Positions 1 through 64,000 of a DNA stretch of 64,000 nt are shown piece by piece. This DNA is from Rhodoferax sp. (GTDB taxonomy: Bacteria; Pseudomonadota; Gammaproteobacteria; Burkholderiales; Burkholderiaceae_C): assembly GCF_028715765.1 (NCBI RefSeq), contig NZ_JAQURE010000010.1, positions 1 through 64,000 on the forward strand, in the 5' to 3' direction. Position 1 is the stretch's first letter. Each line of letters begins with the position of its first letter. The position numbers and the translations under genes were made by a program. Below the pieces are notes generated by a model that was not told the origin of the DNA, did not search any database, and was given only the letters and a program-made list of their open reading frames with translations.

Positions 1-1
1 C

Positions 2-100
2 ACATGGATGTCTGCGAAATGCCGCGACAGTAAAACCTTGGAGGCGGATGTAGATGAAATACTTGACAACTTCGGCTCAAAATATAAATTCGCGTTTTAA
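2..100 (+). CDS. C-terminal end of an unidentified gene cut by the window edge
   Basis: The frame starting at base 2 is open from the window edge to a TAA at 98-100 and encodes about 32 residues, ending in an acidic helix-like stretch and then KYKFAF. Its start lies outside the window. The gene would converge with the TOPRIM-like gene that ends at 183, with one copy of the dispersed repeat between them. The stretch is short enough to be open by chance, and I recognise no family. Reading the bases to the left would settle it. Confidence 0.35.
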   Translation, partial: TWMSAKCRDSKTLEADVDEILDNFGSKYKFAF

Positions 101-110
101 CGTATCTAAC

Positions 111-154
111 TTATGCTTAATGGCTTATTCTATAAGCGCTAGAGGGGTATTTTT
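111..154. repeat. Dispersed palindromic repeat, copy 1
   Basis: The bases contain GCTTATTCTATAAGCGCTAG followed by AGGGG and a T-run, which matches the family core. It lies between the 3' ends of two convergent genes at the left edge of the defence island. Confidence 0.7.
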
Positions 155-182
155 CTAACAAAGAATGGCATTTCACCAGATG

Positions 183-809
183 CTAAAACCATTGAATCAA
201 GGTATTTTTTAACTTCACAAAGGCAGCATCTGTGCAGGTTTTTGTTGTCACTTTCATTGCAATATTTTTATACAGTGCAGATGAACGTGGGATTCTATTT
301 TTCTTCAAAACATACTCAACAGCTTCTTTGGGCTGATTTGGTTTTGATTGTTCACTCAACCAAAATTTATGCGTTACAAGTTCGGCTTTCAGTATTTCAT
401 AAGAATCCATTGAACCTAATTCTTTGCACACATTGATATTATTTTGCCAAATCCAGTTCTCCAATTCCGGGTCAATCACAATGACACAATGGTTATCATC
501 ATTCCAACCCGCGTTACGGCAATGGTTTTCAACCTGATTATTTATTTTTATTGCACCTGGTGAACCATTCCAAGCGGCATCCAATATAACAATCACTCGT
601 CGATGTGTTTTGCAATAAGGCTTTAGCAATTCATTGGCCATGGTGTAGATGCCAGGATCATTTTTACCATGCGCCACTCGCAAATCATGTTTTTGTTCAA
701 AGTTGAAATGATTGCAACCCAGTTTCAAATGAAAACTATCGGTTGATAGAAAACCGACAACCATTGCCTCGATATTTTTATCCGCAACCAGAAATAAGCA
801 GTCTCTCAT
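183..809 (-). CDS. TOPRIM-like effector partner of the adjacent ATPase
   Basis: This 208-residue protein is probably the effector of a two-gene defence unit. What I see: an N-terminal strand followed by VADKNIE with Glu14, a central hydrophobic strand ending in Asp77 (VIVILDAAW), and IDPELENWIW around 112-121. That pattern resembles the acidic strand ends of TOPRIM/OLD-type or DUF4276/RloB-type proteins, which often carry an E..N/PE.E.W arrangement. The usual Gly of the first motif is replaced by ADKN, so the metal site is divergent. The ATG lies three bases after the stop of the ATPase gene, so the two are almost certainly co-transcribed. From memory the pair also resembles MAD3/MAD4 of the methylation-associated defence system, which I could not verify. 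No enzymatic activity can be claimed from sequence alone. Confidence 0.5.
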   Translation of the reverse strand: MRDCLFLVADKNIEAMVVGFLSTDSFHLKLGCNHFNFEQKHDLRVAHGKNDPGIYTMANELLKPYCKTHRRVIVILDAAWNGSPGAIKINNQVENHCRNAGWNDDNHCVIVIDPELENWIWQNNINVCKELGSMDSYEILKAELVTHKFWLSEQSKPNQPKEAVEYVLKKNRIPRSSALYKNIAMKVTTKTCTDAAFVKLKNTLIQWF

Positions 810-812
810 TTT

Positions 813-2099
813 TTACCCCAAAATTCCGGCTGCAAACAAATCACCCAAATTCAACGCTGATTTCCAGTCCCTCAGCTGCGGATGTTCATTTCCTCGCACA
901 ATATCTATGGCACCATCATCGTTCTTGCCAAAACACATGATTTGATTGGATTCGAGCTGACTCAATACGATGGGGGAATGTGTGGCACAAAGTATCTGGG
1001 AATCATAAACCGAGCTCAAAGACTGCATGACTGTTTCCATGGCTTTGGGGTGAATGCCATTTTCTGGTTCTTCAATCAGCATCAAGGCTGGCGGTTTGGG
1101 TGCGTAGGCAAGCAGGGTCAAAGCCAATAGCCGTAAAGTGCCATCTGATAATACCCATGACGGGGCACGCAAACCACTGCTGTAATGCAGTTCAATATAC
1201 ATTGAACGGTTTTCTGGTTTTTCAACAGTAGTCACATCGACTAAATCGGTTAATGAAGTGGCAATATGCTCAACCCAGCGCCGCTTTAATTCAGGTGTGC
1301 TTTCAAGTGCGTGTACCACCCACGGTAAATTTGAACCATCAGCCAAAAAATCAATGGGTGAGCCCGCAGGGGAGGGTAGTCGCATTTTCTCGGCATTCAG
1401 TGACAAACGATGAATACCTTCAAGCAATATCCGTTTGACCCATGTGGAGGCCGGAAAACGTTCCTCGTCTTCTGGCAGATTTGATAATGCACTTTTGCTC
1501 GGGCCAAGTCTGAAAGTATTGTTCCAATCAGTGGTTTCTGATCTGAAATAATCATTACTGGCTTCTGCCTTGCCTACGACCTTACTGACCACCTTGCGCC
1601 ATTTTTTATTATTATTTCTGAGGGTAATAATTTGCCCGGGCTCCTGCATTGAATCGGGGAATACCAATCGTAATTGTGGGTCTTGGGGTTTCCCGTCTCC
1701 AGCTTCTGTATCTTTGCAAAGCCACAGGGTCTCGTGTGCAAAACCCAGCCGGTCTTTGGCTTCAAGTGCCAATTCGTAGCGGGCAAAGTGGTACCTGTCA
1801 TCAAGCTTGCGCACAATCGCATCAGGCAATTTCAGGGTAACGGCAATTTCAATATCGCCGCCTTGGCGCATCCAGGTCAGATCCAGTGCATCTGGCGCGC
1901 GCGGCGCAATACTCATGCGTGTATTGCCGTAAACAGCCGCATCCAGGCCACTGGTCAACACATCACGCACCATCAGCAAAGCATCAAACAGTGTGCTTTT
2001 ACCGCTGGCGTTCGGCCCGACCATGACCAGAAAGGGGTCAAGAACGACGGACACGTAGCGCAAGGCGCGCAGGCCTTTGACTTCAATTTTGTGAATCAT
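813..2099 (-). CDS. AAA_21/SMC-like ATPase of a two-gene defence unit
   Basis: This 428-residue ATP-binding protein is of the ABC/SMC-like type used as a sensor or regulator in many abortive-infection systems. Visible elements: Walker A GPNASGKST at 28-36, a signature-like LSDGTLR near 317-323, Walker B LMLIEEPENGIHP around 339-351, and the H-loop CATHSP near 371. The distance between Walker A and B leaves a middle domain of about 280 residues, as in the AAA_21 group of AbiL/RloA-type proteins. It is the promoter-proximal member of a pair with the TOPRIM-like gene, three bases downstream. A repeat copy and about 169 bases separate it from the Bro-N gene, so it may have its own promoter. The ATPase fold is certain; the defence role is inferred from partner and location. 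Confidence 0.8.
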   Translation of the reverse strand: MIHKIEVKGLRALRYVSVVLDPFLVMVGPNASGKSTLFDALLMVRDVLTSGLDAAVYGNTRMSIAPRAPDALDLTWMRQGGDIEIAVTLKLPDAIVRKLDDRYHFARYELALEAKDRLGFAHETLWLCKDTEAGDGKPQDPQLRLVFPDSMQEPGQIITLRNNNKKWRKVVSKVVGKAEASNDYFRSETTDWNNTFRLGPSKSALSNLPEDEERFPASTWVKRILLEGIHRLSLNAEKMRLPSPAGSPIDFLADGSNLPWVVHALESTPELKRRWVEHIATSLTDLVDVTTVEKPENRSMYIELHYSSGLRAPSWVLSDGTLRLLALTLLAYAPKPPALMLIEEPENGIHPKAMETVMQSLSSVYDSQILCATHSPIVLSQLESNQIMCFGKNDDGAIDIVRGNEHPQLRDWKSALNLGDLFAAGILG

Positions 2100-2184
2100 G
2101 GATTAACTTTCTTTACCGCATGGGAAATTGTAGACATGCGATACGGACGATTGCGGTTAAATAAGGTATTCATCACTATGTATT

Positions 2185-2228
2185 AAATAGCTGCTAACAC
2201 TTGTTATTAAAGGGCTAGAGGCTTATTT
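2185..2228. repeat. Dispersed palindromic repeat, copy 2
   Basis: The copy reads AAATAGCTGCTAACACTTG then TTATTAAAGGGCTAGAGGC, with the TAGCTGCT and GCTAGAGGC ends of the family. It lies in the gap between the Bro-N gene and the ATPase gene of the two-gene unit. Confidence 0.75.
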
Positions 2229-2268
2229 GGCTTATAAATAATGGCCACATGGCGATCAGGCAGCGACT

Positions 2269-3222
2269 TCAATCAGGCGCACTGCAGGCGGTGTTTGCAG
2301 GCAGTTTTGCCCGCGTTGGGCGCTTGGGTTTGGCGTTCTGCACTGGCGATGTTGATTGTGGTTCGCCAAGCAAATCCGGTGTGGCTGGCGTAGCCAGGTA
2401 GTTGGATTTGCTCACTACGCTCTTGCCCGTTTTGGCTTCTAGCGCTTTGCGGGCATTGCCGGCAATCTTTCCGCCCTGTTTGGCTGATGTGCGGTTGTCA
2501 GCAAAGCCCTGGGCATCGGCACGCCGGGCAATCTCGGTGGTGCTGGCTTCGCCCAGCATGGTGAAGATCAGCTCCAGGTCGGTCATGTGGTCGCGCAGGT
2601 TGTTGCCAGTTTTGACCTGATCAAGACTTTTGAGCTGGCTATGCTCGCTGGGTGTTACGCCAAAGGTGGCCTTGGCTATTTCGGCGGTCAAGATGGAATA
2701 CTCTTTGCCCTCAGCCACGCCGCGCGCTTTCCATTCATCGGTCAACTCACCACGCACGCTGATGGAGCGCAGCCGCTTTTCAATCCACGCTGGCGGGTAG
2801 CCCTTGGCCTGGTACAGCTCGCGGGCACGGGCGCTGGCAAGTTCGGGGTTTTCGATTTCTTTGACCCGCTCGTAGCCCACCTGGGCCAGCCAGCGTTTGA
2901 ACGGCTCGGCTTTGGGGGATGGGATGGATTGGATGATGCGGAACAGGCCTTCGGTGTTGGCGCAGTTCACCCGCTGCGCACCGCCCGCCGTTTCGACCCG
3001 AAGGGGGGTGGCAATTTGCCCCCACCCTTTGGCCAGCTCTGGGTCACGACGGCGCAAGTCCTTGACATAGCCGTCTGGTTGAACCGAGTCGGTGAGCACC
3101 CCCACCACATCAACGATGGCAAACCACCATTCTTCGTTATGCCAGGTGCGCCGGATGGTGGTTTCCTGAAATACGGCGATGTGGTTGGCGGGCTCGGTGG
3201 CCGTTTTGGCTTTCTTGTTCAT
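2269..3222 (-). CDS. Bro-N / DinD-like DNA-binding protein
   Basis: This 317-residue protein has an N-terminal Bro-N (BRO/KilA-type) domain, residues about 17-120, with the hallmarks IRRTWHNEEWWFAIVDVVG and FKRWLAQVGYERVKEIENPE. The central part (YPPAWIEKRLRSI through HMTDLELIFTMLGEASTTEI) matches what I know of DNA-damage-inducible protein D (DinD) and RhuM-like proteins. The C-terminal 60 residues are Ala/Pro/Lys-rich and likely disordered. DinD in Escherichia coli is SOS-regulated and counters RecA filaments; related genes often travel with restriction-modification loci, as here. The ATG is preceded by GGGAG at good spacing. A gap of about 100 bases holding a repeat copy separates it from the ATPase gene upstream. 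Whether it regulates the operon or responds to damage cannot be told from sequence. Confidence 0.75.
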   Translation of the reverse strand: MNKKAKTATEPANHIAVFQETTIRRTWHNEEWWFAIVDVVGVLTDSVQPDGYVKDLRRRDPELAKGWGQIATPLRVETAGGAQRVNCANTEGLFRIIQSIPSPKAEPFKRWLAQVGYERVKEIENPELASARARELYQAKGYPPAWIEKRLRSISVRGELTDEWKARGVAEGKEYSILTAEIAKATFGVTPSEHSQLKSLDQVKTGNNLRDHMTDLELIFTMLGEASTTEIARRADAQGFADNRTSAKQGGKIAGNARKALEAKTGKSVVSKSNYLATPATPDLLGEPQSTSPVQNAKPKRPTRAKLPANTACSAPD

Positions 3223-3250
3223 GATGCTCCCTATTCAATTACTATGCAAT

Positions 3251-3294
3251 CGATAGCTGTTTACGCCTATTCCACTTGGGCTAAAGGCTTATTT
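3251..3294. repeat. Dispersed palindromic repeat, copy 3
   Basis: The bases CGATAGCTGTTTACGCC and then GGGCTAAAGGCTTATTT match the family with several changes. It lies between the SMC-like ATPase gene and the Bro-N gene. Confidence 0.6.
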
Positions 3295-3321
3295 AGTATG
3301 AAATATTTTCCCTCGACGGCG

Positions 3322-4980
3322 CTACGCAAGACATTTCTCCAGCTTCTTGACGAGCTCAAGCGCCCGGCGAACTTCCTCTTTGTAGAGCGGCACTTCTCCG
3401 CCATGGGAGCCCGGATTGAGGACGCGCTCAGTCGTCGCGAGCACGTCGTCAATCACTTCGGCGTTTTCAATCATCACCCAATGTTCACTGGTGACCAGCG
3501 TACGCAACTGCTTTCGCAATCGGCTGAGAGCGGTAAGTTCATCTGGGGTGATTGCAGGTATGGCCGAAAGGTCGACATCCGAAGCTGGGACAAGGTACTG
3601 CCGATGCTTTTCCGGCACGCCCTTCAACACTTTCTCGTAGAGCTTTGTAGGAAGCTTCTCCAACAGCTTGTTTCGTGCCCAACGCAACTGTTCGGTCAAA
3701 GTCAAAAAATCCTTGGTGGGTACAACTGTGAGCTCACGAAAACGTCGGGCAGTATCTTCGGCTGCCTTTCGGATGCAATTGGCCGCTTCGTCCAGACTCT
3801 CGCCGTGCAGATATTCTTCTGCTTTTTGAAGTTGGCTTTTGTCCACTTGCAACCGGATTTCTGTATCGGCGCTTCCAACGAAGCGCTGAAATGACCACTC
3901 GGTGTGTCGGCCACCAATGCGTCGCCTGAACTCATTAAAGAACCCCAGGTCGTGCGTCAGGATGATTTTCTGGTGCTCGGCAAACGTTTCGCTCAAGATG
4001 ATGTTCACCACCTTCATGCGATTGTTCATGTCCAGGCTGATCAATAAATCATCCAGCACCAGCAGCTTCAGGGGCGAGTCATGCAGGTGAGCCAGCGTTG
4101 CGCCAAAGCGCACAGACAGAGCCAATTGGGTCAGCTTGGCCTCATTCAAGAATGATTGAGGTTTAGGGATGCGATCGTTGTTGAGTTTGACTTCAAAGCC
4201 AATGCGTGGCATGGCAATACGGTGTTCATGGCGGTCATAGCTGCATGCGGAAGATACGCTAACAGCTAACTCGACTTGGGTGCCCGGATCGGAAAAGTGC
4301 TCACCGTAAAACTGTTGCGCCTCGGTCGTTATTTTTGCAAGAACCTCTTTCAGCGCCTGATTGAACCGGGCAATGTCAGCTTCATAGCGCTCATAGCGCG
4401 CCTTGCGATACCAGGTTGCTTCTCCGCTGGCCTTCGACTGGATAAATGGATCAGCGGTCTTCAGTTTGTGCCAGAGGGTGGCAATGTTCTTGGTGGACGT
4501 GCCCTGCGCAAACGGCAAAATTTCCTGCTCAAACACCGGCCAGAGATCAATGGCCTGCGAGTTGCGAAACTGGTAGAAGCTGGACAACACCCGGTAGGTA
4601 ATGAAGTCACTGGCCAGACTGGCTTTCAGTACATCGGGGTTCGCCTTAGTGTCATGCTGCTCGTTTGACAGCGAGTACACGCTGGCCGTCGTGTGGCTGT
4701 CGTCTTTGATCGACACGACCACGGCTGCGGTTGCGCGCTCCGCCGGTGTGGCGTGGACGTTCAGCAGGCTTTGCGGCCCGGAATCATCAAAATACTTAGC
4801 AACGTTGGGCGTGTCTTTGGCGGCACTTTGCAGAAACGTGTACAGCGTCCAGTACAGCGAAGACTTGCCTGCCCCATTGCCACCATAGGCCAGCAAGTGG
4901 CGACCATCCAGCTTGAAATCGAGGTGTTTGAACGCCTTGAAGGCGCGAACCTCAATGCGTTCAACGCGCTGCGTACTCAT
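3322..4980 (-). CDS. SMC/RecF-like ATPase of the helicase-methylase-ATPase operon
   Basis: This 552-residue P-loop protein has Walker A GGNGAGKSS at 33-41, a degenerate signature FLNEAKLTQLA near 278-287, Walker B LLVLDDLLISLD at 306-317 and an H-loop LTHD at 341-344, the layout of RecF/SbcC-type ATPases. The insert between the halves is short, about 240 residues, so there is no long coiled-coil arm. Residues 380-552 form an extra helical C-terminal region with no motif I recognise. Its ATG overlaps the methylase stop as ATGA, so translation is coupled and the products probably act together. In an anti-phage complex such a protein could sense DNA ends or load the helicase; that is inference. 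It does not resemble McrB or BREX BrxC. Confidence 0.8.
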   Translation of the reverse strand: MSTQRVERIEVRAFKAFKHLDFKLDGRHLLAYGGNGAGKSSLYWTLYTFLQSAAKDTPNVAKYFDDSGPQSLLNVHATPAERATAAVVVSIKDDSHTTASVYSLSNEQHDTKANPDVLKASLASDFITYRVLSSFYQFRNSQAIDLWPVFEQEILPFAQGTSTKNIATLWHKLKTADPFIQSKASGEATWYRKARYERYEADIARFNQALKEVLAKITTEAQQFYGEHFSDPGTQVELAVSVSSACSYDRHEHRIAMPRIGFEVKLNNDRIPKPQSFLNEAKLTQLALSVRFGATLAHLHDSPLKLLVLDDLLISLDMNNRMKVVNIILSETFAEHQKIILTHDLGFFNEFRRRIGGRHTEWSFQRFVGSADTEIRLQVDKSQLQKAEEYLHGESLDEAANCIRKAAEDTARRFRELTVVPTKDFLTLTEQLRWARNKLLEKLPTKLYEKVLKGVPEKHRQYLVPASDVDLSAIPAITPDELTALSRLRKQLRTLVTSEHWVMIENAEVIDDVLATTERVLNPGSHGGEVPLYKEEVRRALELVKKLEKCLA

Positions 4981-7900
4981 ACCGCGCCTTCACGCTGAAT
5001 CACCGCCAGCAAATCCGGGCTGTCCACGGGGATGCGGATGAGGATGTTGCGAATGGGGTGCTTGCTGTCGTTGGCCTGGGCGTAGAACTGCTGGGCTGCC
5101 GCCACCTGTTTTGCCGGCGGCGCAGCAGCATCGACGTCTTGCAGCAGTGGCGTGACGTGCGCCATGATGCCAAGGTGGTGCTCGGCCATGTGGTCTGCGA
5201 AATAGACCTCCATCACGCAGGCATCAATCACCTCCTCCAGAAACACCGCGACGCTTTTCAGGTCGGATCCATCGGATTTTTGTGATTCAAGCTTGGAGGC
5301 TTGCACCATGGGGATCAAGGCCTCGAACAAGGAGGCTTGCTGCGCGGATGGCTTCTTGATGGGGATTTTGTCCATGAAGATTTTGCGCAATTCCCGGCGG
5401 TCCTCGCCGAGATTGGGGAAGTTGTCCATGAAGCAGCAGCGGAACACTGTTGAGTTCAATGCCGCTGTCAAATAGGTCAACGATTCGGCTTCGCTCGTCA
5501 GGATGAATGCCTTGTCGTTGATGAAAAAATGCTCTGTCGTATCAAGGTAGAACGGCAGATACTTCGTCATGTTCGGATAAACAATCTTCGGCTTTTGAAA
5601 GTCATGGATATATGCGCAATTGCGTAGATTCGACCAGTGATCACCCTTGTCAAGCCTGACCGCTAGCTTCTCTTCATGCGCAACCAGGTGATTCCACAGC
5701 ACAGGGTATTCAGCCTCCAATTTCACTGGCGGAATTCCCAATTCCTTGACACCGTTGTGCGAGTTGATCATCCATTGCTCATCTTCTGCCATTGCCCACT
5801 GCGTCGCGTACCGTTCCACGTACCGCCCACGCAGCAAGGGCACAATCAAATCAGCGCAACGCGGGTCTTCAGCAATGAATGCATCCCGCTGCGCCGTACT
5901 GATGTAAAACGCCTCGTTGTAGCCGGTCTTGATACCGTAGTTAATTTGAATCTGCCACTTCTCAAGCGGTACGCCTTGCGCCTCCACCGCGCACTTAATG
6001 CGGAAGCGCTCAGGCGACATGATGACCCAGGACGCTGCACCGTCGGCCGGGCATACAAACGGTACTGCGTTGTCTTGCACGTAGTCAGGTAGTGAATCCT
6101 GAATCGAAAAATTTCGCGTCAGCACGCTGGACGGAAAGCTCTTTTTGGGCGCGGATTTGGCCAATCGGACGATGGCCGTATCTACCATGGCTGCGTTGAA
6201 GACGGGTACGCCACCAAAATCTATGACTTCTTCCACTGCCACGTCTTTGCAGAAAAAGCCGCGCAACTTCTCCCCATAACCAGCGCGCATCCATTTGTTG
6301 GACGTGATGTAGCTCAATTGGCCGCCATCTTTCAAGAGTCGGACGCCGCGCTCATAGAACAGGCAATAGATGTCAGCCGTGGCCGCATAGGTTTTGAACT
6401 TTTGTTCTACCCAGGCAGCCTTGTGTGCCGCGCTGAACTTTTGAATCTGCACATAAGGCGGGTTGCCAATGACGACATCAAAACCATCGTCCAATGCGGG
6501 GCCAAACATCTTGCCGGGATCAAAGAAGTCGGCCACGCTGTGGTGGTCGTAGGGGTTCCAGGCAATGCGGCGGTACACGTCTTCGTTGCCAAAAGAGTCA
6601 TGTTTCAGTTCGTCAATGATCTTCTTGGTGAGGTCACGATCTTTCTTTTGCAGTGCTAGCTTGGCTTTGCGCGTTTGGGCTGAAAAGTAACTGTGGCGGA
6701 CTTTCTCAAGCTCTTTTTCTAGCCGGATGGCGGTTTCGTTTTCAAACAGACTGCGGTTTTTGGGCAGGTTCAGACCCAGCAGCGTGTTGGCAGCGACAAA
6801 CTTGGTTTCAAGATTGGGAAGAGGACGCACGCCCAGATTGCGCGCCTTGTCGTTGTGGGTGCGCTGGTCACAGATCAGCGAGATAAAAAAACGCAGCTTT
6901 GAAATCTGAATGGCAATGGGCTGGATGTCTGCACCGTAAATGCAGTTTTCTATCAGGTAAAGCTTGCGGCCATAGTCCAGCGCGTTGTTGGCAAAGTCAT
7001 TGTTGATGGCTTGTACCGAAGTCTCGCGTGCTTGCACGTCTTCAATTTCTTCAGCCTTGGCCACCTGGCGCTGGTGCCACTTTTCATTGTGCGGGTCCAG
7101 CTTGCCCAAGATGAACACCAGTTTGTGCAAGATACCCATGGGGTAGGCACCAGACCCACAGGCGGGGTCGAGGATGTTGCAGGCGTTGATGGCAGTGATG
7201 AGTGCGTCAATCTCGGCCTCTGAAAAAGCGTGCTCTTTCTCGGTGTAGGCAAACAAAATATCTAACCCAGCTTTGGCATCCGCCCTGGTGGTGGCGGGCA
7301 AGGCTTTGACCAGGGCATCTGTAAGGTAGGCTTTGAGGGACTCGTCGACCATGTAATCCACAATGGGGCGCGGGGTGTAAAACGAGCCGGTCTGGCGGCG
7401 TGCGTTGGTGCCGGTTTCAGGGTTGTAGCTGGCCAGCAGGTTTTCAAACACATTGCCCAGCAGTTCGGGGTCAAGGGCGATTTCTTGCTCTACTGGTGTG
7501 CTCTCGGCAATGGTGAACTTGTAGCCGTGCAGGATGTGCAGCAAGCCGCGCACGCTGGCCTTTTTCTTTTTGGCATCGCCAAAGTCATCGCTCAGGTCAA
7601 CGACGTGGGGCGCAGAAAAAAACAGGCGGTTGGGGACGATAGGCTGCTTTTTGGGGTTGCGTGAGAAGCCGTCGGCATATTGCACCTTGCCGGTGTCATC
7701 CTCCGTGTCAAGGCAGGCGAACAAGCCGCCGTTCAGGAAAGGAATGTCCTCGAACAAGCTAAGCGCGTTATCTGGCACACGGAAAGACTTCTTGTACCTG
7801 TACAGCGTTTTCACACCATGCTGGTTGCGATTTTCCTGAAAATCGCCATCCGCTGCAAACTGCCTAATGGGCTCACCATCGGCATTCATAGGCTGGTTGA

Positions 7901-8837
7901 GCGTGGCAAAAAACAGGTTTTGCAAAATGGCGTGGTAGTAGGTGCTTTCATCATCTCCGACAGAAATCAATGCCTCGCTGATAGCATCTGGCTCAAACAA
8001 ATGGTTGGGAATGAGGTCTTTTTCTTTCAGGAACCAGCAAAAGATCAACCGCGTGAGCAACCGAATAACGCTGGTGGCGTTGCGGGTGTCTTCGTCGGGC
8101 TCCAGATCGGACGGAAAGCTGACTTGCTTTCGTGCCCAGAAATACCAATTGGACAGTTCTTCGTAAAAACGCTTGTTGAGCAGTTCAACGTTGAATACGT
8201 CTTCCCACGCGGCGTGAAGTTGGTCGAAGTTGCCGATGGGCTTTTTGCGGGCAAGCAGTTCCGTGGTCGAGAACGAAGCCAGAATGTCCAGGTGGCCCGG
8301 ATGCGGCTTGACCGTTGAGATGTTTTGGATCAGCGTGACCTTGCCCAAAACGTCTTTGCTTTCATCCCGCTTGTTTTGCCTGCGATTGATGACTGCAATG
8401 GACAAATTACCCGCCACCTTGAACAGCACCATGACCGGCATGGGAAAGATACGGTTGATCTGGCGGGTGATGGCGGCCAGTTTGCCCCGTGCGTAATCAC
8501 CCGGCTGGAGCTCCACTGCGAAGAACACATAGGACTGGAGCAGGGATGCCCTAATGGTGGTGTCTTTGAACAGGGTGGCGTTGTGCGACAGTTCTTCGTC
8601 GGTGAGCTGGAACAGCAGGTGGATGGATTTCCAATTTGATTTTTGCGCGCGGGGATGCGCAAGCACGCCGCTGGGATCAAACTGCTGGCAAAAAACTTCT
8701 ACTGAATCAAGGGCAATGGTGCGGTCTGACTTGTAGCCAAGGCAGGCAAAAAACGCTGTAGCGGCATCTTGCAGGGGGCTGAATGAAAAGGATTGAATGG
8801 CGTTTTGAATCGCTATTTTTTGATAGATGTCAGCCAT
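4977..8837 (-). CDS. Large Eco57I-like N6-adenine DNA methylase
   Basis: This protein of about 1286 residues is predicted to methylate adenine in DNA. Visible motifs: SFYTPRPIVDYMV near 485 (the start of the N-6 methylase core), DPACGSGAYPMGILHKL near 555 (SAM-binding motif I), YGADIQPIAIQISKLR downstream, and the catalytic NPPY near 793. The region after NPPY is long and resembles the target-recognition part of type IIG/ISP and PglX-like enzymes. The N-terminal 450 residues show no PD-(D/E)XK motif that I can identify, so cleavage would have to come from another subunit. I chose the ATG at 8837; a TTG at 8843 overlapping the vapC stop is possible. It lies two bases after vapC and overlaps the ATPase gene by ATGA. 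It is probably the self-marking part of the system. Confidence 0.88.
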   Translation of the reverse strand: MADIYQKIAIQNAIQSFSFSPLQDAATAFFACLGYKSDRTIALDSVEVFCQQFDPSGVLAHPRAQKSNWKSIHLLFQLTDEELSHNATLFKDTTIRASLLQSYVFFAVELQPGDYARGKLAAITRQINRIFPMPVMVLFKVAGNLSIAVINRRQNKRDESKDVLGKVTLIQNISTVKPHPGHLDILASFSTTELLARKKPIGNFDQLHAAWEDVFNVELLNKRFYEELSNWYFWARKQVSFPSDLEPDEDTRNATSVIRLLTRLIFCWFLKEKDLIPNHLFEPDAISEALISVGDDESTYYHAILQNLFFATLNQPMNADGEPIRQFAADGDFQENRNQHGVKTLYRYKKSFRVPDNALSLFEDIPFLNGGLFACLDTEDDTGKVQYADGFSRNPKKQPIVPNRLFFSAPHVVDLSDDFGDAKKKKASVRGLLHILHGYKFTIAESTPVEQEIALDPELLGNVFENLLASYNPETGTNARRQTGSFYTPRPIVDYMVDESLKAYLTDALVKALPATTRADAKAGLDILFAYTEKEHAFSEAEIDALITAINACNILDPACGSGAYPMGILHKLVFILGKLDPHNEKWHQRQVAKAEEIEDVQARETSVQAINNDFANNALDYGRKLYLIENCIYGADIQPIAIQISKLRFFISLICDQRTHNDKARNLGVRPLPNLETKFVAANTLLGLNLPKNRSLFENETAIRLEKELEKVRHSYFSAQTRKAKLALQKKDRDLTKKIIDELKHDSFGNEDVYRRIAWNPYDHHSVADFFDPGKMFGPALDDGFDVVIGNPPYVQIQKFSAAHKAAWVEQKFKTYAATADIYCLFYERGVRLLKDGGQLSYITSNKWMRAGYGEKLRGFFCKDVAVEEVIDFGGVPVFNAAMVDTAIVRLAKSAPKKSFPSSVLTRNFSIQDSLPDYVQDNAVPFVCPADGAASWVIMSPERFRIKCAVEAQGVPLEKWQIQINYGIKTGYNEAFYISTAQRDAFIAEDPRCADLIVPLLRGRYVERYATQWAMAEDEQWMINSHNGVKELGIPPVKLEAEYPVLWNHLVAHEEKLAVRLDKGDHWSNLRNCAYIHDFQKPKIVYPNMTKYLPFYLDTTEHFFINDKAFILTSEAESLTYLTAALNSTVFRCCFMDNFPNLGEDRRELRKIFMDKIPIKKPSAQQASLFEALIPMVQASKLESQKSDGSDLKSVAVFLEEVIDACVMEVYFADHMAEHHLGIMAHVTPLLQDVDAAAPPAKQVAAAQQFYAQANDSKHPIRNILIRIPVDSPDLLAVIQREGAV

Positions 8838-8839
8838 CT

Positions 8840-9244
8840 TCAAACCATCCAGTCTTCAAGTTTCAAGTGCGGCACATTTTCAAAATGGCGGGTGTTGTGG
8901 GTGACCAGAATCAGCTTTTCGGCCAGGGCGTGGGCGGCGATCAGCGTGTCCATGTCGCCGATGGGTTTGCCCTGGGTCTTGAGAGCGTGTTTGAGCACAC
9001 CATATTGGTCTGCCGCTTCATTACTCCAGTCCACGCTCGGCAGTCGCAAGAAAAATCCATCAATCAGAGGGCGGCGGCGGTCTTCAGGTGTCATACCCAT
9101 TTGCCCGTAGCGCAGTTCAGCGCGGGTGATGACCGAAATAACAATGGTGCGATGTTTGAGTGCGTCGTTAACGCGTTCTTCCAACGCAGGCAACGATCGT
9201 CGCAAGTAATAGCTGACGATATTGGTATCGAGCATGTAGCGCAT
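8840..9244 (-). CDS. vapC: VapC-type PIN-domain ribonuclease toxin
   Basis: This 134-residue PIN-domain protein is the toxin of a VapBC pair; family members cleave RNA, often initiator tRNA or rRNA. The PIN acidic set is visible: Asp6 in YMLDTNIVSYY, Glu43 in RAELRYG, Asp97 and Asp99 in GDMDTLIAAHA, followed by THNTRHF, typical of the VapC/MvpT subgroup. An upstream in-frame start at 9256 exists, but the ATG at 9244 overlaps the vapB stop as TGATG, the usual coupling in such pairs, and gives the expected length. All catalytic residues appear intact. It sits between the antitoxin gene and the methylase gene with no room for a separate promoter, so toxin expression is tied to the defence operon. 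Confidence 0.92.
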   Translation of the reverse strand: MRYMLDTNIVSYYLRRSLPALEERVNDALKHRTIVISVITRAELRYGQMGMTPEDRRRPLIDGFFLRLPSVDWSNEAADQYGVLKHALKTQGKPIGDMDTLIAAHALAEKLILVTHNTRHFENVPHLKLEDWMV

Positions 9245-9498
9245 CACGCATCCCACCCTTCAAAAGGACTGGGTCGGGGTGCATCATCACGGGGTTGTAA
9301 AAACTCTTCCGAGGGTGGCAGTGCCCGCAATTCAGCCAAAAAAGCTTCCAATTCGTCTTTTTGGGGCTTAGGCTGAATGGTGATGATGCCGTCTCTAGAT
9401 TTGCTGATCCAGACTTCTTCGCTGTTCAGCCGAAACGCCTTGGGCAAGCGAATGGCTTGGCTATTGCCTGTGGTAAAAACTTTGGCGGTGGCAATCAT
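9244..9498 (-). CDS. vapB: VapB-type antitoxin, AbrB/SpoVT fold
   Basis: This 84-residue antitoxin carries an N-terminal swapped-hairpin AbrB DNA-binding domain (AKVFTTGNSQAIRLPKAFRL) and a C-terminal acidic, proline-rich tail that would wrap the VapC toxin. Family members neutralise the PIN toxin and, as a complex, repress their own promoter. The open frame runs up to 9552, but the ATG at 9498 fits the family start and has AAGGAT at suitable distance. A perfect 10-bp inverted repeat begins 15 bases upstream and is the likely operator. The frame upstream overlaps the end of the helicase gene only if the longer start is used. The pairing with vapC is clear. Confidence 0.9.
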   Translation of the reverse strand: MIATAKVFTTGNSQAIRLPKAFRLNSEEVWISKSRDGIITIQPKPQKDELEAFLAELRALPPSEEFLQPRDDAPRPSPFEGWDA

Positions 9499-9512
9499 GG
9501 TGTATATCCTTG

Positions 9513-9540
9513 AAAGTAGATATGAAAACGTATCTACTTT
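9513..9540 (-). promoter_or_regulatory. 10-bp inverted repeat upstream of vapB, probable VapBC operator
   Basis: AAAGTAGATA at 9513-9522 and TATCTACTTT at 9531-9540 are perfect inverted repeats with an 8-base spacer. The site lies 15 bases before the vapB ATG and covers the helicase stop codon (9534-9536). Palindromes at this place are the usual binding sites of VapB/VapBC. It could equally form an RNA hairpin affecting read-through from the helicase gene. Confidence 0.65.
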
Positions 9541-12500
9541 ATCACCAACCAAGTGACCAGCTCAAAGTCTTGCTGCCCTTGCACCGCCTGCGCAGCATCC
9601 ATCAATTTGCCGCCGCGCCCACTGAACAGGTTGGCAGCGTTTTTCTGGCCGAATTGCGCCACGATGGCTTTGACAGCTTTGTCCAGCAGGGCGGAATAGG
9701 CGTGCATGTCTTGGCCGTGTTGCGTCTCGGTGTCAAACAGTTGGCACAGTTCGGCATAGGGCGTGGTTTGGCCCTGGCACAGGGCGCGAAAGATGTCGAG
9801 CACTTGTTTGGGCGCGGTGAAGTTGTAGCGCAGCGTGCCGTCGGCCTGGATGTAGACCAGAAAGAAGGGGCTCAAGGGGTTGACGGTTTCAAGGGGTTTA
9901 CCGGATTGTGGTTCACTGGCCACACGGGTTTGCCGCAGGCAGTAAATCACTCCTGATTGAATAGCTGCTTGCGCTTTATTTATAAGCTCTACAGCCGTTT
10001 TTGGCACAGGAACCACAGCATACAAGCCAAGTGGTGCGTCGTGCAGCAGGCGTTGGTTGGCGGTGATAAAGTTGCTCAGGTCTAGCCGAAAATCGTCCAG
10101 CGTGAATTGGTTCAAAGCCACGGATTCGTTAAAGTCTTCCAGGTCCAGCACTTCGTCACGCAGGCGCATGAGCTGGATGTCGCGGTATTTCAGGTCTTGG
10201 GTGATCAGGTCTTCAATCTCTGAGCTGGTCAGGATGTTGTCTTCGTTGGTGGCGGCAATGTCTACCAGCGCCATGCGGGCTTCAACCCGGTTTTTCAGGT
10301 TGATGTACTTGTTGAGGTCAGGTGTCGGCCAGAAGTTGATGAGCTGGATGCTGGCGTTGGGGCTGCCAATGCGGTCAATGCGGCCAAAGCGCTGGATGAT
10401 GCGCACCGGGTTCCAGTGGATGTCGTAGTTGACCAGCAGGTCGCAGTCTTGCAGGTTTTGGCCTTCGCTGATGCAGTCAGTGGCAATCAGGATGTCAATT
10501 TCAGCGTTTTGTGCCAAGGCAGACATTTTGTGGCGCTGCTTGGCGCGTGGGGCAAAGTGGGTCAGGATGTGGTTGTACTCTGGCTTGCCAAAAGTGCAGC
10601 GGTTGGGGCGCGCACCGCCTGACACCAGACCGATATGAACTTTGAGGGTGTCAGTGGCCCAGCCCTCAAGCTGTTCATACAGGTAGGCGGCCGTGTCAGC
10701 AAAGGCGCAAAACACGATGACCTTGCGGTTGGGCTCACCGTGCGTGTTGGTGGTGGGCTGGGTGGTTTTGCTGTGAATGATTTTTTTCAGCTCGGCCAAC
10801 TTGGCATCGCGCTCAGGGGTCACGCCTCCGGCGCTCTCGGCCAGCATGGCGAGCTGGCGCTTGTCGGCGGCCAGGTCGGCCAGCCAGCGGTCAATGTCCA
10901 TGTGTTGCATGGCGTATTTCAGGCTACCCACTTCAAAGGCTTCACGCAGTTCGTCGTCTTCTTCGGCATCCAATATGAACAAATTGGCCTGTAAATTTTG
11001 TGGCTGGCTGTCACGCAGGTTTTTAAAGGCTTGCAGGCGCTCTTCAAGGGCTTCAATCTTGTCCACCGTGCGGTTCATTGTGATGGCAAACGATTTGACA
11101 GAGCTTTCCAGCCGCTTCAAAAAGTTCACCTTCATCATGCCAATCAAAAACTCTTCACGTTTTTGCTGGCTGAAGTTGCGCACATCGGCATCGCTTTTGT
11201 AGTGGTCTTTGAACTGGGGCAGCACGTAGATGGAGGGCTTGAAGAGTGAGAGCTGGTATTTTTCAATCTCATCGTTGAGCTTGTCGTAGGTGGGAAAGCG
11301 GTGTTTGCTGTCAATGTCTGCATACACTGACACCGGCTTGGCGCGTGTGGGGAACTGGCCAATGCGCGCCATGCTGGCTTTGTAATATTTTTGAATGTGG
11401 CGGCGCGAGCGGGCAATGGTCAGCTCGTCGAGCAGGGTGAAAAAGCCCGCAGGCAGCTTGTCCATCAGGTCTTTGGTGCTGCGCTCGCCGGTGACTGGGC
11501 GTTTAGCCCACTGTCCAAAGGTTTTTTGCGCGGCGTCAAGGGTTTGCTTGATGCTGGCAATGCCGGTGCTGGGCTGCAGTGCGTGGTCTTGCCCCTCAGA
11601 TACCAAATAAAGCTGGTTGCGCAGGTCTTTCAGGTCGTTGTTGACCGGGGTGGCCGAGAGCAGCATCACCTTGGTTTTGACACCAGCTTGGATGATGTCT
11701 TGCATCAGCCGCTCATAGCGGCTGAGCCGCACTACGTTGCCATCAGCATCAGTTCGGCCTTTGACGTTGTTGCGAAAGTTGTGCGACTCGTCAATCACCA
11801 CCAGGTCAAAGTGGCCCCAGTTCAGGGTGCTCAAGTTCACATCACCGGCTTGGCCACTGTCACGCGACAGGTCGGTGTGTGAGAGCACGGTGTAGGCAAA
11901 TTTGTCGTTTACAAACGGGTTGAGCGCACTGGCGTTTTGCGCCAGATACACGGTCCAGTTGTCACGCAGTTTTTTGGGGCACAGCACCAATACGCGGCGG
12001 TCGCGCTGCTCAAAGTATTTGATGACCGCCAACGCGGTGTAGGTTTTGCCCAGGCCCACACTGTCGGCCAGGATACAGCCGTTGTGCCGGTTGATTTTTT
12101 GAATGGCGGCTTTGGCTCCGTCTTTTTGAAATTCAAACAGGGTTTGCCAGATGTCGGTGGCGGTGATGGCGGTGTTGTCAAAAAATTGGGCTTGCTCTTT
12201 TTGCCCGGCCAAATACGCCTCAAACACATGAAACAGAGTTTTGAAGTAAATGAACTCGGGTGAGTGGTCTACATAGAGCTGCGCCAGGTAGTCAAGCACC
12301 TGTGTTTTAACGTCTTGTACCAGTGTGGTGTCTTGCCAAAGTTCGTCAAACCAGGCTTTGAGATCGGTGCGGTCGCGGTCGCTGTCAATCACCATGTTGA
12401 GCTCAATGTTGGGCACATCAGACAGGCCCAACCCACGCTGGGTAAAGTTGGAACTGCCCATGAGGGCGTATTCACGGTGGCCATCAAAGATGTGGTACAG

Positions 12501-12881
12501 CTTGCCGTGCAGCAGGTTGGACTCGACCACAGAGCGAATCTCGACCTTGGTTTCAATCCACTGGGCGCAGCGCCGGGCAACGTTTTTTTGCTGCAGGCGG
12601 TTTGCAAGCGTCAGCCCTTCGTCTTCCATCTTGAACGCTTTTTTATCGGTTTTCTCGGGATCCAAGGATTGGATGAAGCGGGGTTCGCCAAAAAGAAATT
12701 GCAAAGAATCTATGCCGTCAAGCTGCTTGCTTAACGCTTCATAGGCGTAAATGGTGAAGTAGGCTGAGACGATGGACAGGGCGCTGCCCGAGCTGACCCT
12801 GGCGTTTAAAAAATCGACCACGCGGCCACGTTGGCGGTTGTCTTTGATGCCTTGTGGCAAGGTTTGGGATGCTGGTGTCAT
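9534..12881 (-). CDS. PLD-nuclease / SNF2-helicase fusion, probable restriction arm
   Basis: This protein of 1115 residues joins an N-terminal phospholipase-D-type nuclease-like domain to an SNF2 (superfamily 2) helicase. In the first part HGK at 125-127 followed by GSSNFTQRG at 142-150 is the HxK...GSxN pattern of a PLD half-site. The helicase has Walker A DSVGLGKT at 273-280, DESH at 364-367, SATPVNND as motif III, and QRFGRIDRIGS as motif VI. The frame opens at 12968, but the ATG at 12881 follows AGAGAGG at good spacing. One copy of the dispersed repeat lies in frame near the C-terminus. It is the first gene of the run helicase-vapBC-methylase-ATPase. PLD plus SNF2 suggests translocation-coupled cleavage of unmodified DNA, by analogy with type I/III restriction; no experiment is implied. 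Confidence 0.85.
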   Translation of the reverse strand: MTPASQTLPQGIKDNRQRGRVVDFLNARVSSGSALSIVSAYFTIYAYEALSKQLDGIDSLQFLFGEPRFIQSLDPEKTDKKAFKMEDEGLTLANRLQQKNVARRCAQWIETKVEIRSVVESNLLHGKLYHIFDGHREYALMGSSNFTQRGLGLSDVPNIELNMVIDSDRDRTDLKAWFDELWQDTTLVQDVKTQVLDYLAQLYVDHSPEFIYFKTLFHVFEAYLAGQKEQAQFFDNTAITATDIWQTLFEFQKDGAKAAIQKINRHNGCILADSVGLGKTYTALAVIKYFEQRDRRVLVLCPKKLRDNWTVYLAQNASALNPFVNDKFAYTVLSHTDLSRDSGQAGDVNLSTLNWGHFDLVVIDESHNFRNNVKGRTDADGNVVRLSRYERLMQDIIQAGVKTKVMLLSATPVNNDLKDLRNQLYLVSEGQDHALQPSTGIASIKQTLDAAQKTFGQWAKRPVTGERSTKDLMDKLPAGFFTLLDELTIARSRRHIQKYYKASMARIGQFPTRAKPVSVYADIDSKHRFPTYDKLNDEIEKYQLSLFKPSIYVLPQFKDHYKSDADVRNFSQQKREEFLIGMMKVNFLKRLESSVKSFAITMNRTVDKIEALEERLQAFKNLRDSQPQNLQANLFILDAEEDDELREAFEVGSLKYAMQHMDIDRWLADLAADKRQLAMLAESAGGVTPERDAKLAELKKIIHSKTTQPTTNTHGEPNRKVIVFCAFADTAAYLYEQLEGWATDTLKVHIGLVSGGARPNRCTFGKPEYNHILTHFAPRAKQRHKMSALAQNAEIDILIATDCISEGQNLQDCDLLVNYDIHWNPVRIIQRFGRIDRIGSPNASIQLINFWPTPDLNKYINLKNRVEARMALVDIAATNEDNILTSSEIEDLITQDLKYRDIQLMRLRDEVLDLEDFNESVALNQFTLDDFRLDLSNFITANQRLLHDAPLGLYAVVPVPKTAVELINKAQAAIQSGVIYCLRQTRVASEPQSGKPLETVNPLSPFFLVYIQADGTLRYNFTAPKQVLDIFRALCQGQTTPYAELCQLFDTETQHGQDMHAYSALLDKAVKAIVAQFGQKNAANLFSGRGGKLMDAAQAVQGQQDFELVTWLVIK
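9957..10001. repeat. Dispersed palindromic repeat inside the helicase gene
   Basis: ATAGCTGCTTGCGCTTTAT and TATAAGCTCTACAGCCG match the family consensus. It is read in frame as ELINKAQAAIQ within the SNF2 protein, the same peptide register as the copies in recB and recC. Confidence 0.8.
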
Positions 12882-12974
12882 GTTTGCCTCTCTGTAAGGC
12901 ACATGATAAAGCGCCAGTCGCTCAGCTATTTGGGTAGCATGGCGCTTGCCGGGCAGGTGCCGCTGCACCTTCGG

Positions 12975-14489
12975 CTAATTTTTGGCCAACCGGGTTGGCT
13001 TTTTGCCTTTTGCCAGCTGCTGGCGCGCTACAGGGTTGCGCCGGGCCTTGGCTTTTCTGACGGTGGCGCGAGCTGGCAAGTACAGCACCACGGCTTGACC
13101 TGTTTTGAACGATGCACTGGTGCTGACCTTGTTCCACTGGGCGACCGAGGCTGCACTCACCGCAAAGCGCTTGGCCAGGCTGGCCACGGTGTCTTTGCGT
13201 CCGGCTTTCACCGTGGTTCTACGCAGCACCACCTCAGGCGCCAGCGACAACTGGCCGTTGTCGGCAATGTGTTCTGCCACATCCACGTTCAACCCCGCCG
13301 CACGTCGCACCAATAGGGTAGAACCAGCTTTGATCAACATGCGCGGCGGGATGTTGTTGACGGCGCGCAATTCGGCTTCGGTCATGCCAACCCGCTTGGC
13401 TGCCGCTGCCAGGTTCAGGGTGGCGGGTGCGACCCAAGCCGTCCAGCTGGCCAGTTGGCCACCGGTATAAGCTTCCAAGTTAGCTTGATAGCGCTCAGCG
13501 TTGTCCCACGGCAGCAGCATCTGCGCTGTGCCCGAGGCCAGCAACACCGGCTTGTTGAATGACGGGTTGAGCGCTTTGAAATCTTCTAGCGGGACTTCGG
13601 CCAATTGGGCGGCCAAGGCCACATCAATGTCACGATCCACCTCAACGCTTTGAAAGTAGGGGTGGTTGTTGATGACGGGCAGCGTGACACGAAAAGCTTC
13701 GGGATTGGCCACCAAATTTTTCACCGCTTGCAGCTTGGGCACATACATGCGGGTTTCCATCGGCATGGGCAAGTCTGTGTAGGCGGTGCTTTGCCCGCTG
13801 CGGGCAGCTTTGTCCATGGCGCGTTTGACGCTGCCTTCGCCCCAGTTGTAAGCGGCCAGCGCCAAATGCCAGTCGCCAAACATGCCGTAGAGTTTTTGCA
13901 TGTAGTCCAGCGCCGCCCGGGTGGACTCGATCACGTCGCGGCGGTCGTCTCGAAACAGGTTTTGCTTCAACTCAAATTGCCGCCCTGTGGCTGGCATGAA
14001 TTGCCACATGCCGGCCGCCTTGGCAGTGGACACCGCTTGCGGGTTAAAGGCGCTTTCAATAAAAGGCAACAACGCCAACTCTGAGGGCATGCCGCGCCGC
14101 TCCAACTCTTCAACAATGTAAAACAGGTATTTGTTGCCACGCTCGGTCATGCGCGCCACGTAATCTGGGCGGCTGCTGTACCACAGCTCGCGCTCGCGCA
14201 CCAAGTTGTTGTCCAAGTCAGGCATGGCAAAGCCGCGGCGAATGCGCTCCCACAAATCCACCGGGGGCTGCAGCGCTTGCACGTATTGAGAGCCCAGTTG
14301 GGTGTTGGCCAAGGGTTTCAAACCACCTGAGGGGTAAATCAAATCACCAGCTTGGACATTGGGCGTGGCATCTGCTTGGGCAGCAGGGTCTATCGCACCC
14401 TCAAGCGGCGATGGGGTCAAGCCAGGCGCAGCGCAGCCCACCAGCCAGACGCAGGCTGCCAGAGCGGCAGCACGAAAAAAGGTTTTCAA
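12975..14489 (-). CDS. mltD: Membrane-bound lytic murein transglycosylase D
   Basis: This 504-residue lipoprotein cleaves the glycan strands of peptidoglycan, releasing 1,6-anhydro products, at the outer membrane. A lipoprotein signal with lipobox LVGC places the lipid on Cys19. The SLT domain follows (about 115-260) with the catalytic Glu145 in LPFIESAFNPQA, then AAGMWQFMPATGR and LALAAYNWGEG. Two C-terminal LysM-type repeats (about 355-400 and 420-470) would bind glycan. The tail is Lys/Arg-rich. Its ATG overlaps the gloB stop as ATGA, so the two are co-transcribed; this gloB-mltD pairing is common in Burkholderiales. About 93 bases separate its end from the helicase gene of the defence island. 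Confidence 0.93.
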   Translation of the reverse strand: MKTFFRAAALAACVWLVGCAAPGLTPSPLEGAIDPAAQADATPNVQAGDLIYPSGGLKPLANTQLGSQYVQALQPPVDLWERIRRGFAMPDLDNNLVRERELWYSSRPDYVARMTERGNKYLFYIVEELERRGMPSELALLPFIESAFNPQAVSTAKAAGMWQFMPATGRQFELKQNLFRDDRRDVIESTRAALDYMQKLYGMFGDWHLALAAYNWGEGSVKRAMDKAARSGQSTAYTDLPMPMETRMYVPKLQAVKNLVANPEAFRVTLPVINNHPYFQSVEVDRDIDVALAAQLAEVPLEDFKALNPSFNKPVLLASGTAQMLLPWDNAERYQANLEAYTGGQLASWTAWVAPATLNLAAAAKRVGMTEAELRAVNNIPPRMLIKAGSTLLVRRAAGLNVDVAEHIADNGQLSLAPEVVLRRTTVKAGRKDTVASLAKRFAVSAASVAQWNKVSTSASFKTGQAVVLYLPARATVRKAKARRNPVARQQLAKGKKPTRLAKN

Positions 14490-15253
14490 AATTGATCTTT
14501 CCAGGCACGCAAAGCCGCAAACACATCGACAGGGCTGTGTGCGTGGTTGTTGCGCTGTTGCACCGCATGCGCCACGGCGGGCAGATGGGTGCGTAAAAAA
14601 GGGTTCACCAGCCGCTCAAGCGCCAAGGTGGACGGCAAGGTGGGCTGGTGGGCTTGGCGCAGTGCCTGTGCGCGCTGTTGGTAGGCCGCGGTGTCGGCAT
14701 TGTCAGGCTCCACTGCCAAAGCAAATTGCAAGCTGCCCAAGGTGTACTCATGGGCGCAGCACACTCGGGTGGCAGCGGGCAGGGCGGCCAGCCGCGTCAA
14801 TGACTGAAGCATCTGCGCGGGCGTGCCTTCAAACAAGCGACCGCAGCCCGCGCTAAACAGCGTGTCGCCACAAAACAGCACCGGGCTCTGGTTGGGTACA
14901 TGGGCAAAGTAAGCCACATGGCCAGCGGTGTGACCTGGCACATGCAGCACCTCAAACGTCAGCCCAAGCGCGCACAGGGTTTGCCCGTCGGCCATGCGTT
15001 GCAGCGGCTCGGGCATGCGCTCCATGCTAGGGCCAAACACCTGCGCACCAGTGGCCTGGCGCAACGCAGCCACGCCGCCAGTGTGATCTTGGTGATGGTG
15101 CGTGACTAGAATCGCCTCCAGCGTCAAGCCCAGTGACTGCAAAGCCTTGAAAACTGGCTGGGCATCACCCGGGTCGACCACCACCGCCCGCTGGTAGTGA
15201 TGCAACATCCAGATGTAGTTGTCGTTGAAAGCAGGGATTGGAATTAACTTCAT
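14486..15253 (-). CDS. gloB: Hydroxyacylglutathione hydrolase (glyoxalase II)
   Basis: This 255-residue metallo-beta-lactamase-fold enzyme hydrolyses S-lactoylglutathione to lactate and glutathione in the cytosolic methylglyoxal pathway. The metal motif THHHQDHTGG is at 51-60 (H52, H54, D56, H57), and CGDTLFSAGCGR and CCAHEYT carry further ligands. The start MKLIPIPAFNDNYIW is the family's usual N-terminus. A TTG six bases upstream is open, but ATG at 15253 is preferred. That ATG shares bases with the divergent ATG of the methyltransferase (sequence CATG). A TATAAT lies only about ten bases upstream, so the message may be nearly leaderless. Confidence 0.93.
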   Translation of the reverse strand: MKLIPIPAFNDNYIWMLHHYQRAVVVDPGDAQPVFKALQSLGLTLEAILVTHHHQDHTGGVAALRQATGAQVFGPSMERMPEPLQRMADGQTLCALGLTFEVLHVPGHTAGHVAYFAHVPNQSPVLFCGDTLFSAGCGRLFEGTPAQMLQSLTRLAALPAATRVCCAHEYTLGSLQFALAVEPDNADTAAYQQRAQALRQAHQPTLPSTLALERLVNPFLRTHLPAVAHAVQQRNNHAHSPVDVFAALRAWKDQF

Positions 15254-16016
15254 GGGCAATCAAATTATAGGTTTGCATGACTGGCTGGCGACCCCACCCG
15301 GGGCTTACCTGCTGGACTGGGAGCGCCGTCAAATGGCCGCTTCGGTGGCCGATGTGTTTGGTTTTCACGCCCTGCAACTGGGCTTGCCAGAGCTAGATGC
15401 GCTGGCCGCCAACCGCATGCCGCACCGCTGGCTGGCCACCGAAACTGCACATGACAATGCGGTGTTTCTGACCGAGTTTTCGGCACTGCCGTTCCCCGCC
15501 AACAGCCTGGATTTGGTGGTGCTGCCACACACCCTGGAGCTTACTGCCGACCCCCACGCCGCTTTGCGTGAGGTCTACCGGGTGCTGGTACCAGAAGGGC
15601 GGGTAGTCATCACCGGCTTTAACCCCATGAGCTTGTGGGGGTTTCGCCAGTACCGTGCCCACCTGTACAAACGGCTTGGTTGGCAGCATCTGTTTTTGCC
15701 CGACACGGGTGAATTTTTGGGCTATTTACGCATTCGCGACTGGTTGCGTTTGCTGGGTTTTGAACTTGATTCCGGGCATTTTGGTTGCTACCGGCCCGCA
15801 CTGGCCAACCCCCAGTGGCTGGAGCGGTTTGCCTGGATGGACAGCTTTGGCGCGCGCTGGTGGCCGATACTCGGCGCGGTTTACGCTGTGGTGGCGGTCA
15901 AGCGGGTGCGCGGCATGACGCTGCTCAACCCCACTTGGAAGCCCGCTTTGCGGCTAGCAAATGCTCCTGTTTCAGTAGCTGGTCGCGCAGGTAAATCAAG
16001 CGCTACAGGCCAATAA
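15252..16016 (+). CDS. SAM-dependent methyltransferase-like protein
   Basis: This protein of about 254 residues resembles the class I methyltransferase family next to gloB and rnhA in many proteobacteria. The late Rossmann motifs are visible: FSALPFPANSLDLVVLPHTLE and REVYRVLVPEGRVVITGFNPMSLWG. The canonical glycine-rich motif I is not recognisable; VFGFHALQLGLPEL sits where it should be. Substrate unknown. The ATG at 15252 overlaps the divergent gloB ATG; a TTG at about 15273 is an alternative start. The last residues (after ANAP) and the stop codon come from a copy of the dispersed repeat, so the native C-terminus may have been replaced. rnhA begins 31 bases later on the same strand. Confidence 0.75.
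   Translation: MGNQIIGLHDWLATPPGAYLLDWERRQMAASVADVFGFHALQLGLPELDALAANRMPHRWLATETAHDNAVFLTEFSALPFPANSLDLVVLPHTLELTADPHAALREVYRVLVPEGRVVITGFNPMSLWGFRQYRAHLYKRLGWQHLFLPDTGEFLGYLRIRDWLRLLGFELDSGHFGCYRPALANPQWLERFAWMDSFGARWWPILGAVYAVVAVKRVRGMTLLNPTWKPALRLANAPVSVAGRAGKSSATGQ
15264..15269 (-). promoter_or_regulatory. Candidate -10 box of gloB
   Basis: ATTATA on the plus strand reads TATAAT on the gloB strand, ten bases before the ATG. A start point about seven bases downstream would leave a leader of only a few bases. No good -35 box is visible, and no ribosome-binding site precedes this ATG, which would fit a leaderless message. Confidence 0.4.
15971..16014. repeat. Dispersed palindromic repeat at the methyltransferase 3' end
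   Basis: CAGTAGCTGGTCGCGCAGG and AAGCGCTACAGGCCAAT match the family. The copy encodes the final residues of the methyltransferase (SVAGRAGKSSATGQ region) and leads directly into its TAA. Confidence 0.7.
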
Positions 16017-16046
16017 TGCATATCAACATTGATTTGAGGTGATTTT

Positions 16047-16496
16047 TTGAATCCGATTGACATTTACACCGATGGCGCCTGCAAGGGCAACCCCGGCCCA
16101 GGTGGCTGGGGCGCCTGGCTGAAGTCTGCAGACGCCCAAAAAGAACTTTTTGGTGGCGAGCTGGGCACCACCAACAACCGCATGGAAATGACGGCGGTGA
16201 TTGAGGCGCTGGCGGCTTTGAAGCGCCCATGCAAGGTCACGCTGCATGTGGACAGCCAATACGTGCTCAAAGGCATGACCGAATGGTTGCCCGGCTGGAA
16301 AGCCCGGGGTTGGAAAACCGCCACCAAAGCCCCGGTGAAAAATGTCGACCTGTGGCAGCGGCTGGATGCGCTGGTCAATAGCGGCACACACCAGATTGAA
16401 TGGCGCTGGGTGCGTGGCCACAACGGCAACCCAGGCAACGAACGTGCCGACCAGTTGGCCAACCAAGGCGTCGAGCTGGCTTTGGGTAAGCGCTGA
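16047..16496 (+). CDS. rnhA: Ribonuclease HI
   Basis: This 149-residue enzyme cuts the RNA strand of RNA-DNA hybrids, removing R-loops and primers. The catalytic carboxylates are in place: Asp9 (YTDGA), Glu47 (NRMEMTA), Asp69 (HVDSQY) and Asp135 (ERADQLAN), with the loop His125 in RGHNGNPGN. Length is typical. The initiation codon is TTG at 16047, with GAGGTG a few bases before it; no in-frame ATG is available before the conserved DIYTDGA strand. It follows the methyltransferase by about 30 bases and precedes the RND adaptor by 32. Confidence 0.95.
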
Positions 16497-16528
16497 GTGC
16501 AAAGTTAACCTCATCATCGAAAAATTTC

Positions 16529-17776
16529 ATGGCAAGCAAATTCAAATTTTGGTCAGTGGCGGTGGTGGGCATGGGCTTGGCGACTGGCGGTGCCTGGTGG
16601 CTGCAAGCCCAGCCGATGACGGCCAAAGAAATCACATCAAAGGCTGGCAAGTCGGCCAAAACGGTGGCAGCACCCAGGGTCGCCGGGGTGGAGGTGACCC
16701 AGGTGGTGGCCATGCCATTGCGTGACGACGCGCAAGCCGTGGGCAGCTTGCGCGCACGGCAAAGCGTGATGTTGCGCCCGGAGCTGGTGGGGCGCATCAC
16801 CGCGCTGCATTTCAAAGACGGTGGCACGGTGCGCAAAGGGCAAGTGCTGGTGCAGTTTGACGACTTGCTGCAACAAGCCGATGTGCAGCAAATGCAAGCC
16901 CAGCTGGCCATTGCGCAGGCCAATTACAACCGCACCCAAGAGCTGGTGGCCGCCAACTTTATGGCCAAACAAACCCTTGACACCAGTGCCGCCGCACTGC
17001 AAGTGGCGCAAGCCCAATTGGTCTTGGCGCAGGCGCGGCTGAGCCGCATGGCGGTGCGCTCACCATTGGATGGCACCGCCGGGATTCGGCTGGTGAATGT
17101 GGGCGACTATGTGAAAGATGGCACAGACTTGGTGGCGCTGGAAGACACCCGCCAGATGATGGTGGACTTTCGTCTGCCGGAGCGACTGGGCGGCAAACTG
17201 CGTACCGGTCAAACAGTCGAGGTGGTGCTGGATGCCGTGCCTGGGCGCACGTTCAGCGCGGTGGTGGAGGCCATCGACCCGCTGCTGGATGCCAACGGCC
17301 GCTCGATTGGGGTGCGCGCGGTGTTGCCCCAAGCCGCCCAAGCCAGTGACAAGCAGCCACTGCGTTCAGGCATGTTTGCCCGTGTGACCACGGTGTTTTC
17401 AGTCAATGACGCGGCGCTGGTGGTGCCTGAAGAAGCCATCGTGCCGCAAGGCAACCGCCAGCTGGTCTACAAGTTGGTCAAACCTGAGCCAGGGGCGCAA
17501 CTGCCGCCCGACACGCTTTGGGTGTCGCAACGCCAAGAGGTCACGCTGGGGGTACGAAGCCAAGGCAAGGTCGAAATTGTGCAAGGCTTGCGCTTGGGTG
17601 ACACGGTGGTGGTGGCGGGTCAGCAGCGCTTGCAAAAAGACGGCACACCGGTGAAAGTGGTGCAGCTGGGTAAGCCGTCAAGCCCCAAGAATGCCGCAAA
17701 AAAAGAAGCATCTGGTGCAGGTGCAGCAAGCCCTGCAAGCCCTTCAAGTTCTGAAATCAAAGCAAGCGCTCATTGA
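16529..17776 (+). CDS. RND efflux periplasmic adaptor (membrane-fusion protein)
   Basis: This 415-residue protein links an inner-membrane RND pump to an outer-membrane channel. It has an N-terminal signal/anchor (KFWSVAVVGMGLATGGAWW), a lipoyl-like half around VGRITALHFKDGGTVRKGQVL, an alpha-helical hairpin about 110-165, the second lipoyl half SPLDGTAGIRLVNVGDYVKDG, and the beta-barrel and membrane-proximal domains after 200. The C-terminal 35 residues are Ala/Ser/Lys-rich and look disordered. The permease ATG lies 21 bases after its stop, so they form an operon. No outer-membrane factor gene is nearby, so the pair must share one encoded elsewhere. The substrate cannot be inferred. Confidence 0.9.
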   Translation: MASKFKFWSVAVVGMGLATGGAWWLQAQPMTAKEITSKAGKSAKTVAAPRVAGVEVTQVVAMPLRDDAQAVGSLRARQSVMLRPELVGRITALHFKDGGTVRKGQVLVQFDDLLQQADVQQMQAQLAIAQANYNRTQELVAANFMAKQTLDTSAAALQVAQAQLVLAQARLSRMAVRSPLDGTAGIRLVNVGDYVKDGTDLVALEDTRQMMVDFRLPERLGGKLRTGQTVEVVLDAVPGRTFSAVVEAIDPLLDANGRSIGVRAVLPQAAQASDKQPLRSGMFARVTTVFSVNDAALVVPEEAIVPQGNRQLVYKLVKPEPGAQLPPDTLWVSQRQEVTLGVRSQGKVEIVQGLRLGDTVVVAGQQRLQKDGTPVKVVQLGKPSSPKNAAKKEASGAGAASPASPSSSEIKASAH

Positions 17777-17797
17777 GCATTGGCCAGGGAAAATTTC

Positions 17798-20700
17798 ATG
17801 CAGCTGGCTGAAACCTCTATCCGTCGCCCGGTCTTTGCCACCGTGCTGTCGTTGTTGATTGTGCTGATTGGCGCCGTCTCATTCAACCGCTTGTCGGTGC
17901 GCGAGTACCCCAAAATTGACGAGCCGGTGGTCTCGGTCACCACCACTTTTGCTGGCGCCTCAAGCGAGGTCATGGAAAGCCAGGTGAGCAAGGTGCTGGA
18001 AGACTCGCTCTCGGGCATAGAAGGGGTGGACGTGATCACCTCCACCAGCCGCCAGGAGCGCAGCCAGATCAGTGTGCGCTTTGTGCTCAGTCGCGACGCC
18101 GATGCCGCCGCTGCCGACGTGCGCGACAAGGTCACCCGGGTGCGCCAGCGCTTGCCACAAGGCATAGACGAGCCGGTGATTGCCAAGGTGGAGGCCGAGT
18201 CGTTCCCTGTGATTTTTTTGGCGCTCAGCTCTGACACACATACCGCGCTGCAACTCTCTGAAATTGCCAACACGCTGGTCAAGCCAGTGCTGCAAACCGC
18301 CCCAGGTGCGGCCGAGGTCAACATTTATGGCGAGCGCAAGTTTGCCATGCGCATCTCAGTTGACCCCGACAAACTGGCGGCTTACAAGCTCACCGTGCAA
18401 GACCTGGAAGACGCCTTGCGCCGTGCCAACCTGGAAGTGCCGGCGGGTCGCATTGAGAGCGCCCAGCGCGAATTCAACGTGACCACCGCCACCGACTTGC
18501 AAACTGCGCCGGAGTTTGCCCAGGTGGTGATTCGCAGTGTGGCGGGGCAGCCCATTCGAATTGCTGACGTGGCGCAGGTGCAGGAAGCGCCGGTGGATGA
18601 GCGCTCTTTTGTGCGCCTGAACGGGCGCGACTCGGTCGGTGTGGGGGTGGTCAAGCAGTCCACCGCCAACCCGCTGGAGCTATCCAAGGGTGTCACGGGA
18701 TTGCTAGACAAGCTGCGCCGCGATTTGCCGCCGGGGGTGACGATTGCGGTGGCCAATGACAACTCGGTGTTCATTAATGAGTCGATCAAAGCGGTGTTCA
18801 AAACCATTGTGGAGGCCGCCGTGTTGGTGGCACTGGTGATTTTTGTGTTTTTGCGCACGCTGCGCGCCTCGTTGATTCCGCTAGTGACGATTCCGGTGGC
18901 GTTGATTGGCACGTTTGCCATGATGTCGCTGGCCGGTTTCAGCATCAACACCCTGACGCTGCTGGCGCTGGTGCTGGCCATTGGCCTGGTGGTGGACGAT
19001 GCCATCGTGATGTTGGAGAACATTTACCGCCACATTGAAGAAGGTTTGCCGCCATTTCAGGCTGCCCTCAAAGGTGCGCGGGAGGTTGGCTTTGCCATTG
19101 TGGCCATGACCATGACACTGGTGGCGGTGTACGCGCCGCTGGCGTTTTCGCCCGGGCGCACTGGGCGGCTGTTCACCGAATTTGCCCTGGCGCTGGCCGG
19201 GGCGGTGGTGATCTCGGGGCTGGTGGCGCTGACGCTGTCGCCCATGATGAGTTCGCTGCTGCTGCGCCACAACCCGCATCCCACCTGGTTTGACGCGCAC
19301 ATGGAAAACCTGCTGACACGCGCGACCCGCACCTACAGCTTGGGACTGGGCTGGGTGTTGCGCAGGCGCGTTTTGGTGTTGCTGGTGATGCTGGCCAGCG
19401 GTGGGGTGACCTGGTGGACTTTGGGTGACTTGAAGCGCGAGCTCTCGCCGCTGGAAGACCGCGGTGTGGTGTTGGCGCGGGTCAATGCCCCAGACGGCGC
19501 CACCTTGGCTTACACCGACCGTTATGCCCGTGGCATTGAACGCATTGCCGAGGATTACCCTGAGTTTGACCGGATATTTGCCACGGTGGGCAACCCCACG
19601 GTGTCGCAGGGCAACATCTTTTTCAGAGCCAAACCGTGGCAAGAACGCCAGCGCAGCACGCTGGAGATGGCTCGCGCCATGACGCCGCGGTTTTCAGGGC
19701 TGGCGGGGGTGAGCGCCACGCCTATCACGCCGCCTTCGCTCGGGCAGGGCTTTCGCAGCCAGCCCATTGAGTTTGTCATCATCACCTCTGAGAGTTACCA
19801 GGAGCTGGCCAAAACGGTGCGGGCTTTTCAGGACGAAATGGCCAAGAACCCCGGCTTTGTGCAGGTCGATACCGACCTGCGTTTGAACAAGCCTGAGATC
19901 AAGCTAGAAGTTGACCGTGAACGCGCTGCAGACTTGGGGGTGAGCGTGGATCTGATTGCCCGTGCCATTGAATCCATGCTGGGCGGACGCAAGGTCACGA
20001 GGTACAAGCGCGGTGGCGAGCAATACGACGTGATTGTGCAAACCGCTCCCTCGGGGCGAGACACGCCTGACGACATTGAAAAAATCTTTGTCCGTGGCAA
20101 AGGGGTCGAGCTGATTCCGCTGTCCGCACTGGTCAAGATTCGCGAGGTGGTGGTGCCACGTGAGCTGATTCACTTTGGCCAGCGCCGCTCGGCCACCATC
20201 ACTTCCAACCTGAGTGCCACTTATTCGGTGGGCGAGGCGCTCAATTTCATGGATGCCACGGCGCAAAAAGTGCTCAAACCCGGTTATGCCACTGACTTGA
20301 ACGGCATCAGCCGCGAGTTCAAAAAATCGTCTGACGCTTTGACCTTGGTGTTTGCGTTGGCGCTGCTGTTCATCTTTTTGGTGCTGGCGGCGCAGTTTGA
20401 GAGTTTCATTGACCCGCTGGTCATCATGTTGAGCGTGCCTTTGTCGATGGCGGGTGCGCTGCTGGCGCTGAAATGGTCGGGCGGCACGTTCAATGTGTTC
20501 AGCCAAATTGGCTTGATCACGCTGGTCGGGCTGATCACCAAGCACGGCATTTTGATTGTGGAGTTTGCCAACCAGCTGCGCGAGCAGGGCATGGACATGA
20601 TGTCGGCGGTGCAGCAGTCAGCCGCCCAGCGCCTGCGCCCGATCATGATGACCACCGGCGCCATGGTGCTGGGCGCGGTGCCGCTGGCGCTGGCCACCGG

Positions 20701-20857
20701 CGCAGGGGCTGAAAGTCGCCATCAAATTGGCTGGGTGATTGTGGGCGGCATGAGCTTGGGCACACTGCTGACGGTGTTTGTGGTGCCAACCATGTACACC
20801 TTGCTGGCACGCCAGCATGCGCCCGGCCCCCGCAAAGAGCAGGTTTCATTGGGGTAA
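17798..20857 (+). CDS. RND-family multidrug efflux permease (HAE1 type)
   Basis: This protein of about 1019 residues is the proton-driven inner-membrane pump of a tripartite efflux system. It starts in the typical way (MQLAETSIRRPVFATVLSLL), has two large periplasmic loops each flanked by clusters of membrane helices (12 in all), and carries the paired aspartates of helix 4 in LAIGLVVDDAIVMLENIYRH needed for proton relay. The end of the second half (FVVPTMYTLLAR) is also as expected. I start it at the ATG preceded by AGGGA rather than at a TTG 18 bases upstream. It looks like the MexK/MdtB/AcrB relatives common in Burkholderiales; substrate not predictable. Confidence 0.93.
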   Translation: MQLAETSIRRPVFATVLSLLIVLIGAVSFNRLSVREYPKIDEPVVSVTTTFAGASSEVMESQVSKVLEDSLSGIEGVDVITSTSRQERSQISVRFVLSRDADAAAADVRDKVTRVRQRLPQGIDEPVIAKVEAESFPVIFLALSSDTHTALQLSEIANTLVKPVLQTAPGAAEVNIYGERKFAMRISVDPDKLAAYKLTVQDLEDALRRANLEVPAGRIESAQREFNVTTATDLQTAPEFAQVVIRSVAGQPIRIADVAQVQEAPVDERSFVRLNGRDSVGVGVVKQSTANPLELSKGVTGLLDKLRRDLPPGVTIAVANDNSVFINESIKAVFKTIVEAAVLVALVIFVFLRTLRASLIPLVTIPVALIGTFAMMSLAGFSINTLTLLALVLAIGLVVDDAIVMLENIYRHIEEGLPPFQAALKGAREVGFAIVAMTMTLVAVYAPLAFSPGRTGRLFTEFALALAGAVVISGLVALTLSPMMSSLLLRHNPHPTWFDAHMENLLTRATRTYSLGLGWVLRRRVLVLLVMLASGGVTWWTLGDLKRELSPLEDRGVVLARVNAPDGATLAYTDRYARGIERIAEDYPEFDRIFATVGNPTVSQGNIFFRAKPWQERQRSTLEMARAMTPRFSGLAGVSATPITPPSLGQGFRSQPIEFVIITSESYQELAKTVRAFQDEMAKNPGFVQVDTDLRLNKPEIKLEVDRERAADLGVSVDLIARAIESMLGGRKVTRYKRGGEQYDVIVQTAPSGRDTPDDIEKIFVRGKGVELIPLSALVKIREVVVPRELIHFGQRRSATITSNLSATYSVGEALNFMDATAQKVLKPGYATDLNGISREFKKSSDALTLVFALALLFIFLVLAAQFESFIDPLVIMLSVPLSMAGALLALKWSGGTFNVFSQIGLITLVGLITKHGILIVEFANQLREQGMDMMSAVQQSAAQRLRPIMMTTGAMVLGAVPLALATGAGAESRHQIGWVIVGGMSLGTLLTVFVVPTMYTLLARQHAPGPRKEQVSLG

Positions 20858-21025
20858 TATCAGATCAATTCAAACGGTGTCACAGTGTTGCATAAATGAT
20901 ACGAATTGAAAAATGATGGTGTCTTTGATGATTGTTGTTTTTTGAGAATATTTTTTTATTGAATTAAATCAAACACTTAGAGGCTAGATTCGGTTCTGGC
21001 CTCAGCACCAAAATCAACACACAAC

Positions 21026-21658
21026 ATGCCTCGATACAACGCTCCTTTAGAAATTCATGTGCACGGCCAAGTTGCCCTGCAGGAAAACGTCACTTTTCAG
21101 CAGCTACAAGACGTTTTAAAGCCCTTATGGAAATACGTGGGCGCTCGTTCACTCAACGATGCCAAGGGTAGTTTTTATGAAGATGAGCCAGGCATCAAAT
21201 TTGATGCCCAAGAACACCTTCTGCAAATGTGCTGGACAGTGGAGGGCGATGATGACTTTCGTCAAACACTCGATGAAATGTGCATGAACCTCAACGATGT
21301 GGCTCAAACCGGCGCCGCCATTGAGGTCACTTTTTACGATGCTGAATTTGATGATGAAGACGAAGATGACAACCCAGACGCTGAATCGCGTGATGACTTT
21401 GTGATTCTTTTCGTTGGGCCTGATCCGGCGTCCATCATGCAGGTGCAGCGCGACCTTCTTGTACAAGACGTGGTGAGTCTGATGGAGCGGCATTTTGATG
21501 GCGCTGAACTCGGCGGTGTGGTTGCAGCTGTGGACAGCCTGTTTAGCCAGCGCTTTGATGACTTGGTGAATTCTTTGCAGTTGGGTAAACCGCCGCGCGG
21601 AACCGGGGGTGGCAGTCTTGGCCATGGGGGCGGGCGCAAACCACGCCATTTGCACTGA
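21026..21658 (+). CDS. Conserved acidic hypothetical protein (DUF6806-like)
   Basis: This 210-residue soluble protein has no signal peptide or membrane helix. Its first 110 residues look like a compact alpha/beta domain beginning MPRYNAPLEIHVHG and including FDAQEHLLQMCWTVEGDDDF. An extremely acidic segment follows (FDDEDEDDNPDAESRDDF, about 108-125), then a helical part. A Gly/His/Arg-rich tail (GGGSLGHGGGRKPRHLH) ends it. I believe it belongs to a comamonad family called DUF6806, but this is from memory. Function unknown. The preceding 168 bases are strikingly A+T-rich (runs of T around 20936-20965) and probably hold its promoter; the HD-GYP gene follows 106 bases later. Confidence 0.7.
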   Translation: MPRYNAPLEIHVHGQVALQENVTFQQLQDVLKPLWKYVGARSLNDAKGSFYEDEPGIKFDAQEHLLQMCWTVEGDDDFRQTLDEMCMNLNDVAQTGAAIEVTFYDAEFDDEDEDDNPDAESRDDFVILFVGPDPASIMQVQRDLLVQDVVSLMERHFDGAELGGVVAAVDSLFSQRFDDLVNSLQLGKPPRGTGGGSLGHGGGRKPRHLH

Positions 21659-21764
21659 CTGACTGTTGAAGTCTTGATTCATCAACTCGTCTGGGTTCAT
21701 TTCAAGGTCAGCGGCTCTGTTTCAGACCTGAAGACGGTACAAATTTCAGACATCACCCACCTTT

Positions 21765-23006
21765 ATGCTGAAAAAAATAACAGTTGAGCAGTTGCAACTG
21801 GGCATGCATCTGAAAGAGTTTTGCGGCTCTTGGATGGATCATCCCTTTTGGCGAACGGGGTTTGTGCTGAAAGAGGCCAACGATTTGGCTTTGATTTTGA
21901 ACAGCCCGATCAAAGAAGTTTGGATTGATGTCAGTTTGGGCGCAGACGTGCCTTCCGGTGAAGCGGTTGAAAGCGTTGCTGAAATCATCGTTGCCCCGGT
22001 CGTGTCGCTCAACTTGCCCGTGACACCGCATTTGCTGCGAGACAAGACGCCGGTCAGTGCATCTCAAGAAATTGAACGCGCCGCACGCATTTGTCTGGAG
22101 TCGAAAGCGGCGGTGGTTTCCATGTTTGAAGAAGTGCGCATGGGCAACGCTGTGGACGTGGGGGGCGCGCGGCAATTGGTTGAAGACATTTCAGACTCTA
22201 TCGCCCGCAACCCGGGTGCCATCATCAGCCTGGCACGCCTGAAAACCGCCGATGACTACACCTACATGCATTCTGTCGCGGTGTGCGCCATGATGGTGGC
22301 CTTGGCCAAACAGCTGGGTCTGGATGAAGCCATCACGCGTTCATGCGGCATGGCTGGGCTGTTGCATGACTTGGGCAAAGTGGCCATGCCCACAGAGGTG
22401 CTCAACAAGCCCGGTAAATTGACTGAAGCTGAATTCGCCATCATGCGGACACATCCTGAAGAGGGTTTTCGCATGCTCAAAGCCAGCCCCGATGTAGATC
22501 CGATTGCGCTGGATGTGGTCTTGCATCACCACGAAAAGACCGATGGCACCGGCTACCCAGAGCGTTTGAAAAGCGACCAAATCAGTCTGTATTCCAAAAT
22601 GGGGGCGGTGTGCGATGTTTACGATGCCATCACCTCTAACCGCCCCTACAAGGCGGGCTGGGATCCAGCTGAATCTTTGCGTCAAATGGCCGACTGGGCC
22701 AAGGGGCATTTCGACCCCAAAGTGTTTCAGGCCTTTGTGAAAAGCATGGGTATCTACCCGGTGGGTTCATTGGTGCGGCTCAGTTCTGGCCGGATTGGGG
22801 TGGTCACAGAGCAGTCCACGGGCTCGCTCACCACGCCCATTGTGAAAGTGTTTTTTTCAGCCAAATCCAACTTGCGCATCTCGCCCTACGTGGTGGATTT
22901 GTCAGCCAAGGGATGCACCGAGAAAATTTTTCAACGTGAAGACCCTGACAAATGGCAGTTTCCAGACTTGAATGAAATGTGGTCTGGTCTGCCGCTGAAA
23001 ACTTGA
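21765..23006 (+). CDS. HD-GYP domain cyclic-di-GMP phosphodiesterase
   Basis: This 413-residue protein probably hydrolyses cyclic di-GMP, lowering the signal that favours biofilm over motility. The N-terminal 100 residues match the DUF3391 module often found before HD-GYP (VEQLQLGMHLKEF, SWMDHPFWRTGF). The catalytic domain follows: the HD motif in GLLHDLGKVAMP near 200, His residues in YMHSVAVCAM, and the GYP-family motif HHHEKTDGTGYPERL near 249-263. Metal ligands look complete. There is no sensor or transmembrane part, so it is cytosolic. It stands alone on the plus strand with about 90 bases on each side. Confidence 0.92.
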   Translation: MLKKITVEQLQLGMHLKEFCGSWMDHPFWRTGFVLKEANDLALILNSPIKEVWIDVSLGADVPSGEAVESVAEIIVAPVVSLNLPVTPHLLRDKTPVSASQEIERAARICLESKAAVVSMFEEVRMGNAVDVGGARQLVEDISDSIARNPGAIISLARLKTADDYTYMHSVAVCAMMVALAKQLGLDEAITRSCGMAGLLHDLGKVAMPTEVLNKPGKLTEAEFAIMRTHPEEGFRMLKASPDVDPIALDVVLHHHEKTDGTGYPERLKSDQISLYSKMGAVCDVYDAITSNRPYKAGWDPAESLRQMADWAKGHFDPKVFQAFVKSMGIYPVGSLVRLSSGRIGVVTEQSTGSLTTPIVKVFFSAKSNLRISPYVVDLSAKGCTEKIFQREDPDKWQFPDLNEMWSGLPLKT

Positions 23007-23093
23007 TTCTGCCCCCTACGGCTGCACGCCTCAGTTGTCAGTTTTCTGCTGGTTTGGGCTTGTTAAATCGTTCCTTTTTAAGGGAAAACCCGC

Positions 23094-24389
23094 ATGTCCG
23101 TTCAAGTTGAATATGCCCAAAAACTCAGATCCGCTGCCGATGCCATGGCACTGGTGCAAGATGGTGATTTGATCGTGGTGCCCACTGGGGTGGGCGAGCC
23201 GCCTGCGCTGCTGACTGCGTTGTCAGAGCAGCGCAGACGCTGGCACGATGTCAAAGTGGCGCAAATTCTGGCCATTCGCAAGTTTGGCTACATCGACCCT
23301 GAGACCGTGGCACATGTGCGCCATGTGGCTTTGTTTTATGGCGCGGCCACCCGTGCCGGTGGGCAAGCGGGCTGGATTGACTTCATTCCCAACTATTTTT
23401 CTGAAATCCCAAGTTTGATTAAGCGTGGCCAGATGGCGTCAGACGTGGTATTTAGCATGGCCTCGCCGATGGACGCCCACGGCTATTTTTCGCTCAGTCT
23501 GGGGGCGGACTACACCATGGCCGCTGTGGCCAAAGCGCGCTCGGTGGTGCTAGAGGTCAACCCCAACGTGCCGTTTGCTTATGGCAACTGTCATGTGCAC
23601 ATCTCTCAAGTGGCGGCCTTGGTGGAAAGCACTGAGCCGGTGCTGGAGGTGGGGCTGCCCAAAATTGGCCCAGTGCAAGAAGCCATAGGCAAATATGTGG
23701 CCGATTTGATTGACGACGGCTCAACGCTGCAAATTGGCTACGGCGGCATTCCAGACGCCGTGGTCATGCAACTCACCGGCAAGCACGACCTGGGCATCCA
23801 TACCGAAATGATTGGCGACGGCATTTTGACCCTGTTGGAAGCGGGTGCCGTGACCAACCGCCGTAAAAACTACTTGCCGGGCAAGATGGTGGCCACTTTT
23901 GCCTTGGGCTCGGGTAAGTTGTACAAGTTCATGGACCGCAACCCGGCGCTTGAAATTCATCCCGTTGATTTCACCAACAGCCCGAGCCTGGCAGGCATGA
24001 ACGACAAGCTGGTCGCCATCAATGCCACGTTGCAAATTGATCTGTTGGGGCAATGCGGTTCCGAGAGTTTGGCGCACTTGCCTTACTCTGGTACCGGTGG
24101 GCAAGCGGATTTTGTGCGTGCAGCCAATCAGTCCAATGGTGGCAAAGCGTTTATCGTGCTGCCATCCACGGCCAAAAACGACAGCATTTCGCGCATCGTG
24201 CCGGTGTTGTCTCCCGGCACCCACGTAAGCACCAGCAAGAACGACATCAATTACGTGGTCACTGAATTTGGTGTGGCGCAATTGCGTGGCAAGTCAGCCG
24301 GCCAGCGCGCCCATGAACTCATTGGCATTGCCCACCCGAATTTCCGCACCGAGCTGACCGAGCAAGCCAAGCGCATGGGAGTTATATGA
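23094..24389 (+). CDS. Acetyl-CoA hydrolase/transferase family protein
   Basis: This 431-residue protein belongs to the CoA-transferase family that includes 4-hydroxybutyrate and acetate CoA-transferases. Diagnostic stretches: QIGYGGIPDAVV, then LGIHTEMIGDG near 235-245, whose Glu is the probable nucleophile, and IDLLGQCGSES and PYSGTGGQADFVRAA in the second half. Length is normal for the family. It would move CoA between short-chain acids, but the sequence does not say which. It is monocistronic here and is followed by a repeat copy and the SRP RNA gene on the other strand. Confidence 0.87.
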   Translation: MSVQVEYAQKLRSAADAMALVQDGDLIVVPTGVGEPPALLTALSEQRRRWHDVKVAQILAIRKFGYIDPETVAHVRHVALFYGAATRAGGQAGWIDFIPNYFSEIPSLIKRGQMASDVVFSMASPMDAHGYFSLSLGADYTMAAVAKARSVVLEVNPNVPFAYGNCHVHISQVAALVESTEPVLEVGLPKIGPVQEAIGKYVADLIDDGSTLQIGYGGIPDAVVMQLTGKHDLGIHTEMIGDGILTLLEAGAVTNRRKNYLPGKMVATFALGSGKLYKFMDRNPALEIHPVDFTNSPSLAGMNDKLVAINATLQIDLLGQCGSESLAHLPYSGTGGQADFVRAANQSNGGKAFIVLPSTAKNDSISRIVPVLSPGTHVSTSKNDINYVVTEFGVAQLRGKSAGQRAHELIGIAHPNFRTELTEQAKRMGVI

Positions 24390-24390
24390 G

Positions 24391-24446
24391 AAATAGGGCT
24401 CTAGCCCTTATAATATAAGCTTAATAAGCTATCAAATAAATAGCTT
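24391..24446. repeat. Dispersed palindromic repeat after the CoA-transferase gene
   Basis: The copy begins with the palindrome AGGGCTCTAGCCCT and continues to CTATCAAATAAATAGCTT. It lies between the 3' ends of the CoA-transferase gene and the SRP RNA gene and could form a hairpin that ends both transcripts. Confidence 0.7.
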
Positions 24447-24465
24447 AAGCGGTAAAAGAGGGGGA

Positions 24466-24566
24466 GGGTGACGAGCCTTGACCCCGGCACTGGCTCCACA
24501 GTTAGGGCTGCTTGGTTCCCCACCTGACCCGGTTGGCCGCTTCACCATGCGGGAAGGCTCGTCGAG
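24466..24566 (-). ncRNA. ffs: Bacterial small SRP RNA (4.5S RNA)
   Basis: Read on the minus strand, the region folds as one long hairpin. The outer stem GACGAGCCTT pairs with AAGGCTCGTC (plus-strand arms 24470-24479 and 24554-24563). At the tip is the conserved SRP domain IV core: GGTCAGGT, a GGAA tetraloop, and AAGCAGCC at 24506-24530, almost as in Escherichia coli 4.5S RNA. The RNA binds Ffh to target nascent membrane proteins. The ends are approximate. TACAAT lies just upstream of the 5' end as a candidate -10 box, and a C-rich then T-rich tract follows the 3' end. Confidence 0.92.
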
Positions 24567-24678
24567 CGAGATTGTAATGGCTCAGCACAGCGCAACCCTC
24601 ATCAGCGCTTGCTGCTTGCCTTGAAAAATACGGGGTGAATTGACTGCACCGCTGCAGTGGTGAAATTTGAGAATGTCT

Positions 24679-25044
24679 TCAGGCCACGAAACTGGCGTAG
24701 CTGGCTTCGTCCATCAGCGCATCGAGTTCAGCGGGGTTAACAAGTTTGATTTTAAAAAACCAGCCTGCACCTTGTGGGTCTGAGTTTGCCAACGAAGGGT
24801 CTGCGAGCAAGGCCTCGTTCACTTCAATCACTTCGCCATGGGCGGGCATGTACACATCGGCCGCAGCTTTGACTGACTCCACTACGGCGGCAGCGTCTTT
24901 GGCGGCATAGGTGTTGCCGACTTTGGGCAATTCCACAAACACCACATCGCCGAGCGCCTCTTGTGCGTGGTGGGTTATGCCTACCGTGCCAACCTGGCCG
25001 TTGAGTTCAATCCATTGGTGGTCTGGGCTGTATTTGATCGTCAT
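24679..25044 (-). CDS. gcvH: Glycine cleavage system H protein
   Basis: This 121-residue lipoyl carrier shuttles the aminomethyl group between the P, T and L proteins of glycine cleavage. The lipoylation site is Lys59 in VVESVKAAADVYMP, in the usual beta-hairpin. The N-terminus (MTIKYSPDHQWIEL) and the ending DEASYASFV are typical. The frame is open 15 codons further upstream, but the ATG at 25044 follows GGAG at nine bases and fits the family. Neither gcvT nor gcvP adjoins it: upstream is the divergent sugar-dehydratase gene and downstream the SRP RNA. The rest of the cleavage system must be elsewhere. Confidence 0.93.
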   Translation of the reverse strand: MTIKYSPDHQWIELNGQVGTVGITHHAQEALGDVVFVELPKVGNTYAAKDAAAVVESVKAAADVYMPAHGEVIEVNEALLADPSLANSDPQGAGWFFKIKLVNPAELDALMDEASYASFVA

Positions 25045-25192
25045 GCAGGGGCTCCGAATAAAAAGTGAGGGGCGCAAAAAGTGCGTCAACCGTCAGATTT
25101 TCACTCATTGGCCACGCGCTGCAAACCGGTGGCGTTCCATCTTCAGCTGGCACAATCTCAGCTCTTCTAAAACTGCAGTTCGGATATGCCAA

Positions 25193-27082
25193 ATGAAAAA
25201 TAGCCAGCTCAACCAACGTCTGCTGGGCTTGTCACGCCCGGCCAAGCGCGCCGTGGTGCTGGGTGTTGACATTGTGCTGGCCTTGTTGGCTACCTGGGCG
25301 GCTTATTCGCTGCGAGAGGAGTCTTTGCACTGGCCGCAAGGTCACCAGTGGTGGGTGTATTTGTCTGGCCCGCTCATGGCCGTTCCCATCTTTGTCCGCA
25401 TGGGCTTGTACCGTGCCATTTTTCGTTACACCGGGCTGGATGCGCTGGTGACCACTGCGCTGGCGGTGGGGTTGTATGCCGTCATTCACCTGGTGTTTTT
25501 GCAGTGGCTGCTGTGGCCGGTGTTTCCGGTCACGCTGGGGGTGCTGCAACCCATTCTGTTTTTGCTGTTGATTGGCATCAGTCGCGCCACCGCACGGTTT
25601 TGGCTGGCTGGGGTGGGCTTTGGGCGCGGTTTTGAGCAGGGGCGCATGCTGATTTACGGCGCCGGCACGGTGGGGGTGCAAACCGCATCGGCCTTGGGCA
25701 TTGCCGGTGGCCTGAAACCCTATGGGTTCATTGATGAAGACCCCGGCAAAATTGGCCAAACCATCAATGGTTTGCCGGTGTTTTCACCCGCCATGCTGTC
25801 TGAGGTGGTGCAGAAATATGACATCACCGATGTGCTGCTGGCCATTCCCAATGTGTCGCGAGGGCAGCGCAACCAAATCATCCACACCCTGCGTACGCTG
25901 CATGTGCACACCCGCACCTTGCCCGCGCTGTCTGACCTGGCCAGCGGCAAAGTGTCGGTGCAAGACGTGCACGAACTTGACCTTGACGACTTGCTTGGCC
26001 GCGATGCGGTGGTTTTGCAAGCAGACCTGTTGACCAGTTGCATAGAAAGCAAAACGGTGCTGGTGACCGGGGCGGGCGGCAGCATTGGCAGCGAATTGTG
26101 TCGACAAATTTTGCAGCAGCATCCGCGCCAGCTGTTGCTGCTGGAGCACAGCGAATTCGCCCTCTACACCCTGCACCGCGAGCTTGACGGCTGGTGCAAA
26201 GACACCGACGCTAAGACCCAACTGGTGCCGCTGTTGGCCACGGTGGTTGACCGGCGTCGGCTGGACTGGATTTGCACCACTTACCGGCCACACACCGTGT
26301 ACCACGCTGCAGCCTACAAGCATGTGCCCATGGTGGAGTGCAACCCGTCGCAAGGCCTTATCAACAATGTGTTTGGAACGCTCAACATGGCGCAGGCGGC
26401 CGCAGCGGTGGGGGCAAGCCGCTTTGTGCTGGTGTCTACCGACAAAGCCGTGCGCCCCACCAATCTGATGGGTGCCAGCAAGCGCATGGCTGAGCTGGTG
26501 TTGCAAGCGTTGGCCTCTGAGCCGGGCAACCAAAGCACATGCTTTAGCATGGTGCGCTTTGGCAATGTGCTGGGCAGCAGTGGCAGCGTGGTGCCGCTGT
26601 TTCGGGAGCAATTGGCCAATGGTGGCCCCATCACCGTGACGCACCCGGAGGTCACCCGTTATTTCATGAGCATTCCAGAGGCTGTGCAGTTGGTCTTGCA
26701 AGCCGCAGTGATGGCACAAGGTGGTGAGGTGTTTGTGCTGGAAATGGGGCACTCGGTCAAGATTCTTGACCTGGCTTACCGGCTGGTGGAGCTCTCAGGC
26801 CTGCAAGTGCGCAACGAGCAGCAGCCCGATGGCGACATTGACATCAGTTTCATTGGCTTGCGGCCCGGCGAAAAGCTTTATGAAGAGCTGCTGATTGGCG
26901 ACAACCCCATGTCTACGGCACACCCGCGCATCATGAAAGCGTTAGAGTCTTTCATGCCTTGGCCAGCGCTGCAAACCCAGCTGGGTATGCTGATGCAAGC
27001 GGCATTGGCAGAAGACGAGGCGGGCATTCGAGTGGTGTTGCACTGTTGTGTGCAAGGGTTTCATGATCAACCGGATGCCTAG
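25193..27082 (+). CDS. Membrane-bound UDP-sugar 4,6-dehydratase (WbpM/CapD type)
   Basis: This 629-residue inner-membrane enzyme most likely dehydrates a UDP-N-acetyl-hexosamine to the 4-keto-6-deoxy sugar used in O-antigen or capsule. It has four N-terminal membrane helices (about 20-135), a first Rossmann-type region (YGAGTVGVQTASALG at 155-169), then the catalytic SDR domain with TGAGGSIGSE at 292-301 and STDKAVRPTNLMGASKR around 420, where Asp-Lys and a Met replace the usual Tyr-Lys pair as in WbpM and PglF. RPGEKLYEELL near the end is typical. The long open frame begins at 24911, but the ATG at 25193 gives the family start. No other polysaccharide genes adjoin it, which is unusual. Confidence 0.88.
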   Translation: MKNSQLNQRLLGLSRPAKRAVVLGVDIVLALLATWAAYSLREESLHWPQGHQWWVYLSGPLMAVPIFVRMGLYRAIFRYTGLDALVTTALAVGLYAVIHLVFLQWLLWPVFPVTLGVLQPILFLLLIGISRATARFWLAGVGFGRGFEQGRMLIYGAGTVGVQTASALGIAGGLKPYGFIDEDPGKIGQTINGLPVFSPAMLSEVVQKYDITDVLLAIPNVSRGQRNQIIHTLRTLHVHTRTLPALSDLASGKVSVQDVHELDLDDLLGRDAVVLQADLLTSCIESKTVLVTGAGGSIGSELCRQILQQHPRQLLLLEHSEFALYTLHRELDGWCKDTDAKTQLVPLLATVVDRRRLDWICTTYRPHTVYHAAAYKHVPMVECNPSQGLINNVFGTLNMAQAAAAVGASRFVLVSTDKAVRPTNLMGASKRMAELVLQALASEPGNQSTCFSMVRFGNVLGSSGSVVPLFREQLANGGPITVTHPEVTRYFMSIPEAVQLVLQAAVMAQGGEVFVLEMGHSVKILDLAYRLVELSGLQVRNEQQPDGDIDISFIGLRPGEKLYEELLIGDNPMSTAHPRIMKALESFMPWPALQTQLGMLMQAALAEDEAGIRVVLHCCVQGFHDQPDA

Positions 27083-27140
27083 CACCCCAAGCCGGCACAT
27101 GCCTCCATGGGTTGCCCTTGAGACTTCATATTGCCGTTTG

Positions 27141-28016
27141 TCACAGCCGGTAGAAGCTTTGAATGACTGACCATGCATCTGCCGGGCTGTCGACAAAGTG
27201 AAACAGGTCCAGGTCTGTGGGTGAAATCACACCTTCTTCCACCATGGCCTCAAAGTTGATCAAGCGCCGCCAGTAGACACTGCCAAACAACACAATCGGC
27301 ACGGGCTGCGCCTTTTTAGTTTGCACCAACGTGATGACTTCAAAAAGTTCATCCAGCGTACCAAAGCCACCAGGAAAAGCCACCAATGCTTTGGCGCGAA
27401 TCATGAAGTGCATTTTGCGCAGTGCAAAGTAATGAAACTTAAAGCTCAAACTGGGTGTGACGTAAGGGTTGGCATGTTGCTCATGGGGCAGTGCAATGTT
27501 CAGCCCCACGGTGGGCGCGCCCATCTCTTGTGCGCCACGGTTGGCGGCTTCCATGATGCCCGGGCCGCCGCCCGTGCACACAAACAACTGGTGTTCTTCT
27601 GGCTGCGTGGCGCTGTATTTCGCCACCAATTGGCCAAACAGTCGGGCTTGTTCGTAGTGCTGAGCATTGCGCACTTGTTTTTGAGCCATCGCAATAGACT
27701 GTGGATCGCCTGATTTTTCTGCCTCAAGCAGCTGGGTTTGTGCCGACGCCGGATCCAAAAAGCGGGCGCTACCGAACACCACCACCGTGTTGTGTATGCC
27801 TTGTTCAGATTGCCCCAGGTCAGGCTTGAGCATTTCGAGTTGCATGCGCACCCCCCGGCTTTCGCGGCGCAATAGAAATTCAGGGTCGGCAAAAGCCAGG
27901 CGATGGGCGTTGGGGCGAAGCACAGTAGCATCTGCCGGAAAGTTGAGCACATCAGCCCAGGCATCGGCCAGGCGCTGTTCGGTGAGCAGGTTGGGGAGGG
28001 ATTTGGTGTTTTCCAT
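27141..28016 (-). CDS. LOG-family (TIGR00730) nucleotide phosphoribohydrolase-like protein
   Basis: This 291-residue protein belongs to the family once called lysine decarboxylases, whose characterised members release the base from nucleoside 5'-monophosphates (LOG, PpnN). The signature PGGFGTLDELFEVITLVQT is present, and the upstream GGGPGIMEAANRGA binds the phosphate. The N-terminal 90 residues are an extension seen in the larger proteobacterial form. The frame is open to 28193, but the ATG at 28016 is the first plausible start, and the bases beyond it hold the efp terminator. It converges with the dehydratase gene 58 bases away. Physiological substrate is not known. Confidence 0.85.
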   Translation of the reverse strand: MENTKSLPNLLTEQRLADAWADVLNFPADATVLRPNAHRLAFADPEFLLRRESRGVRMQLEMLKPDLGQSEQGIHNTVVVFGSARFLDPASAQTQLLEAEKSGDPQSIAMAQKQVRNAQHYEQARLFGQLVAKYSATQPEEHQLFVCTGGGPGIMEAANRGAQEMGAPTVGLNIALPHEQHANPYVTPSLSFKFHYFALRKMHFMIRAKALVAFPGGFGTLDELFEVITLVQTKKAQPVPIVLFGSVYWRRLINFEAMVEEGVISPTDLDLFHFVDSPADAWSVIQSFYRL

Positions 28017-28040
28017 GAGGTTTGATTTTTTTGGGCACAA

Positions 28041-28065
28041 AAAAGGCTTCTCAAGGAAGCCTTTT
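28041..28065 (-). terminator. Rho-independent terminator after efp
   Basis: AAAAGGCTTC and GAAGCCTTTT form a perfect 10-bp stem with a five-base loop. On the efp strand it is followed by a T-rich run. It lies between the efp stop and the LOG gene start. Confidence 0.85.
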
Positions 28066-28095
28066 AAAACGCGATGAGCACAACAGCTCTCAGGT

Positions 28096-28650
28096 TTAAA
28101 CCCGTTTGCGGTATTCGCCAGTGCGGGTGTCGATTTCAACCTTGTCACCTTGGGCAACAAAAATTGGCACACCAATCTCGAACCCAGTGGCAATTTTGGC
28201 GGGTTTCAGCACCTTGCCAGAGGTATCGCCTTTCACGGCTGGCTCGGTCCAGGTGATTTCACGCACCACGCTGGTGGGCAGTTCAACCGAGATCGCTTTG
28301 CCGTCGTAAAACACCACTTCAAGCGGCATGCCGTCTTCAAGGTAGTTGAGCGAGTCGCCCATGTTTTCTGCTTCGACTTCGTATTGGTTGTATTCCTCAT
28401 CCATGCAGATGTACATGGGGTCAGCAAAGTAAGAATAGGTGCAGTCTTTTTTGTCCAAAATGACTTGGTCAAGTTTGTCGTCAGCCTTGAACACCACTTC
28501 GGTGTTGAAGTTGGCAATCAGGCTTTTCATTTTCATGCGAACAGTGGCTGAGTTGCGGCCACCGCGGCTGTATTCGGTTTTCAGGACAACCATGGGGTCT
28601 TTGCCGTGCATGATGACGTTGCCGGCGCGGATTTCTTGAGCGATTTTCAT
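28096..28650 (-). CDS. efp: Translation elongation factor P
   Basis: This 184-residue factor relieves ribosomes stalled at polyproline stretches. Its start [14 protein letters not shown] is the family's; an upstream in-frame codon at 28674 is disregarded. The loop that reaches the peptidyl-transferase centre reads [12 protein letters not shown] with Arg32 at the tip, instead of the lysine modified by EpmA in Escherichia coli. Arg32 is the residue rhamnosylated by EarP, and earP lies immediately upstream on the same strand. A strong terminator follows. About 113 bases between earP and efp can hold a separate promoter. Confidence 0.96.
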
Positions 28651-28763
28651 AAGAGACAGTGCAGAGAAGTGCAAAAAATAGGCCGCGCATCAGGCGGCGA
28701 GGGTGGTTCAAGCCGTGGTCAATTCTCAGAACAACCCAGGCAGACACCACAAAACCGCAGATT

Positions 28764-29918
28764 TTAGTGGCTTTTTGTACAAAAACCGATCAACTGGTCT
28801 GCCAGTGTGGGCTGCGCCAGCAACTTGGCCCGGGCTTGGCGCACGCAGGTTTGCCAGTCTTCAGGGTAAAAACCGGGGCAGCCCGCAGGGAAACTTGCCA
28901 CTGCATCTGATGTGCAGGCTAAACCATTCCAATGCAGATGAAATTGGCGCAGTGTGGGGGGGGCTTGTAGCCAGTCCAGCAAAGCGTTGAGCTTGGTGGC
29001 ATGTGCCCCATCGTCTTGCGGGTAGATGTGCCACACCAGCGGCTTGCCGGCCCACAAGGCACGCACCAGCGAATCTTCACCACGCACAAAATTCACATCG
29101 CAAGCCCACAGCAGATGGTCAAAATCGTCTTGAGAGAGTGCGGGGAGGTATAAAAATGAGAGCTTATTGCGCTTATTCCACAAGGGTTCAAGGCTATTTT
29201 TGCTTGAAACGATGGCTTGCACCGCGGCGCTGGCTCGCCCGTGGGTGACCAGCAGACACGTGGCTGTGTCATCGCTTGCCAAGCGCTCCAGCAGGTTGGC
29301 AAGCCCGGCAGGCTCGTAGCAAAACAGGCTCAGCAAGCGCTCGCCCTGCCAGTGCAACCCCTGTTGGGCCAGCCAGGCGCGCCGGTCAAACTGCGTCTGG
29401 CGTTGCAGCAAGTCAGCCTCTCGCAGCAGTCCGCCGGTGTGCGTGGTGAAGCCTGGGTAGAAAAAATGCTTGCTCAACCCACGGCCAGGGCCAGTCATCA
29501 CGGGTGAGGGCAGGCCATGGCAGCGCTCCACAAAGGGCTCGGCGCTCAGGTATTCCAGATTGACCCAGGTGCATTTTTGATTTGACCCATCTTTTAGGCC
29601 TCTAGCCTTTATTTGATAAGCGTAAGCAGCTACAAATTCAGGATTTATCTCACAACCAAATGCTTCCACCAACACATTGCCTGGGGTGATGTCTGAGAGG
29701 TTCAGGGGCGTGCTCCAGTGCGTCACCGTGACTCCCGGCGCGCCAAGTGGTGCCATCCAGGTCAGTGCCGTGGCATCGTCCAGCCACAGGCGCACGGTCT
29801 GGCCACGCTGCGCCAAGTTACAGGCCAGCCGCCAACACACGCCAACATCGCCAAAGTTGTCGATCACTTGGCAAAAAATGTCCCAGTTCAGCTGGGGGTA
29901 GGGGGATTCCATGTGCAT
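28764..29918 (-). CDS. earP: EF-P arginine-32 rhamnosyltransferase
   Basis: This protein of about 384 residues transfers rhamnose from dTDP-rhamnose to Arg32 of EF-P. Family marks: [20 protein letters not shown] at 13-32, whose aspartates include the catalytic one, and the nucleotide-sugar-binding [20 protein letters not shown] in the C-terminal half. It is a GT-B enzyme formerly called DUF2331. The frame opens with GTG at 29933, while ATGs at 29918 and 29912 are also possible; I use 29918. Residues around 109-125 ([17 protein letters not shown]) derive from an in-frame copy of the dispersed repeat, in a place between the two conserved halves. It is divergent from uvrC by about 26 bases. Confidence 0.93.
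29592..29639. repeat. Dispersed palindromic repeat inside earP
   Basis: TTAGGCCTCTAGCCTTTAT and GATAAGCGTAAGCAGCTAC match the family closely. It is translated in frame as part of EarP and keeps the frame open on both sides. Confidence 0.85.
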
Positions 29919-29944
29919 GGCTGAATTGTCCACAATACGCCTCT

Positions 29945-32023
29945 ATGTCTGAATCAGAAATCATTTCACCCGCACCCACAGAACCTGAAGCAGCTTCTGG
30001 ATCTGTTCAGGACAAACATCCCGCACAAGTGCTCAGCGACGTGGCCAGTTTGCCCGCGCTGCCCGGCGTCTACCGCTACTTTGATGCCCTGGGCAATGTG
30101 CTTTACGTGGGCAAAGCCATCAATTTGAAACGCCGGGTGTCGAGTTATTTCACCAAAAACCATGGCGGCACGCGCATTGGCCACATGGTCAGCAAAATTG
30201 CCCGACTGGAAACCACGGTGGTGCGCTCAGAGGCCGAAGCACTGCTGCTTGAAAACAACCTGATCAAAACCCTCAACCCCAAGTACAACATCTTGTTTCG
30301 GGACGATAAAAGCTATCCGTACCTCAAGATCAGCGCCCCCGCGCCGCTGCCAGATGATATAAAAAACAGAGCTGCTCACGCTGTAATATCAAGTGCTACA
30401 GTCCAAAAAGACTTAAAAATTACAGGCGTCAAAGTGAACCCAGACTGGTTCCCGCGCGTCTCGTATTACCGAGGTGCAGTGGAGAAAAAACACCACTACT
30501 TTGGCCCCTACCCGAGTGCCTGGGCGGTGAAAGAGGCGATTTTGCTGATGCAAAAAGTGTTCAGGCTGCGCACCTGTGAAGACTCGGTGTTTGCCAACCG
30601 CACGCGCCCGTGTTTGCTGTACCAGATCAAACGTTGCTCGGGGCCTTGCGTGGGTCACATCACGGCGGCTGACTATGCGCAAGACCAGGTCGACGCCGAG
30701 CGCTTTTTGAATGGCGACACCCATGAAATCATGCGTGAACTGGAAACCCGCATGATGGCGCACGCCGACAAGCTGGAGTTTGAGCAAGCTGCCGAGTTGC
30801 GCAACCAGGTGGCTGCACTGTCCAATGTGCTGCACCAGCAGTCGGTCGACAACGTGTCTGACCGTGATGTGGATATTTTGGCGGTCAAAGTGCAAGGCGG
30901 TCGTGCCTGCGTCAACCTGGCCATGGTGCGTGGTGGGCGGCATCTGGGTGACCGGCCTTATTTTCCGGTGCATGTGGAAGATGCGGCCGATTGGCAAGAC
31001 GGGGACGAGGCTGATGTGCCTGTCATTTTGCGCAGCGTTGAAATGCAGGTGTTGGATGCCTTCATTGCCCAGCATTATTTGAATGTGCCCGCGCCACCGT
31101 CGCTGGTGGTCAGCGTGCCGGTGGACAAGGGGCTGCTGCAAGCCTTGTCCGAGCAAACCGGGGTCAAGGTCAGTGCGGTACACAATCCGCGTGAGCAGCG
31201 CCGTGTCTGGCTGGAGATGGCGCAAACCAATGCCGGGCTGCAGCTGGCGCGGCTGTTGGCCGAAGAAGGCTCGCAGCAGGCGCGCACCCGTGCCTTGGTG
31301 GAGGCACTGGACATGGCGCTGGACAACCTGGAAGACCTGCGGGTGGAGTGTTTTGACATCTCGCACACGGCAGGCGAATGCACCCAAGCCTCGTGCGTGG
31401 TGTTTCACCACCACAAAATGCAAAACGCCGAGTACCGCCGGTTCAAGATCAATGACATCACCCCGGGTGACGATTACGCCGCCATGCGCCAGGTGCTGTT
31501 GCGCCGCTACGGCAAGCTGGCCGAAGCGCTGACCCTAGCCAAGCAATCTGGCGAAACACCTGCTGGCACCGGTCGCTTGCCAGACTTGGTGCTGGTTGAC
31601 GGTGGCAAGGGGCAGGTAAGCATGGCGCGCGAGGTGTTTGAGCAGCTCGGGTTGGATTTGTCGTTGATCGTCGGCGTGGAAAAAGGGGAGGGGCGGCGCA
31701 TTGGCCTGGAAGAACTGGTGTTTGCCGATGGCCGCGACAAGGTTTACCTGGGCAAAGATTCCGCCGCCTTGATGCTGGTGGCGCAAATTCGTGACGAGGC
31801 GCACCGCTTTGCCATCACCGGCATGCGGGCGGCGCGCGCCAAGGTGCGCATGGACGGCGGTAAGCTGGAGGAAATTCCCGGCATCGGACCCAAGCGCCGG
31901 GCGCGGCTGTTGCAGCGTTTTGGCGGCGTGCGTGGCGTGGCGTTGGCATCGACTGACGACATTGCCTCCGTTGAGGGGATTTCTCATGAGCTGGCTGAAG
32001 AAATCTACCGGGCGTTGCATTAG
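29945..32023 (+). CDS. uvrC: UvrABC nuclease subunit C
   Basis: This 692-residue subunit makes the two incisions of nucleotide-excision repair. The GIY-YIG domain ([19 protein letters not shown], 41-59) cuts 3' of the lesion. The RNase H-like domain around 430-570 ([21 protein letters not shown]) cuts 5', and a C-terminal double helix-hairpin-helix ([18 protein letters not shown]) binds DNA. The UVR motif lies near 265-290. The open frame extends far upstream across earP, but the ATG at 29945 is the sensible start. About 18 residues after LPDDI ([17 protein letters not shown]) come from an in-frame repeat copy located between the GIY-YIG domain and the Cys-containing region. Confidence 0.95.
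30355..30410. repeat. Dispersed palindromic repeat inside uvrC
   Basis: AGAGCTGCTCACGCTGTAAT and then AAGTGCTACAGTCCAAAAA resemble the family with more changes than most copies. Its A+T-rich composition contrasts with the surrounding gene. Confidence 0.65.
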
Positions 32024-32091
32024 CCAATGCGGTTTAAAACTCATGCATCAGATTTGAATCTGCACTTGACTTGTCATGCCACAATTCAACC

Positions 32092-32658
32092 ATGTTCTGG
32101 ACCATTCCCACCCTCATGACTTGGGCTCGCATTGTGGCGATTCCATTGATTGTGGGGGTGTTTTATTTGCCCATTGATGTCGGCACCCGCAACCTGATCG
32201 CTACCGTGATGTTTGTGGTGTTTGCTGCCACTGACTGGCTTGACGGTTACCTGGCACGCAAGCTCAATCAGGTGTCGGCTTTCGGTGCTTTTTTGGACCC
32301 GGTGGCCGACAAATTTTTGGTCTGTGCGTGCGTGTTGGTGCTGGTGCATTTGGGTCGTGCCGATGTGTTTGTGGGGCTCATCATCATTGGCCGAGAGATT
32401 GCCATTTCAGCTTTGCGCGAATGGATGGCGCAAATTGGCGCCTCCAGAAGTGTGGCGGTGCACATGATCGGCAAGCTCAAAACCACCGCACAAATGGTGG
32501 CTATTCCGTTTTTGTTGTTTGACGGCATGCTGTTTGGCCAGATCAATACCCATGCGTGGGGCGTCTGGCTGATCTGGATCGCCGCCATCATGACGGTGTG
32601 GTCGATGGTTTACTACCTGCAAAAAGCCTTGCCAGAAATCAGGTCGCGGGTGAAATGA
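32092..32658 (+). CDS. pgsA: CDP-diacylglycerol--glycerol-3-phosphate phosphatidyltransferase
   Basis: This 188-residue inner-membrane enzyme makes phosphatidylglycerol phosphate, the committed step to phosphatidylglycerol and cardiolipin. The CDP-alcohol phosphotransferase motif is complete: D51-G52-x2-A55-R56-x8-G65-x3-D69-x3-D73. About six membrane helices are visible. The ATG at 32092 gives the family start MFWTIPTLMTWARI. It follows uvrC by about 70 bases, a common proteobacterial arrangement, and its stop overlaps the transporter ATG as ATGA. Confidence 0.94.
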   Translation: MFWTIPTLMTWARIVAIPLIVGVFYLPIDVGTRNLIATVMFVVFAATDWLDGYLARKLNQVSAFGAFLDPVADKFLVCACVLVLVHLGRADVFVGLIIIGREIAISALREWMAQIGASRSVAVHMIGKLKTTAQMVAIPFLLFDGMLFGQINTHAWGVWLIWIAAIMTVWSMVYYLQKALPEIRSRVK

Positions 32659-33539
32659 CGGTAGCAGTCGAGCGGCCTTTGATTCGGGCCATGCCGGCTG
32701 TGTTTGTGCTGATCTGGGCAACTGGCTTTATTGTGGCGCGCTACGGTATGCCGCACGCGCCGCCACTGAAATTCCTGGTGCTGCGTTACACCTTTTCCAT
32801 TGTTTGTTTTTTGGCCTGGATCACGCTTGCAAAAGTGAAGTGGCCCACGCAACCCCGCCAATGGCTACACCTGTCTTTGACTGGCATGTTGATGCACGCG
32901 GGTTATTTGGGTGGGGTGTGGTCGGCGGTCAAACTGGGCATGGGGTCTGGGTTGTCGTCGTTGATTGTTGGACTTCAACCGGTGTTGACTGCGCTCTGGC
33001 TGGCCTCCACAGGTTATCGCATTGTGCCGCGCCAATGGGCAGGGTTGGTGCTGGGCTTCATCGGACTGGTGCTGGTGGTGTCGCGTAAATTTGGCAGCGG
33101 CGGCGAAGCCAATGTGTTGAACCTGGCGCTGATCATGGGGGCGCTGCTGAGCATCACTGCGGGTACGTTGTATCAAAAGCGCTTTGTCACCGCCTGTGAT
33201 GTGCGCAGTGCCAACACCGTGCAGTTGTTGGCGGCGCTGCTGGTGAGCTTGCCGTTTGCTTTGTCTGAAACAGAGGCCATCGACTGGCATCCAGAGCTGG
33301 TGGGTGCGTTGGCCTGGTCGGTGCTGGGGCTCACGCTGGGCGGCAGTTCATTGCTTTACCTTTTGATTCAAAAGGGTGCCGCTGCTTCAGTTACCAGCCT
33401 GATGTACCTGGTGCCGCCGGTGACAGCGCTGATGGCCTGGGTGCTGTTTGCGGAACCCATCACGGCCATCACCTTGGGTGGCACGCTACTGACTGCTGTC
33501 GGTGTAGCTTTGGTGGTGCGCCAGACTGTTCGCCCCTGA
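32655..33539 (+). CDS. EamA/DMT-family permease
   Basis: This 294-residue integral membrane protein has ten predicted helices in two EamA repeats of about 140 residues each, the plan of drug/metabolite exporters such as RhaT and YdcZ relatives. The second repeat shows GGSSLLYLLIQKGAAASVTSLMYLVPPVTALMAWVLF, a classical EamA ending. The substrate is unknown. Its ATG overlaps the pgsA stop, so it is probably translated from the same message. Confidence 0.88.
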   Translation: MTVAVERPLIRAMPAVFVLIWATGFIVARYGMPHAPPLKFLVLRYTFSIVCFLAWITLAKVKWPTQPRQWLHLSLTGMLMHAGYLGGVWSAVKLGMGSGLSSLIVGLQPVLTALWLASTGYRIVPRQWAGLVLGFIGLVLVVSRKFGSGGEANVLNLALIMGALLSITAGTLYQKRFVTACDVRSANTVQLLAALLVSLPFALSETEAIDWHPELVGALAWSVLGLTLGGSSLLYLLIQKGAAASVTSLMYLVPPVTALMAWVLFAEPITAITLGGTLLTAVGVALVVRQTVRP

Positions 33540-33568
33540 TTTTTGAAAGAAAGTTTTGAAAGAAAGCC

Positions 33569-34663
33569 ATGAGTCAAAAACGTATCGCCGTCATTGCTGG
33601 TGATGGCATTGGCAAAGAAGTCATGCCCGAAGGTTTGCGTGCGGTGCAGGCAGCCGCTGACAAATTTGACATTGACTTGCAGTTTGACCACTTCGATTTT
33701 TCAAGCTGGGACTATTTTGAAAAACACGGCCAGATGCTGCCAGACAACTGGAAAGACCTGATTGGCGGCCACGATGCCATTTACTTTGGTGCCGTGGGTT
33801 GGCCGGAAAAAATTCCAGACCATGTGTCGTTGTGGGGTTCATTGCTTCAATTTCGTCGTGAGTTTGACCAATACGTGAATCTGCGCCCGGCGCGGCTGAT
33901 GCCCGGCATCATTGCCCCAGTGGTGCGGCGTGATGGCAGTCCACGTCAGCCGGGCGAAATTGACATGGTGATCGTGCGTGAAAACACCGAGGGTGAATAC
34001 TCCAGCATCGGCGGGCACATGTACGCAGGCACCGAGCGCGAGATCGTGTTGCAAGAAACCGTGATGTCACGCATGGGGGTGGATCGGGTGTTGAAATATG
34101 CGTTTGAGCTGGCGCAGTCGCGCCCCAAAAAACACCTGACCAGCGCCACCAAAAGCAACGGCATTGCCATCACCATGCCGTTTTGGGATGAACGCGTGCT
34201 GGAAATGGCCAAACGTTATCCAGATGTGAAGGTGGATAAATTTCACATCGATATCTTGACGGCACATTTTGTCCAGCGGCCTGATTTCTTTGATGTGGTG
34301 GTGGGCAGCAATTTGTTTGGCGACATCCTTAGCGACTTGGGACCCGCTTGCACCGGCACCATTGCCATTGCGCCCAGCGCCAACCTGAACCCAGAGCGCA
34401 AGTTTCCATCGCTGTTTGAACCGGTGCATGGTTCAGCCCCTGACATTGCAGGCAAGGGCATTGCTAACCCCATAGGTCAAATTTGGAGTGGTGCCTTGAT
34501 GCTAGATTTTCTCGGTTTCAAGGCCGCCCATGATGCGGTTTTGGCAGCGATTGAGCAGGTCTTGACCCCGCAGAGTCATGCGCCTCGTACACCTGATTTA
34601 GGTGGGAACGCATTGACGAGTGATCTTGGAAAAGCCATTGCCAGTGAAATTGAGCGGGCATAG
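33569..34663 (+). CDS. ttuC: Tartrate dehydrogenase/decarboxylase-like NAD enzyme
   Basis: This 364-residue enzyme belongs to the isocitrate/isopropylmalate dehydrogenase family and oxidatively decarboxylates a 2-hydroxy acid with NAD. The TtuC/D-malate branch is suggested by DHVSLWGSLLQFRREFDQYVNLRP and by the IVRENTEGEYSSIGG loop. Metal-binding Asp residues lie in SNLFGDILSDLG, and nucleotide binding in EPVHGSAPDIAGKGIANP. Tartrate, D-malate and 3-isopropylmalate activities overlap in this branch, so the symbol is a best guess. It follows the transporter by 29 bases with an AAAGAAAG stretch before its ATG. Confidence 0.8.
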   Translation: MSQKRIAVIAGDGIGKEVMPEGLRAVQAAADKFDIDLQFDHFDFSSWDYFEKHGQMLPDNWKDLIGGHDAIYFGAVGWPEKIPDHVSLWGSLLQFRREFDQYVNLRPARLMPGIIAPVVRRDGSPRQPGEIDMVIVRENTEGEYSSIGGHMYAGTEREIVLQETVMSRMGVDRVLKYAFELAQSRPKKHLTSATKSNGIAITMPFWDERVLEMAKRYPDVKVDKFHIDILTAHFVQRPDFFDVVVGSNLFGDILSDLGPACTGTIAIAPSANLNPERKFPSLFEPVHGSAPDIAGKGIANPIGQIWSGALMLDFLGFKAAHDAVLAAIEQVLTPQSHAPRTPDLGGNALTSDLGKAIASEIERA

Positions 34664-34759
34664 GTCTTGTTCACAAATAGCCTTTGAATGAGAAATGTCT
34701 AAAGATGCACAGGCTTTTAAGAACAACGCTTGAGCTTTCTCGAATTTTTTTTAAGATGG

Positions 34760-34787
34760 TTATTGGCTTTGCAAACCAGTCTAGAAT
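34760..34787 (+). promoter_or_regulatory. Candidate promoter of hupB
   Basis: TTATTG (34760-34765) and TAGAAT (34782-34787) are separated by 16 bases, upstream of hupB. A perfect 14-bp palindrome CATGTTTAAACATG follows at 34808-34821 and may be an operator or a leader hairpin. The rest of the 258-base gap shows nothing else I recognise. Confidence 0.4.
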
Positions 34788-34921
34788 CAGCGTCCGCAAG
34801 AGGCCTCCATGTTTAAACATGAAGCACTCTCACTTGTCAGTCACCAGTCCTGCCAAGTTGTCAAAAAACAAATTGTTTGAGACATTTCAAGAATAATTTT
34901 TAACCCCATGTGAGGTTTGTA

Positions 34922-35194
34922 GTGAATAAAAGTGAGTTAGTTGATTACATTGCAGCCAATGCTGACATGTCCAAGGCATCTGCCGCACGTGCTCTTGAAT
35001 CCACCATTGAGGCCGTTAAAACAACCCTCAAAAATGGTGGTTCGGTGTCTTTGGTTGGTTTTGGCACGTTCGCTGCTGGCAAACGTGCGGCGCGTGTGGG
35101 GCGTAATCCCCGCACTGGAACTTCGATTAAAATCAAAGCAGCTAAGGTTCCTAAGTTCCGTCCGGGTAAAGCGTTGAAAGATGCTTTGAATTAA
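34922..35194 (+). CDS. hupB: DNA-binding protein HU
   Basis: This 90-residue histone-like protein bends and compacts DNA as a dimer. It shows the HU arm tip RNPRTG and the core [13 protein letters not shown]. The start is GTG at 34922: GAGG lies six bases before it, and the product then begins [17 protein letters not shown] like other HU proteins. A GTG at 34910 is also in frame but has no such site. The tRNA-Val gene begins 17 bases after the stop, so the message probably runs on through it to the terminator at 35295. Confidence 0.95.
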
Positions 35195-35211
35195 GTTAAA
35201 GGTTTTCGGTG

Positions 35212-35287
35212 GGGTGATTAGCTCAGTTGGTAGAGCGGCGCCCTTACAAGGCGTAGGTCGGCGGTTCGAGCCCGTCATCACCCACCA
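35212..35287 (+). tRNA. tRNA-Val (anticodon TAC)
   Basis: The 76 bases fold as a cloverleaf: acceptor GGGTGAT/ATCACCC, D arm GCTC-AGTTGGTA-GAGC, anticodon arm GCGCC-CTTACAA-GGCGT with TAC at the middle of the loop, T arm with TTCGAGC, and an encoded CCA end. It reads GUA and related valine codons. It lies between hupB and a terminator. Confidence 0.97.
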
Positions 35288-35294
35288 CAATCAC

Positions 35295-35322
35295 AAAGGC
35301 GAACATTCTGTTCGCCTTTTTT
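35295..35322 (+). terminator. Rho-independent terminator after tRNA-Val
   Basis: AAAGGCGAAC and GTTCGCCTTT form a 10-bp stem with a five-base loop, followed by a T-run. It ends the hupB-tRNA-Val transcript just before ppiD. Confidence 0.9.
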
Positions 35323-35346
35323 GTTGCTTCACAGGAGAGTTTGCGC

Positions 35347-37260
35347 ATGTTTGATATCTTCCGAAAACACACCAAGATCATGATGATCTTGTTGTTTTTG
35401 CTGATCATTCCATCCTTCGTGTTGTTTGGTATTGATGGCTATAACCGGATGAAAGAAGAATCAGTGGCCGTGGCTCGCGTAGCTGGCACAGATATCACCC
35501 AAACTGAATGGGATGCAGCTCACAAAATCGAGTCTGATCGCCTGCGCTCTTCCATGCCCAATGTAGACGCCAAGTTGCTAGATAGCCCTGAAGCTCGCTA
35601 TGCCACGCTTGAACGCATGGTGAAAGACCGGGTGGTTTCTCAAGCTGCCAGCCAGGCCAAACTGATGACCAGTGATGCACGTTTGGCCAGATATCTCCAA
35701 GAAGACCCCACCATTGCCTCGTTGCGTTTGGCCAATGGCAAGCTGGATATGGAGCGCTATCGTCAATTGGCTGCAGGTCAAGGGCTCACACCCGAGGGTT
35801 TTGAAAACCGGGTGCGGCAAGATTTGTCCAGACAGCAAGTTGAAGTGGGTGTGCGTGGCACCAGTTTTGCCACGCCAGCCGTTGCGGATGTCACTTTGAA
35901 TGCTTTTTTTGAAAAGCGTGAAATTCAGTTGCATCACTTCGCAGGTGCTGATTACACCTCGCGAGTCAAGCCGACAGATGCCGACCTTGACACCTATTAC
36001 CAAGCCAACACCTCGCTGTTCAAAACGAATGAGCATGCGCAGGTTGAATACGTTGTGCTCGATATGGATGCTGTCAAAAAAGGGATTCAAATCTCTGAGG
36101 CTGATTTGAAAGCCTACTACGACCAAAACGCAGCTCGTTTAAGCGGCGCTGAAGAGCGCAGAGCCAGCCATATTTTGATCAATGCAGCCAAAGATGCGCC
36201 TGCTGCAGACAAAGAAAAAGCCAAGTTAAAAGCCCAGGAGTTGTTGAAACAGGTGCGTGAAACACCGGCAAAATTTGCCGACATTGCGCGGAAAAATTCT
36301 CAAGACCCAGGTTCTGCAGCCAAGGGGGGAGATTTGGACTTTTTTGGCCGTGGTGCCATGGTCAAACCGTTTGAAGATGCCGTGTTTGCCATGCAAAAAG
36401 GGGATATCAGTGATGTGATCGAGTCCGATTTTGGTTACCACATCATCACCTTGACCGACATCAAATCACCCAAGCAGCGTAGTTTTGAAGAATTGAAACC
36501 TGGCATTGAAGCGGATTTGAAAGCCCAGCAAGCGCAACGCAAATTTGCAGAAGTGGCTGAAATTTTCACCAATACCGTCTATGAGCAGTCTGACAGCCTC
36601 AAACCTGTGGCCGAAAAGCTCAAGCTTGAAATCAAAACGGTAGACCGTTTGACGCGTCAACCCGCGGTGGGTGTCAAGGGTGTGCTCGCCAGCAGCAAAT
36701 TTATTTCGACCATTTTCTCACCCGAATCTTTAGATCAAAAACGCAATACCGAGGCCTTGGAAGTGGGTGTGAATCAGCTTGCGGCTGGGCGTGTGTTGTC
36801 TTACCAACCGGCGCGGGTGCAATCGTTGGACGAAGTACGTTCACAAGTGCGAGATCAATTCGTCGCAGCCCAAGCTGCCAAGTTGGCTCAAGCGGATGGG
36901 GCAGAAAAATTAAAGCAATGGAAGCAAGGTGCAAATCCTGCGACGCCACTCTCACCTGCCATGCTCGTTGCGCGTGATTTGCCACAAACTGTCTCGGTGC
37001 AAGTGCTCAATGCAGCATTGCGTGCAGATGCCAGCGTACTGCCTGCCTGGGTGGGTGTGGATCAGGGTGCAGGTGGCTACACCGTAGTTCGGGTCAACAA
37101 AATTGTGCCCCGCAATGAAGCCAGTCAAGCCTCGGCCAAGCAAGATCGAGAACAATACAGCCAATGGTGGAGCGCGGCTGAGGCTCAAGCCTTTTTGGCC
37201 ATGCTCAAAGCCCAATTGAAAGCCGAAATATTGGTACCGGCACCGTCCGCCAAACCTTAA
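35347..37260 (+). CDS. ppiD: Periplasmic folding chaperone / peptidyl-prolyl isomerase D
   Basis: This 637-residue protein is anchored in the inner membrane by one N-terminal helix (IMMILLFLLIIPSFVLFGI) and faces the periplasm, where it helps outer-membrane and secreted proteins fold. A SurA-N-like chaperone region follows (about 35-200). One parvulin domain at about 255-360 begins RRASHILINAA and ends ESDFGYHIITLTDI, and a second degenerate PPIase-like part follows. ATG at 35347 is chosen over a TTG at 35341; AGGAG lies before both. The tail ends in a Pro/Ala segment. Position after hupB and tRNA-Val is conserved in related genera. Confidence 0.92.
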   Translation: MFDIFRKHTKIMMILLFLLIIPSFVLFGIDGYNRMKEESVAVARVAGTDITQTEWDAAHKIESDRLRSSMPNVDAKLLDSPEARYATLERMVKDRVVSQAASQAKLMTSDARLARYLQEDPTIASLRLANGKLDMERYRQLAAGQGLTPEGFENRVRQDLSRQQVEVGVRGTSFATPAVADVTLNAFFEKREIQLHHFAGADYTSRVKPTDADLDTYYQANTSLFKTNEHAQVEYVVLDMDAVKKGIQISEADLKAYYDQNAARLSGAEERRASHILINAAKDAPAADKEKAKLKAQELLKQVRETPAKFADIARKNSQDPGSAAKGGDLDFFGRGAMVKPFEDAVFAMQKGDISDVIESDFGYHIITLTDIKSPKQRSFEELKPGIEADLKAQQAQRKFAEVAEIFTNTVYEQSDSLKPVAEKLKLEIKTVDRLTRQPAVGVKGVLASSKFISTIFSPESLDQKRNTEALEVGVNQLAAGRVLSYQPARVQSLDEVRSQVRDQFVAAQAAKLAQADGAEKLKQWKQGANPATPLSPAMLVARDLPQTVSVQVLNAALRADASVLPAWVGVDQGAGGYTVVRVNKIVPRNEASQASAKQDREQYSQWWSAAEAQAFLAMLKAQLKAEILVPAPSAKP

Positions 37261-37309
37261 ACAGGCTTATCAAATTTCGGTTAGAGCACGAATTTCAAAG
37301 ACTAAAACT

Positions 37310-37339
37310 TTCGAAGTGGAACCTGTTTGATCGTATAAT
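37310..37339 (+). promoter_or_regulatory. Promoter of tRNA-His
   Basis: TATAAT at 37334-37339 lies 10 bases before the tRNA. A weak -35 (TTCGAA, 37310-37315) is 18 bases upstream. Confidence 0.6.
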
Positions 37340-37349
37340 TTAGCTCTAC

Positions 37350-37426
37350 GGTGGCTGTAGCTCAGTTGGTAGAGTCCAGGATTGTGATTCCTGTTGTCGT
37401 GGGTTCGAGCCCCATCAGCCACCCCA
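37350..37426 (+). tRNA. tRNA-His (anticodon GTG)
   Basis: The cloverleaf has acceptor GTGGCTG/CAGCCAC, D arm, anticodon arm with GTG in the loop (GGATTGTGATTCC), T loop TTCGAGC, discriminator C and an encoded CCA. The extra G at position -1, a hallmark of tRNA-His, is base 37350 and pairs with the discriminator. Confidence 0.96.
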
Positions 37427-37438
37427 AAAATTCAGCAG

Positions 37439-37474
37439 AACCGCACTATCGTAAAAGTAGTGCGGTTTTTTTTA
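37439..37474 (+). terminator. Rho-independent terminator after tRNA-His
   Basis: AACCGCACTA and TAGTGCGGTT form a 10-bp stem with a nine-base loop and an eight-T tail. Confidence 0.9.
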
Positions 37475-37574
37475 TTTGTGGAGCCAAAGGCTTGTTCACA
37501 GCAAGTCTGAGTCATCTGCAAATCAACGTCAACGCTTCTGCAGCGCATGAGGTCATCGACCAAGAAAGGGATGT

Positions 37575-37982
37575 ATGGCAATTGGTTGGCTCACTGTTTT
37601 GAAAATGGTACCTTGGGGCGATGTGATTGAAAACGCGCCCAAAGTGGCACAAGGTGCCAAAAAACTCTGGCATTCAGTGGGTAAAAAAACTGCGCCTGAA
37701 ACCATGCCTGACAACGCCACTGCGGCGTCCGAGTTGGCTGATCCACGCTCACATGACGCAACCCTGGCAGCGCTCCACGCGCAGGTTGCTGCCCTTCAAC
37801 AAAGCACTGCCGAGCTGCATCAGCAAATGCTTGAATCAAGCGCCTTGATTCAGTCGCTGGCCGAGCAAAACACCCAACTGATCCAGCGCATAGAACTCAA
37901 CCGCAAGCGCACCGTGCTGCTGGCGGTGCTCATGGTCGTGCTGGCTGTGCTTGGATTTGCCACCGCTTTCAAATATTTTTGA
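37575..37982 (+). CDS. Small coiled-coil protein with C-terminal membrane anchor
   Basis: This 135-residue protein has no family that I recognise. The first 35 residues are amphipathic (WGDVIENAPKVAQGAKKLWHSV). The stretch 55-108 is rich in Ala, Gln, Leu and Glu with a heptad pattern (LAALHAQVAALQQSTAELHQ) and should form a coiled coil. A single hydrophobic helix (TVLLAVLMVVLAVLGFATAF) ends the protein, so it is a tail-anchored membrane protein with its coil in the cytoplasm. AAGGG lies before the ATG. Its stop codon merges into a repeat copy. It sits between tRNA-His and recC with no evident tie to either. Confidence 0.7.
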   Translation: MAIGWLTVLKMVPWGDVIENAPKVAQGAKKLWHSVGKKTAPETMPDNATAASELADPRSHDATLAALHAQVAALQQSTAELHQQMLESSALIQSLAEQNTQLIQRIELNRKRTVLLAVLMVVLAVLGFATAFKYF

Positions 37983-38023
37983 TAGCTATCTACGCATATA
38001 GATAAAGGGCTAGAGGTCGATTT
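37979..38023. repeat. Dispersed palindromic repeat upstream of recC
   Basis: TTGATAGCTATCTACGC and AAAGGGCTAGAGGTCGATTT match the family. Its AGAGG lies six bases before the TTG at 38023 and may act as the ribosome-binding site of recC. Confidence 0.8.
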
Positions 38024-41000
38024 TGCTTAAAAATATCGAGCCTAGCTACGAATCAGCCTCCACGTTGCCCAGCGGCTTCATGGTGCTGCACGGCAACCGC
38101 CTGGAAGACCTGCGCGACCTGCTGGTGCACATGCTCAAAGCGCAGCCCCTGGCCGTGCTTGAACCTGAAGTGATTTTGCTGCAAAGCAACGGCATGAAGC
38201 ATTGGCTGGAAAGGGCGCTTTGTGCAGAAGAGGCCTTGGGCATTTGCGCCGCCACCCGCATGGCGCTGCCCAGCGCATTTCTGTGGCAGGTCTACCGAGC
38301 CGTATTGGGCGCCGCTGATGTGCCCGCCGCCATGCCGTTTGACAAGTCCAGCCTGGTCTGGCGGTTGGTGCGCCTGCTGCCTGTGCTGTGTGAGCAAAAC
38401 CCGGTGTACGCGCCGCTCAAGCGCTATTTGGGCGAGCCGCTGCAGCCGCGCAAGCTGTACCAACTGGCTTTGCAACTGGCCGACGTGCTTGACGGCTACC
38501 AAAGCTACCGCGCCGATTGGCTGGCCGACTGGGCGGCAGGCCGCAACCTGCTCGCTGGGTCTGATCAAAGAGAGATTCCGACCAAGCAAACCTGGCAAGC
38601 CCAGTTGTGGCGCGATCTGCGTGCCGACGTGGGCAGCGCGTTGCAAGACAGTTCTCGTGCCGTGGTGCACGAGCGTTTTTTGATGGCCATGACCGCGGTG
38701 GCGCAGCGCCATGCGGCCACCGGCCAGCTTCCGCGGGGTTTGCCTGCGCGGCTGGTGGTGTTTGGCGTGTCGTCCTTGCCCATGCAGTTGGTGCAAGCGC
38801 TGGCTGCCTTGGGGCAGGTGTGCCAGGTGCTGATGCTGGTGCAAAACCCCTGTCAGTATTTTTGGGGCGATCTGGTGGAAGGCCACGCCGCCCTGCGCGC
38901 CCAGGTGCGCCGCCGCCAAAGTGCCAAGCCCCAAAGCCACCAAGCCCAAGCGGCAGGGGAGGCCGCTGCCAACTCAGCAAGCAAGGTTTGGCAAGCTGCG
39001 ACACATGCTGCACCCGCAGGCCACCCGCTGTTGGCATCTTGGGGCAAACAAGGGCGCGACTATTTGCACTTGCTCGACGGCTTTGACGCCCCAGAGCAAT
39101 ACCGCCGCCACTGGTCAAAAGTCGATGTGTTTGTGGACCCCGCCAGCACAGACCCGGCGCAACCCGCCAGCCAGCTGGCGCTGCTGCAGTCCAACATCTT
39201 GCACCTGAACCCCGAGCCAGAAGCACCGCAAACCATGGCCTGGGATGAATCGATTGAATTTGTCAGCGCCCACAGCGCCCAGCGCGAGCTTGAGGTGCTG
39301 CACGACCGCTTGCTGGGCTGGTTCGATGCCGACCCCGAGCTGACCCCCAGCGCTGTGATGGTGATGGTGCCCGACATGGCCGCCTTTGCCCCCCACATTG
39401 ATGCCGTGTTTGGCCAGTTTGAGCCAGGCCAAGCGGGCTACATCCCTTACGCAGTGGCAGACGCCAGCGCCCGCAGCACACCGCTGGTGCAAGCACTTGA
39501 GCAACTGCTGAACCTGCCGCAAACCCGCCTCACGCTGCAAGATTGGTCTGGTTTGTTTGAGGTGGCGGCGGTGCGCAAACGCTTTGACTTGTCGGAACCT
39601 GACGCGTTGGTGCTGCAAGACTGGCTGTCGCTTGCCGGGGTGCGGTGGGGCTTGGATGGCGCGCATCGGCACAGCTGGGGCTTGCCAGCTCAGACACCGG
39701 GGCTGGCGCAAAACACCTGGCTGTTTGGCTTGCGCCGCTTGCTGCTGGGCTACGCCCTGGGCGCTGGCCAAGACGTTCACCCGGACGGGGCAGGGCAGCC
39801 AGCCAACGACTGCACCAGCGCGCTGTGGCAAGCCACCCTGGCGCAGCCGGCCTTGAGCGGCCTGAGTGCCGCGGTGATGACCTCGCTGCTGGCTTGGTTG
39901 CAAGCCACCACCGACACCCTTCAAGACCTCAGCCTTGACCACACCCCGCTGGAGTGGGGTCGCATCTTGACGCAGCTGGTGACGCGCTTTTTTGCGCCGG
40001 CTGACGATGCCGACGAGCGTGCCTTGGCGCGCCTGGTCGCGCCGCTGCAAAGCTGGCTGGATGCCTGCGAAGCTGCCAGCCTGGTCACCCCACTGCCGCT
40101 GGAGGTGGTGCGCGAGCACTGGCTTGGCAACATCGACAGCGACAGCTTGCAACAGCGGTTTTTTGGCGGCGGCGTGCAGTTTGGCACTTTGATGCCGATG
40201 CGCTCCATCCCTTTTGAGGTGATTGCCCTGCTGGGCATGAACGACGGCGCTTACCCCCGCGTACAAGCCGCGCGCGACTTTGACCTGATGGCCAGCAGTT
40301 GGCGCGCCGGCGACCGCTCGCGCCGTGAAGATGACCGCTACCTGTTTCTGGAAGCCCTCTTGTCAGCGCGCCAAAAGCTTTATGTCAGCTGGCAAGGCCG
40401 CAGCGCCACAGACAACTCGCCTCGACCGCCTTCGGTGCTGGTGGCGCAGTTGCTCGACCACGTGAATGCCCTGTGGCAACCTGCGCACACGCCGCAAGCA
40501 CAGCCCCTGCAGCCGTTTTCGCGGGTTTATTTTGAGGCTGGGTCTGGGTTTCAAACTTATGCATCAAATTGGGCTCTAGCCCATATGAATCAAGCGCAAG
40601 TAGCTACTGAAAATAAAGCGTTGGAGGCGGGAGAATGCCCCCACCATTTAACGCTGGAAGACCTGCAGCGCCTGCTGCGTGCTCCGGTGGAAGTGTTTTT
40701 CCGGAACCGACTGCAAACCACGCTCGATCAACTCACCGACCTGGCCGAACCCGACGAGCCTTTTGCCCTGAACGCCTTGCAACAATACCAGCTGGGCACC
40801 GAGCTGCTGCGCCAGGCCGACGCTGCCCAAGCCCTGGGGCAGCTGCAAGGCTCAGGTCAGCTGCCGCTGGCGGGCTTTGGCGAGCGCAGTGCTCGTGCCT
40901 TGCAAGACGTGGCCGAGCAGGTGCGCGCGCGCCGCACACCATGGCTAATGCTTTATCCACAGCCGTTGCCAGCGCAGTTGATCGACTTGACTTTTAACGA

Positions 41001-41655
41001 TGACTTTGGTCTGAGCGGTGTGCTGGACGGCTTGCTGCATCAGCCAGGCACCAGCGCCCAGCACAACGCGCTAAGTGTCGTTGAGCCCAGCACCGCTGTG
41101 CCCATGGCTTGCCTGCAACTGTGCGAACGCCCTGGTGCCTTATGGCAAGGCAAGCCCGGTGCTGAGCAAGTGCGCGGCCATGTGCTCACGACCCTTTGGG
41201 TGCGCCACCTGGCTGGTTGTGCCAGCGGCTTGCAGCTGACCAGCGTGCTGGTGGGGGTAGATGGCGACGTGCTGCTGCGCCCCATGCCGGCACCCCAAGC
41301 TCAAGCGCTGCTCAAGCGCCTGGTGCAGGCCTACGCCCAGGCTTGGGCGGAACCGCTGCCGGTGGCGGTGAAAACTGCGTGGGCTTTTTTGCAATGTCTA
41401 GCCGCCAACGCCCAGTTACCGCCTGACAAGTCCCCCAAAGACCCGCACGAGGCCGCCCGTACCACCTTTGAGACCCAGCCTGGCGGCCGTTTCCCAGGAG
41501 AATGGGCGCAGTCCGCCTATTTGCAGCGCGCCTTTGAGGGCTATGCCGACTTGGCAGACGGCTTGCCACACTGGGCGCCGCTGCTCTATGGCGATTTGTC
41601 GGCCTGGGTGGGCAATGAGCCAGCGGCGTGCAGGCATGATCTGCTTTCAACCTAG
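38023..41655 (+). CDS. recC: Exodeoxyribonuclease V gamma subunit
   Basis: This protein of up to 1210 residues is the RecC scaffold that splits DNA ends and scans for Chi in RecBCD. It begins with MVLHGNRLEDLRDLLVHML (from residue 20), matching the first strand of RecC, followed by EVILLQSNGMKHWLERAL. It retains PYAVADASARSTPLVQALEQLL and RSIPFEVIALLGMNDGAYPR, typical of the inactive helicase fold. The frame begins at TTG 38023, preceded by AGAGG from a repeat copy; ATG 38080 is the alternative. A second repeat copy inside the gene inserts about 16 residues (SNWALAHMNQAQVATE) near residue 848, between the helicase-like and nuclease-like parts. recB follows 39 bases later. Confidence 0.93.
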   Translation: MLKNIEPSYESASTLPSGFMVLHGNRLEDLRDLLVHMLKAQPLAVLEPEVILLQSNGMKHWLERALCAEEALGICAATRMALPSAFLWQVYRAVLGAADVPAAMPFDKSSLVWRLVRLLPVLCEQNPVYAPLKRYLGEPLQPRKLYQLALQLADVLDGYQSYRADWLADWAAGRNLLAGSDQREIPTKQTWQAQLWRDLRADVGSALQDSSRAVVHERFLMAMTAVAQRHAATGQLPRGLPARLVVFGVSSLPMQLVQALAALGQVCQVLMLVQNPCQYFWGDLVEGHAALRAQVRRRQSAKPQSHQAQAAGEAAANSASKVWQAATHAAPAGHPLLASWGKQGRDYLHLLDGFDAPEQYRRHWSKVDVFVDPASTDPAQPASQLALLQSNILHLNPEPEAPQTMAWDESIEFVSAHSAQRELEVLHDRLLGWFDADPELTPSAVMVMVPDMAAFAPHIDAVFGQFEPGQAGYIPYAVADASARSTPLVQALEQLLNLPQTRLTLQDWSGLFEVAAVRKRFDLSEPDALVLQDWLSLAGVRWGLDGAHRHSWGLPAQTPGLAQNTWLFGLRRLLLGYALGAGQDVHPDGAGQPANDCTSALWQATLAQPALSGLSAAVMTSLLAWLQATTDTLQDLSLDHTPLEWGRILTQLVTRFFAPADDADERALARLVAPLQSWLDACEAASLVTPLPLEVVREHWLGNIDSDSLQQRFFGGGVQFGTLMPMRSIPFEVIALLGMNDGAYPRVQAARDFDLMASSWRAGDRSRREDDRYLFLEALLSARQKLYVSWQGRSATDNSPRPPSVLVAQLLDHVNALWQPAHTPQAQPLQPFSRVYFEAGSGFQTYASNWALAHMNQAQVATENKALEAGECPHHLTLEDLQRLLRAPVEVFFRNRLQTTLDQLTDLAEPDEPFALNALQQYQLGTELLRQADAAQALGQLQGSGQLPLAGFGERSARALQDVAEQVRARRTPWLMLYPQPLPAQLIDLTFNDDFGLSGVLDGLLHQPGTSAQHNALSVVEPSTAVPMACLQLCERPGALWQGKPGAEQVRGHVLTTLWVRHLAGCASGLQLTSVLVGVDGDVLLRPMPAPQAQALLKRLVQAYAQAWAEPLPVAVKTAWAFLQCLAANAQLPPDKSPKDPHEAARTTFETQPGGRFPGEWAQSAYLQRAFEGYADLADGLPHWAPLLYGDLSAWVGNEPAACRHDLLST
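40566..40614. repeat. Dispersed palindromic repeat inside recC
   Basis: AAATTGGGCTCTAGCCCAT and CAAGCGCAAGTAGCTACTG match the family. It is translated as SNWALAHMNQAQVATE, the same frame and direction as the copy in recB. Confidence 0.88.
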
Positions 41656-41694
41656 CCGCTGATACCTGCACACGTCACCCCACCGGAGGAAATT

Positions 41695-44600
41695 TTGTTG
41701 CCCACCCCGCTCAACCCCCTGACACTGCCACTGACGGGCTTGCAACTGATTGAGGCCTCGGCGGGTACCGGCAAAACCTGGACGCTGGCCGCGCTCTATG
41801 TGCGCTTGGTGCTGGGGCACACGCCTGGCGCCAGCCAGCCCGGTGCAGCGTTGTACCCGCCCCAAATTTTGGTGATGACCTTCACCGAAGCCGCCACCGC
41901 CGAACTGCGCGAGCGCATTCGGGCTCGGCTGGCACAGGCGGCCAAGTTTTTTCAAAAAGGCCAGGCCTCAGGTGCTGATGACTTTTTAAAAACCCTGCGT
42001 CAGCAGCTTGACCCCACCAGTTGGCCGGAATGCGCCGCCCGGTTGGATTTGGCCGCGCAGTGGATGGACGAAGCCGCCATCTTCACCATCCACGGCTGGA
42101 GCAGCCGCATGCTCAAAACCCATGCCTTTGACAGTGCCAGCCTGTTCACTCAAACCCGTGTCGAAGACCCAGAGCAGCTCAAGCTGACCGCCGTGCAAGA
42201 CTACTGGCGCCAATGGTTTTACGGGTTTGACGAAACCACTTTGGCCGCGCTAGACGGTCTGGCCGACACGCCACAAGCGCTGCTGGCTAAACTCAAAGAC
42301 CGCTGGCGCGATGCCGAGCGTGCCCCGGCCACTGACACACCCAGCTTGACCGCGCCTGATGAGGTGTTGGCGGCATGGGCGGCTTGGCAGCAACAGCGCA
42401 CCCCCCTTGAAGCCAAGGCGCGCGCAGCCTGGACCGATGACATTGCCCGCGCGGTGAACCAAGCCAAAGACCAAAAACAACTCAAAGGCTATGCCTCCAA
42501 CCACCTGCCTGGCTGGCTGGTGCACATGGCCGAGTGGGCGCAAGGGGCAGACATTGCGATCAACACCCTGGAGCGTTTCACCAGCAGCACGCTGCAAGCC
42601 AAAGGTTGGGTCGGGGCACAGCACATACCTGCCTTTGACCTGCTGCAAACCCTGCATGATCACTTGGCGCAAGAACCCGCGGTGGCTGAAACTCTGCTGG
42701 CACACGCCGCGTTTGAAGTTCATGCCGCATACCAGCGCGCCAAGCAGCAAGCCGCCCAATTTGATTTTTCAGACCTGCTGCAAAACCTGTACCACGCGCT
42801 GCACCAGCCAGACGACCGGCTGGCCAGCGCCATTGCGGCCCAGTACCCGGTGGCTCTGGTCGATGAATTTCAAGACACCGACCCCTGGCAGTTTGGCAGC
42901 TTGAATAAAATCTATAGCACTTTACGCTTGCTAGACGGGCGCTCTGGCCTGATGATGATTGGCGACCCCAAGCAAGCCATTTACAGCTTTCGGGGCGCAG
43001 ACCTGGCCACCTACCTGCGCGCCCGGTCTTTGGCACAGGGCATTTACAGCCTGAGTGGCAACTACCGCGCCACCAGCGGCTTGGTGCAAGCGGTCAACCA
43101 TATTTTTCAACACGCCAGCCAGCCGTTTGGTGACGTGCCTTTTGAGCCGGTGAGCGCCTGCAACCCCCAGGTGTTGCCACTGCTGGTTAACGGTCAGCCC
43201 CAAGTGGCCATGACGGTGTGGCACCTGCCGTTTGACAGCACCCCGCGCAAGGGCGACGCGTTGGCCGACATGGCCGCCGTCTTTGCCAGCCAGATGGTGA
43301 GCTTGTTGCACACCGGTGCGGCTGTGCCGGGCGAGATGGCTGTGCTGGTGCGCAACCGCTATGAAGCCGCCGCCATGCGCACAGCCTTGGCAGCGCGCGG
43401 TGTGCGCAGTGTGTATGTGTCAGAGCGCGACAGTGTGTTTGGCAGCGATCAAGCGCTTGACCTGTGGCGCATTTTGCGAGCCGTGGCCGCCCCCACCAAC
43501 ACCCGGCTGCTACGCGCTGCGCTGCTGACCCGCTTGATGGGCTTGAGCTGGCAGCAGCTCGATGCCTTGCTGACCGATGAGGTGGCGTGGGACGCGCAAG
43601 TCGAGCGCTTTCTGGGTTGGCAACAGCTCTGGCGCAACCAGGGCGTGCTGCCCATGCTGCACCGCTTGCTGCACGAGCAAGCCTTGGCGCCACAGCTGCT
43701 GGGGCAAGGTGCCGCCGGTGAGCGCGCCCTGACCAATGTGCTCCACCTGGGTGAGCTGCTGCAGGCGGCCAGCACCCAGCTGCAAGGCGAGGGCGCTTTG
43801 CTGCGGCATTTGGAGGCGCAATTGCGCCGCCCCGAGGTGAATGCCGATACCGCCCAACTGCGCCTGGAGAGCGATGCCGAACTGGTGCAAGTGGTGACCC
43901 TGCACAAGTCCAAGGGCTTGGAGTACCCCCTGGTGTTTTTGCCCTTCATGTCGCACTTCACCGCAGAGAAATCTACCAGCACCCGCCCTGATGAAGAGCG
44001 TCTGAGCGAAGACGTTCGCCTGTTTTATGTGGCGCTGACCCGTGCCCAGCGCGCGCTGTGGCTGGGCGTGACACCGGTGGCGGGCGATGTGCATGGCAAA
44101 ACCCTGCGCCCCCAAAGCGCGCTGTCACTGCTTTTGGGGCGCAAAACGTCAGACGACTTGGCTGACAGGTTGAACCATTGGAAAAGCGCGCACATCAGCG
44201 TGCTGCCCGCACCCGCCGCCAGCGACGGTATCTACCAGCCCAGCACCCCCGCAAAGCCGTGGCAAGCCGCACGGGTGGCGCAGCGCGTGCTGCGACGCGC
44301 TGGCTGGAGCGCCAGCTTCAGTGCCCTCACGCGTGAGCTTGATGCCCGCGCTGCAGGCAGCGTGCAAGACGACCGGTTGCAAGACGCCCAACTTGACAGC
44401 GCCGCCGTTGACCTGCCAGCGCCGCAGCCACCAGACCAGTCGCCAGAGCTGTTTGCGCCAGTGCTGGCTTTCAATGCCTTTCCAGCCGGTGCGCACTACG
44501 GCACGCTGTTGCATGAACTGATGCAATGGCAAGCCGAGCATGGCTGGCCGGTTGCCGCATCGCCGCACGCAAGGGCTGGGCACGCCAGCCACAGCGATGC

Positions 44601-45324
44601 TGGGCACAACCCCACTGCTGTTGAGGCTGCGGCTGCACTTGAGGGTGCTGGCGAAGGTGAAACGAGTGCCATGCAGGCCGCCTGGCTCAAGCAGCTTGAA
44701 CGCGCCAGCCAGCGTGCCGCCTTGGACGAGGCACAAACCTGCTTGCTGACCGAATGGGTGTGCCAAATTTGTAAGCAAAATTGGCCTCTAGCGCTTATGA
44801 ATAAAGCACAAGCAGCTATTAATTTAATATCAATCAAGCCTTCAGATTGTTGGCCTGAAATGGGCTTTACCCTACCAGTGCAACGGCTTGAGACTGTCTG
44901 GCTGGATCACCACATCTGCCAAGCCGTGTGGCCGGGTTGGCCGCGTGAGGCCTTGAAACCGCGCACCCTGCAGGGGCTGCTGACCGGGGTGATGGACCTG
45001 GTGTGTGTCATTCAAGGCAAATATTACGTGCTGGACTACAAGTCCAACCTGCTGCCCGACTACCTGCCCAGCACCTTGAACCAGGCCATGCGGCAGCACC
45101 GCTACGACGTGCAAGCCGTGCTGTATGTGCTGGCGCTGCACCGTTTGCTGAAGGCCCGCATGCCTCACAGCTACGACTTTGACCAGCACATGGGCGGGGC
45201 GCTGTATTGGTTTGTGCGCGGCGTTGACCAGCCTGGTGTGGGCATGCTGAGCGTGCCCACGCCGCAGGCGTTGATAGCGGCGCTGGATGCTCAACTCAGT
45301 TTTCATGGGGCAGGAGAAGGATGA
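41695..45324 (+). CDS. recB: Exodeoxyribonuclease V beta subunit (helicase-nuclease)
   Basis: This 1209-residue subunit is the 3'-5' helicase and the only nuclease of RecBCD, which processes double-strand breaks and degrades foreign linear DNA. Seen: Walker A EASAGTGKTWTLAALY at 20-35, DEFQDTDPWQF as motif II, IGDPKQAIYSFRGAD as motif III, VTLHKSKGLEYPLVFLP as motif V, and the nuclease motif GVMDLVCVIQGKYYVLDYKSN near the C-terminus. The start is TTG with GGAGGA six bases before it; no ATG is suitable. A repeat copy adds QNWPLALMNKAQAAINL near residue 1030 in the linker before the nuclease domain. Its stop overlaps the recD start (ATGATGA). Confidence 0.95.
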   Translation: MLPTPLNPLTLPLTGLQLIEASAGTGKTWTLAALYVRLVLGHTPGASQPGAALYPPQILVMTFTEAATAELRERIRARLAQAAKFFQKGQASGADDFLKTLRQQLDPTSWPECAARLDLAAQWMDEAAIFTIHGWSSRMLKTHAFDSASLFTQTRVEDPEQLKLTAVQDYWRQWFYGFDETTLAALDGLADTPQALLAKLKDRWRDAERAPATDTPSLTAPDEVLAAWAAWQQQRTPLEAKARAAWTDDIARAVNQAKDQKQLKGYASNHLPGWLVHMAEWAQGADIAINTLERFTSSTLQAKGWVGAQHIPAFDLLQTLHDHLAQEPAVAETLLAHAAFEVHAAYQRAKQQAAQFDFSDLLQNLYHALHQPDDRLASAIAAQYPVALVDEFQDTDPWQFGSLNKIYSTLRLLDGRSGLMMIGDPKQAIYSFRGADLATYLRARSLAQGIYSLSGNYRATSGLVQAVNHIFQHASQPFGDVPFEPVSACNPQVLPLLVNGQPQVAMTVWHLPFDSTPRKGDALADMAAVFASQMVSLLHTGAAVPGEMAVLVRNRYEAAAMRTALAARGVRSVYVSERDSVFGSDQALDLWRILRAVAAPTNTRLLRAALLTRLMGLSWQQLDALLTDEVAWDAQVERFLGWQQLWRNQGVLPMLHRLLHEQALAPQLLGQGAAGERALTNVLHLGELLQAASTQLQGEGALLRHLEAQLRRPEVNADTAQLRLESDAELVQVVTLHKSKGLEYPLVFLPFMSHFTAEKSTSTRPDEERLSEDVRLFYVALTRAQRALWLGVTPVAGDVHGKTLRPQSALSLLLGRKTSDDLADRLNHWKSAHISVLPAPAASDGIYQPSTPAKPWQAARVAQRVLRRAGWSASFSALTRELDARAAGSVQDDRLQDAQLDSAAVDLPAPQPPDQSPELFAPVLAFNAFPAGAHYGTLLHELMQWQAEHGWPVAASPHARAGHASHSDAGHNPTAVEAAAALEGAGEGETSAMQAAWLKQLERASQRAALDEAQTCLLTEWVCQICKQNWPLALMNKAQAAINLISIKPSDCWPEMGFTLPVQRLETVWLDHHICQAVWPGWPREALKPRTLQGLLTGVMDLVCVIQGKYYVLDYKSNLLPDYLPSTLNQAMRQHRYDVQAVLYVLALHRLLKARMPHSYDFDQHMGGALYWFVRGVDQPGVGMLSVPTPQALIAALDAQLSFHGAGEG
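44774..44831. repeat. Dispersed palindromic repeat inside recB
   Basis: The best-preserved copy: AAAATTGGCCTCTAGCGCTT and GAATAAAGCACAAGCAGCTA. It is read in frame as QNWPLALMNKAQAAINL, and its high A+T content stands out from the gene around it. Confidence 0.92.
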
Positions 45325-47243
45325 TGACTTTATTGGCTTTGCTTGAACCCATCGAACCGGCGGCCAGCGGCTTGCCCTTGACTGCGCTGGACATGGCTTT
45401 TGCGCAGTTTTTGCACCAGGCGCAGCCCAGCGCTGACCCGCGCCATGTGCTGTTGGCCGCGCTCACCAGCCACCAATATGGCCGTGGTCATGCTTGTCTG
45501 GATGTGTCCCTATTGGCTGAACGCGGTGTGGCTGTGCTCGGCTGGGCATCAAGTTTGCAAGCCTTTTTGCCCGAAGACCTGGCCGCTGGGGCAGCCAGTT
45601 TGCCCTGGATTCACGGCACTGCCAGCCCGCTGGTGCTGGCGGCTGGGCGGCTGTATTTACGGCGCAATTGGCAGGCCGAGCAAACCATTCGTGCCGCCAT
45701 CCTAGCCAGGTTGACCCAACCCATGGCGGTGCCAGGCGGGTTGGCCGAGTCACTGAACAGCTTGTTTGACGCGTCAACTGCTACCCAGCCCGACTGGCAA
45801 AAGGTGGCTTGTGCCCTGGCTGCCCACGGGCGCTTCACGCTCATCACCGGCGGCCCCGGCACGGGCAAAACCACCACGGTGGTGCGACTGTTGGGCTTGT
45901 TGCAGTCGCAGGCGGTGGCTGCGGGCAAGCCGTTGCGCATTGCCTTGGCCGCACCCACGGGCAAGGCTGCCGCCCGGTTGGGGGAGTCGATCGCGCAAGC
46001 AGTGCAACACCTGCCCCCACAGATGCAGGCGCACATTCCCGCGCAGGCGCAAACCCTGCACAAATTGCTGCACCAGCGCTCTAGCACCCAAACCGGTGCC
46101 CCGCCCGCGCTGGCCTTTGATCTGGTGGTGGTGGACGAAGCCTCGATGATTGACCTGGCCTTGATGGCGCGCCTGCTGGTGGCCGTGCCACCGCAAGCCA
46201 GCCTGATTTTGCTGGGCGACAAAGACCAGTTGGCCTCAGTCGAGGCGGGTGCGGTGCTGGGGCAACTCTGTGCCGGGGCAGAGCAGGGGGCTTATTTACC
46301 CGAGACGGTGCAGTGGGTCAGCACGCACAGCGGGCAAGACCTCAGTGCCTGGGCGGGGCAAGGCTCACGGCTGGCGCAGCACACCGTCATGCTGCGACAA
46401 AGCCGTCGCTTTGCTGCTGAGAGTTTGATTGGCCAGTGGGCGCGCGCAGTCAATACCGGACAGCGTGCAGAGTTAGAGCGGTTATGGCAAGCCACGCCTG
46501 TGGCTTGTCAACCCGCAGCGACGGTCGATGAATTCCAGGCTGATCTGCACCTTCAGCCCATCCCAGCCGTCACCCGGCTGCAGCCAGCGTCTGCGCGCGC
46601 GGCTGATGTGGCGGGCTTGGCACAGCGCGGTTGGCAGCAGTGGCTGACGCAGTTAAAGGCTTTAGGCACGGGTGGACAAGCGGCCAAGCAGGCAAAACAG
46701 GCCAATTGCAGCGATGTGCAAGCGCTGGCTTTGCTGGCGGCTTTTGCCCAATTTCAGGTGCTGTGCGCGTTGCGCGAAGGTGCCTGGGGCGTGACTGCCA
46801 TGAACCGCACCTTGAGTCACGCCCTGGGGTTTGCGCCCGAGGGCTGGTTTGCGGGTCGCCCGGTGATGGTCACCCGCAACGACTACCACCTGAACCTGAT
46901 GAATGGTGATGTGGGACTGTGCCTGCCACGCGCCAAGGGGCTGCGTGTGGCCTTTGCGCTGGGCGACACCGTGCGTTGGGTGCTGCCCAGTCGGCTGGAT
47001 GCGGTAGAAACCGTGTTTGCCATGACAGTGCACAAATCCCAGGGGTCTGAGTTTGAACATGTGGCCTTGGTGCTGCCCGACGTGGCCAGCCCAGTGCTGA
47101 CCCGTGAACTGCTCTACACCGGCATCACCCGCGCCAAACAACGCCTTACGCTGGTGGTGCCTCAAGCCGGGGTGCTGAGACAGGCCGCCCAGACACAAAT
47201 TTTGCGCAGTGGTGGGTTGTTTTTTGAGAGCTTGGCGATTTGA
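45321..47243 (+). CDS. recD: Exodeoxyribonuclease V alpha subunit (5'-3' helicase)
   Basis: This 640-residue subunit is the fast 5'-3' helicase of RecBCD. Walker A is ITGGPGTGKTTTVVRL near 174-190, Walker B VVVDEASMIDLALMARLL near 270, then ILLGDKDQLASVEAGAVLGQL as motif III, and the C-terminal TVHKSQGSEFEHVALVLPD and LLYTGITRAKQRLTLV as motifs V and VI. The N-terminal 120 residues are the RecB-contacting region. Two consecutive ATGs at 45321 and 45324 overlap the recB stop; AGGAGAAGG precedes them. recC-recB-recD thus form a complete, apparently intact operon. Confidence 0.95.
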   Translation: MMTLLALLEPIEPAASGLPLTALDMAFAQFLHQAQPSADPRHVLLAALTSHQYGRGHACLDVSLLAERGVAVLGWASSLQAFLPEDLAAGAASLPWIHGTASPLVLAAGRLYLRRNWQAEQTIRAAILARLTQPMAVPGGLAESLNSLFDASTATQPDWQKVACALAAHGRFTLITGGPGTGKTTTVVRLLGLLQSQAVAAGKPLRIALAAPTGKAAARLGESIAQAVQHLPPQMQAHIPAQAQTLHKLLHQRSSTQTGAPPALAFDLVVVDEASMIDLALMARLLVAVPPQASLILLGDKDQLASVEAGAVLGQLCAGAEQGAYLPETVQWVSTHSGQDLSAWAGQGSRLAQHTVMLRQSRRFAAESLIGQWARAVNTGQRAELERLWQATPVACQPAATVDEFQADLHLQPIPAVTRLQPASARAADVAGLAQRGWQQWLTQLKALGTGGQAAKQAKQANCSDVQALALLAAFAQFQVLCALREGAWGVTAMNRTLSHALGFAPEGWFAGRPVMVTRNDYHLNLMNGDVGLCLPRAKGLRVAFALGDTVRWVLPSRLDAVETVFAMTVHKSQGSEFEHVALVLPDVASPVLTRELLYTGITRAKQRLTLVVPQAGVLRQAAQTQILRSGGLFFESLAI

Positions 47244-47301
47244 GACTTTTCAGTCTCTACGTCATGGATGAGTTGGATAGGTTGAACTGATTGCTGCTCA
47301 T

Positions 47302-47315
47302 GTGATATTGATCAC
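47302..47315. promoter_or_regulatory. CRP/FNR-like inverted repeat between recD and the ankyrin gene
   Basis: GTGAT-ATTG-ATCAC is a perfect palindrome with the half-site spacing of CRP/FNR-family sites. TATAAA at 47342-47347 lies downstream on the plus strand. Both lie in the 152-base gap between two convergent genes, where no coding gene would use them. Confidence 0.35.
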
Positions 47316-47395
47316 CACATAACTTAACATAATATACATCGTATAAAGTCAAATAAAGGTCACAGATCAACGGATTCGCTTTGAAATCAGCATTC

Positions 47396-48058
47396 TCACC
47401 AAGTCCCTTTAGGCTGCCTGCCACGAATGAACGCAGCAATCAATTCCGCAGACTGTTGACGCTGGCCGAGCCGTGCAAAGTCTATGGCCGTCAAACCTAA
47501 ATCGTTCTTCAAGGTTGGGTCGGCGCCAGCTTCCAGCAGCAACTTCACGGCCGACTCGGTGCCGTAGCGTGCCGCCATCATCAGCGGCGTGCTGCCGTTG
47601 GGCGACGCAGCGTCGATGTAAGCGTTTTCTTCCAGCAGCAGATTCATCACCGCCACATGGCCGCTGGTGGCGGCATAGTGCAAAGGCGCCCAGCCGGTTT
47701 TGTTGACATCAGCGCCTTTTTTGATCAGCAACTGGCACAGCGCCAGCTCGCCCTTGAGTGCAGCGAACATCAGCGGACTTTCATCCGCAGCGCTGCGCAC
47801 TTCCACCTTGGCGCCGGTTGCGTTGGCCAGCAAGGTGGCCACTTTGAAAGACGACGCTTTCACGGCCAGCAGCAAGCCCGGGGTGCCTTTAGGGTCAACC
47901 GTGTTGGGGTCAAAACCGCGCAACAAGAGCGTCACCATGCGGGCTTCGTCGTCTTGGGCAATGGCGGTAAAAAAGTCGTCGTAAGAGCCCGCATGCGCAA
48001 CAGAATAACCAATGAAAACAAATAGGTATAAAAGTTTTTTAAAGTGATGAGTGATCAT
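47396..48058 (-). CDS. Secreted ankyrin-repeat protein
   Basis: This protein of 220 residues has an N-terminal signal peptide (KKLLYLFVFIGYSVAHA, cleavage likely after AHA) and four to five ankyrin repeats over residues 35-205, e.g. GWAPLHYAATSGHVAVMNLLLEENAYIDAA and STPLMMAARYGTESAVKLLLEAGADPTLKND. It should act in the periplasm as a protein-binding scaffold; partner unknown. The frame opens with a TTG overlapping the tatD stop, but the ATG at 48058 starts the signal peptide. It is the last gene of the mltG-tmk-holB-pilZ-tatD run, a position it also holds in related genera. Confidence 0.85.
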   Translation of the reverse strand: MITHHFKKLLYLFVFIGYSVAHAGSYDDFFTAIAQDDEARMVTLLLRGFDPNTVDPKGTPGLLLAVKASSFKVATLLANATGAKVEVRSAADESPLMFAALKGELALCQLLIKKGADVNKTGWAPLHYAATSGHVAVMNLLLEENAYIDAASPNGSTPLMMAARYGTESAVKLLLEAGADPTLKNDLGLTAIDFARLGQRQQSAELIAAFIRGRQPKGTW

Positions 48059-48072
48059 TTTTAACTCAGCTT

Positions 48073-48867
48073 TCAAACCGTCACGCCTGTGAACAAGGCC
48101 TCAAAATTGCGGCTGGTGTGCTGCGCCATGGTCTCTAGAGACACCTGTTTGACTTGCGCCAACTGCGCTGCAACCAGCGGCACATAAGACGGGTTGTTGG
48201 TTTTACCGCGGTGCGGCACCGGTGCCAAATACGGGCTGTCGGTCTCAATCAGCAAGCGATCGAGCGGCACAGTGGCAGCCACATCCCGCAGGTTTTGCGC
48301 ACTCTTGAAGGTCAAAATGCCAGAAAAAGAGATGTAAAACCCCATCTCAAGGGCTTGGCGCGCTACATCGGCATCTTCGCTAAAGCAGTGAAACACGCCC
48401 CCGGCACTGCCAACCGAGCCATCTTCGCCCTCTTCTCTCAATATCTGCAAAGTGTCTGCAGCGGCTTGGCGAGTGTGGATGACCAGCGGTTTTTGCAATT
48501 GCCGCGCAGCGCGAATATGGATGCGAAAGCGCTCCCGCTGCCAGTGCATGTCTGCCACCGTGCGGCCATTGAGTCTGAAATAGTCCAGGCCGGTTTCACC
48601 CACGCCCACCACGCGCGGCAACGCACCCAGCGTCAAAAGTTCTTGCAAGCTGGCCTCTCGAACCCCTTCGTTGTCAGGATGAACGCCCACTGTGGCCCAA
48701 AAATTGTCATAGGTCAGCGCCAAGTGATGCACCGCAGGAAACTCCTCCAAGGTGGTGCTGATGCACAGCGCACGGCTCACCTGGGCTTGCGCCATGGCTT
48801 GCCGAATCGCTGGCAGCTCGGCCATGAGCTCGGGAAAATTCAAATGGCAATGGGAATCTGTGAACAT
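48073..48867 (-). CDS. tatD: TatD-family metal-dependent deoxyribonuclease
   Basis: This 264-residue TIM-barrel hydrolase belongs to the TatD/YcfH/YjjV group, 3'-5' DNases or related hydrolases of the cytoplasm. Metal ligands: HCH in DSHCHLNF at 6-8, Glu in GVGETGLDYF, His in QKPLVIHTRQ and HCFSED, and Asp in LIETDSPYLAPVPHRGK. Start at the ATG giving MFTDSHCHL; an upstream TTG is ignored. It follows pilZ by 11 bases in the holB operon, where this gene is usually the YcfH type. Confidence 0.9.
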   Translation of the reverse strand: MFTDSHCHLNFPELMAELPAIRQAMAQAQVSRALCISTTLEEFPAVHHLALTYDNFWATVGVHPDNEGVREASLQELLTLGALPRVVGVGETGLDYFRLNGRTVADMHWQRERFRIHIRAARQLQKPLVIHTRQAAADTLQILREEGEDGSVGSAGGVFHCFSEDADVARQALEMGFYISFSGILTFKSAQNLRDVAATVPLDRLLIETDSPYLAPVPHRGKTNNPSYVPLVAAQLAQVKQVSLETMAQHTSRNFEALFTGVTV

Positions 48868-48878
48868 GGCAGTCAACC

Positions 48879-49250
48879 TTACAGCGTTTGGGTGGGGCGC
48901 TCTGAACCCAGTTGTGGGCCCAAAATCTCTTCAATGCGCAGTTTCAATGCCGCACACTTGTCGTCGGTCGGAAACACAATGCCAATACCCTGGGTGCGGT
49001 TGCCCGCAGCCTTGGCCGGGGTGACCCAGCCCACCTTGCCGGCCACCGGATAGCGCTGAGGGTCGTCTGGCAAAGACACCAGCACATACACCGCATCGCC
49101 CAAATGGTAGTCGCGGGCATTGGGAATGAACAAGCCGCCAGTGGCAAAAATGGGCATGTAAGCGGCATACAAGGCCGCTTTTTCCTTGATGTTGAGCTGA
49201 ATGACGCTGGGGCGCGGTGCAGCAGGTGCGGGGTGATGGGCTTTGTTCAT
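48879..49250 (-). CDS. pilZ: Type IV pilus protein PilZ
   Basis: This 123-residue protein is a PilZ-domain protein of the original PilZ type needed for type IV pilus formation with FimX/PilB. Seen: YMPIFATGGLFIPNARDYHLGDAVYVLVSL and PVAGKVGWVTPAKAAGNRTQGIGIVF. The RxxxR motif that binds cyclic di-GMP in other PilZ domains is absent, as in true PilZ. It lies 13 bases after holB, the standard place in beta- and gammaproteobacteria. No other pilus gene is in the window. Confidence 0.92.
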   Translation of the reverse strand: MNKAHHPAPAAPRPSVIQLNIKEKAALYAAYMPIFATGGLFIPNARDYHLGDAVYVLVSLPDDPQRYPVAGKVGWVTPAKAAGNRTQGIGIVFPTDDKCAALKLRIEEILGPQLGSERPTQTL

Positions 49251-49263
49251 GGTGCTATCAAAA

Positions 49264-50247
49264 TCAGGGTTTCAGTGCCAACTGCGCTTGGCTGACAAAG
49301 GCTTCTTGCATCAAACCCGCGTTAAAAGGGTGCTCTACGGTGCGCATGGCTTGCGACAAGGCTTGGCTCCAGTCGGTCAACTTGCGCCAACTCTGCGCCT
49401 TGGGTAAATCTGCGGCTTCAAAAAAACGTGGGCTGGCACCGCTGCGTACGGCCAGCAGGTCGTGACATATTTTGTGCAAGGCATCCAGCGTTTGCGCCGG
49501 TGTCCAGTCCTTGAAGACGGCCACGTCGCCGCCCTGCACGGCACGTGGCAGGCGTGGCCACCGGTCGGCAATGGGTGCAAATTGCAATGCATCTTGCGGC
49601 CTGCCGCCGGCAGCGCGCAGCATCACCCGAGCTTGCGCCGCAGGCACGCCCTGCCCTTGCAGCCACGCCAAGGCAGTGGGCGCATCTGGCCACAGCAGGG
49701 TGTGACCCAGGCAGCGGCTGCGAATGGTGGGCAGCAGCTGGTGGGCGGCATCGGTGGCCAGCACAAATTTCACATCGCCCGGCGGCTCCTCCAGGGTTTT
49801 GAGCAAGGCGTTGGCGGTGTACACATTCATGCGCTCAGCTGGAAACACCAGCACTGCTTTGCCATGGCCACGGGCGCTGGTGCGCTGTGCAAACTCCACC
49901 GTATCGCGCATGGCTTCCACGCGGATTTCCTTGCTGGGTTTGCGCTTCTTGCTCTCAATTTCATCATTGGCTTTTTCGCCCAAGGGCCAGCCCAGCGCCA
50001 GCAGCGTGGTCTCTGGCATCAGCACACACAGGTCGGCGTGGGCATGCACGGCAATGGCGTGACAACTGCCACACTGGCCGCACGCACCGTGTGCACTCGG
50101 GCGCTCACACAGCCAAGCGCTGGCCAATGCCATGGCCAGCTCAAATTGCCCCAGCCCCGAAGGCCCAGCCAGCAGCCAAGCATGGCCACGCTGCGCCAGC
50201 AGTTGCTGCGTTTGGCTGGTGATCCAGGGGGCGGTGGTGGCTGTCAT
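49264..50247 (-). CDS. holB: DNA polymerase III delta' subunit
   Basis: This 327-residue subunit is part of the clamp loader with tau/gamma and delta. The AAA+ fold is clear ([62 protein letters not shown]). The Walker A lysine is replaced by Gln (GPSGLGQ), fitting delta', which does not hydrolyse ATP. The zinc ligands are CGQCGSC near 55-62. Its ATG overlaps the tmk stop as ATGA. Confidence 0.93.
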
Positions 50248-50951
50248 GGGGCTGGTGTTGTCAAAGATGCCGAAGTCAAAGTCTCTTCAGCTGCTGATAG
50301 AGCCAGCTGCAACCCGGTTTTGCCAGCCACCGCCGCCAGCACATCGCGCCACACGGCTGAGCGGCTTTGGTTGGCTTCAATGCGGGCAAAGCGCATGGGG
50401 TCAGCCGCAAAACGCGCCTGATAGCCCTGTTGCACTTGGGTGAAGAAGTGGCAGCTTTCGGCTTCAAATTTGTCGGGGGTGCGGGTGCCAGCCAGCCGCT
50501 GTGCGGCCAAGTGCGGCGCCAGGTCAAACCACAGGGTCACATCGGGTTGTCTGATGAAATTGGCCTCTAGCCCTTGTTTGGTCTGCACAAGCTGCTCTAA
50601 AAAAGTAAGCGTTTTCAGATCAAAGCCACGCCCGCCGCCTTGGTAGGCAAAAGTGGCATCGGTAAAGCGGTCGCACAGCACCACCTCGCCACGCGCCAAG
50701 GCGGGCTCAATGACTTGCTGCAAATGGTCGCGCCGTGCGGCAAACACCAGCAAGGCCTCGGTCATGGCGTCCATGGCGTCGTTCAGCACCAGAGCACGCA
50801 GTTTTTCAGCCAAAGGGGTGCCGCCGGGTTCCCGGGTCAGGGTGACCACCCTGCCCTGCGCTCGAATGGCCTGTGCCAGAGCGGCAATGTGGGTGGATTT
50901 GCCGGCACCGTCAATGCCTTCAAAACTGATAAAGAGTCCGCTGGGGGTCAT
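50244..50951 (-). CDS. tmk: Thymidylate kinase
   Basis: This 235-residue kinase phosphorylates dTMP to dTDP. The P-loop is [11 protein letters not shown] near 10-20, the DRF motif is [20 protein letters not shown], and [13 protein letters not shown] contacts the nucleotide. ATG at 50951 is preferred over a TTG two codons upstream. A repeat copy codes for the stretch [15 protein letters not shown] after the DRF helix; here the sequence closely fits the family's normal length, so the repeat has replaced or merged with native helix sequence. It lies between mltG and holB. Confidence 0.94.
50555..50604. repeat. Dispersed palindromic repeat inside tmk
   Basis: GAAATTGGCCTCTAGCCCTT and CACAAGCTGCTCTAAAAAA match the family. 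On the tmk strand it reads [15 protein letters not shown]. Confidence 0.8.
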
Positions 50952-50962
50952 GGTCAAAGGCC

Positions 50963-51949
50963 TTATCGGCCGCGCTGGTAGGTGTTGACTGCCCGATTGT
51001 GCGCGTCAAGCGTGTCGCTGAACTGGCTGCTGCCGTCGCCACGCGCCACAAAATACAACGCACGGCTGGTGGCGGGTTGTGCGGCGGCCAGCAACGCGGC
51101 CTTGCCGGGCATGGCAATTGGGGTGGGCGGCAAACCGGTGCGGGTGTAGGTGTTCCAGGGGGTGTCGGCCAGCAGGTCACGGCGGCGCAGGTTGCCGTCA
51201 AACTTGTCGCCCAGGCCGTAAATCACGGTCGGGTCGGTTTGCAGCGGCATGCCCAAGCGCAGCCGGTTGGCAAACACTGCGGCCACCATGGGGCGGTCGC
51301 TGGCGCGGCCAGTTTCTTTTTCCACAATGCTGGCCAGAGTCAGCAACTCAGCGGGTGACTTCAGTGGCAAGGTGCCCACGCGCTGCGCCCAGGCATCTTG
51401 CAAGTGGTGATCCATGGCGCGCAGGGCACGCGCCAACACTTTGAGGTCGCTGCTGCCTTTGGCAAAAGTGTAGGTATCGGGGTAAAAACGGCCTTCCGGG
51501 TGGTGGCCTGCTTGACCCAATTTTTCCATGATCAAACTGGCCTCTAGCGCTTGTGAATCATGCGTGAGGTGCTCTTCTTTTAAAAGTGCTGCGCGCACCT
51601 GCTTGAAGCTCCAGCCCTCCACCAAGGTGACGGATTTCAAGGCCTCTTCGCCGCGTGTGAGCATGCCCAGCAAGCTGCGCGGCGTGGTGCCAGCGGCCAG
51701 CTCGTAGCTGCCCGCCTTGATTTGGCGGGCTTGGCCAGACAGGCGAAACCACCAGTAAAGCAAGGCGGGCGAAGTGTTGACACCGCTGTTGACCACCTCT
51801 TGCGCCACGCCGCGTGGGCTGGTGCCGGGTTCAATGGACACGTCCACGGTGGCGGTGCGCAGATCCAAGTCTTGGTGCAGCCACAGCCCGCCCCAGCCTG
51901 CTATGACCAACATCACGACCAAAACCACCGCCATCAGTGCACGAAACAT
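50963..51949 (-). CDS. mltG: Endolytic murein transglycosylase
   Basis: This protein of 328 residues cuts nascent glycan strands and sets their length. It has one N-terminal membrane helix ([23 protein letters not shown]), a LysM-like subdomain near 55-115, and the YceG catalytic domain with Glu in [19 protein letters not shown] and the later [15 protein letters not shown]-type segment. The frame is open to 52018, but the ATG at 51949 follows GGTGAAG and begins at the membrane helix. A repeat copy codes for [18 protein letters not shown] near residue 125-142. It is the first gene of its operon, divergent from ygfZ. Confidence 0.93.
51532..51581. repeat. Dispersed palindromic repeat inside mltG
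   Basis: TCAAACTGGCCTCTAGCGCTT and the more diverged GCGTGAGGTGCTCTTC match the family. It encodes part of MltG in frame. Confidence 0.75.
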
Positions 51950-52005
51950 CTTCACCACAACCCTGTTGCCTTCTCGAATTTGAAGCGCGCATGATAATTC
52001 ACCCC

Positions 52006-52935
52006 ATGCAAAACACACTTGAAGGCGTAGCCCCGCTGACCACTTTTGGGCTGATTCGTGCGCAAGGCCCAGATGCCGCCAAATTTCTGCACGGCCAATT
52101 CACCAACGACTTCTCTCTGCTGGGCTTGTCTGAGGCACGCTTGGCAGGCTTTTGCAACGCCAAAGGCCGCTTGCAAGCCAGCTTTGTGGGCTTCAAACGC
52201 AGCCCGACCGACATTCTGCTGCTGTGCAGTGCCGACCTGCTGGCCGCCACCTTGAAGCGCTTGAGTATGTTTGTGATGCGTGCCCAGGTCAAGCTCTCAG
52301 ACGCCACGGCCGACTTCTCGGTCTACGGTCTAGCTGGTGCAGTCGCTTTGGAAGCTACCAAAAGCAGAGCTATTGACGCAAGCAATGCCTGGGCTAAAGC
52401 CGATTTTGATGACCAACATCTGATCACGCTTTACCCTGCAGAAGGCACGCCCCGCGCGTTGTTGATTGCCCCAGCACCAACCCCAGCCCCCGCAGGCCAG
52501 CCCCTCAGTGCGCAGCTGTGGGCTTGGGGCGAAGTGCGCAGCGGCATTGCCACCGTGAGCCAGCCTATTTTTGAAGCACTGGTGCCGCAAATGCTCAATT
52601 ACGAGTCGGTGGGCGGGGTCAATTTCAAAAAAGGGTGCTATCCCGGTCAAGAGGTGGTGGCACGCAGTCAGTTCAGAGGCACGCTCAAACGCCGCGCTTA
52701 CCTGGCGCACGCCGATGTGGCGTTGCACGCTGGCCAAGCGCTGTTTGCGCCAGACGATGCCAGCCAACCCTGTGGCCTGGTGGTGCAAGCAGCAGCCGCA
52801 CCCAATGGGGGTTTTGATGCCATTGTGTCGATGCAGATCAGCGCCTTTGAAGCCGGTGGCGTGCGTGCTCAGTCTGCCCAGGGGGCTGTGCTGGCCTTGT
52901 CTCCCGCGCCCTACCCGTTGCTGGCCGATATTTGA
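52006..52935 (+). CDS. ygfZ: YgfZ-type tRNA-modifying / iron-sulfur cluster assembly protein
   Basis: This 309-residue folate-binding protein helps assemble or repair [4Fe-4S] proteins such as MiaB. The diagnostic motif KKGCYPGQEVVARSQFRG, with the conserved Cys, lies near 205-222. The beginning (LTTFGLIRAQGPDAAKFLHGQFTNDF) and FCNAKGRLQASF are typical. The frame is open upstream, where ATG 51991 is an alternative, but 52006 gives the usual N-terminus. Residues about 115-134 (LEATKSRAIDASNAWAKADF) come from a repeat copy in the middle of the aminomethyltransferase-like fold. It is divergent from mltG with 56 bases between. Confidence 0.93.
   Translation: MQNTLEGVAPLTTFGLIRAQGPDAAKFLHGQFTNDFSLLGLSEARLAGFCNAKGRLQASFVGFKRSPTDILLLCSADLLAATLKRLSMFVMRAQVKLSDATADFSVYGLAGAVALEATKSRAIDASNAWAKADFDDQHLITLYPAEGTPRALLIAPAPTPAPAGQPLSAQLWAWGEVRSGIATVSQPIFEALVPQMLNYESVGGVNFKKGCYPGQEVVARSQFRGTLKRRAYLAHADVALHAGQALFAPDDASQPCGLVVQAAAAPNGGFDAIVSMQISAFEAGGVRAQSAQGAVLALSPAPYPLLADI
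52348..52408. repeat. Dispersed palindromic repeat inside ygfZ
   Basis: CAGAGCTATTGACGCAAGC and GGGCTAAAGCCGATTTT match the family in the opposite direction to the recB copy. Translated in frame within YgfZ. Confidence 0.7.
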
Positions 52936-52977
52936 GCCCCGTGAACATCACGCCACGGCCTAATTTTCACCCCCCCA

Positions 52978-53931
52978 TCAGCGCTTGAATGCCTCACGCA
53001 ATGCACGCGCTGCGTCTTGATGTGCTTGGCGCGCGGCGGCAATCACCCGCCCCATTTTGATGAACTCGTGGGTCACCCCGCGGTAGATTTCCAGGTCAAC
53101 CGCCACCCCGGCGGCGCGTAATTTGTCGGCATACAGCACACCTTCATCCACCAGCGGGTCGCACTCGGCCAGCCCCAACCAGGCCGGTGCCACGCCCTCA
53201 GCGTCTTCGGCCAGCAAGGGAGCAAAACGCCAGTCTTCACGCTGGGTGTGGTTTGGAATGTAGAGGTCAAAAAAGTAAGCAATGTGTGCCGCCTCCAGCA
53301 CAAAGCCTTGGCCAAAGGTTTTGTGCGAGGGCGTGTCGGCGTGTGCGGTGGTGCCGGGGTAAAACAGCAGTTGCAATGCCAGTGGCACACCCACGTCACG
53401 CGCTTGCAGCGCACACGCTGCAGCCAGCGTGCCACCGGCGCTGTCACCCCCCACGGCCAGGCGAGTGGCGTCTAGCCCCAGCGTTTGGCCATGTTGCGCC
53501 AGCCACTGCAGCACGTCCCAGGCGTCTTCAAACGCGGTGGGAAAACGCTGCTCTGGTGCCAGCCGGTAACCCACTGAGAGCACCGCACACTGAGCCAGGT
53601 GGCTCAACTGCCGACACAACGACTCATGCGTGGCCGTGCTGCCAAGGGTAAAGCCGCCGCCATGCAAATAAACCAACACCGGTAACGCCTCTTGCGATGG
53701 CGCCACCAGGCGCACCGGCACCTCAAAGCCGTCACGCGCCTTGACGGTGAAACTCTCCACCCGCGCCATCGGCACCAGCGGCAAGTCAAGCACCCCGGCG
53801 TTGGCCTCGTAGTGCGCGCGTGCCTGCTGGGGCGTCAGCGCATGCAGCGGAACCTGCCCGGCACGCGCCATGCGCTCCAGCACGCCATGCATGGCGGGGG
53901 TGAGTTTGGCGCGCGGGTTACGGTGGGGCAT
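52978..53931 (-). CDS. Alpha/beta hydrolase, hormone-sensitive-lipase family
   Basis: This 317-residue esterase has the oxyanion-hole motif HGGG in VYLHGGGFTLGS near 90, the nucleophile elbow GGDSAGGTLA near 166, Asp in LAECDPLVDEG and His in GVTHEFIKMG, that is, a complete triad of the HSL (family IV) group. It has no signal peptide, so it is cytosolic. Family members hydrolyse short-chain esters; the natural substrate is unknown. It converges with ygfZ and lies 87 bases downstream of the MAPEG gene. Confidence 0.88.
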   Translation of the reverse strand: MPHRNPRAKLTPAMHGVLERMARAGQVPLHALTPQQARAHYEANAGVLDLPLVPMARVESFTVKARDGFEVPVRLVAPSQEALPVLVYLHGGGFTLGSTATHESLCRQLSHLAQCAVLSVGYRLAPEQRFPTAFEDAWDVLQWLAQHGQTLGLDATRLAVGGDSAGGTLAAACALQARDVGVPLALQLLFYPGTTAHADTPSHKTFGQGFVLEAAHIAYFFDLYIPNHTQREDWRFAPLLAEDAEGVAPAWLGLAECDPLVDEGVLYADKLRAAGVAVDLEIYRGVTHEFIKMGRVIAAARQAHQDAARALREAFKR

Positions 53932-54018
53932 GGGTGTTTTGAAAAATTGATGCGCCTTGCTACGGCGCTGGGTTCTGGGCTTGGGCGAGAAGACAGCGGC
54001 TTTACAGTGCTTGCCACC

Positions 54019-54432
54019 TTAGCGATAACCAACAAACAAAATGGCCACATTCATGGCCAAGGCCAACCCCCACACCATGCTGCGCAGATTGGCCAAATTA
54101 GCCACGTACATCAAGATGTACACCAGCCTGAGCACCACGTAAACAAAAGCCAAGAGGTCTAAGCGGGTTTGGTAGGCACCCAATTGGTGCGCAATGACCA
54201 CTGCGCCGATGAAAAACGGCAGGGCTTCAAAACTGTTGGCTTGTGCGGCATTGGCGCGCGCACGCCAGTCGGTTTGCTGCGCCAACCAGGCGCGAGGATT
54301 GTGGTTGTCAAAACCGCCGTCTCGCCGGGGTTTGCTGAAGGTGCCCCATTTGGCCAAACCGGCACAAAAGATGGGTAGCAAGGCAGCCACCAGCACACAC
54401 CAATAGGCCAAAGTAAAGCGGGCAACGGTCAT
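54019..54432 (-). CDS. MAPEG-family membrane protein
   Basis: This 137-residue protein has four predicted membrane helices and the MAPEG pattern: an N-terminal helix, a loop with NPRAWLAQQTDWRARANAAQANSFEALPFF, and YVVLRLVYILMYVANLANLRSMVW. Eukaryotic members act on glutathione or leukotrienes; bacterial ones are mostly uncharacterised. It lies 17 bases after recR on the same strand and is probably transcribed with dnaX-ybaB-recR. Confidence 0.85.
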   Translation of the reverse strand: MTVARFTLAYWCVLVAALLPIFCAGLAKWGTFSKPRRDGGFDNHNPRAWLAQQTDWRARANAAQANSFEALPFFIGAVVIAHQLGAYQTRLDLLAFVYVVLRLVYILMYVANLANLRSMVWGLALAMNVAILFVGYR

Positions 54433-54449
54433 GGCATCCTCTCTCAGTT

Positions 54450-55040
54450 TCAGCGCCGATCAACTAGCGCATGGGCAATGGTGCCCAAATCGACATATTC
54501 AAGTTCGCTGCCCACAGGCACACCACGTGCCAAGCGTGTCAGGTGCAAACCACGCGCCTTCAGCCCTTCACTGATGGCGTGCGCCGTAGCCTCGCCCTCG
54601 GCTGTGAAGTTGGTGGCCAAAATCACTTCTTCAACGGTGCCATCAGTGGCACGGTCAAACAGCTTTTTCAGACCAATGTCATGCGGGCCAATGCCATCGA
54701 GGGGGCTGAGTTTGCCCATCAATACAAAGTAAAGGCCTTTGAAGGCGCCGGTGCGCTCAATGGCCGACTGGTCAGCCGGCGTTTCCACCACACACAGCTT
54801 GGTGACATCGCGGCGCTCATCCAGGCAAGTGGCACAGACTGTGAATTCGGTGAATGTGTGGCAGCGCTCGCAGTGTTGCACCGCTTGTGCTGCATGCGCC
54901 AGTGCGTTGGAGAGCTGTTGCGCACCTGGGCGGTCATGCTGAAGCAAGTGAAAGGCCATGCGCTGCGCAGACTTCACCCCCACGCCTGGCAGCCGCTTCA
55001 AGGCTTGCACCAAAACCTCAAGCGCGCTGGTGTCAGACAT
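54450..55040 (-). CDS. recR: Recombination mediator RecR
   Basis: This 196-residue protein works with RecO to load RecA at gaps. An N-terminal helix-hairpin-helix ([20 protein letters not shown]), a C4 zinc finger ([16 protein letters not shown]) and a TOPRIM domain ([33 protein letters not shown]-like segment) appear in the standard order. Its ATG shares a base with the ybaB stop (TGATG), so translation is coupled. Confidence 0.95.
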
Positions 55041-55372
55041 CAGAACGGAAATTTCATGCCACCTGGCAGGCCTGGCATGCCAGCGGTGATCTTGCCCATT
55101 TTTTCAGCAGAAGTTTCTTCAGCTTTGCGCACCGCAGCGTTAAAGGCTGCGGCCACCAGGTCTTCCAACATGTCTTTGTCGTCTGCTAGCAAGCTGGGGT
55201 CGATGGTGATGCGTTTGACATCGTGCTTGCAGGTCATGGTGACTTTGACCAAGCCCGCGCCAGACTCGCCGGTGACTTCAATGCTGCCCAGCTCATCTTG
55301 GGCTTTTTTCATGTTGTCTTGCATGGCCTGCGCTTGTTTCATGAGGCCGGCGAGTTGTCCTTTGTTGAACAT
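55040..55372 (-). CDS. ybaB: YbaB/EbfC nucleoid-associated protein
   Basis: This 110-residue DNA-binding protein forms tweezer-like dimers. The N-terminal helix ([23 protein letters not shown]), [21 protein letters not shown] and [14 protein letters not shown] are typical; the C-terminus is Gly/Pro/Met-rich. The order dnaX-ybaB-recR is almost universal in proteobacteria. Confidence 0.94.
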
Positions 55373-55449
55373 GGAAGTTTCCTTATTAAAAAATCAAGTG
55401 AAGGGAGTTTGTGCGCAACCATCAACGCGGTGGGTGCAAAAAGATCAAT

Positions 55450-57405
55450 TCAAACCGCAACGGCAACAGATTTGATACTACCGGGGACAATTTTCGCCCC
55501 AAAATCCCGCATCAAGGTTTGCACCAGGGGGTCATCAAAAACGATTTTTTCTGCCACCAGTTGAGCCGCTTCGGCGGCAGCTGCCTGCCGCTTGGCGGGG
55601 CTGTCGGTGATGCGCCCGACCTCGATAACCAGCTTGACGGGAAAACCCGCCGTTGCCAGTGCCGCTGCCAAGCGCTCCCGGCTACCTGGCTGATTGAGCG
55701 ACTCGCGCTCCACGCGCAGCAGCCATTGATCAGCGTCACGCGCCACCAATTGGGCTTGCAAGGCCAGTTCACGCACCATGGCGGTGATGGCCTCGCTGTC
55801 AATGAGCGACTTCACGGTGTCTGACCAAAAATCGCCCTCTGGGCTCACAGCCAAGGTGTTGGGTACCCGCACCGGCGGCACATCACGACTTGACACTGGC
55901 CTCTCATGCACCTGAATTGCTTCAATATTTGTAGCTGTTAGCGCATTATCTACATGGTCTAGAGGCTGATTTTTTATATATTTCTCAACCACCTGAGCTG
56001 GCTCGGTTGAAGCACTTGACGGTGCCCGATCAGCAGGCGATACGCCTGGATGCATCTCATGCACAGGCAAGCGCTGACCGGCTGGCATGGCTCTAGGTGC
56101 GGGTGCCGTGGAAGCCATTGCCTGCGGTTGGGGATGAACCCGCTCTGCTTGACCTGACTGGGTTGGGCTGGCTAACTGAGCTGACTGGGGCTGCGCTGGC
56201 TGAGGCGGAGCTTGGTGTTCGGCCGGTGGCAGCCTATGAGCTGCTTCAGGCGCTGCGCTAGCACCCAATTTCAGTGTTTTTTTTTCCTGTAGGTCTGACT
56301 GCGCGTTGGGCTTGAAGGCCAGCAAACGCAGCAGCACCATGGTCAGCGCGGCATATTCGTCTGGTGCCAAGCCCAGCTCGGAGCGCCCGTGCAGGCAAAT
56401 GCTGTAGAGCAACTGGGTTTCATCAGCGGGCATCAGCGCGGCCAACTGGGCTATGTCTGCGGCTTCGGGGTCGTCATCATCCACCGCCAAGCCCGGCACA
56501 GCTTGCAACACGGCCATGCGTTGCAGCACGGCACTCATTTCTTCAAGGGTAGATGCCGCGCTCAAGCCATGCGTGCGCAGGGCTTCAGAGGTTTCAACCA
56601 CGGTTTTGCCATCCCCATGCGCCAGCGCCTGCAGCAGCCGAAAAACATAACTGCGATCCACACTGCCCAGCATCTGGCGCACCAGTTGTTCAGCCAACAC
56701 CCCCGAGCCAAACGCAATGGCTTGGTCGGTCAAGCTCAAGGCATCGCGCATGGAGCCGCGTGCGGCACGCGCGAGCAAGCGCAGCGAGGGCACATCAGCG
56801 CTGACATTTTCAATGGCCAGCACTTTGTGCAAATGCTCGCGGATGGTGTCGGGTGCCATGGGGCGCAAATTGAACTGTAAACAGCGCGACAGCACGGTCA
56901 CCGGGACTTTTTGCGGGTCGGTGGTGGCCAGGACAAATTTCAGATACTCAGGCGGTTCCTCCAGCGTTTTGAGCATGGCGTTGAAAGCGGTGTTGGTGAG
57001 CATGTGCACTTCGTCAATCATGAACACCTTGAAGCGCCCTTGCACCGGCTTATAAACAGCCTGCTCCAGCAAGGCTTGCACTTCGTCGACACCACGGTTT
57101 GAGGCAGCATCGAGCTCGGTGTAATCAACAAACCGGCCGCTATCAATGTCGGTGCAGGCCTGGCACACACCGCAAGGGGTGGCGGTGATGCCACCTGTGC
57201 CATCGAGACCCTGGCAGTTGAGCGATTTGGCCAAAATACGCGAGACAGTGGTTTTGCCCACACCCCGCGTGCCGGTGAACAGGTAGGCGTGATGCAAGCG
57301 CTGGGTGGTGAGCGCATTCGTCAGGGCTTGCACCACGTGGTCTTGCCCCACCATTTCGGTGAAATTGCGGGGACGGTATTTGCGGGCAAGCACTAGGTAA
57401 GACAT
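55450..57405 (-). CDS. dnaX: DNA polymerase III tau/gamma subunits
   Basis: This 651-residue protein (tau) is the clamp-loader ATPase that also ties polymerase and helicase together. It shows Walker A GTRGVGKTTVSR near 45-56, a zinc-binding CGVCQAC, Walker B FMIDEVHML, sensor I FVLATTDPQKVP, and the arginine-finger SRC. After the AAA+ and collar domains comes a Pro/Ala/Gln-rich linker (about 385-500), then a C-terminal tau domain. Codons 374-377 contain an A9 run where both shifted frames stop within a few codons, so a short gamma form is likely. A repeat copy adds KNQPLDHVDNALTATNIEAI within the linker. ATG at 57405 (MSYLVLARKYRP) is preferred over the open extension. Confidence 0.95.
   Translation of the reverse strand: MSYLVLARKYRPRNFTEMVGQDHVVQALTNALTTQRLHHAYLFTGTRGVGKTTVSRILAKSLNCQGLDGTGGITATPCGVCQACTDIDSGRFVDYTELDAASNRGVDEVQALLEQAVYKPVQGRFKVFMIDEVHMLTNTAFNAMLKTLEEPPEYLKFVLATTDPQKVPVTVLSRCLQFNLRPMAPDTIREHLHKVLAIENVSADVPSLRLLARAARGSMRDALSLTDQAIAFGSGVLAEQLVRQMLGSVDRSYVFRLLQALAHGDGKTVVETSEALRTHGLSAASTLEEMSAVLQRMAVLQAVPGLAVDDDDPEAADIAQLAALMPADETQLLYSICLHGRSELGLAPDEYAALTMVLLRLLAFKPNAQSDLQEKKTLKLGASAAPEAAHRLPPAEHQAPPQPAQPQSAQLASPTQSGQAERVHPQPQAMASTAPAPRAMPAGQRLPVHEMHPGVSPADRAPSSASTEPAQVVEKYIKNQPLDHVDNALTATNIEAIQVHERPVSSRDVPPVRVPNTLAVSPEGDFWSDTVKSLIDSEAITAMVRELALQAQLVARDADQWLLRVERESLNQPGSRERLAAALATAGFPVKLVIEVGRITDSPAKRQAAAAEAAQLVAEKIVFDDPLVQTLMRDFGAKIVPGSIKSVAVAV
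55921..55975. repeat. Dispersed palindromic repeat inside dnaX
   Basis: TTGTAGCTGTTAGCGCATTA and GGTCTAGAGGCTGATTTTTT match the family. It falls in the flexible linker of tau, in frame. Confidence 0.82.
56277..56285 (-). promoter_or_regulatory. A9 slippage site in dnaX (gamma subunit production)
   Basis: On the coding strand nine A residues follow G at codons 374-377 (GAA AAA AAA ACA). A -1 shift gives AAC ACT GAA ATT GGG TGC TAG, making a product of 382 residues. A +1 shift gives CAC TGA, making 377. The site lies just after the clamp-loader domains, where gamma ends in other bacteria. Confidence 0.65.
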
Positions 57406-57435
57406 AGGCTGGCATTCTAGTGGTGGAGACACCCT

Positions 57436-57441
57436 TATAAT
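57436..57441 (+). promoter_or_regulatory. Candidate -10 box of rpmE2
   Basis: TATAAT lies 91 bases before the rpmE2 ATG and within the region upstream of dnaX on the other strand. No good -35 box is visible. The leader between it and the gene has no pattern I recognise. Confidence 0.5.
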
Positions 57442-57532
57442 GCACGGTTTTTAGCGAAAAGTACGAGCAGCTTTGAATTGCGCAATGGGTTGTGCAAGGG
57501 CTGGCGCGGCTAACGCAACTGATGGAGAACAC

Positions 57533-57790
57533 ATGAAAGAAGGCATTCACCCCAATTACCGCGAAGTTTGTTTCCTGGACTCGTCCAATGGTTTCAAATT
57601 CGTGACCCGTTCTTGTGCCAACGCCAAGGAAATGATCAAAATGGAAGATGGCCGTGAACTGCCCCTCTTCAAGTTGGATACCTCCAGCGAATCTCATCCT
57701 TTCTACACCGGCACACAAAAATCTGTGGACAACATGGGTGGCCGTGTGGAGCGCTTCCGCAACCGTTTTGGCAAAACTGCTGCCAAGTAA
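57533..57790 (+). CDS. rpmE2: 50S ribosomal protein L31, type B
   Basis: This 85-residue protein is part of the large ribosomal subunit. It is the longer, zinc-independent form: it starts [16 protein letters not shown], lacks the CxxC zinc ligands of type A, and ends with the [21 protein letters not shown] block. GGAG precedes the ATG at 57533; the frame is open 20 codons further back without support. In many bacteria type B is used under zinc limitation, but here no Zur-like site is evident. A strong terminator follows. Confidence 0.95.
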
Positions 57791-57810
57791 GCGCGTCTAA
57801 GCACCCTGTC

Positions 57811-57846
57811 AAAGGCAGCCGGGTTAGCCCGCGCTGCCTTTTTCTT
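57811..57846 (+). terminator. Rho-independent terminator after rpmE2
   Basis: AAAGGCAGC and GCTGCCTTT form a 9-bp stem capped by a short GGG-CCC hairpin and followed by a T-rich run. Confidence 0.88.
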
Positions 57847-57887
57847 TGGCACGCTTCCTCAATCTCATCCTTTCGTTTCGATTTGTT

Positions 57888-59645
57888 GTGAATCAACCCA
57901 CCCCTGCCATCGTTGGCCAAAAGGCTGTCAAACGCTTGCCACGTCTGGCTTTGCTGTTGTTTTGCCTGGCGTATGTGTTGCCTGGCTTCATTGGGCGCGT
58001 GCCCTGGAAGTCAGATGACATCACCTCTTTTGGTTACATGGCTGCCTTGGCTCAGGGTCACGCTGCTTGGATGAACCCGACGTTGGGCGGACTGGTGCCA
58101 GAGGTCGACGCCCTGCTGCCCTACTGGCTGGGCGCCTGGAGCATGCAGTTGGCCCCAGCCTGGGTGGCACCAGACTTGGCGGCACGCTTGCCGTTCATGC
58201 TGCTGCTGCTGTTGTCAATGGTCGCCACCTGGTATGGCACTTACCATTTGGCACGCAACCCCGCAGCTCAGCCAGTGGCCTTTGCCTTTGGTGGCGAAGC
58301 CAATCCCACCGACTACGCCAGAGCCATTGCCGACGGTGCTGTGCTGGCCTTCATTGCCTGCTTAGGGTTGGCGCAACTGGGTCATGAAACCACCCCTGCT
58401 CTGGCTCAGCTGTGTTTCAGCGCCTGTTTTTTTTACGCAGGCGCGGCACTGCCTTACCGGCTGTGGATGCCAGGAGTCAGCGCCGGCTTGGCACTGCTCG
58501 GCTTGTCGCTTTCAGGTGCACCCAGCTTGGCTGCAGTACTGGGGCTGGGAACGGCGGCCTTGTACATGCGGGCGCCCTTGGCACCCGATGCCTCCCCTTT
58601 TCATACCCGCCGCCGCGCCGCCGGGCTGCTGATCATGACGTTGGCCACCGCCCTGCTGGCCACACAGTTGCATCTGTGGCGCTGGCGCATTGACTTGCCG
58701 CAAGCCAGCTGGACGGAATGGCAAAGTCTGGGGCGGCTTTTTCTGTGGTTCACCTGGCCTGCATGGCCGCTGGCGGTGTGGACGCTGTGGCGCTGGCGTC
58801 GTCAGTGGCTCAGCACGCGCATGGCTGGCATGCACCTCTGGTTGCCTATCGGGTTTGTGGCAGTGGCCAGTGTGGCCACACTCACCACATCGGCGGCTGA
58901 TCGCTCGCTGTTGTTGGCACTGCCGGCACTGGCAGCGCTGGCAGCGTTTGCACTACCCACTTTGGGGCGCAGTGTGGGCGCCTTGATTGACTGGCTGACC
59001 CTGATCTTTTTCTCTGGTTGTGCACTGGTGATTTGGGTGGTCTGGTTTTCGCTTCAAACAGGTGTGCCAGCTCAGCCTGCTGCCAATGTGGCAAGACTGG
59101 CACCGGGCTTTGTGCACAGCTTTTCCTATCTTTCATTTTTGATAGCTGTCGCAGCAAGTCTGGCTTGGGTTGGATTGGTGAAATGGCGTGTAGGCAGACA
59201 CCCCGCTGCGATTTGGAAAAGTTTGGTGTTGCCCGCAGGAGGCTCGGCACTGAGCTGGCTGTTGCTGATGACACTGTGGCTGCCTTTGCTGAACTTTGCC
59301 CGCAGCTATGAGCCCCTGGTGCGGCAAGTGACCCAAAATTTGCCAACCACCCCAGGTTGCGTGAGCATGTTGGGGCTTTCACGCAGCCAGATCGCAGCGT
59401 TTGAGTTTCACAGTGATCTGAAGCTGGTGACTTGGCAAGCCAACACGCGCTGCACCTGGCTGATAGCCAACCTGAACCTGATGCCCATGTCTGATGACAC
59501 CGAATGGTCAATGAACTGGCAACTTCAACAAAAGTTGCGTCACCCGGCTGAACGCAAAGACAGTTTGGGGTTGTATAAAGCGCTGCCCACGTTGGCACAA
59601 ACCCCAGGTGTTACACCACCCGAAAAGCGGGAAAAGTCAAACTGA
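57888..59645 (+). CDS. ArnT-like polytopic membrane protein, probable lipid-linked glycosyltransferase
   Basis: This protein of about 585 residues has ten or more membrane helices and a final periplasmic domain of about 130 residues. The first external loop WKSDDITSFGYMAALAQGHAAWMNPTLGG resembles the GT83/ArnT/PMT type loop, with two adjacent acidic residues where the catalytic Asp lies, so it may move a sugar from a polyprenyl carrier. No family name is certain. The start is unclear: GTG at 57888 lacks a ribosome-binding site, and a TTG at 57846 lies in the rpmE2 terminator. The 3' end overlaps phoR tail to tail by 35 bases. A weak, half-like repeat similarity occurs around 59133-59174. Confidence 0.6.
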   Translation: MNQPTPAIVGQKAVKRLPRLALLLFCLAYVLPGFIGRVPWKSDDITSFGYMAALAQGHAAWMNPTLGGLVPEVDALLPYWLGAWSMQLAPAWVAPDLAARLPFMLLLLLSMVATWYGTYHLARNPAAQPVAFAFGGEANPTDYARAIADGAVLAFIACLGLAQLGHETTPALAQLCFSACFFYAGAALPYRLWMPGVSAGLALLGLSLSGAPSLAAVLGLGTAALYMRAPLAPDASPFHTRRRAAGLLIMTLATALLATQLHLWRWRIDLPQASWTEWQSLGRLFLWFTWPAWPLAVWTLWRWRRQWLSTRMAGMHLWLPIGFVAVASVATLTTSAADRSLLLALPALAALAAFALPTLGRSVGALIDWLTLIFFSGCALVIWVVWFSLQTGVPAQPAANVARLAPGFVHSFSYLSFLIAVAASLAWVGLVKWRVGRHPAAIWKSLVLPAGGSALSWLLLMTLWLPLLNFARSYEPLVRQVTQNLPTTPGCVSMLGLSRSQIAAFEFHSDLKLVTWQANTRCTWLIANLNLMPMSDDTEWSMNWQLQQKLRHPAERKDSLGLYKALPTLAQTPGVTPPEKREKSN

Positions 59646-60936
59646 ATTTAGACCCCTTCCCAACCACGCTTTCGATGCTCAAAGTTGCTCCATGGCGCTG
59701 CGCGACATGTTTGACAATGGCCAAGCCCAAACCCGTTCCACCAGTTTCGCGTGATCGACTGCGGTCTACGCGGTAAAACCGTTCTGTCAAGCGACCTATG
59801 TGTTCGGGTGCAATGCCAGGCCCGCTGTCTGCCACAGAAAATTCCAAACGCCCGTCTGGTAACCGTTGCAAGCACACTTTGATGTGCCCCTCCACTGGGG
59901 TGTAGCGCACGGCATTGCTGATCAAATTACCTAAGGCACTGTGCAACTCACTGGCCACACCCAGCAAATCACCGTTGAAAGTAGACTCAAATTCAAAGTG
60001 ATGATCGGTCTGCGGCGTCTCCCCCATCACTTGAGACAAAGAGCGGGCATCAGACTCAAGCTGCTGCATCAATCTAGGCACAGACACCCGCAGTTCCAAA
60101 CCCGGCAATGCACTGCCTTCAAGTTTCGAGAGCGTGAGCAAGTCGCTGACAAGGGTTTGCATGCGCAGTGCTTGTTGTGCCATCAGCGTCAGATACTGCT
60201 GGCGCTCAGCTTCATCAAGCTGCAGGGTTTGCAGGGTCTCGACAAAACCGCCAAGCACGGTCAGCGGCGTTCTAATTTCGTGAGACACATTGGCCACAAA
60301 ATCACGGCGCATGGCCTCGGCTTGCTCTAGCGCAGTGATGTCGCGCGACAGCAGCAATTTGCGCCCTTTGCCATAGGGATGAAGTTGCACAGACAGGGTC
60401 ACAGGTCTGGAGGGCAAACTGTCACGCCCTGCCATGGTCAACTCTTTTTGATAGTCACCACGCGCCAGGTAAGCGGCAAACTCGGGCGCACGAACCAAAT
60501 TACCCACGGTTTGCTGCAAGTCACGCTCTACATCCAAGCCAAAATGTGCAGCCGCGGTTTGGTTGCACCACTCAATGCGCGCCTCGCCATCTAGCAACAT
60601 GACCCCGTTGGGGGAAACCTGCAACGCAGACAAAAAGTCTTGCAACCGATTTTTATTGTTTTGAGATTTGCGCTCCCGCTCGCGCAGCATTTTTTGAATG
60701 CGGGTCGTGAGATCGCCCCATAGCCCAACTCGCACACCGACAGCAGCTGATGAGTCCAGCCGCAGCCATTGCTGAAACTTGACCAACGCCAAACCATCAA
60801 GCACAAACCAGAGCAAAGCAGCCATCCCCAGAGCCGCTTCGACAGCCTCCGAGCCAGGCCAGTAATGACCCACCCCAAGCCCAACAAGCAAACCTGCCAG
60901 CAAAAAAACCGACAACTGAACAAAACGGCTAAGCAT
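59611..60936 (-). CDS. phoR: Phosphate regulon sensor kinase PhoR
   Basis: This 441-residue histidine kinase senses phosphate state through the Pst system and PhoU. It has two N-terminal membrane helices (4-24, 33-52), a PAS domain about 100-200 (VSPNGVMLLDGEARIEWCN), the phosphorylated His219 in FVANVSHEIRTPL, and the ATPase boxes N (LGNLISNAVRYTP), G1 (VADSGPGIAPEHIGRLTERFYR) and G2 (GGTGLGLAIVKHV). It lies 18 bases after phoB. Its 3' end overlaps that of the membrane protein on the other strand. Confidence 0.94.
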   Translation of the reverse strand: MLSRFVQLSVFLLAGLLVGLGVGHYWPGSEAVEAALGMAALLWFVLDGLALVKFQQWLRLDSSAAVGVRVGLWGDLTTRIQKMLRERERKSQNNKNRLQDFLSALQVSPNGVMLLDGEARIEWCNQTAAAHFGLDVERDLQQTVGNLVRAPEFAAYLARGDYQKELTMAGRDSLPSRPVTLSVQLHPYGKGRKLLLSRDITALEQAEAMRRDFVANVSHEIRTPLTVLGGFVETLQTLQLDEAERQQYLTLMAQQALRMQTLVSDLLTLSKLEGSALPGLELRVSVPRLMQQLESDARSLSQVMGETPQTDHHFEFESTFNGDLLGVASELHSALGNLISNAVRYTPVEGHIKVCLQRLPDGRLEFSVADSGPGIAPEHIGRLTERFYRVDRSRSRETGGTGLGLAIVKHVAQRHGATLSIESVVGKGSKFSLTFPAFRVV

Positions 60937-60954
60937 TCACTTTGGCAGGCGCAG

Positions 60955-61668
60955 TTAAACGGCCGCTTGCTTTTGCGGCGCAGTTTGAAGCGTCAGGCGG
61001 TAACCCGCGCCCCGCACAGTGTCAACCATCGCCCCCGCGGCGCCCATGGCCTCGCGCAGGCGTTTCACATGCACATCCACGGTACGCTCTTCAATGTACA
61101 CATGGTCACCCCACACTTTGTCGAGCAACTGTGCTCTGCTTTGCACGCGCTCGGCATGCGTCATCAGGTAATGCAATAACTTGAATTCAGTGGGACCGAG
61201 TTTTAACGCTTCTTCAGCAAATGTGACGCGGTACGTGCTGGTATCAAGTGTCAAATCCCCCACTTTGACCGCCCCTGCATCTTGCTCAGGGGCACGGCGG
61301 CGCAAAACCGCCCGAATGCGCGCCAGCAGTTCTTTGGTTGAAAAGGGCTTGGCAATGTAATCGTCAGCACCCGCATCCAAACCCGCGACACGGTCAACCT
61401 CATCACCACGCGCTGTGAGCATGATGATAGGCACAGACTTGGTGCGCGGGTGGGCACGCCAGCGTTTGGCCAAGGTCAAACCACTCTCACCTGGCAACAT
61501 CCAGTCCAGCAACACCACATCAGGGACAGCAGAATCCAGCTCTGCCTGCGCTGTGGCAGCATCCATAGCCCACACCGGGCGAAAACCACTGTGCTTGAGA
61601 TTGACAGAAATCAGCTCGGCAATGGCGGGTTCATCCTCCACAACCAGCACCACAGGCACACGTCTCAT
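60955..61668 (-). CDS. phoB: Phosphate regulon response regulator PhoB
   Basis: This 237-residue OmpR-family regulator activates Pho genes under phosphate starvation. The receiver domain has Asp55 in VVLLDWMLPG as phosphorylation site and Lys in DDYIAKPFSTKELL; the winged-helix DNA-binding domain spans about 140-230 (LTLDTSTYRVTF, YIEERTVDVHVKRLREAM). Its ATG overlaps the phoU stop as ATGA. Confidence 0.95.
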   Translation of the reverse strand: MRRVPVVLVVEDEPAIAELISVNLKHSGFRPVWAMDAATAQAELDSAVPDVVLLDWMLPGESGLTLAKRWRAHPRTKSVPIIMLTARGDEVDRVAGLDAGADDYIAKPFSTKELLARIRAVLRRRAPEQDAGAVKVGDLTLDTSTYRVTFAEEALKLGPTEFKLLHYLMTHAERVQSRAQLLDKVWGDHVYIEERTVDVHVKRLREAMGAAGAMVDTVRGAGYRLTLQTAPQKQAAV

Positions 61669-62366
61669 TTCAGCGCTGACTCAATTTCATCCAATGAACT
61701 GTGCCGGACATCTGCACCTTTGACAATGTAGATGATCAGCTCAGCAATGTTTTTGGCATGGTCACCGATGCGCTCCAGGGCTTTGGCCAAAAACAGCAAG
61801 TCCAGACTGGGCGAAATCATGCGCGGGTCTTCCATCATGTAAGTGATGAGTTTGCGCACAAAGCCGTCAAATTCCTGGTCAATCAGGTCGTCTTCTTTCA
61901 AGATGGACAATGCCGTGGCCGTGTCCAAACGGGCAAAAGCGTCCAACGCTTTTCTAAGCAGTCCAGAGGCCAAATCAGCCGCCACACGCAGCTCAGTGGC
62001 AGGCAAAGAACGCAAATCACCACTTTGAATGATGGATCGCACCATGCGCGCAATTTTGGCAGCCTCGTCACCCACCCGCTCCAAGTTGGCAGTGGTTTTA
62101 GAGATGGCAATCAACAGTCGCAAATCGCGCGCGGTGGGTTGACGCCGAGCAATGATGCTGGAGAGATCACGGTCAATGTCCACCTCCATGGTGTTGACTT
62201 TGCGCTCTGTGGCCGTCACTTCATTGGCAGCTTCCACACTGAACTGAGACAGTGCGTAGACGGCCTGGCGAATTTGCGACTCCACCAAACCGCCCATTTC
62301 CATGACGCGGGTCGAAACTGAGCCGAGTTCGGTGTCGAATTGGCTGGAGAGGTGTTTTTCACTCAT
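61665..62366 (-). CDS. phoU: Phosphate-specific transport regulator PhoU
   Basis: This 233-residue protein consists of two three-helix PhoU repeats (about 15-105 and 120-210) with the metal-binding E/DxxxD patterns, e.g. NLERVGDEAAKIARM and ALERIGDHAKNIAEL. It links PstB to PhoR and represses the Pho response when phosphate is plentiful. It lies 15 bases after pstB. Confidence 0.95.
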   Translation of the reverse strand: MSEKHLSSQFDTELGSVSTRVMEMGGLVESQIRQAVYALSQFSVEAANEVTATERKVNTMEVDIDRDLSSIIARRQPTARDLRLLIAISKTTANLERVGDEAAKIARMVRSIIQSGDLRSLPATELRVAADLASGLLRKALDAFARLDTATALSILKEDDLIDQEFDGFVRKLITYMMEDPRMISPSLDLLFLAKALERIGDHAKNIAELIIYIVKGADVRHSSLDEIESALK

Positions 62367-62381
62367 ATCAAATCCTTTTTA

Positions 62382-63176
62382 TTAACCGAATCGGCCAGTA
62401 ATGTAGTCTTCAGTTTCCTGGCGCTTGGGCTTCATGAAAATATCATTGGTGGCACCGTACTCCACCATTTCACCCAAATACATATAAGCCACAAAATCAG
62501 ACACGCGCGCCGCCTGCTGCATGTTGTGGGTCACGATCAAAATCGTGACCTTGTCTTTGATTTCAGTGATCAGCTCTTCAATGCTGCCCGTGGCAATCGG
62601 GTCAAGCGCTGACGTAGGCTCATCAAACAAAATGATTTCGGGGTCTGTGGCCAATGACCTGGCAATGCACAAGCGCTGCTGCTGCCCACCCGACAAATTG
62701 GTGGCTGGCTCAGACATGCGGTCTTTCACCTCGTTCCAAATGGCCGAGCCCTTGAGTGCGGCTTCGACCTTGTCCTCAATGTAGGTCGTAGACTTTTCGC
62801 CACGCACGCGCAAACCATACGCCACGTTTTCGAAAATTGATTTTGGAAACGGATTGGGTTTCTGAAACACCATCGAGATGCGCATGCGAACCTCAATCGG
62901 GTCAACCGAGGCGTCCAGAATGTTGACATCATCAGGGTGAAGCTCAATCTTGCCGTCGTAACGGTGGCCAGGGTAAAGATCATGCATGCGGTTAAAGCAG
63001 CGCAGGTAGGTGGACTTGCCACAACCGCTGGGGCCAATCAGCGCCGTGACACGATTTTCATAAACCGGCATCGAGACACCTTTGAGCGCCTTGAAATCAC
63101 CGTAGTAAAAGTCAAGGTTTTTAGACTCGGCTTTCAGCACGGGCGGTTGATCTGGGTATGTGATGGTTGATGGCAT
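62382..63176 (-). CDS. pstB: Phosphate ABC transporter ATP-binding protein PstB
   Basis: This 264-residue ATPase drives high-affinity phosphate import by PstSCAB. Walker [10 protein letters not shown] at 48-56, Q-loop [12 protein letters not shown], signature [17 protein letters not shown], Walker [14 protein letters not shown] and H-loop VTHNMQQA are all intact, and the Pst-specific PNPFP stretch is present. The gap to pstA is 24 bases. Confidence 0.96.
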
Positions 63177-63200
63177 GTTGTAAAGCTCAGTTTGAAAGGG

Positions 63201-64000
63201 TTACCACTTGATGTTTTTGCGCAAGCGAAAGCGTAGCCAAATGGCCAGGGCGTTCATTCCCAGCGTCAACACCACCAGCACCAGGCTGGCCGCTGCCGCA
63301 TTGGCCTGAAACGCGGGGTCTGGGCGCGAGGTCCAGTTAAAAATTTGGATCGGCATGACGGTGAAGGGCGAAAAAAGCCAATCGAACATGCCGGCGCCCT
63401 CAACCCCCGGCACCGGAGGCAAAAATGCAATGAAAGTAAGCGCCCCAATGGTGATGATGGGCGCAGTCTCACCAATGGCGCGTGACAAGCCGATGATCAC
63501 ACCCGTCAAAATGCCAGGGGTACTGTAGGGCAGCAAATGGTCACTGACCACCTGCCACTTGGTGGCGCCACAGGCATAAGCACCTTCGCGAATCACTTGC
63601 GGAATAGACCGCAACGCCTCACGCGTGGTCACAATCACAATCGGCAAAATCAACAAACCCAACGTCAAACCTGCGGACAAAATACTTTGCCCTAAGCCAA
63701 AGGTGTAGACAAACAAGCCCAAGGCCAACAGACCGTAAACAATAGAGGGCACGCCCGCCAGGTTGCTGATATTGATCTCGATCACATCCGTGAACCAGTT
63801 TTTGCGCGCATATTCTTCCAAATAAATGGCGCTGGCAATGCCTACTGGGATAGCAAACAAGGCCGTCACCAGCATGACAAAAAAGGAACCCACCCACGCT
63901 GACAAAATGCCCGCTTGCCCGGCTCTACGAGACGGAAAGTTGGTGAAAAATTCAGTCGTGATGCGGGGTGCACCTTCGATCACCATTTGGCTGAACAAGG
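63201..64000 (-). CDS. pstA: Phosphate ABC transporter permease PstA (partial, 5' end outside window)
   Basis: The last 265 or so residues of the inner-membrane permease PstA are present; the start lies beyond base 64000. Visible are five membrane helices and the coupling-loop motif EALRSIPQVIREGAYACGAT that contacts PstB, followed by GVIIGLSRAIGETAPI. pstC and pstS, and the PHO box, are expected to the right of the window. Confidence 0.94.
   Translation of the reverse strand, partial: LFSQMVIEGAPRITTEFFTNFPSRRAGQAGILSAWVGSFFVMLVTALFAIPVGIASAIYLEEYARKNWFTDVIEINISNLAGVPSIVYGLLALGLFVYTFGLGQSILSAGLTLGLLILPIVIVTTREALRSIPQVIREGAYACGATKWQVVSDHLLPYSTPGILTGVIIGLSRAIGETAPIITIGALTFIAFLPPVPGVEGAGMFDWLFSPFTVMPIQIFNWTSRPDPAFQANAAAASLVLVVLTLGMNALAIWLRFRLRKNIKW

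Follow-up and report, generated by a model that had tools for sequence, protein, structure and literature searches.

A PLD-SNF2 helicase, a type IIG-like methylase and an ABC ATPase form a probable restriction-modification-like operon with module exchange among near relatives

A 64,000-nucleotide stretch of Rhodoferax sp. DNA (the window) carries genes for a PLD-SNF2 helicase, a methylase and an ATPase, and raises the question of which kind of defence system they form and what the ATPase contributes to it. A first-pass annotation had read the trio as a non-classical restriction-like system of the Hma type. Our analysis upheld the first part of this interpretation, the operon very probably being a restriction-modification-like defence whose proteins include no PglZ, DUF499 or HsdS, and not the assignment to Hma. 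The best reading overall, which we hold at about even strength, is a two-module restriction-modification-like system with a methylase-coupled latent RNase ATPase.

The operon and its genomic setting

The three genes were found intact on the minus strand where the first-pass annotation had placed them (Table 1), and its description of a PLD-SNF2 fusion, a 1286-residue methylase and an SMC/RecF-like ATPase held. Its gene list was incomplete, since it omitted vapBC and the BRO-N, MAD3 and MAD4 genes: the minus-strand order is PLD-SNF2, vapB, vapC, methylase, ATPase, BRO-N, MAD3, MAD4 and contig end. The methylase and ATPase genes overlap as described, whereas those for the helicase and methylase, thought to overlap nearly, are 696 bases apart, with the vapBC pair (8840-9498) between them. 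The BRO-N gene also lies 3' of the ATPase gene in L005 (short, at a contig end), L006 and L011. MAD3 and MAD4 both scored above their NCBIfam cut-offs, and in the genome searched (98% complete, 112 contigs) the mad2, mad5 and mad6 models matched on other contigs, mad2 below its cut-off, the MADS locus being broken by the contig end. No Rfam family reached its gathering score in positions 1-16000. A promoter and terminator scan of 8700-13100 returned zero minus-strand promoters and one match, on the plus strand (mean of shuffles, 2.0), so that an internal promoter is unsupported by that scan.

Table 1. Coordinates of the features of the locus in the window.
Feature	Position	Strand	Evidence or remark
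MAD4 of MADS	183..809	-	NF047734 243.1 bits, cut-off 160; neighbouring defence gene at contig end
MAD3 ATPase of MADS	813..2099	-	NF047739 491.7 bits, cut-off 420; neighbouring defence gene
BRO-N domain protein (PADLOC PDC-S13)	2269..3222	-	E=3.1e-112; recurrent neighbour of ATPase
RecF/Rad50-type ABC ATPase, C-terminal region resembling RloC/PrrC	3322..4980	-	
ATPase C-terminal region, aa 381-552	3325..3840	-	R404-x3-E408 ... N522-P-G-S-H526
Type IIG-like N6-adenine methylase, own specificity domain, 1286 aa	4977..8837	-	Eco57I, TaqI_C above Pfam cut-off
TaqI-like target recognition domain (TRD) of methylase	5358..5840	-	Pfam TaqI_C at aa 1002-1162
N-terminal DUF4391-like domain of methylase	8196..8837	-	
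vapC toxin, PIN domain	8840..9244	-	PIN above cut-off; nearest tRNA(fMet)-specific VapC models
vapB antitoxin, MazE/AbrB-like	9244..9498	-	MazE_antitoxin 25.2 bits, cut-off 24.7; NCBIfam VapB models below cut-off
Inverted repeat, perfect 10-nt arms, 8-nt spacer	9513..9540		Spans helicase stop codon; candidate VapB(C) operator
PLD-SNF2 helicase/nuclease, 1115 aa from ATG	9534..12881	-	PLDc_2, SNF2-rel_dom, Helicase_C above cut-off
PLD (HKD) nuclease domain of helicase, approximate	12312..12602	-	Pfam PLDc_2 at aa 123-211; catalytic HxK ... GSSN

The PLD active site is kept or lost according to the partner genes

In the helicase (P0007), the alignment placed the catalytic HxK at residues 154/156 and showed intact Walker A and B columns. 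Among 65 aligned helicases (one ORF of at least 850 aa per locus; the split L109 as well as L113, L011, L012, L022, L024, L080 and L084 fall outside the set), the HxK was present in 19 of the 20 found beside this methylase (18 of 19 loci plus the window), the sole miss being the truncated L007, and in 13 of 13 loci, plus the window, beside the ATPase. It was found in none of the 36 beside type III Mod/Res genes and in one of nine with neither partner. The 36 losses count as one event, because they fit one branch of the helicase tree, a quick tree with long-branch warnings from which L007 was additionally left out. The four-gene type III-like operon PLD-SNF2/DUF4391/Mod/Res has a homologous helicase (37-45% identity) and shares the DUF4391 domain, which there is free-standing; modification and cutting are assigned to Mod (N6_N4_Mtase) and to Res (ResIII), the single scanned copy of which has an endonuclease domain (RE_endonuc) of its own. 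The retention of HxK by partner thus indicates that the PLD domain probably cuts in the trio operons, and we regard a DNA nuclease function here as likely. The partner-dependent state of the active site provides a natural control for deciding which domain does the DNA cutting.

The methylase combines an N6-methylase core and a specificity domain

The methylase contains NPPY and DPACGSG motifs and matched Eco57I (E=1.8e-40) and TaqI_C (E=2.9e-7) in Pfam, an N6-methylase core and a TaqI-like specificity domain in one chain making it type IIG-like; its best PADLOC match was REase_MTase_IIG (E=1.9e-120). The DUF4391-like N-terminus may be a degenerate nuclease fold of type IIG/IIL. Its structure model is reliable only up to roughly aa 230 (mean pLDDT 58), and Foldseek with this model gave zero matches at E<=0.001.

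The ATPase carries a conserved C-terminal signature

Structure-search matches of the RecF/Rad50-like ATPase spanned aa 3-385 only. Downstream, a signature of the form Arg-x3-Glu/Asp...Asn-Pro-x-Ser/Ala-His was found across relatives: R404, N522, P523 and H526 were invariant in alignments of 13 and of 10 ATPases and are four of only six positions in aa 381-552 that do not vary across the 13 diverse sequences, while E408 is replaced by Asp in L004 and L005. The R-x3-[ED] pattern is loose, with several matches in some proteins, and R404 is assigned from the alignments. HEPN domains have a motif of the form R-N-x3-H; in the ATPases, position H-5 is Leu or Met where this motif has Arg. The HEPN profile PF05168 matched only two related proteins, the ATPases of L032 and L033, below its cut-off (E=0.0015-0.0085; two of seven C-termini, two of nine whole ATPases), and the window ATPase C-terminus gave zero HEPN model matches.

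Judged against published motif descriptions rather than by sequence-to-sequence comparison, the signature resembles the R-x3-E ... H triad of RloC/PrrC-type ABC-HEPN RNases. The tested triad of RloC is given as Arg-x3-Glu-x36-52-His, frequently with Ser before the His (PMC2610378), and the Glu-His spacing of the trio ATPases is longer (57-65 or 116-122 residues). Like the trio ATPase, RloC and the PrrC of type Ic EcoprrI have an ABC head followed by a C-terminal R-x3-E ... S-H, and the prrC gene sits within a restriction-modification operon (PMC2610378, PMC3710099). In contrast, the operon in the window is without HsdR/M/S, its HEPN profile match is weak or absent, and the CXXC zinc-hook motif of RloC was not seen when the ATPase sequence was read.

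Together with its coupling to the methylase (see below), this signature points to a PrrC/RloC-like effector, suggesting that the ATPase may be a latent PrrC-like RNase coupled to the methylase, i.e., a built-in suicide switch; that the C-terminal region is an RNase we consider a real possibility, if somewhat short of an even chance, since the sparse HEPN matches, the Asp in place of E408 in two loci, the longer Glu-His spacing and the Leu or Met at H-5 all count against it. Were it so, suicide-coupled restriction would be modular and extend beyond the example of type I/PrrC, and the prediction of R404, E408 and H526 makes the RNase idea directly testable. The first-pass annotation had proposed that the ATPase senses or loads, and this we keep as a tentative alternative: a RecF/Rad50-like DNA sensor or loader would bind DNA ends or gaps, find unmodified sites with the methylase and license the PLD-SNF2 motor, the C-terminus being merely a dimerisation or methylase-docking module. 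The presence of four signature residues among so few invariant positions is, however, beyond the need of a docking bundle, and loci without the ATPase exist.

The methylase and ATPase genes probably form one module and the helicase gene another

The trio recurs, with helicase identities to the window of 22-79%, in L004, L005, L006, L008, L009, L023, L031, L032, L033, L082, L083 and L085 and, with broken ORFs, in L060; only part of it was found in L011, L022 and L084, the last of which is almost identical to L085 and breaks off within the methylase. In L007, L010, L019, L020, L021 and L086 the methylase was present with no ATPase match, although L010 reaches a contig end and the L021 methylase is cut short, indicating that the ATPase is not indispensable. 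Of the 15 loci in which the methylase/ATPase junction was measured, 12 have a 4-base overlap of the two genes and three have them 1-2 bases apart, with no insert in any, whereas the helicase/methylase junction carries inserts in 6 of 13 loci (L060 and L084 excluded from the junction counts).

Among the eight closest trios (the window, L004, L005, L006, L008, L009, L032 and L033, chosen by us for helicases at least 69% identical to the window), methylase and ATPase co-varied (Mantel 0.90, p=0.0005), while helicase and methylase (0.13, p=0.23) and helicase and ATPase (0.08, p=0.32) did not. Across all 13 trios, L060 (broken) and L084 being left out, the helicase-methylase value was 0.83 (p=0.0001) and the methylase-ATPase value dropped to 0.48 (p=0.01). 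L008 and L033 have helicases 95% identical, methylase parts 32-45% identical and ATPases 27% identical; at the DNA level they match (88.3%) over bases 1-3408 of the L008 helicase gene, which has 3420 bases, and no further. Modules have thus been exchanged among near relatives, and the ATPase, linked to the methylase and not to the motor, is quite likely the partner of the former.

These data also bear on an unlikely explanation, that a type ISP/IIG-like restriction enzyme is divided between two chains, a motor-nuclease and a methylase-TRD, and the ATPase, vapBC, BRO-N and MAD genes are unrelated defence-island cargo. The type IIG models matched best by the methylase, the common inserts at the helicase/methylase junction and the ATPase-less versions (L007, L019, L020 and L086, with L010 and L021 incompletely seen) are in line with it; the uninterrupted junction and the co-variation of methylase and ATPase argue against it.

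The operon differs from known defence systems

Running the PADLOC models, a check proposed with the first-pass annotation, matched the helicase to C3a139 'HKD+Snf2' (E=3.5e-121), far ahead of HmaA (1.3e-25) and PbeA (4.4e-13). An Hma or DUF499-centred BREX-related (BR) system is very improbable: its three roles (helicase, N6-methylase, ATPase) are encoded in one locus and type-2 BR helicases likewise have an N-terminal HKD nuclease fused to SNF2, yet their ATPase, HmaC, is a DUF499 AAA+ protein (PMC12839542), whereas the window ATPase is of the RecF/Rad50 ABC family, PF04465 (DUF499) had no match in the genome (the control Thermotoga maritima was positive), DUF3780 was absent from the Pfam lists of the 10 locus proteins, and the methylase bears its own TRD and DUF4391-like N-terminus. 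Membership of Hma was rejected on the ATPase family and the missing DUF499, so that the trio is set apart from Hma and BREX by a defining component.

PbeABCD and CxC ABC-ATPase-DndE systems likewise combine an HKD nuclease-SF2 helicase fusion with an ABC ATPase and sometimes a methylase (PMC10853773), but no DndE was found among the 10 locus proteins and no CxC hook was seen, and the PbeA score is low. Resemblance to DISARM, which was rejected, is limited to the SNF2 helicase core (DrmD, 3.8e-38) and the N6-methylase (DrmMI, 8.8e-21), with DrmA a weak helicase-core match (1.2e-17); the 10 locus proteins include no DUF1998 protein of the DrmB type. The first-pass annotation had named a PglZ-like or specificity gene of the same system, located elsewhere in the genome, as evidence against its reading: PF08665 (PglZ) had no match in the genome (2 of 14 control genomes were positive), and BREX was rejected; Methylase_S (HsdS), absent from the 10 locus proteins, had four genome matches on contigs C34 and C28, near N6-methylase profile matches there, and type I restriction-modification was rejected. 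A search of titles and abstract openings in an open library returned no paper naming this trio or vapBC inside such an operon, and DUF4391 turned up in one paper; a 2020 ABC-ATPase classification may already list such loci.

Proposed mechanism

What the sequences show directly is the gene anatomy, the conserved motifs, the exchange of modules among near relatives and the site of insertion. In the mechanism that we infer, as regards all biochemical activities, the silencing of one component by another and any effect on phage, module 1 would be the PLD-SNF2 protein, a DNA motor driven by ATP, with a PLD domain that would cut unmodified DNA, and module 2 the methylase and ABC ATPase encoded by overlapping genes. 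The methylase would mark adenines in self DNA at a site recognised by its TaqI-like domain, and probably signals unmarked DNA to the motor. The ATPase, probably PrrC/RloC-like, would be kept silent with the methylase and freed as an RNase, possibly a tRNase, once the system is disabled or overwhelmed by a phage, upon which growth would stop.

A vapBC pair lies at the seam between the modules

The pair is a type II toxin-antitoxin system, with an adjoining MazE/AbrB-type antitoxin and PIN toxin whose genes overlap by one base and whose Pfam domains both score above cut-off; VapC matched NF047863 at E=6.5e-36 (123.5 bits, cut-off 140). Its position is the seam of module exchange, and of the 13 trio loci whose junction can be seen only two have the pair intact. 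The pair entered this seam, brings an operator-like repeat and, lying upstream of the methylase gene, may make module 2 addictive as well as control its expression; that it helps control the methylase is rather doubtful. Still more speculative, and improbable, is a scheme in which the methylase itself restrains the latent-RNase ATPase, with lost or blocked self-marking leading to arrest, the motor-nuclease serves as a swappable effector, and vapBC supplies a second tRNA-directed dead-man switch and a regulated methylase promoter. The locus gives a specific example in which to ask whether restriction genes are guarded or regulated by toxin-antitoxin pairs. The inverted repeat at the helicase stop codon (Table 1), a candidate operator judged from its sequence, was not found at the corresponding position of L005, a locus without vapC through loss, and L006 carries at the equivalent place a repeat with an equal spacer, different letters and 7-nt arms.

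Gene layout of the operon

The first-pass annotation had placed the three ORFs of the trio (PLD-SNF2 helicase/nuclease, N6-methylase and RecF/Rad50-type ABC ATPase) correctly; its gene list was incomplete, with vapBC, the BRO-N gene and the MADS genes overlooked. By the features tested, the operon fits neither Hma, to which it had been likened, nor BREX, type I or DISARM. Upstream of it lie a lytic transglycosylase-like gene and a hydroxyacylglutathione hydrolase gene.

Operon genes and the defence genes that follow, in reading order, on contig C10 (window start = base 1)
Gene	Coordinates	Strand	Position
PLD-SNF2	12881-9534	minus	first gene
vapB	9498-9244	minus	after PLD-SNF2
vapC	9244-8840	minus	after vapB
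methylase	8837-4977	minus	after vapC
ATPase	4980-3322	minus	after methylase
BRO-N protein (PADLOC PDC-S13)	3222-2269	minus	after ATPase
MAD3	2099-813	minus	after BRO-N
MAD4	809-183	minus	last gene ahead of contig end

The MAD3-MAD4 pair (methylation-associated defence system, 183-2099) ends at the contig start and is either a fragment or part of a MADS locus whose remainder was not assembled here. The genome (3.41 Mb, 112 contigs) also holds two type I-like modification loci, with an N6-methylase profile match near HsdS (G000:C28:14025-17068 and G000:C34:26716-30158). A BRO-N gene directly after the ATPase gene recurs at three relative loci, L005 (15843-16308), L006 (15654-16586) and even L011 (2467-3369), whose ATPase is only 58% identical.

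Distribution and exchange of the modules

One scan of genome contigs yielded nine methylase-encoding loci. In order-level genome draws the methylase was found in 3/399 genomes (E<=1e-60) and the ATPase in 4/399 (E<=1e-15), and in phylum-level draws the ATPase in 3/398 (E<=1e-12) and the helicase in 22/398 (E<=1e-60), the window's own genome being counted in each time. The trio also occurs at more distant loci (L031, L032, L033, L023, L083, L082, L085) and, with broken ORFs, at L060, where the methylase and ATPase genes are each split in two (8202-13725), reflecting either a decaying copy or sequence errors.

Mantel tests on pairwise identities were performed with 13 trios and with the eight and six closest. 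Methylase and ATPase were correlated in all three sets (0.90, p=0.0005, for eight; 0.67, p=0.03, for six; 0.48, p=0.01, for 13). Helicase-methylase and helicase-ATPase values were 0.13 (p=0.23) and 0.08 (p=0.32) for eight trios, 0.05 (p=0.40) and -0.11 (p=0.64) for six, and 0.83 (p=0.0001) and 0.30 (p=0.05) for 13. Recent exchange has therefore split the helicase from the methylase-ATPase unit, and helicase and methylase co-track over long times. The clearest case is L008 versus L033, with 95% identity in the helicase, 32-45% in parts of the methylase and 27% in the ATPase; their DNA is 88.3% identical across bases 1-3408 of the 3420-base helicase gene, and past base 3408 just three scattered matches occur, in the methylase.

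At 12 of 15 loci the methylase and ATPase genes share 4 bases, and at the other three they lie 1-2 bases apart (the L022 "methylase" being no more than a TRD piece). The helicase/methylase junction is an insertion site in 6 of 13 loci, holding vapBC (window and, at the same position, L006), a vapB remnant alone (L005), KilA-N (L082) or AlbA_2/Schlafen (L083, L023); at L004, L008 and L009 the three genes are consecutive without insert. Downstream of the L004 trio (15611-18271), another defence-like neighbourhood is formed by a DUF5655 protein that matches NucS_C weakly and an FHA-domain protein kinase.

Window VapB and VapC are both intact, and the models closest to VapC are tRNA(fMet)-specific ones, whose cut-offs it does not reach. 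Eight more VapC relatives in the genome share just 30-39% identity, so the pair does not stem from recent local copying. Between L006 and the window, identity is 45% for VapB and 43% for VapC versus 71% for the helicase and 85% for the ATPase, reflecting either fast change or separate arrival. A perfect 10-nt inverted repeat with an 8-nt spacer (9513-9540) spans the helicase stop codon; L006 has 7-nt arms of different letters with the same spacer and place, and no repeat was found at the matching place in L005, which has lost vapC. The terminal letters of L005 vapB resemble the end of window vapC, as a deletion would leave.

ATPase C-terminus and proposed mode of action

Across ATPase residues 381-552, only A387, R404, N522, P523, H526 and E536 are invariant in 13 sequences; R404, N522, P523 and H526 remain so in a second alignment, of 10 sequences, in which L082, L083 and L085 are included. 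NPx[SA]H with an upstream R-x3-[ED] is retained in 13 of 14 ATPase relatives, window included, the exception (L080) not adjoining a trio-type methylase; L024, among the 13, has no helicase or methylase match nearby. Outside this set, the motif occurs in the ATPases of L082, L083, L084 and L085 and, at L060, in the second of the two pieces.

PMC2610378 describes Arg-x3-Glu-x36-52-His in RloC, often with Ser ahead of His, where Ala at any one of the three residues abolishes cleavage, and Arg320-Glu324-His356 in PrrC. The restriction system to which PrrC is linked keeps it silent (PMC2610378; PMC3710099), and both proteins are placed in the HEPN superfamily (PMC3710099). From its motif, the trio ATPase may tentatively be read as an RNase, a reading weakened by its longer spacing (57-65 or 116-122, versus 36-52 in RloC), by Pfam HEPN matches that are weak and confined to L032 and L033 (2/7 C-termini; 2/9 in a further scan), and by the lack of a match between the window's C-terminus and HEPN models. 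What the sequences document directly is the gene anatomy, the retained motifs, the exchange of modules between close relatives and the insertion site. On the inferred side, the operon could act as a restriction-modification-like system backed by a second line of the PrrC type: DNA would be marked at adenine, PLD-SNF2 would cut unmarked DNA, and the methylase would silence the ATPase and its putative RNase action, with vapBC control as a possible addition.

A related four-gene operon

At 36 of 64 helicase-relative loci (criterion: Mod or Res match), the helicase belongs to a PLD-SNF2, DUF4391, Mod, Res operon, and six further loci have DUF4391 alone. The PLD-domain HxK motif is missing in 36/36 of these operons (range L061-L079, L087-L112). 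All ten free-standing DUF4391 proteins scanned exceeded the Pfam cut-off, and the methylase N-terminus is related to this protein (profile E=9.5e-6, 88 columns). The L061 operon has an N6_N4_Mtase as its Mod, and its Res combines ResIII with an RE_endonuc domain of its own. ORFs of at least 90 aa lie between DUF4391 and Mod in 9 of 18 IMG/VR loci having both (e.g. a GmrSD protein, L103), and in L087 the gene after Mod encodes a RhuM protein.
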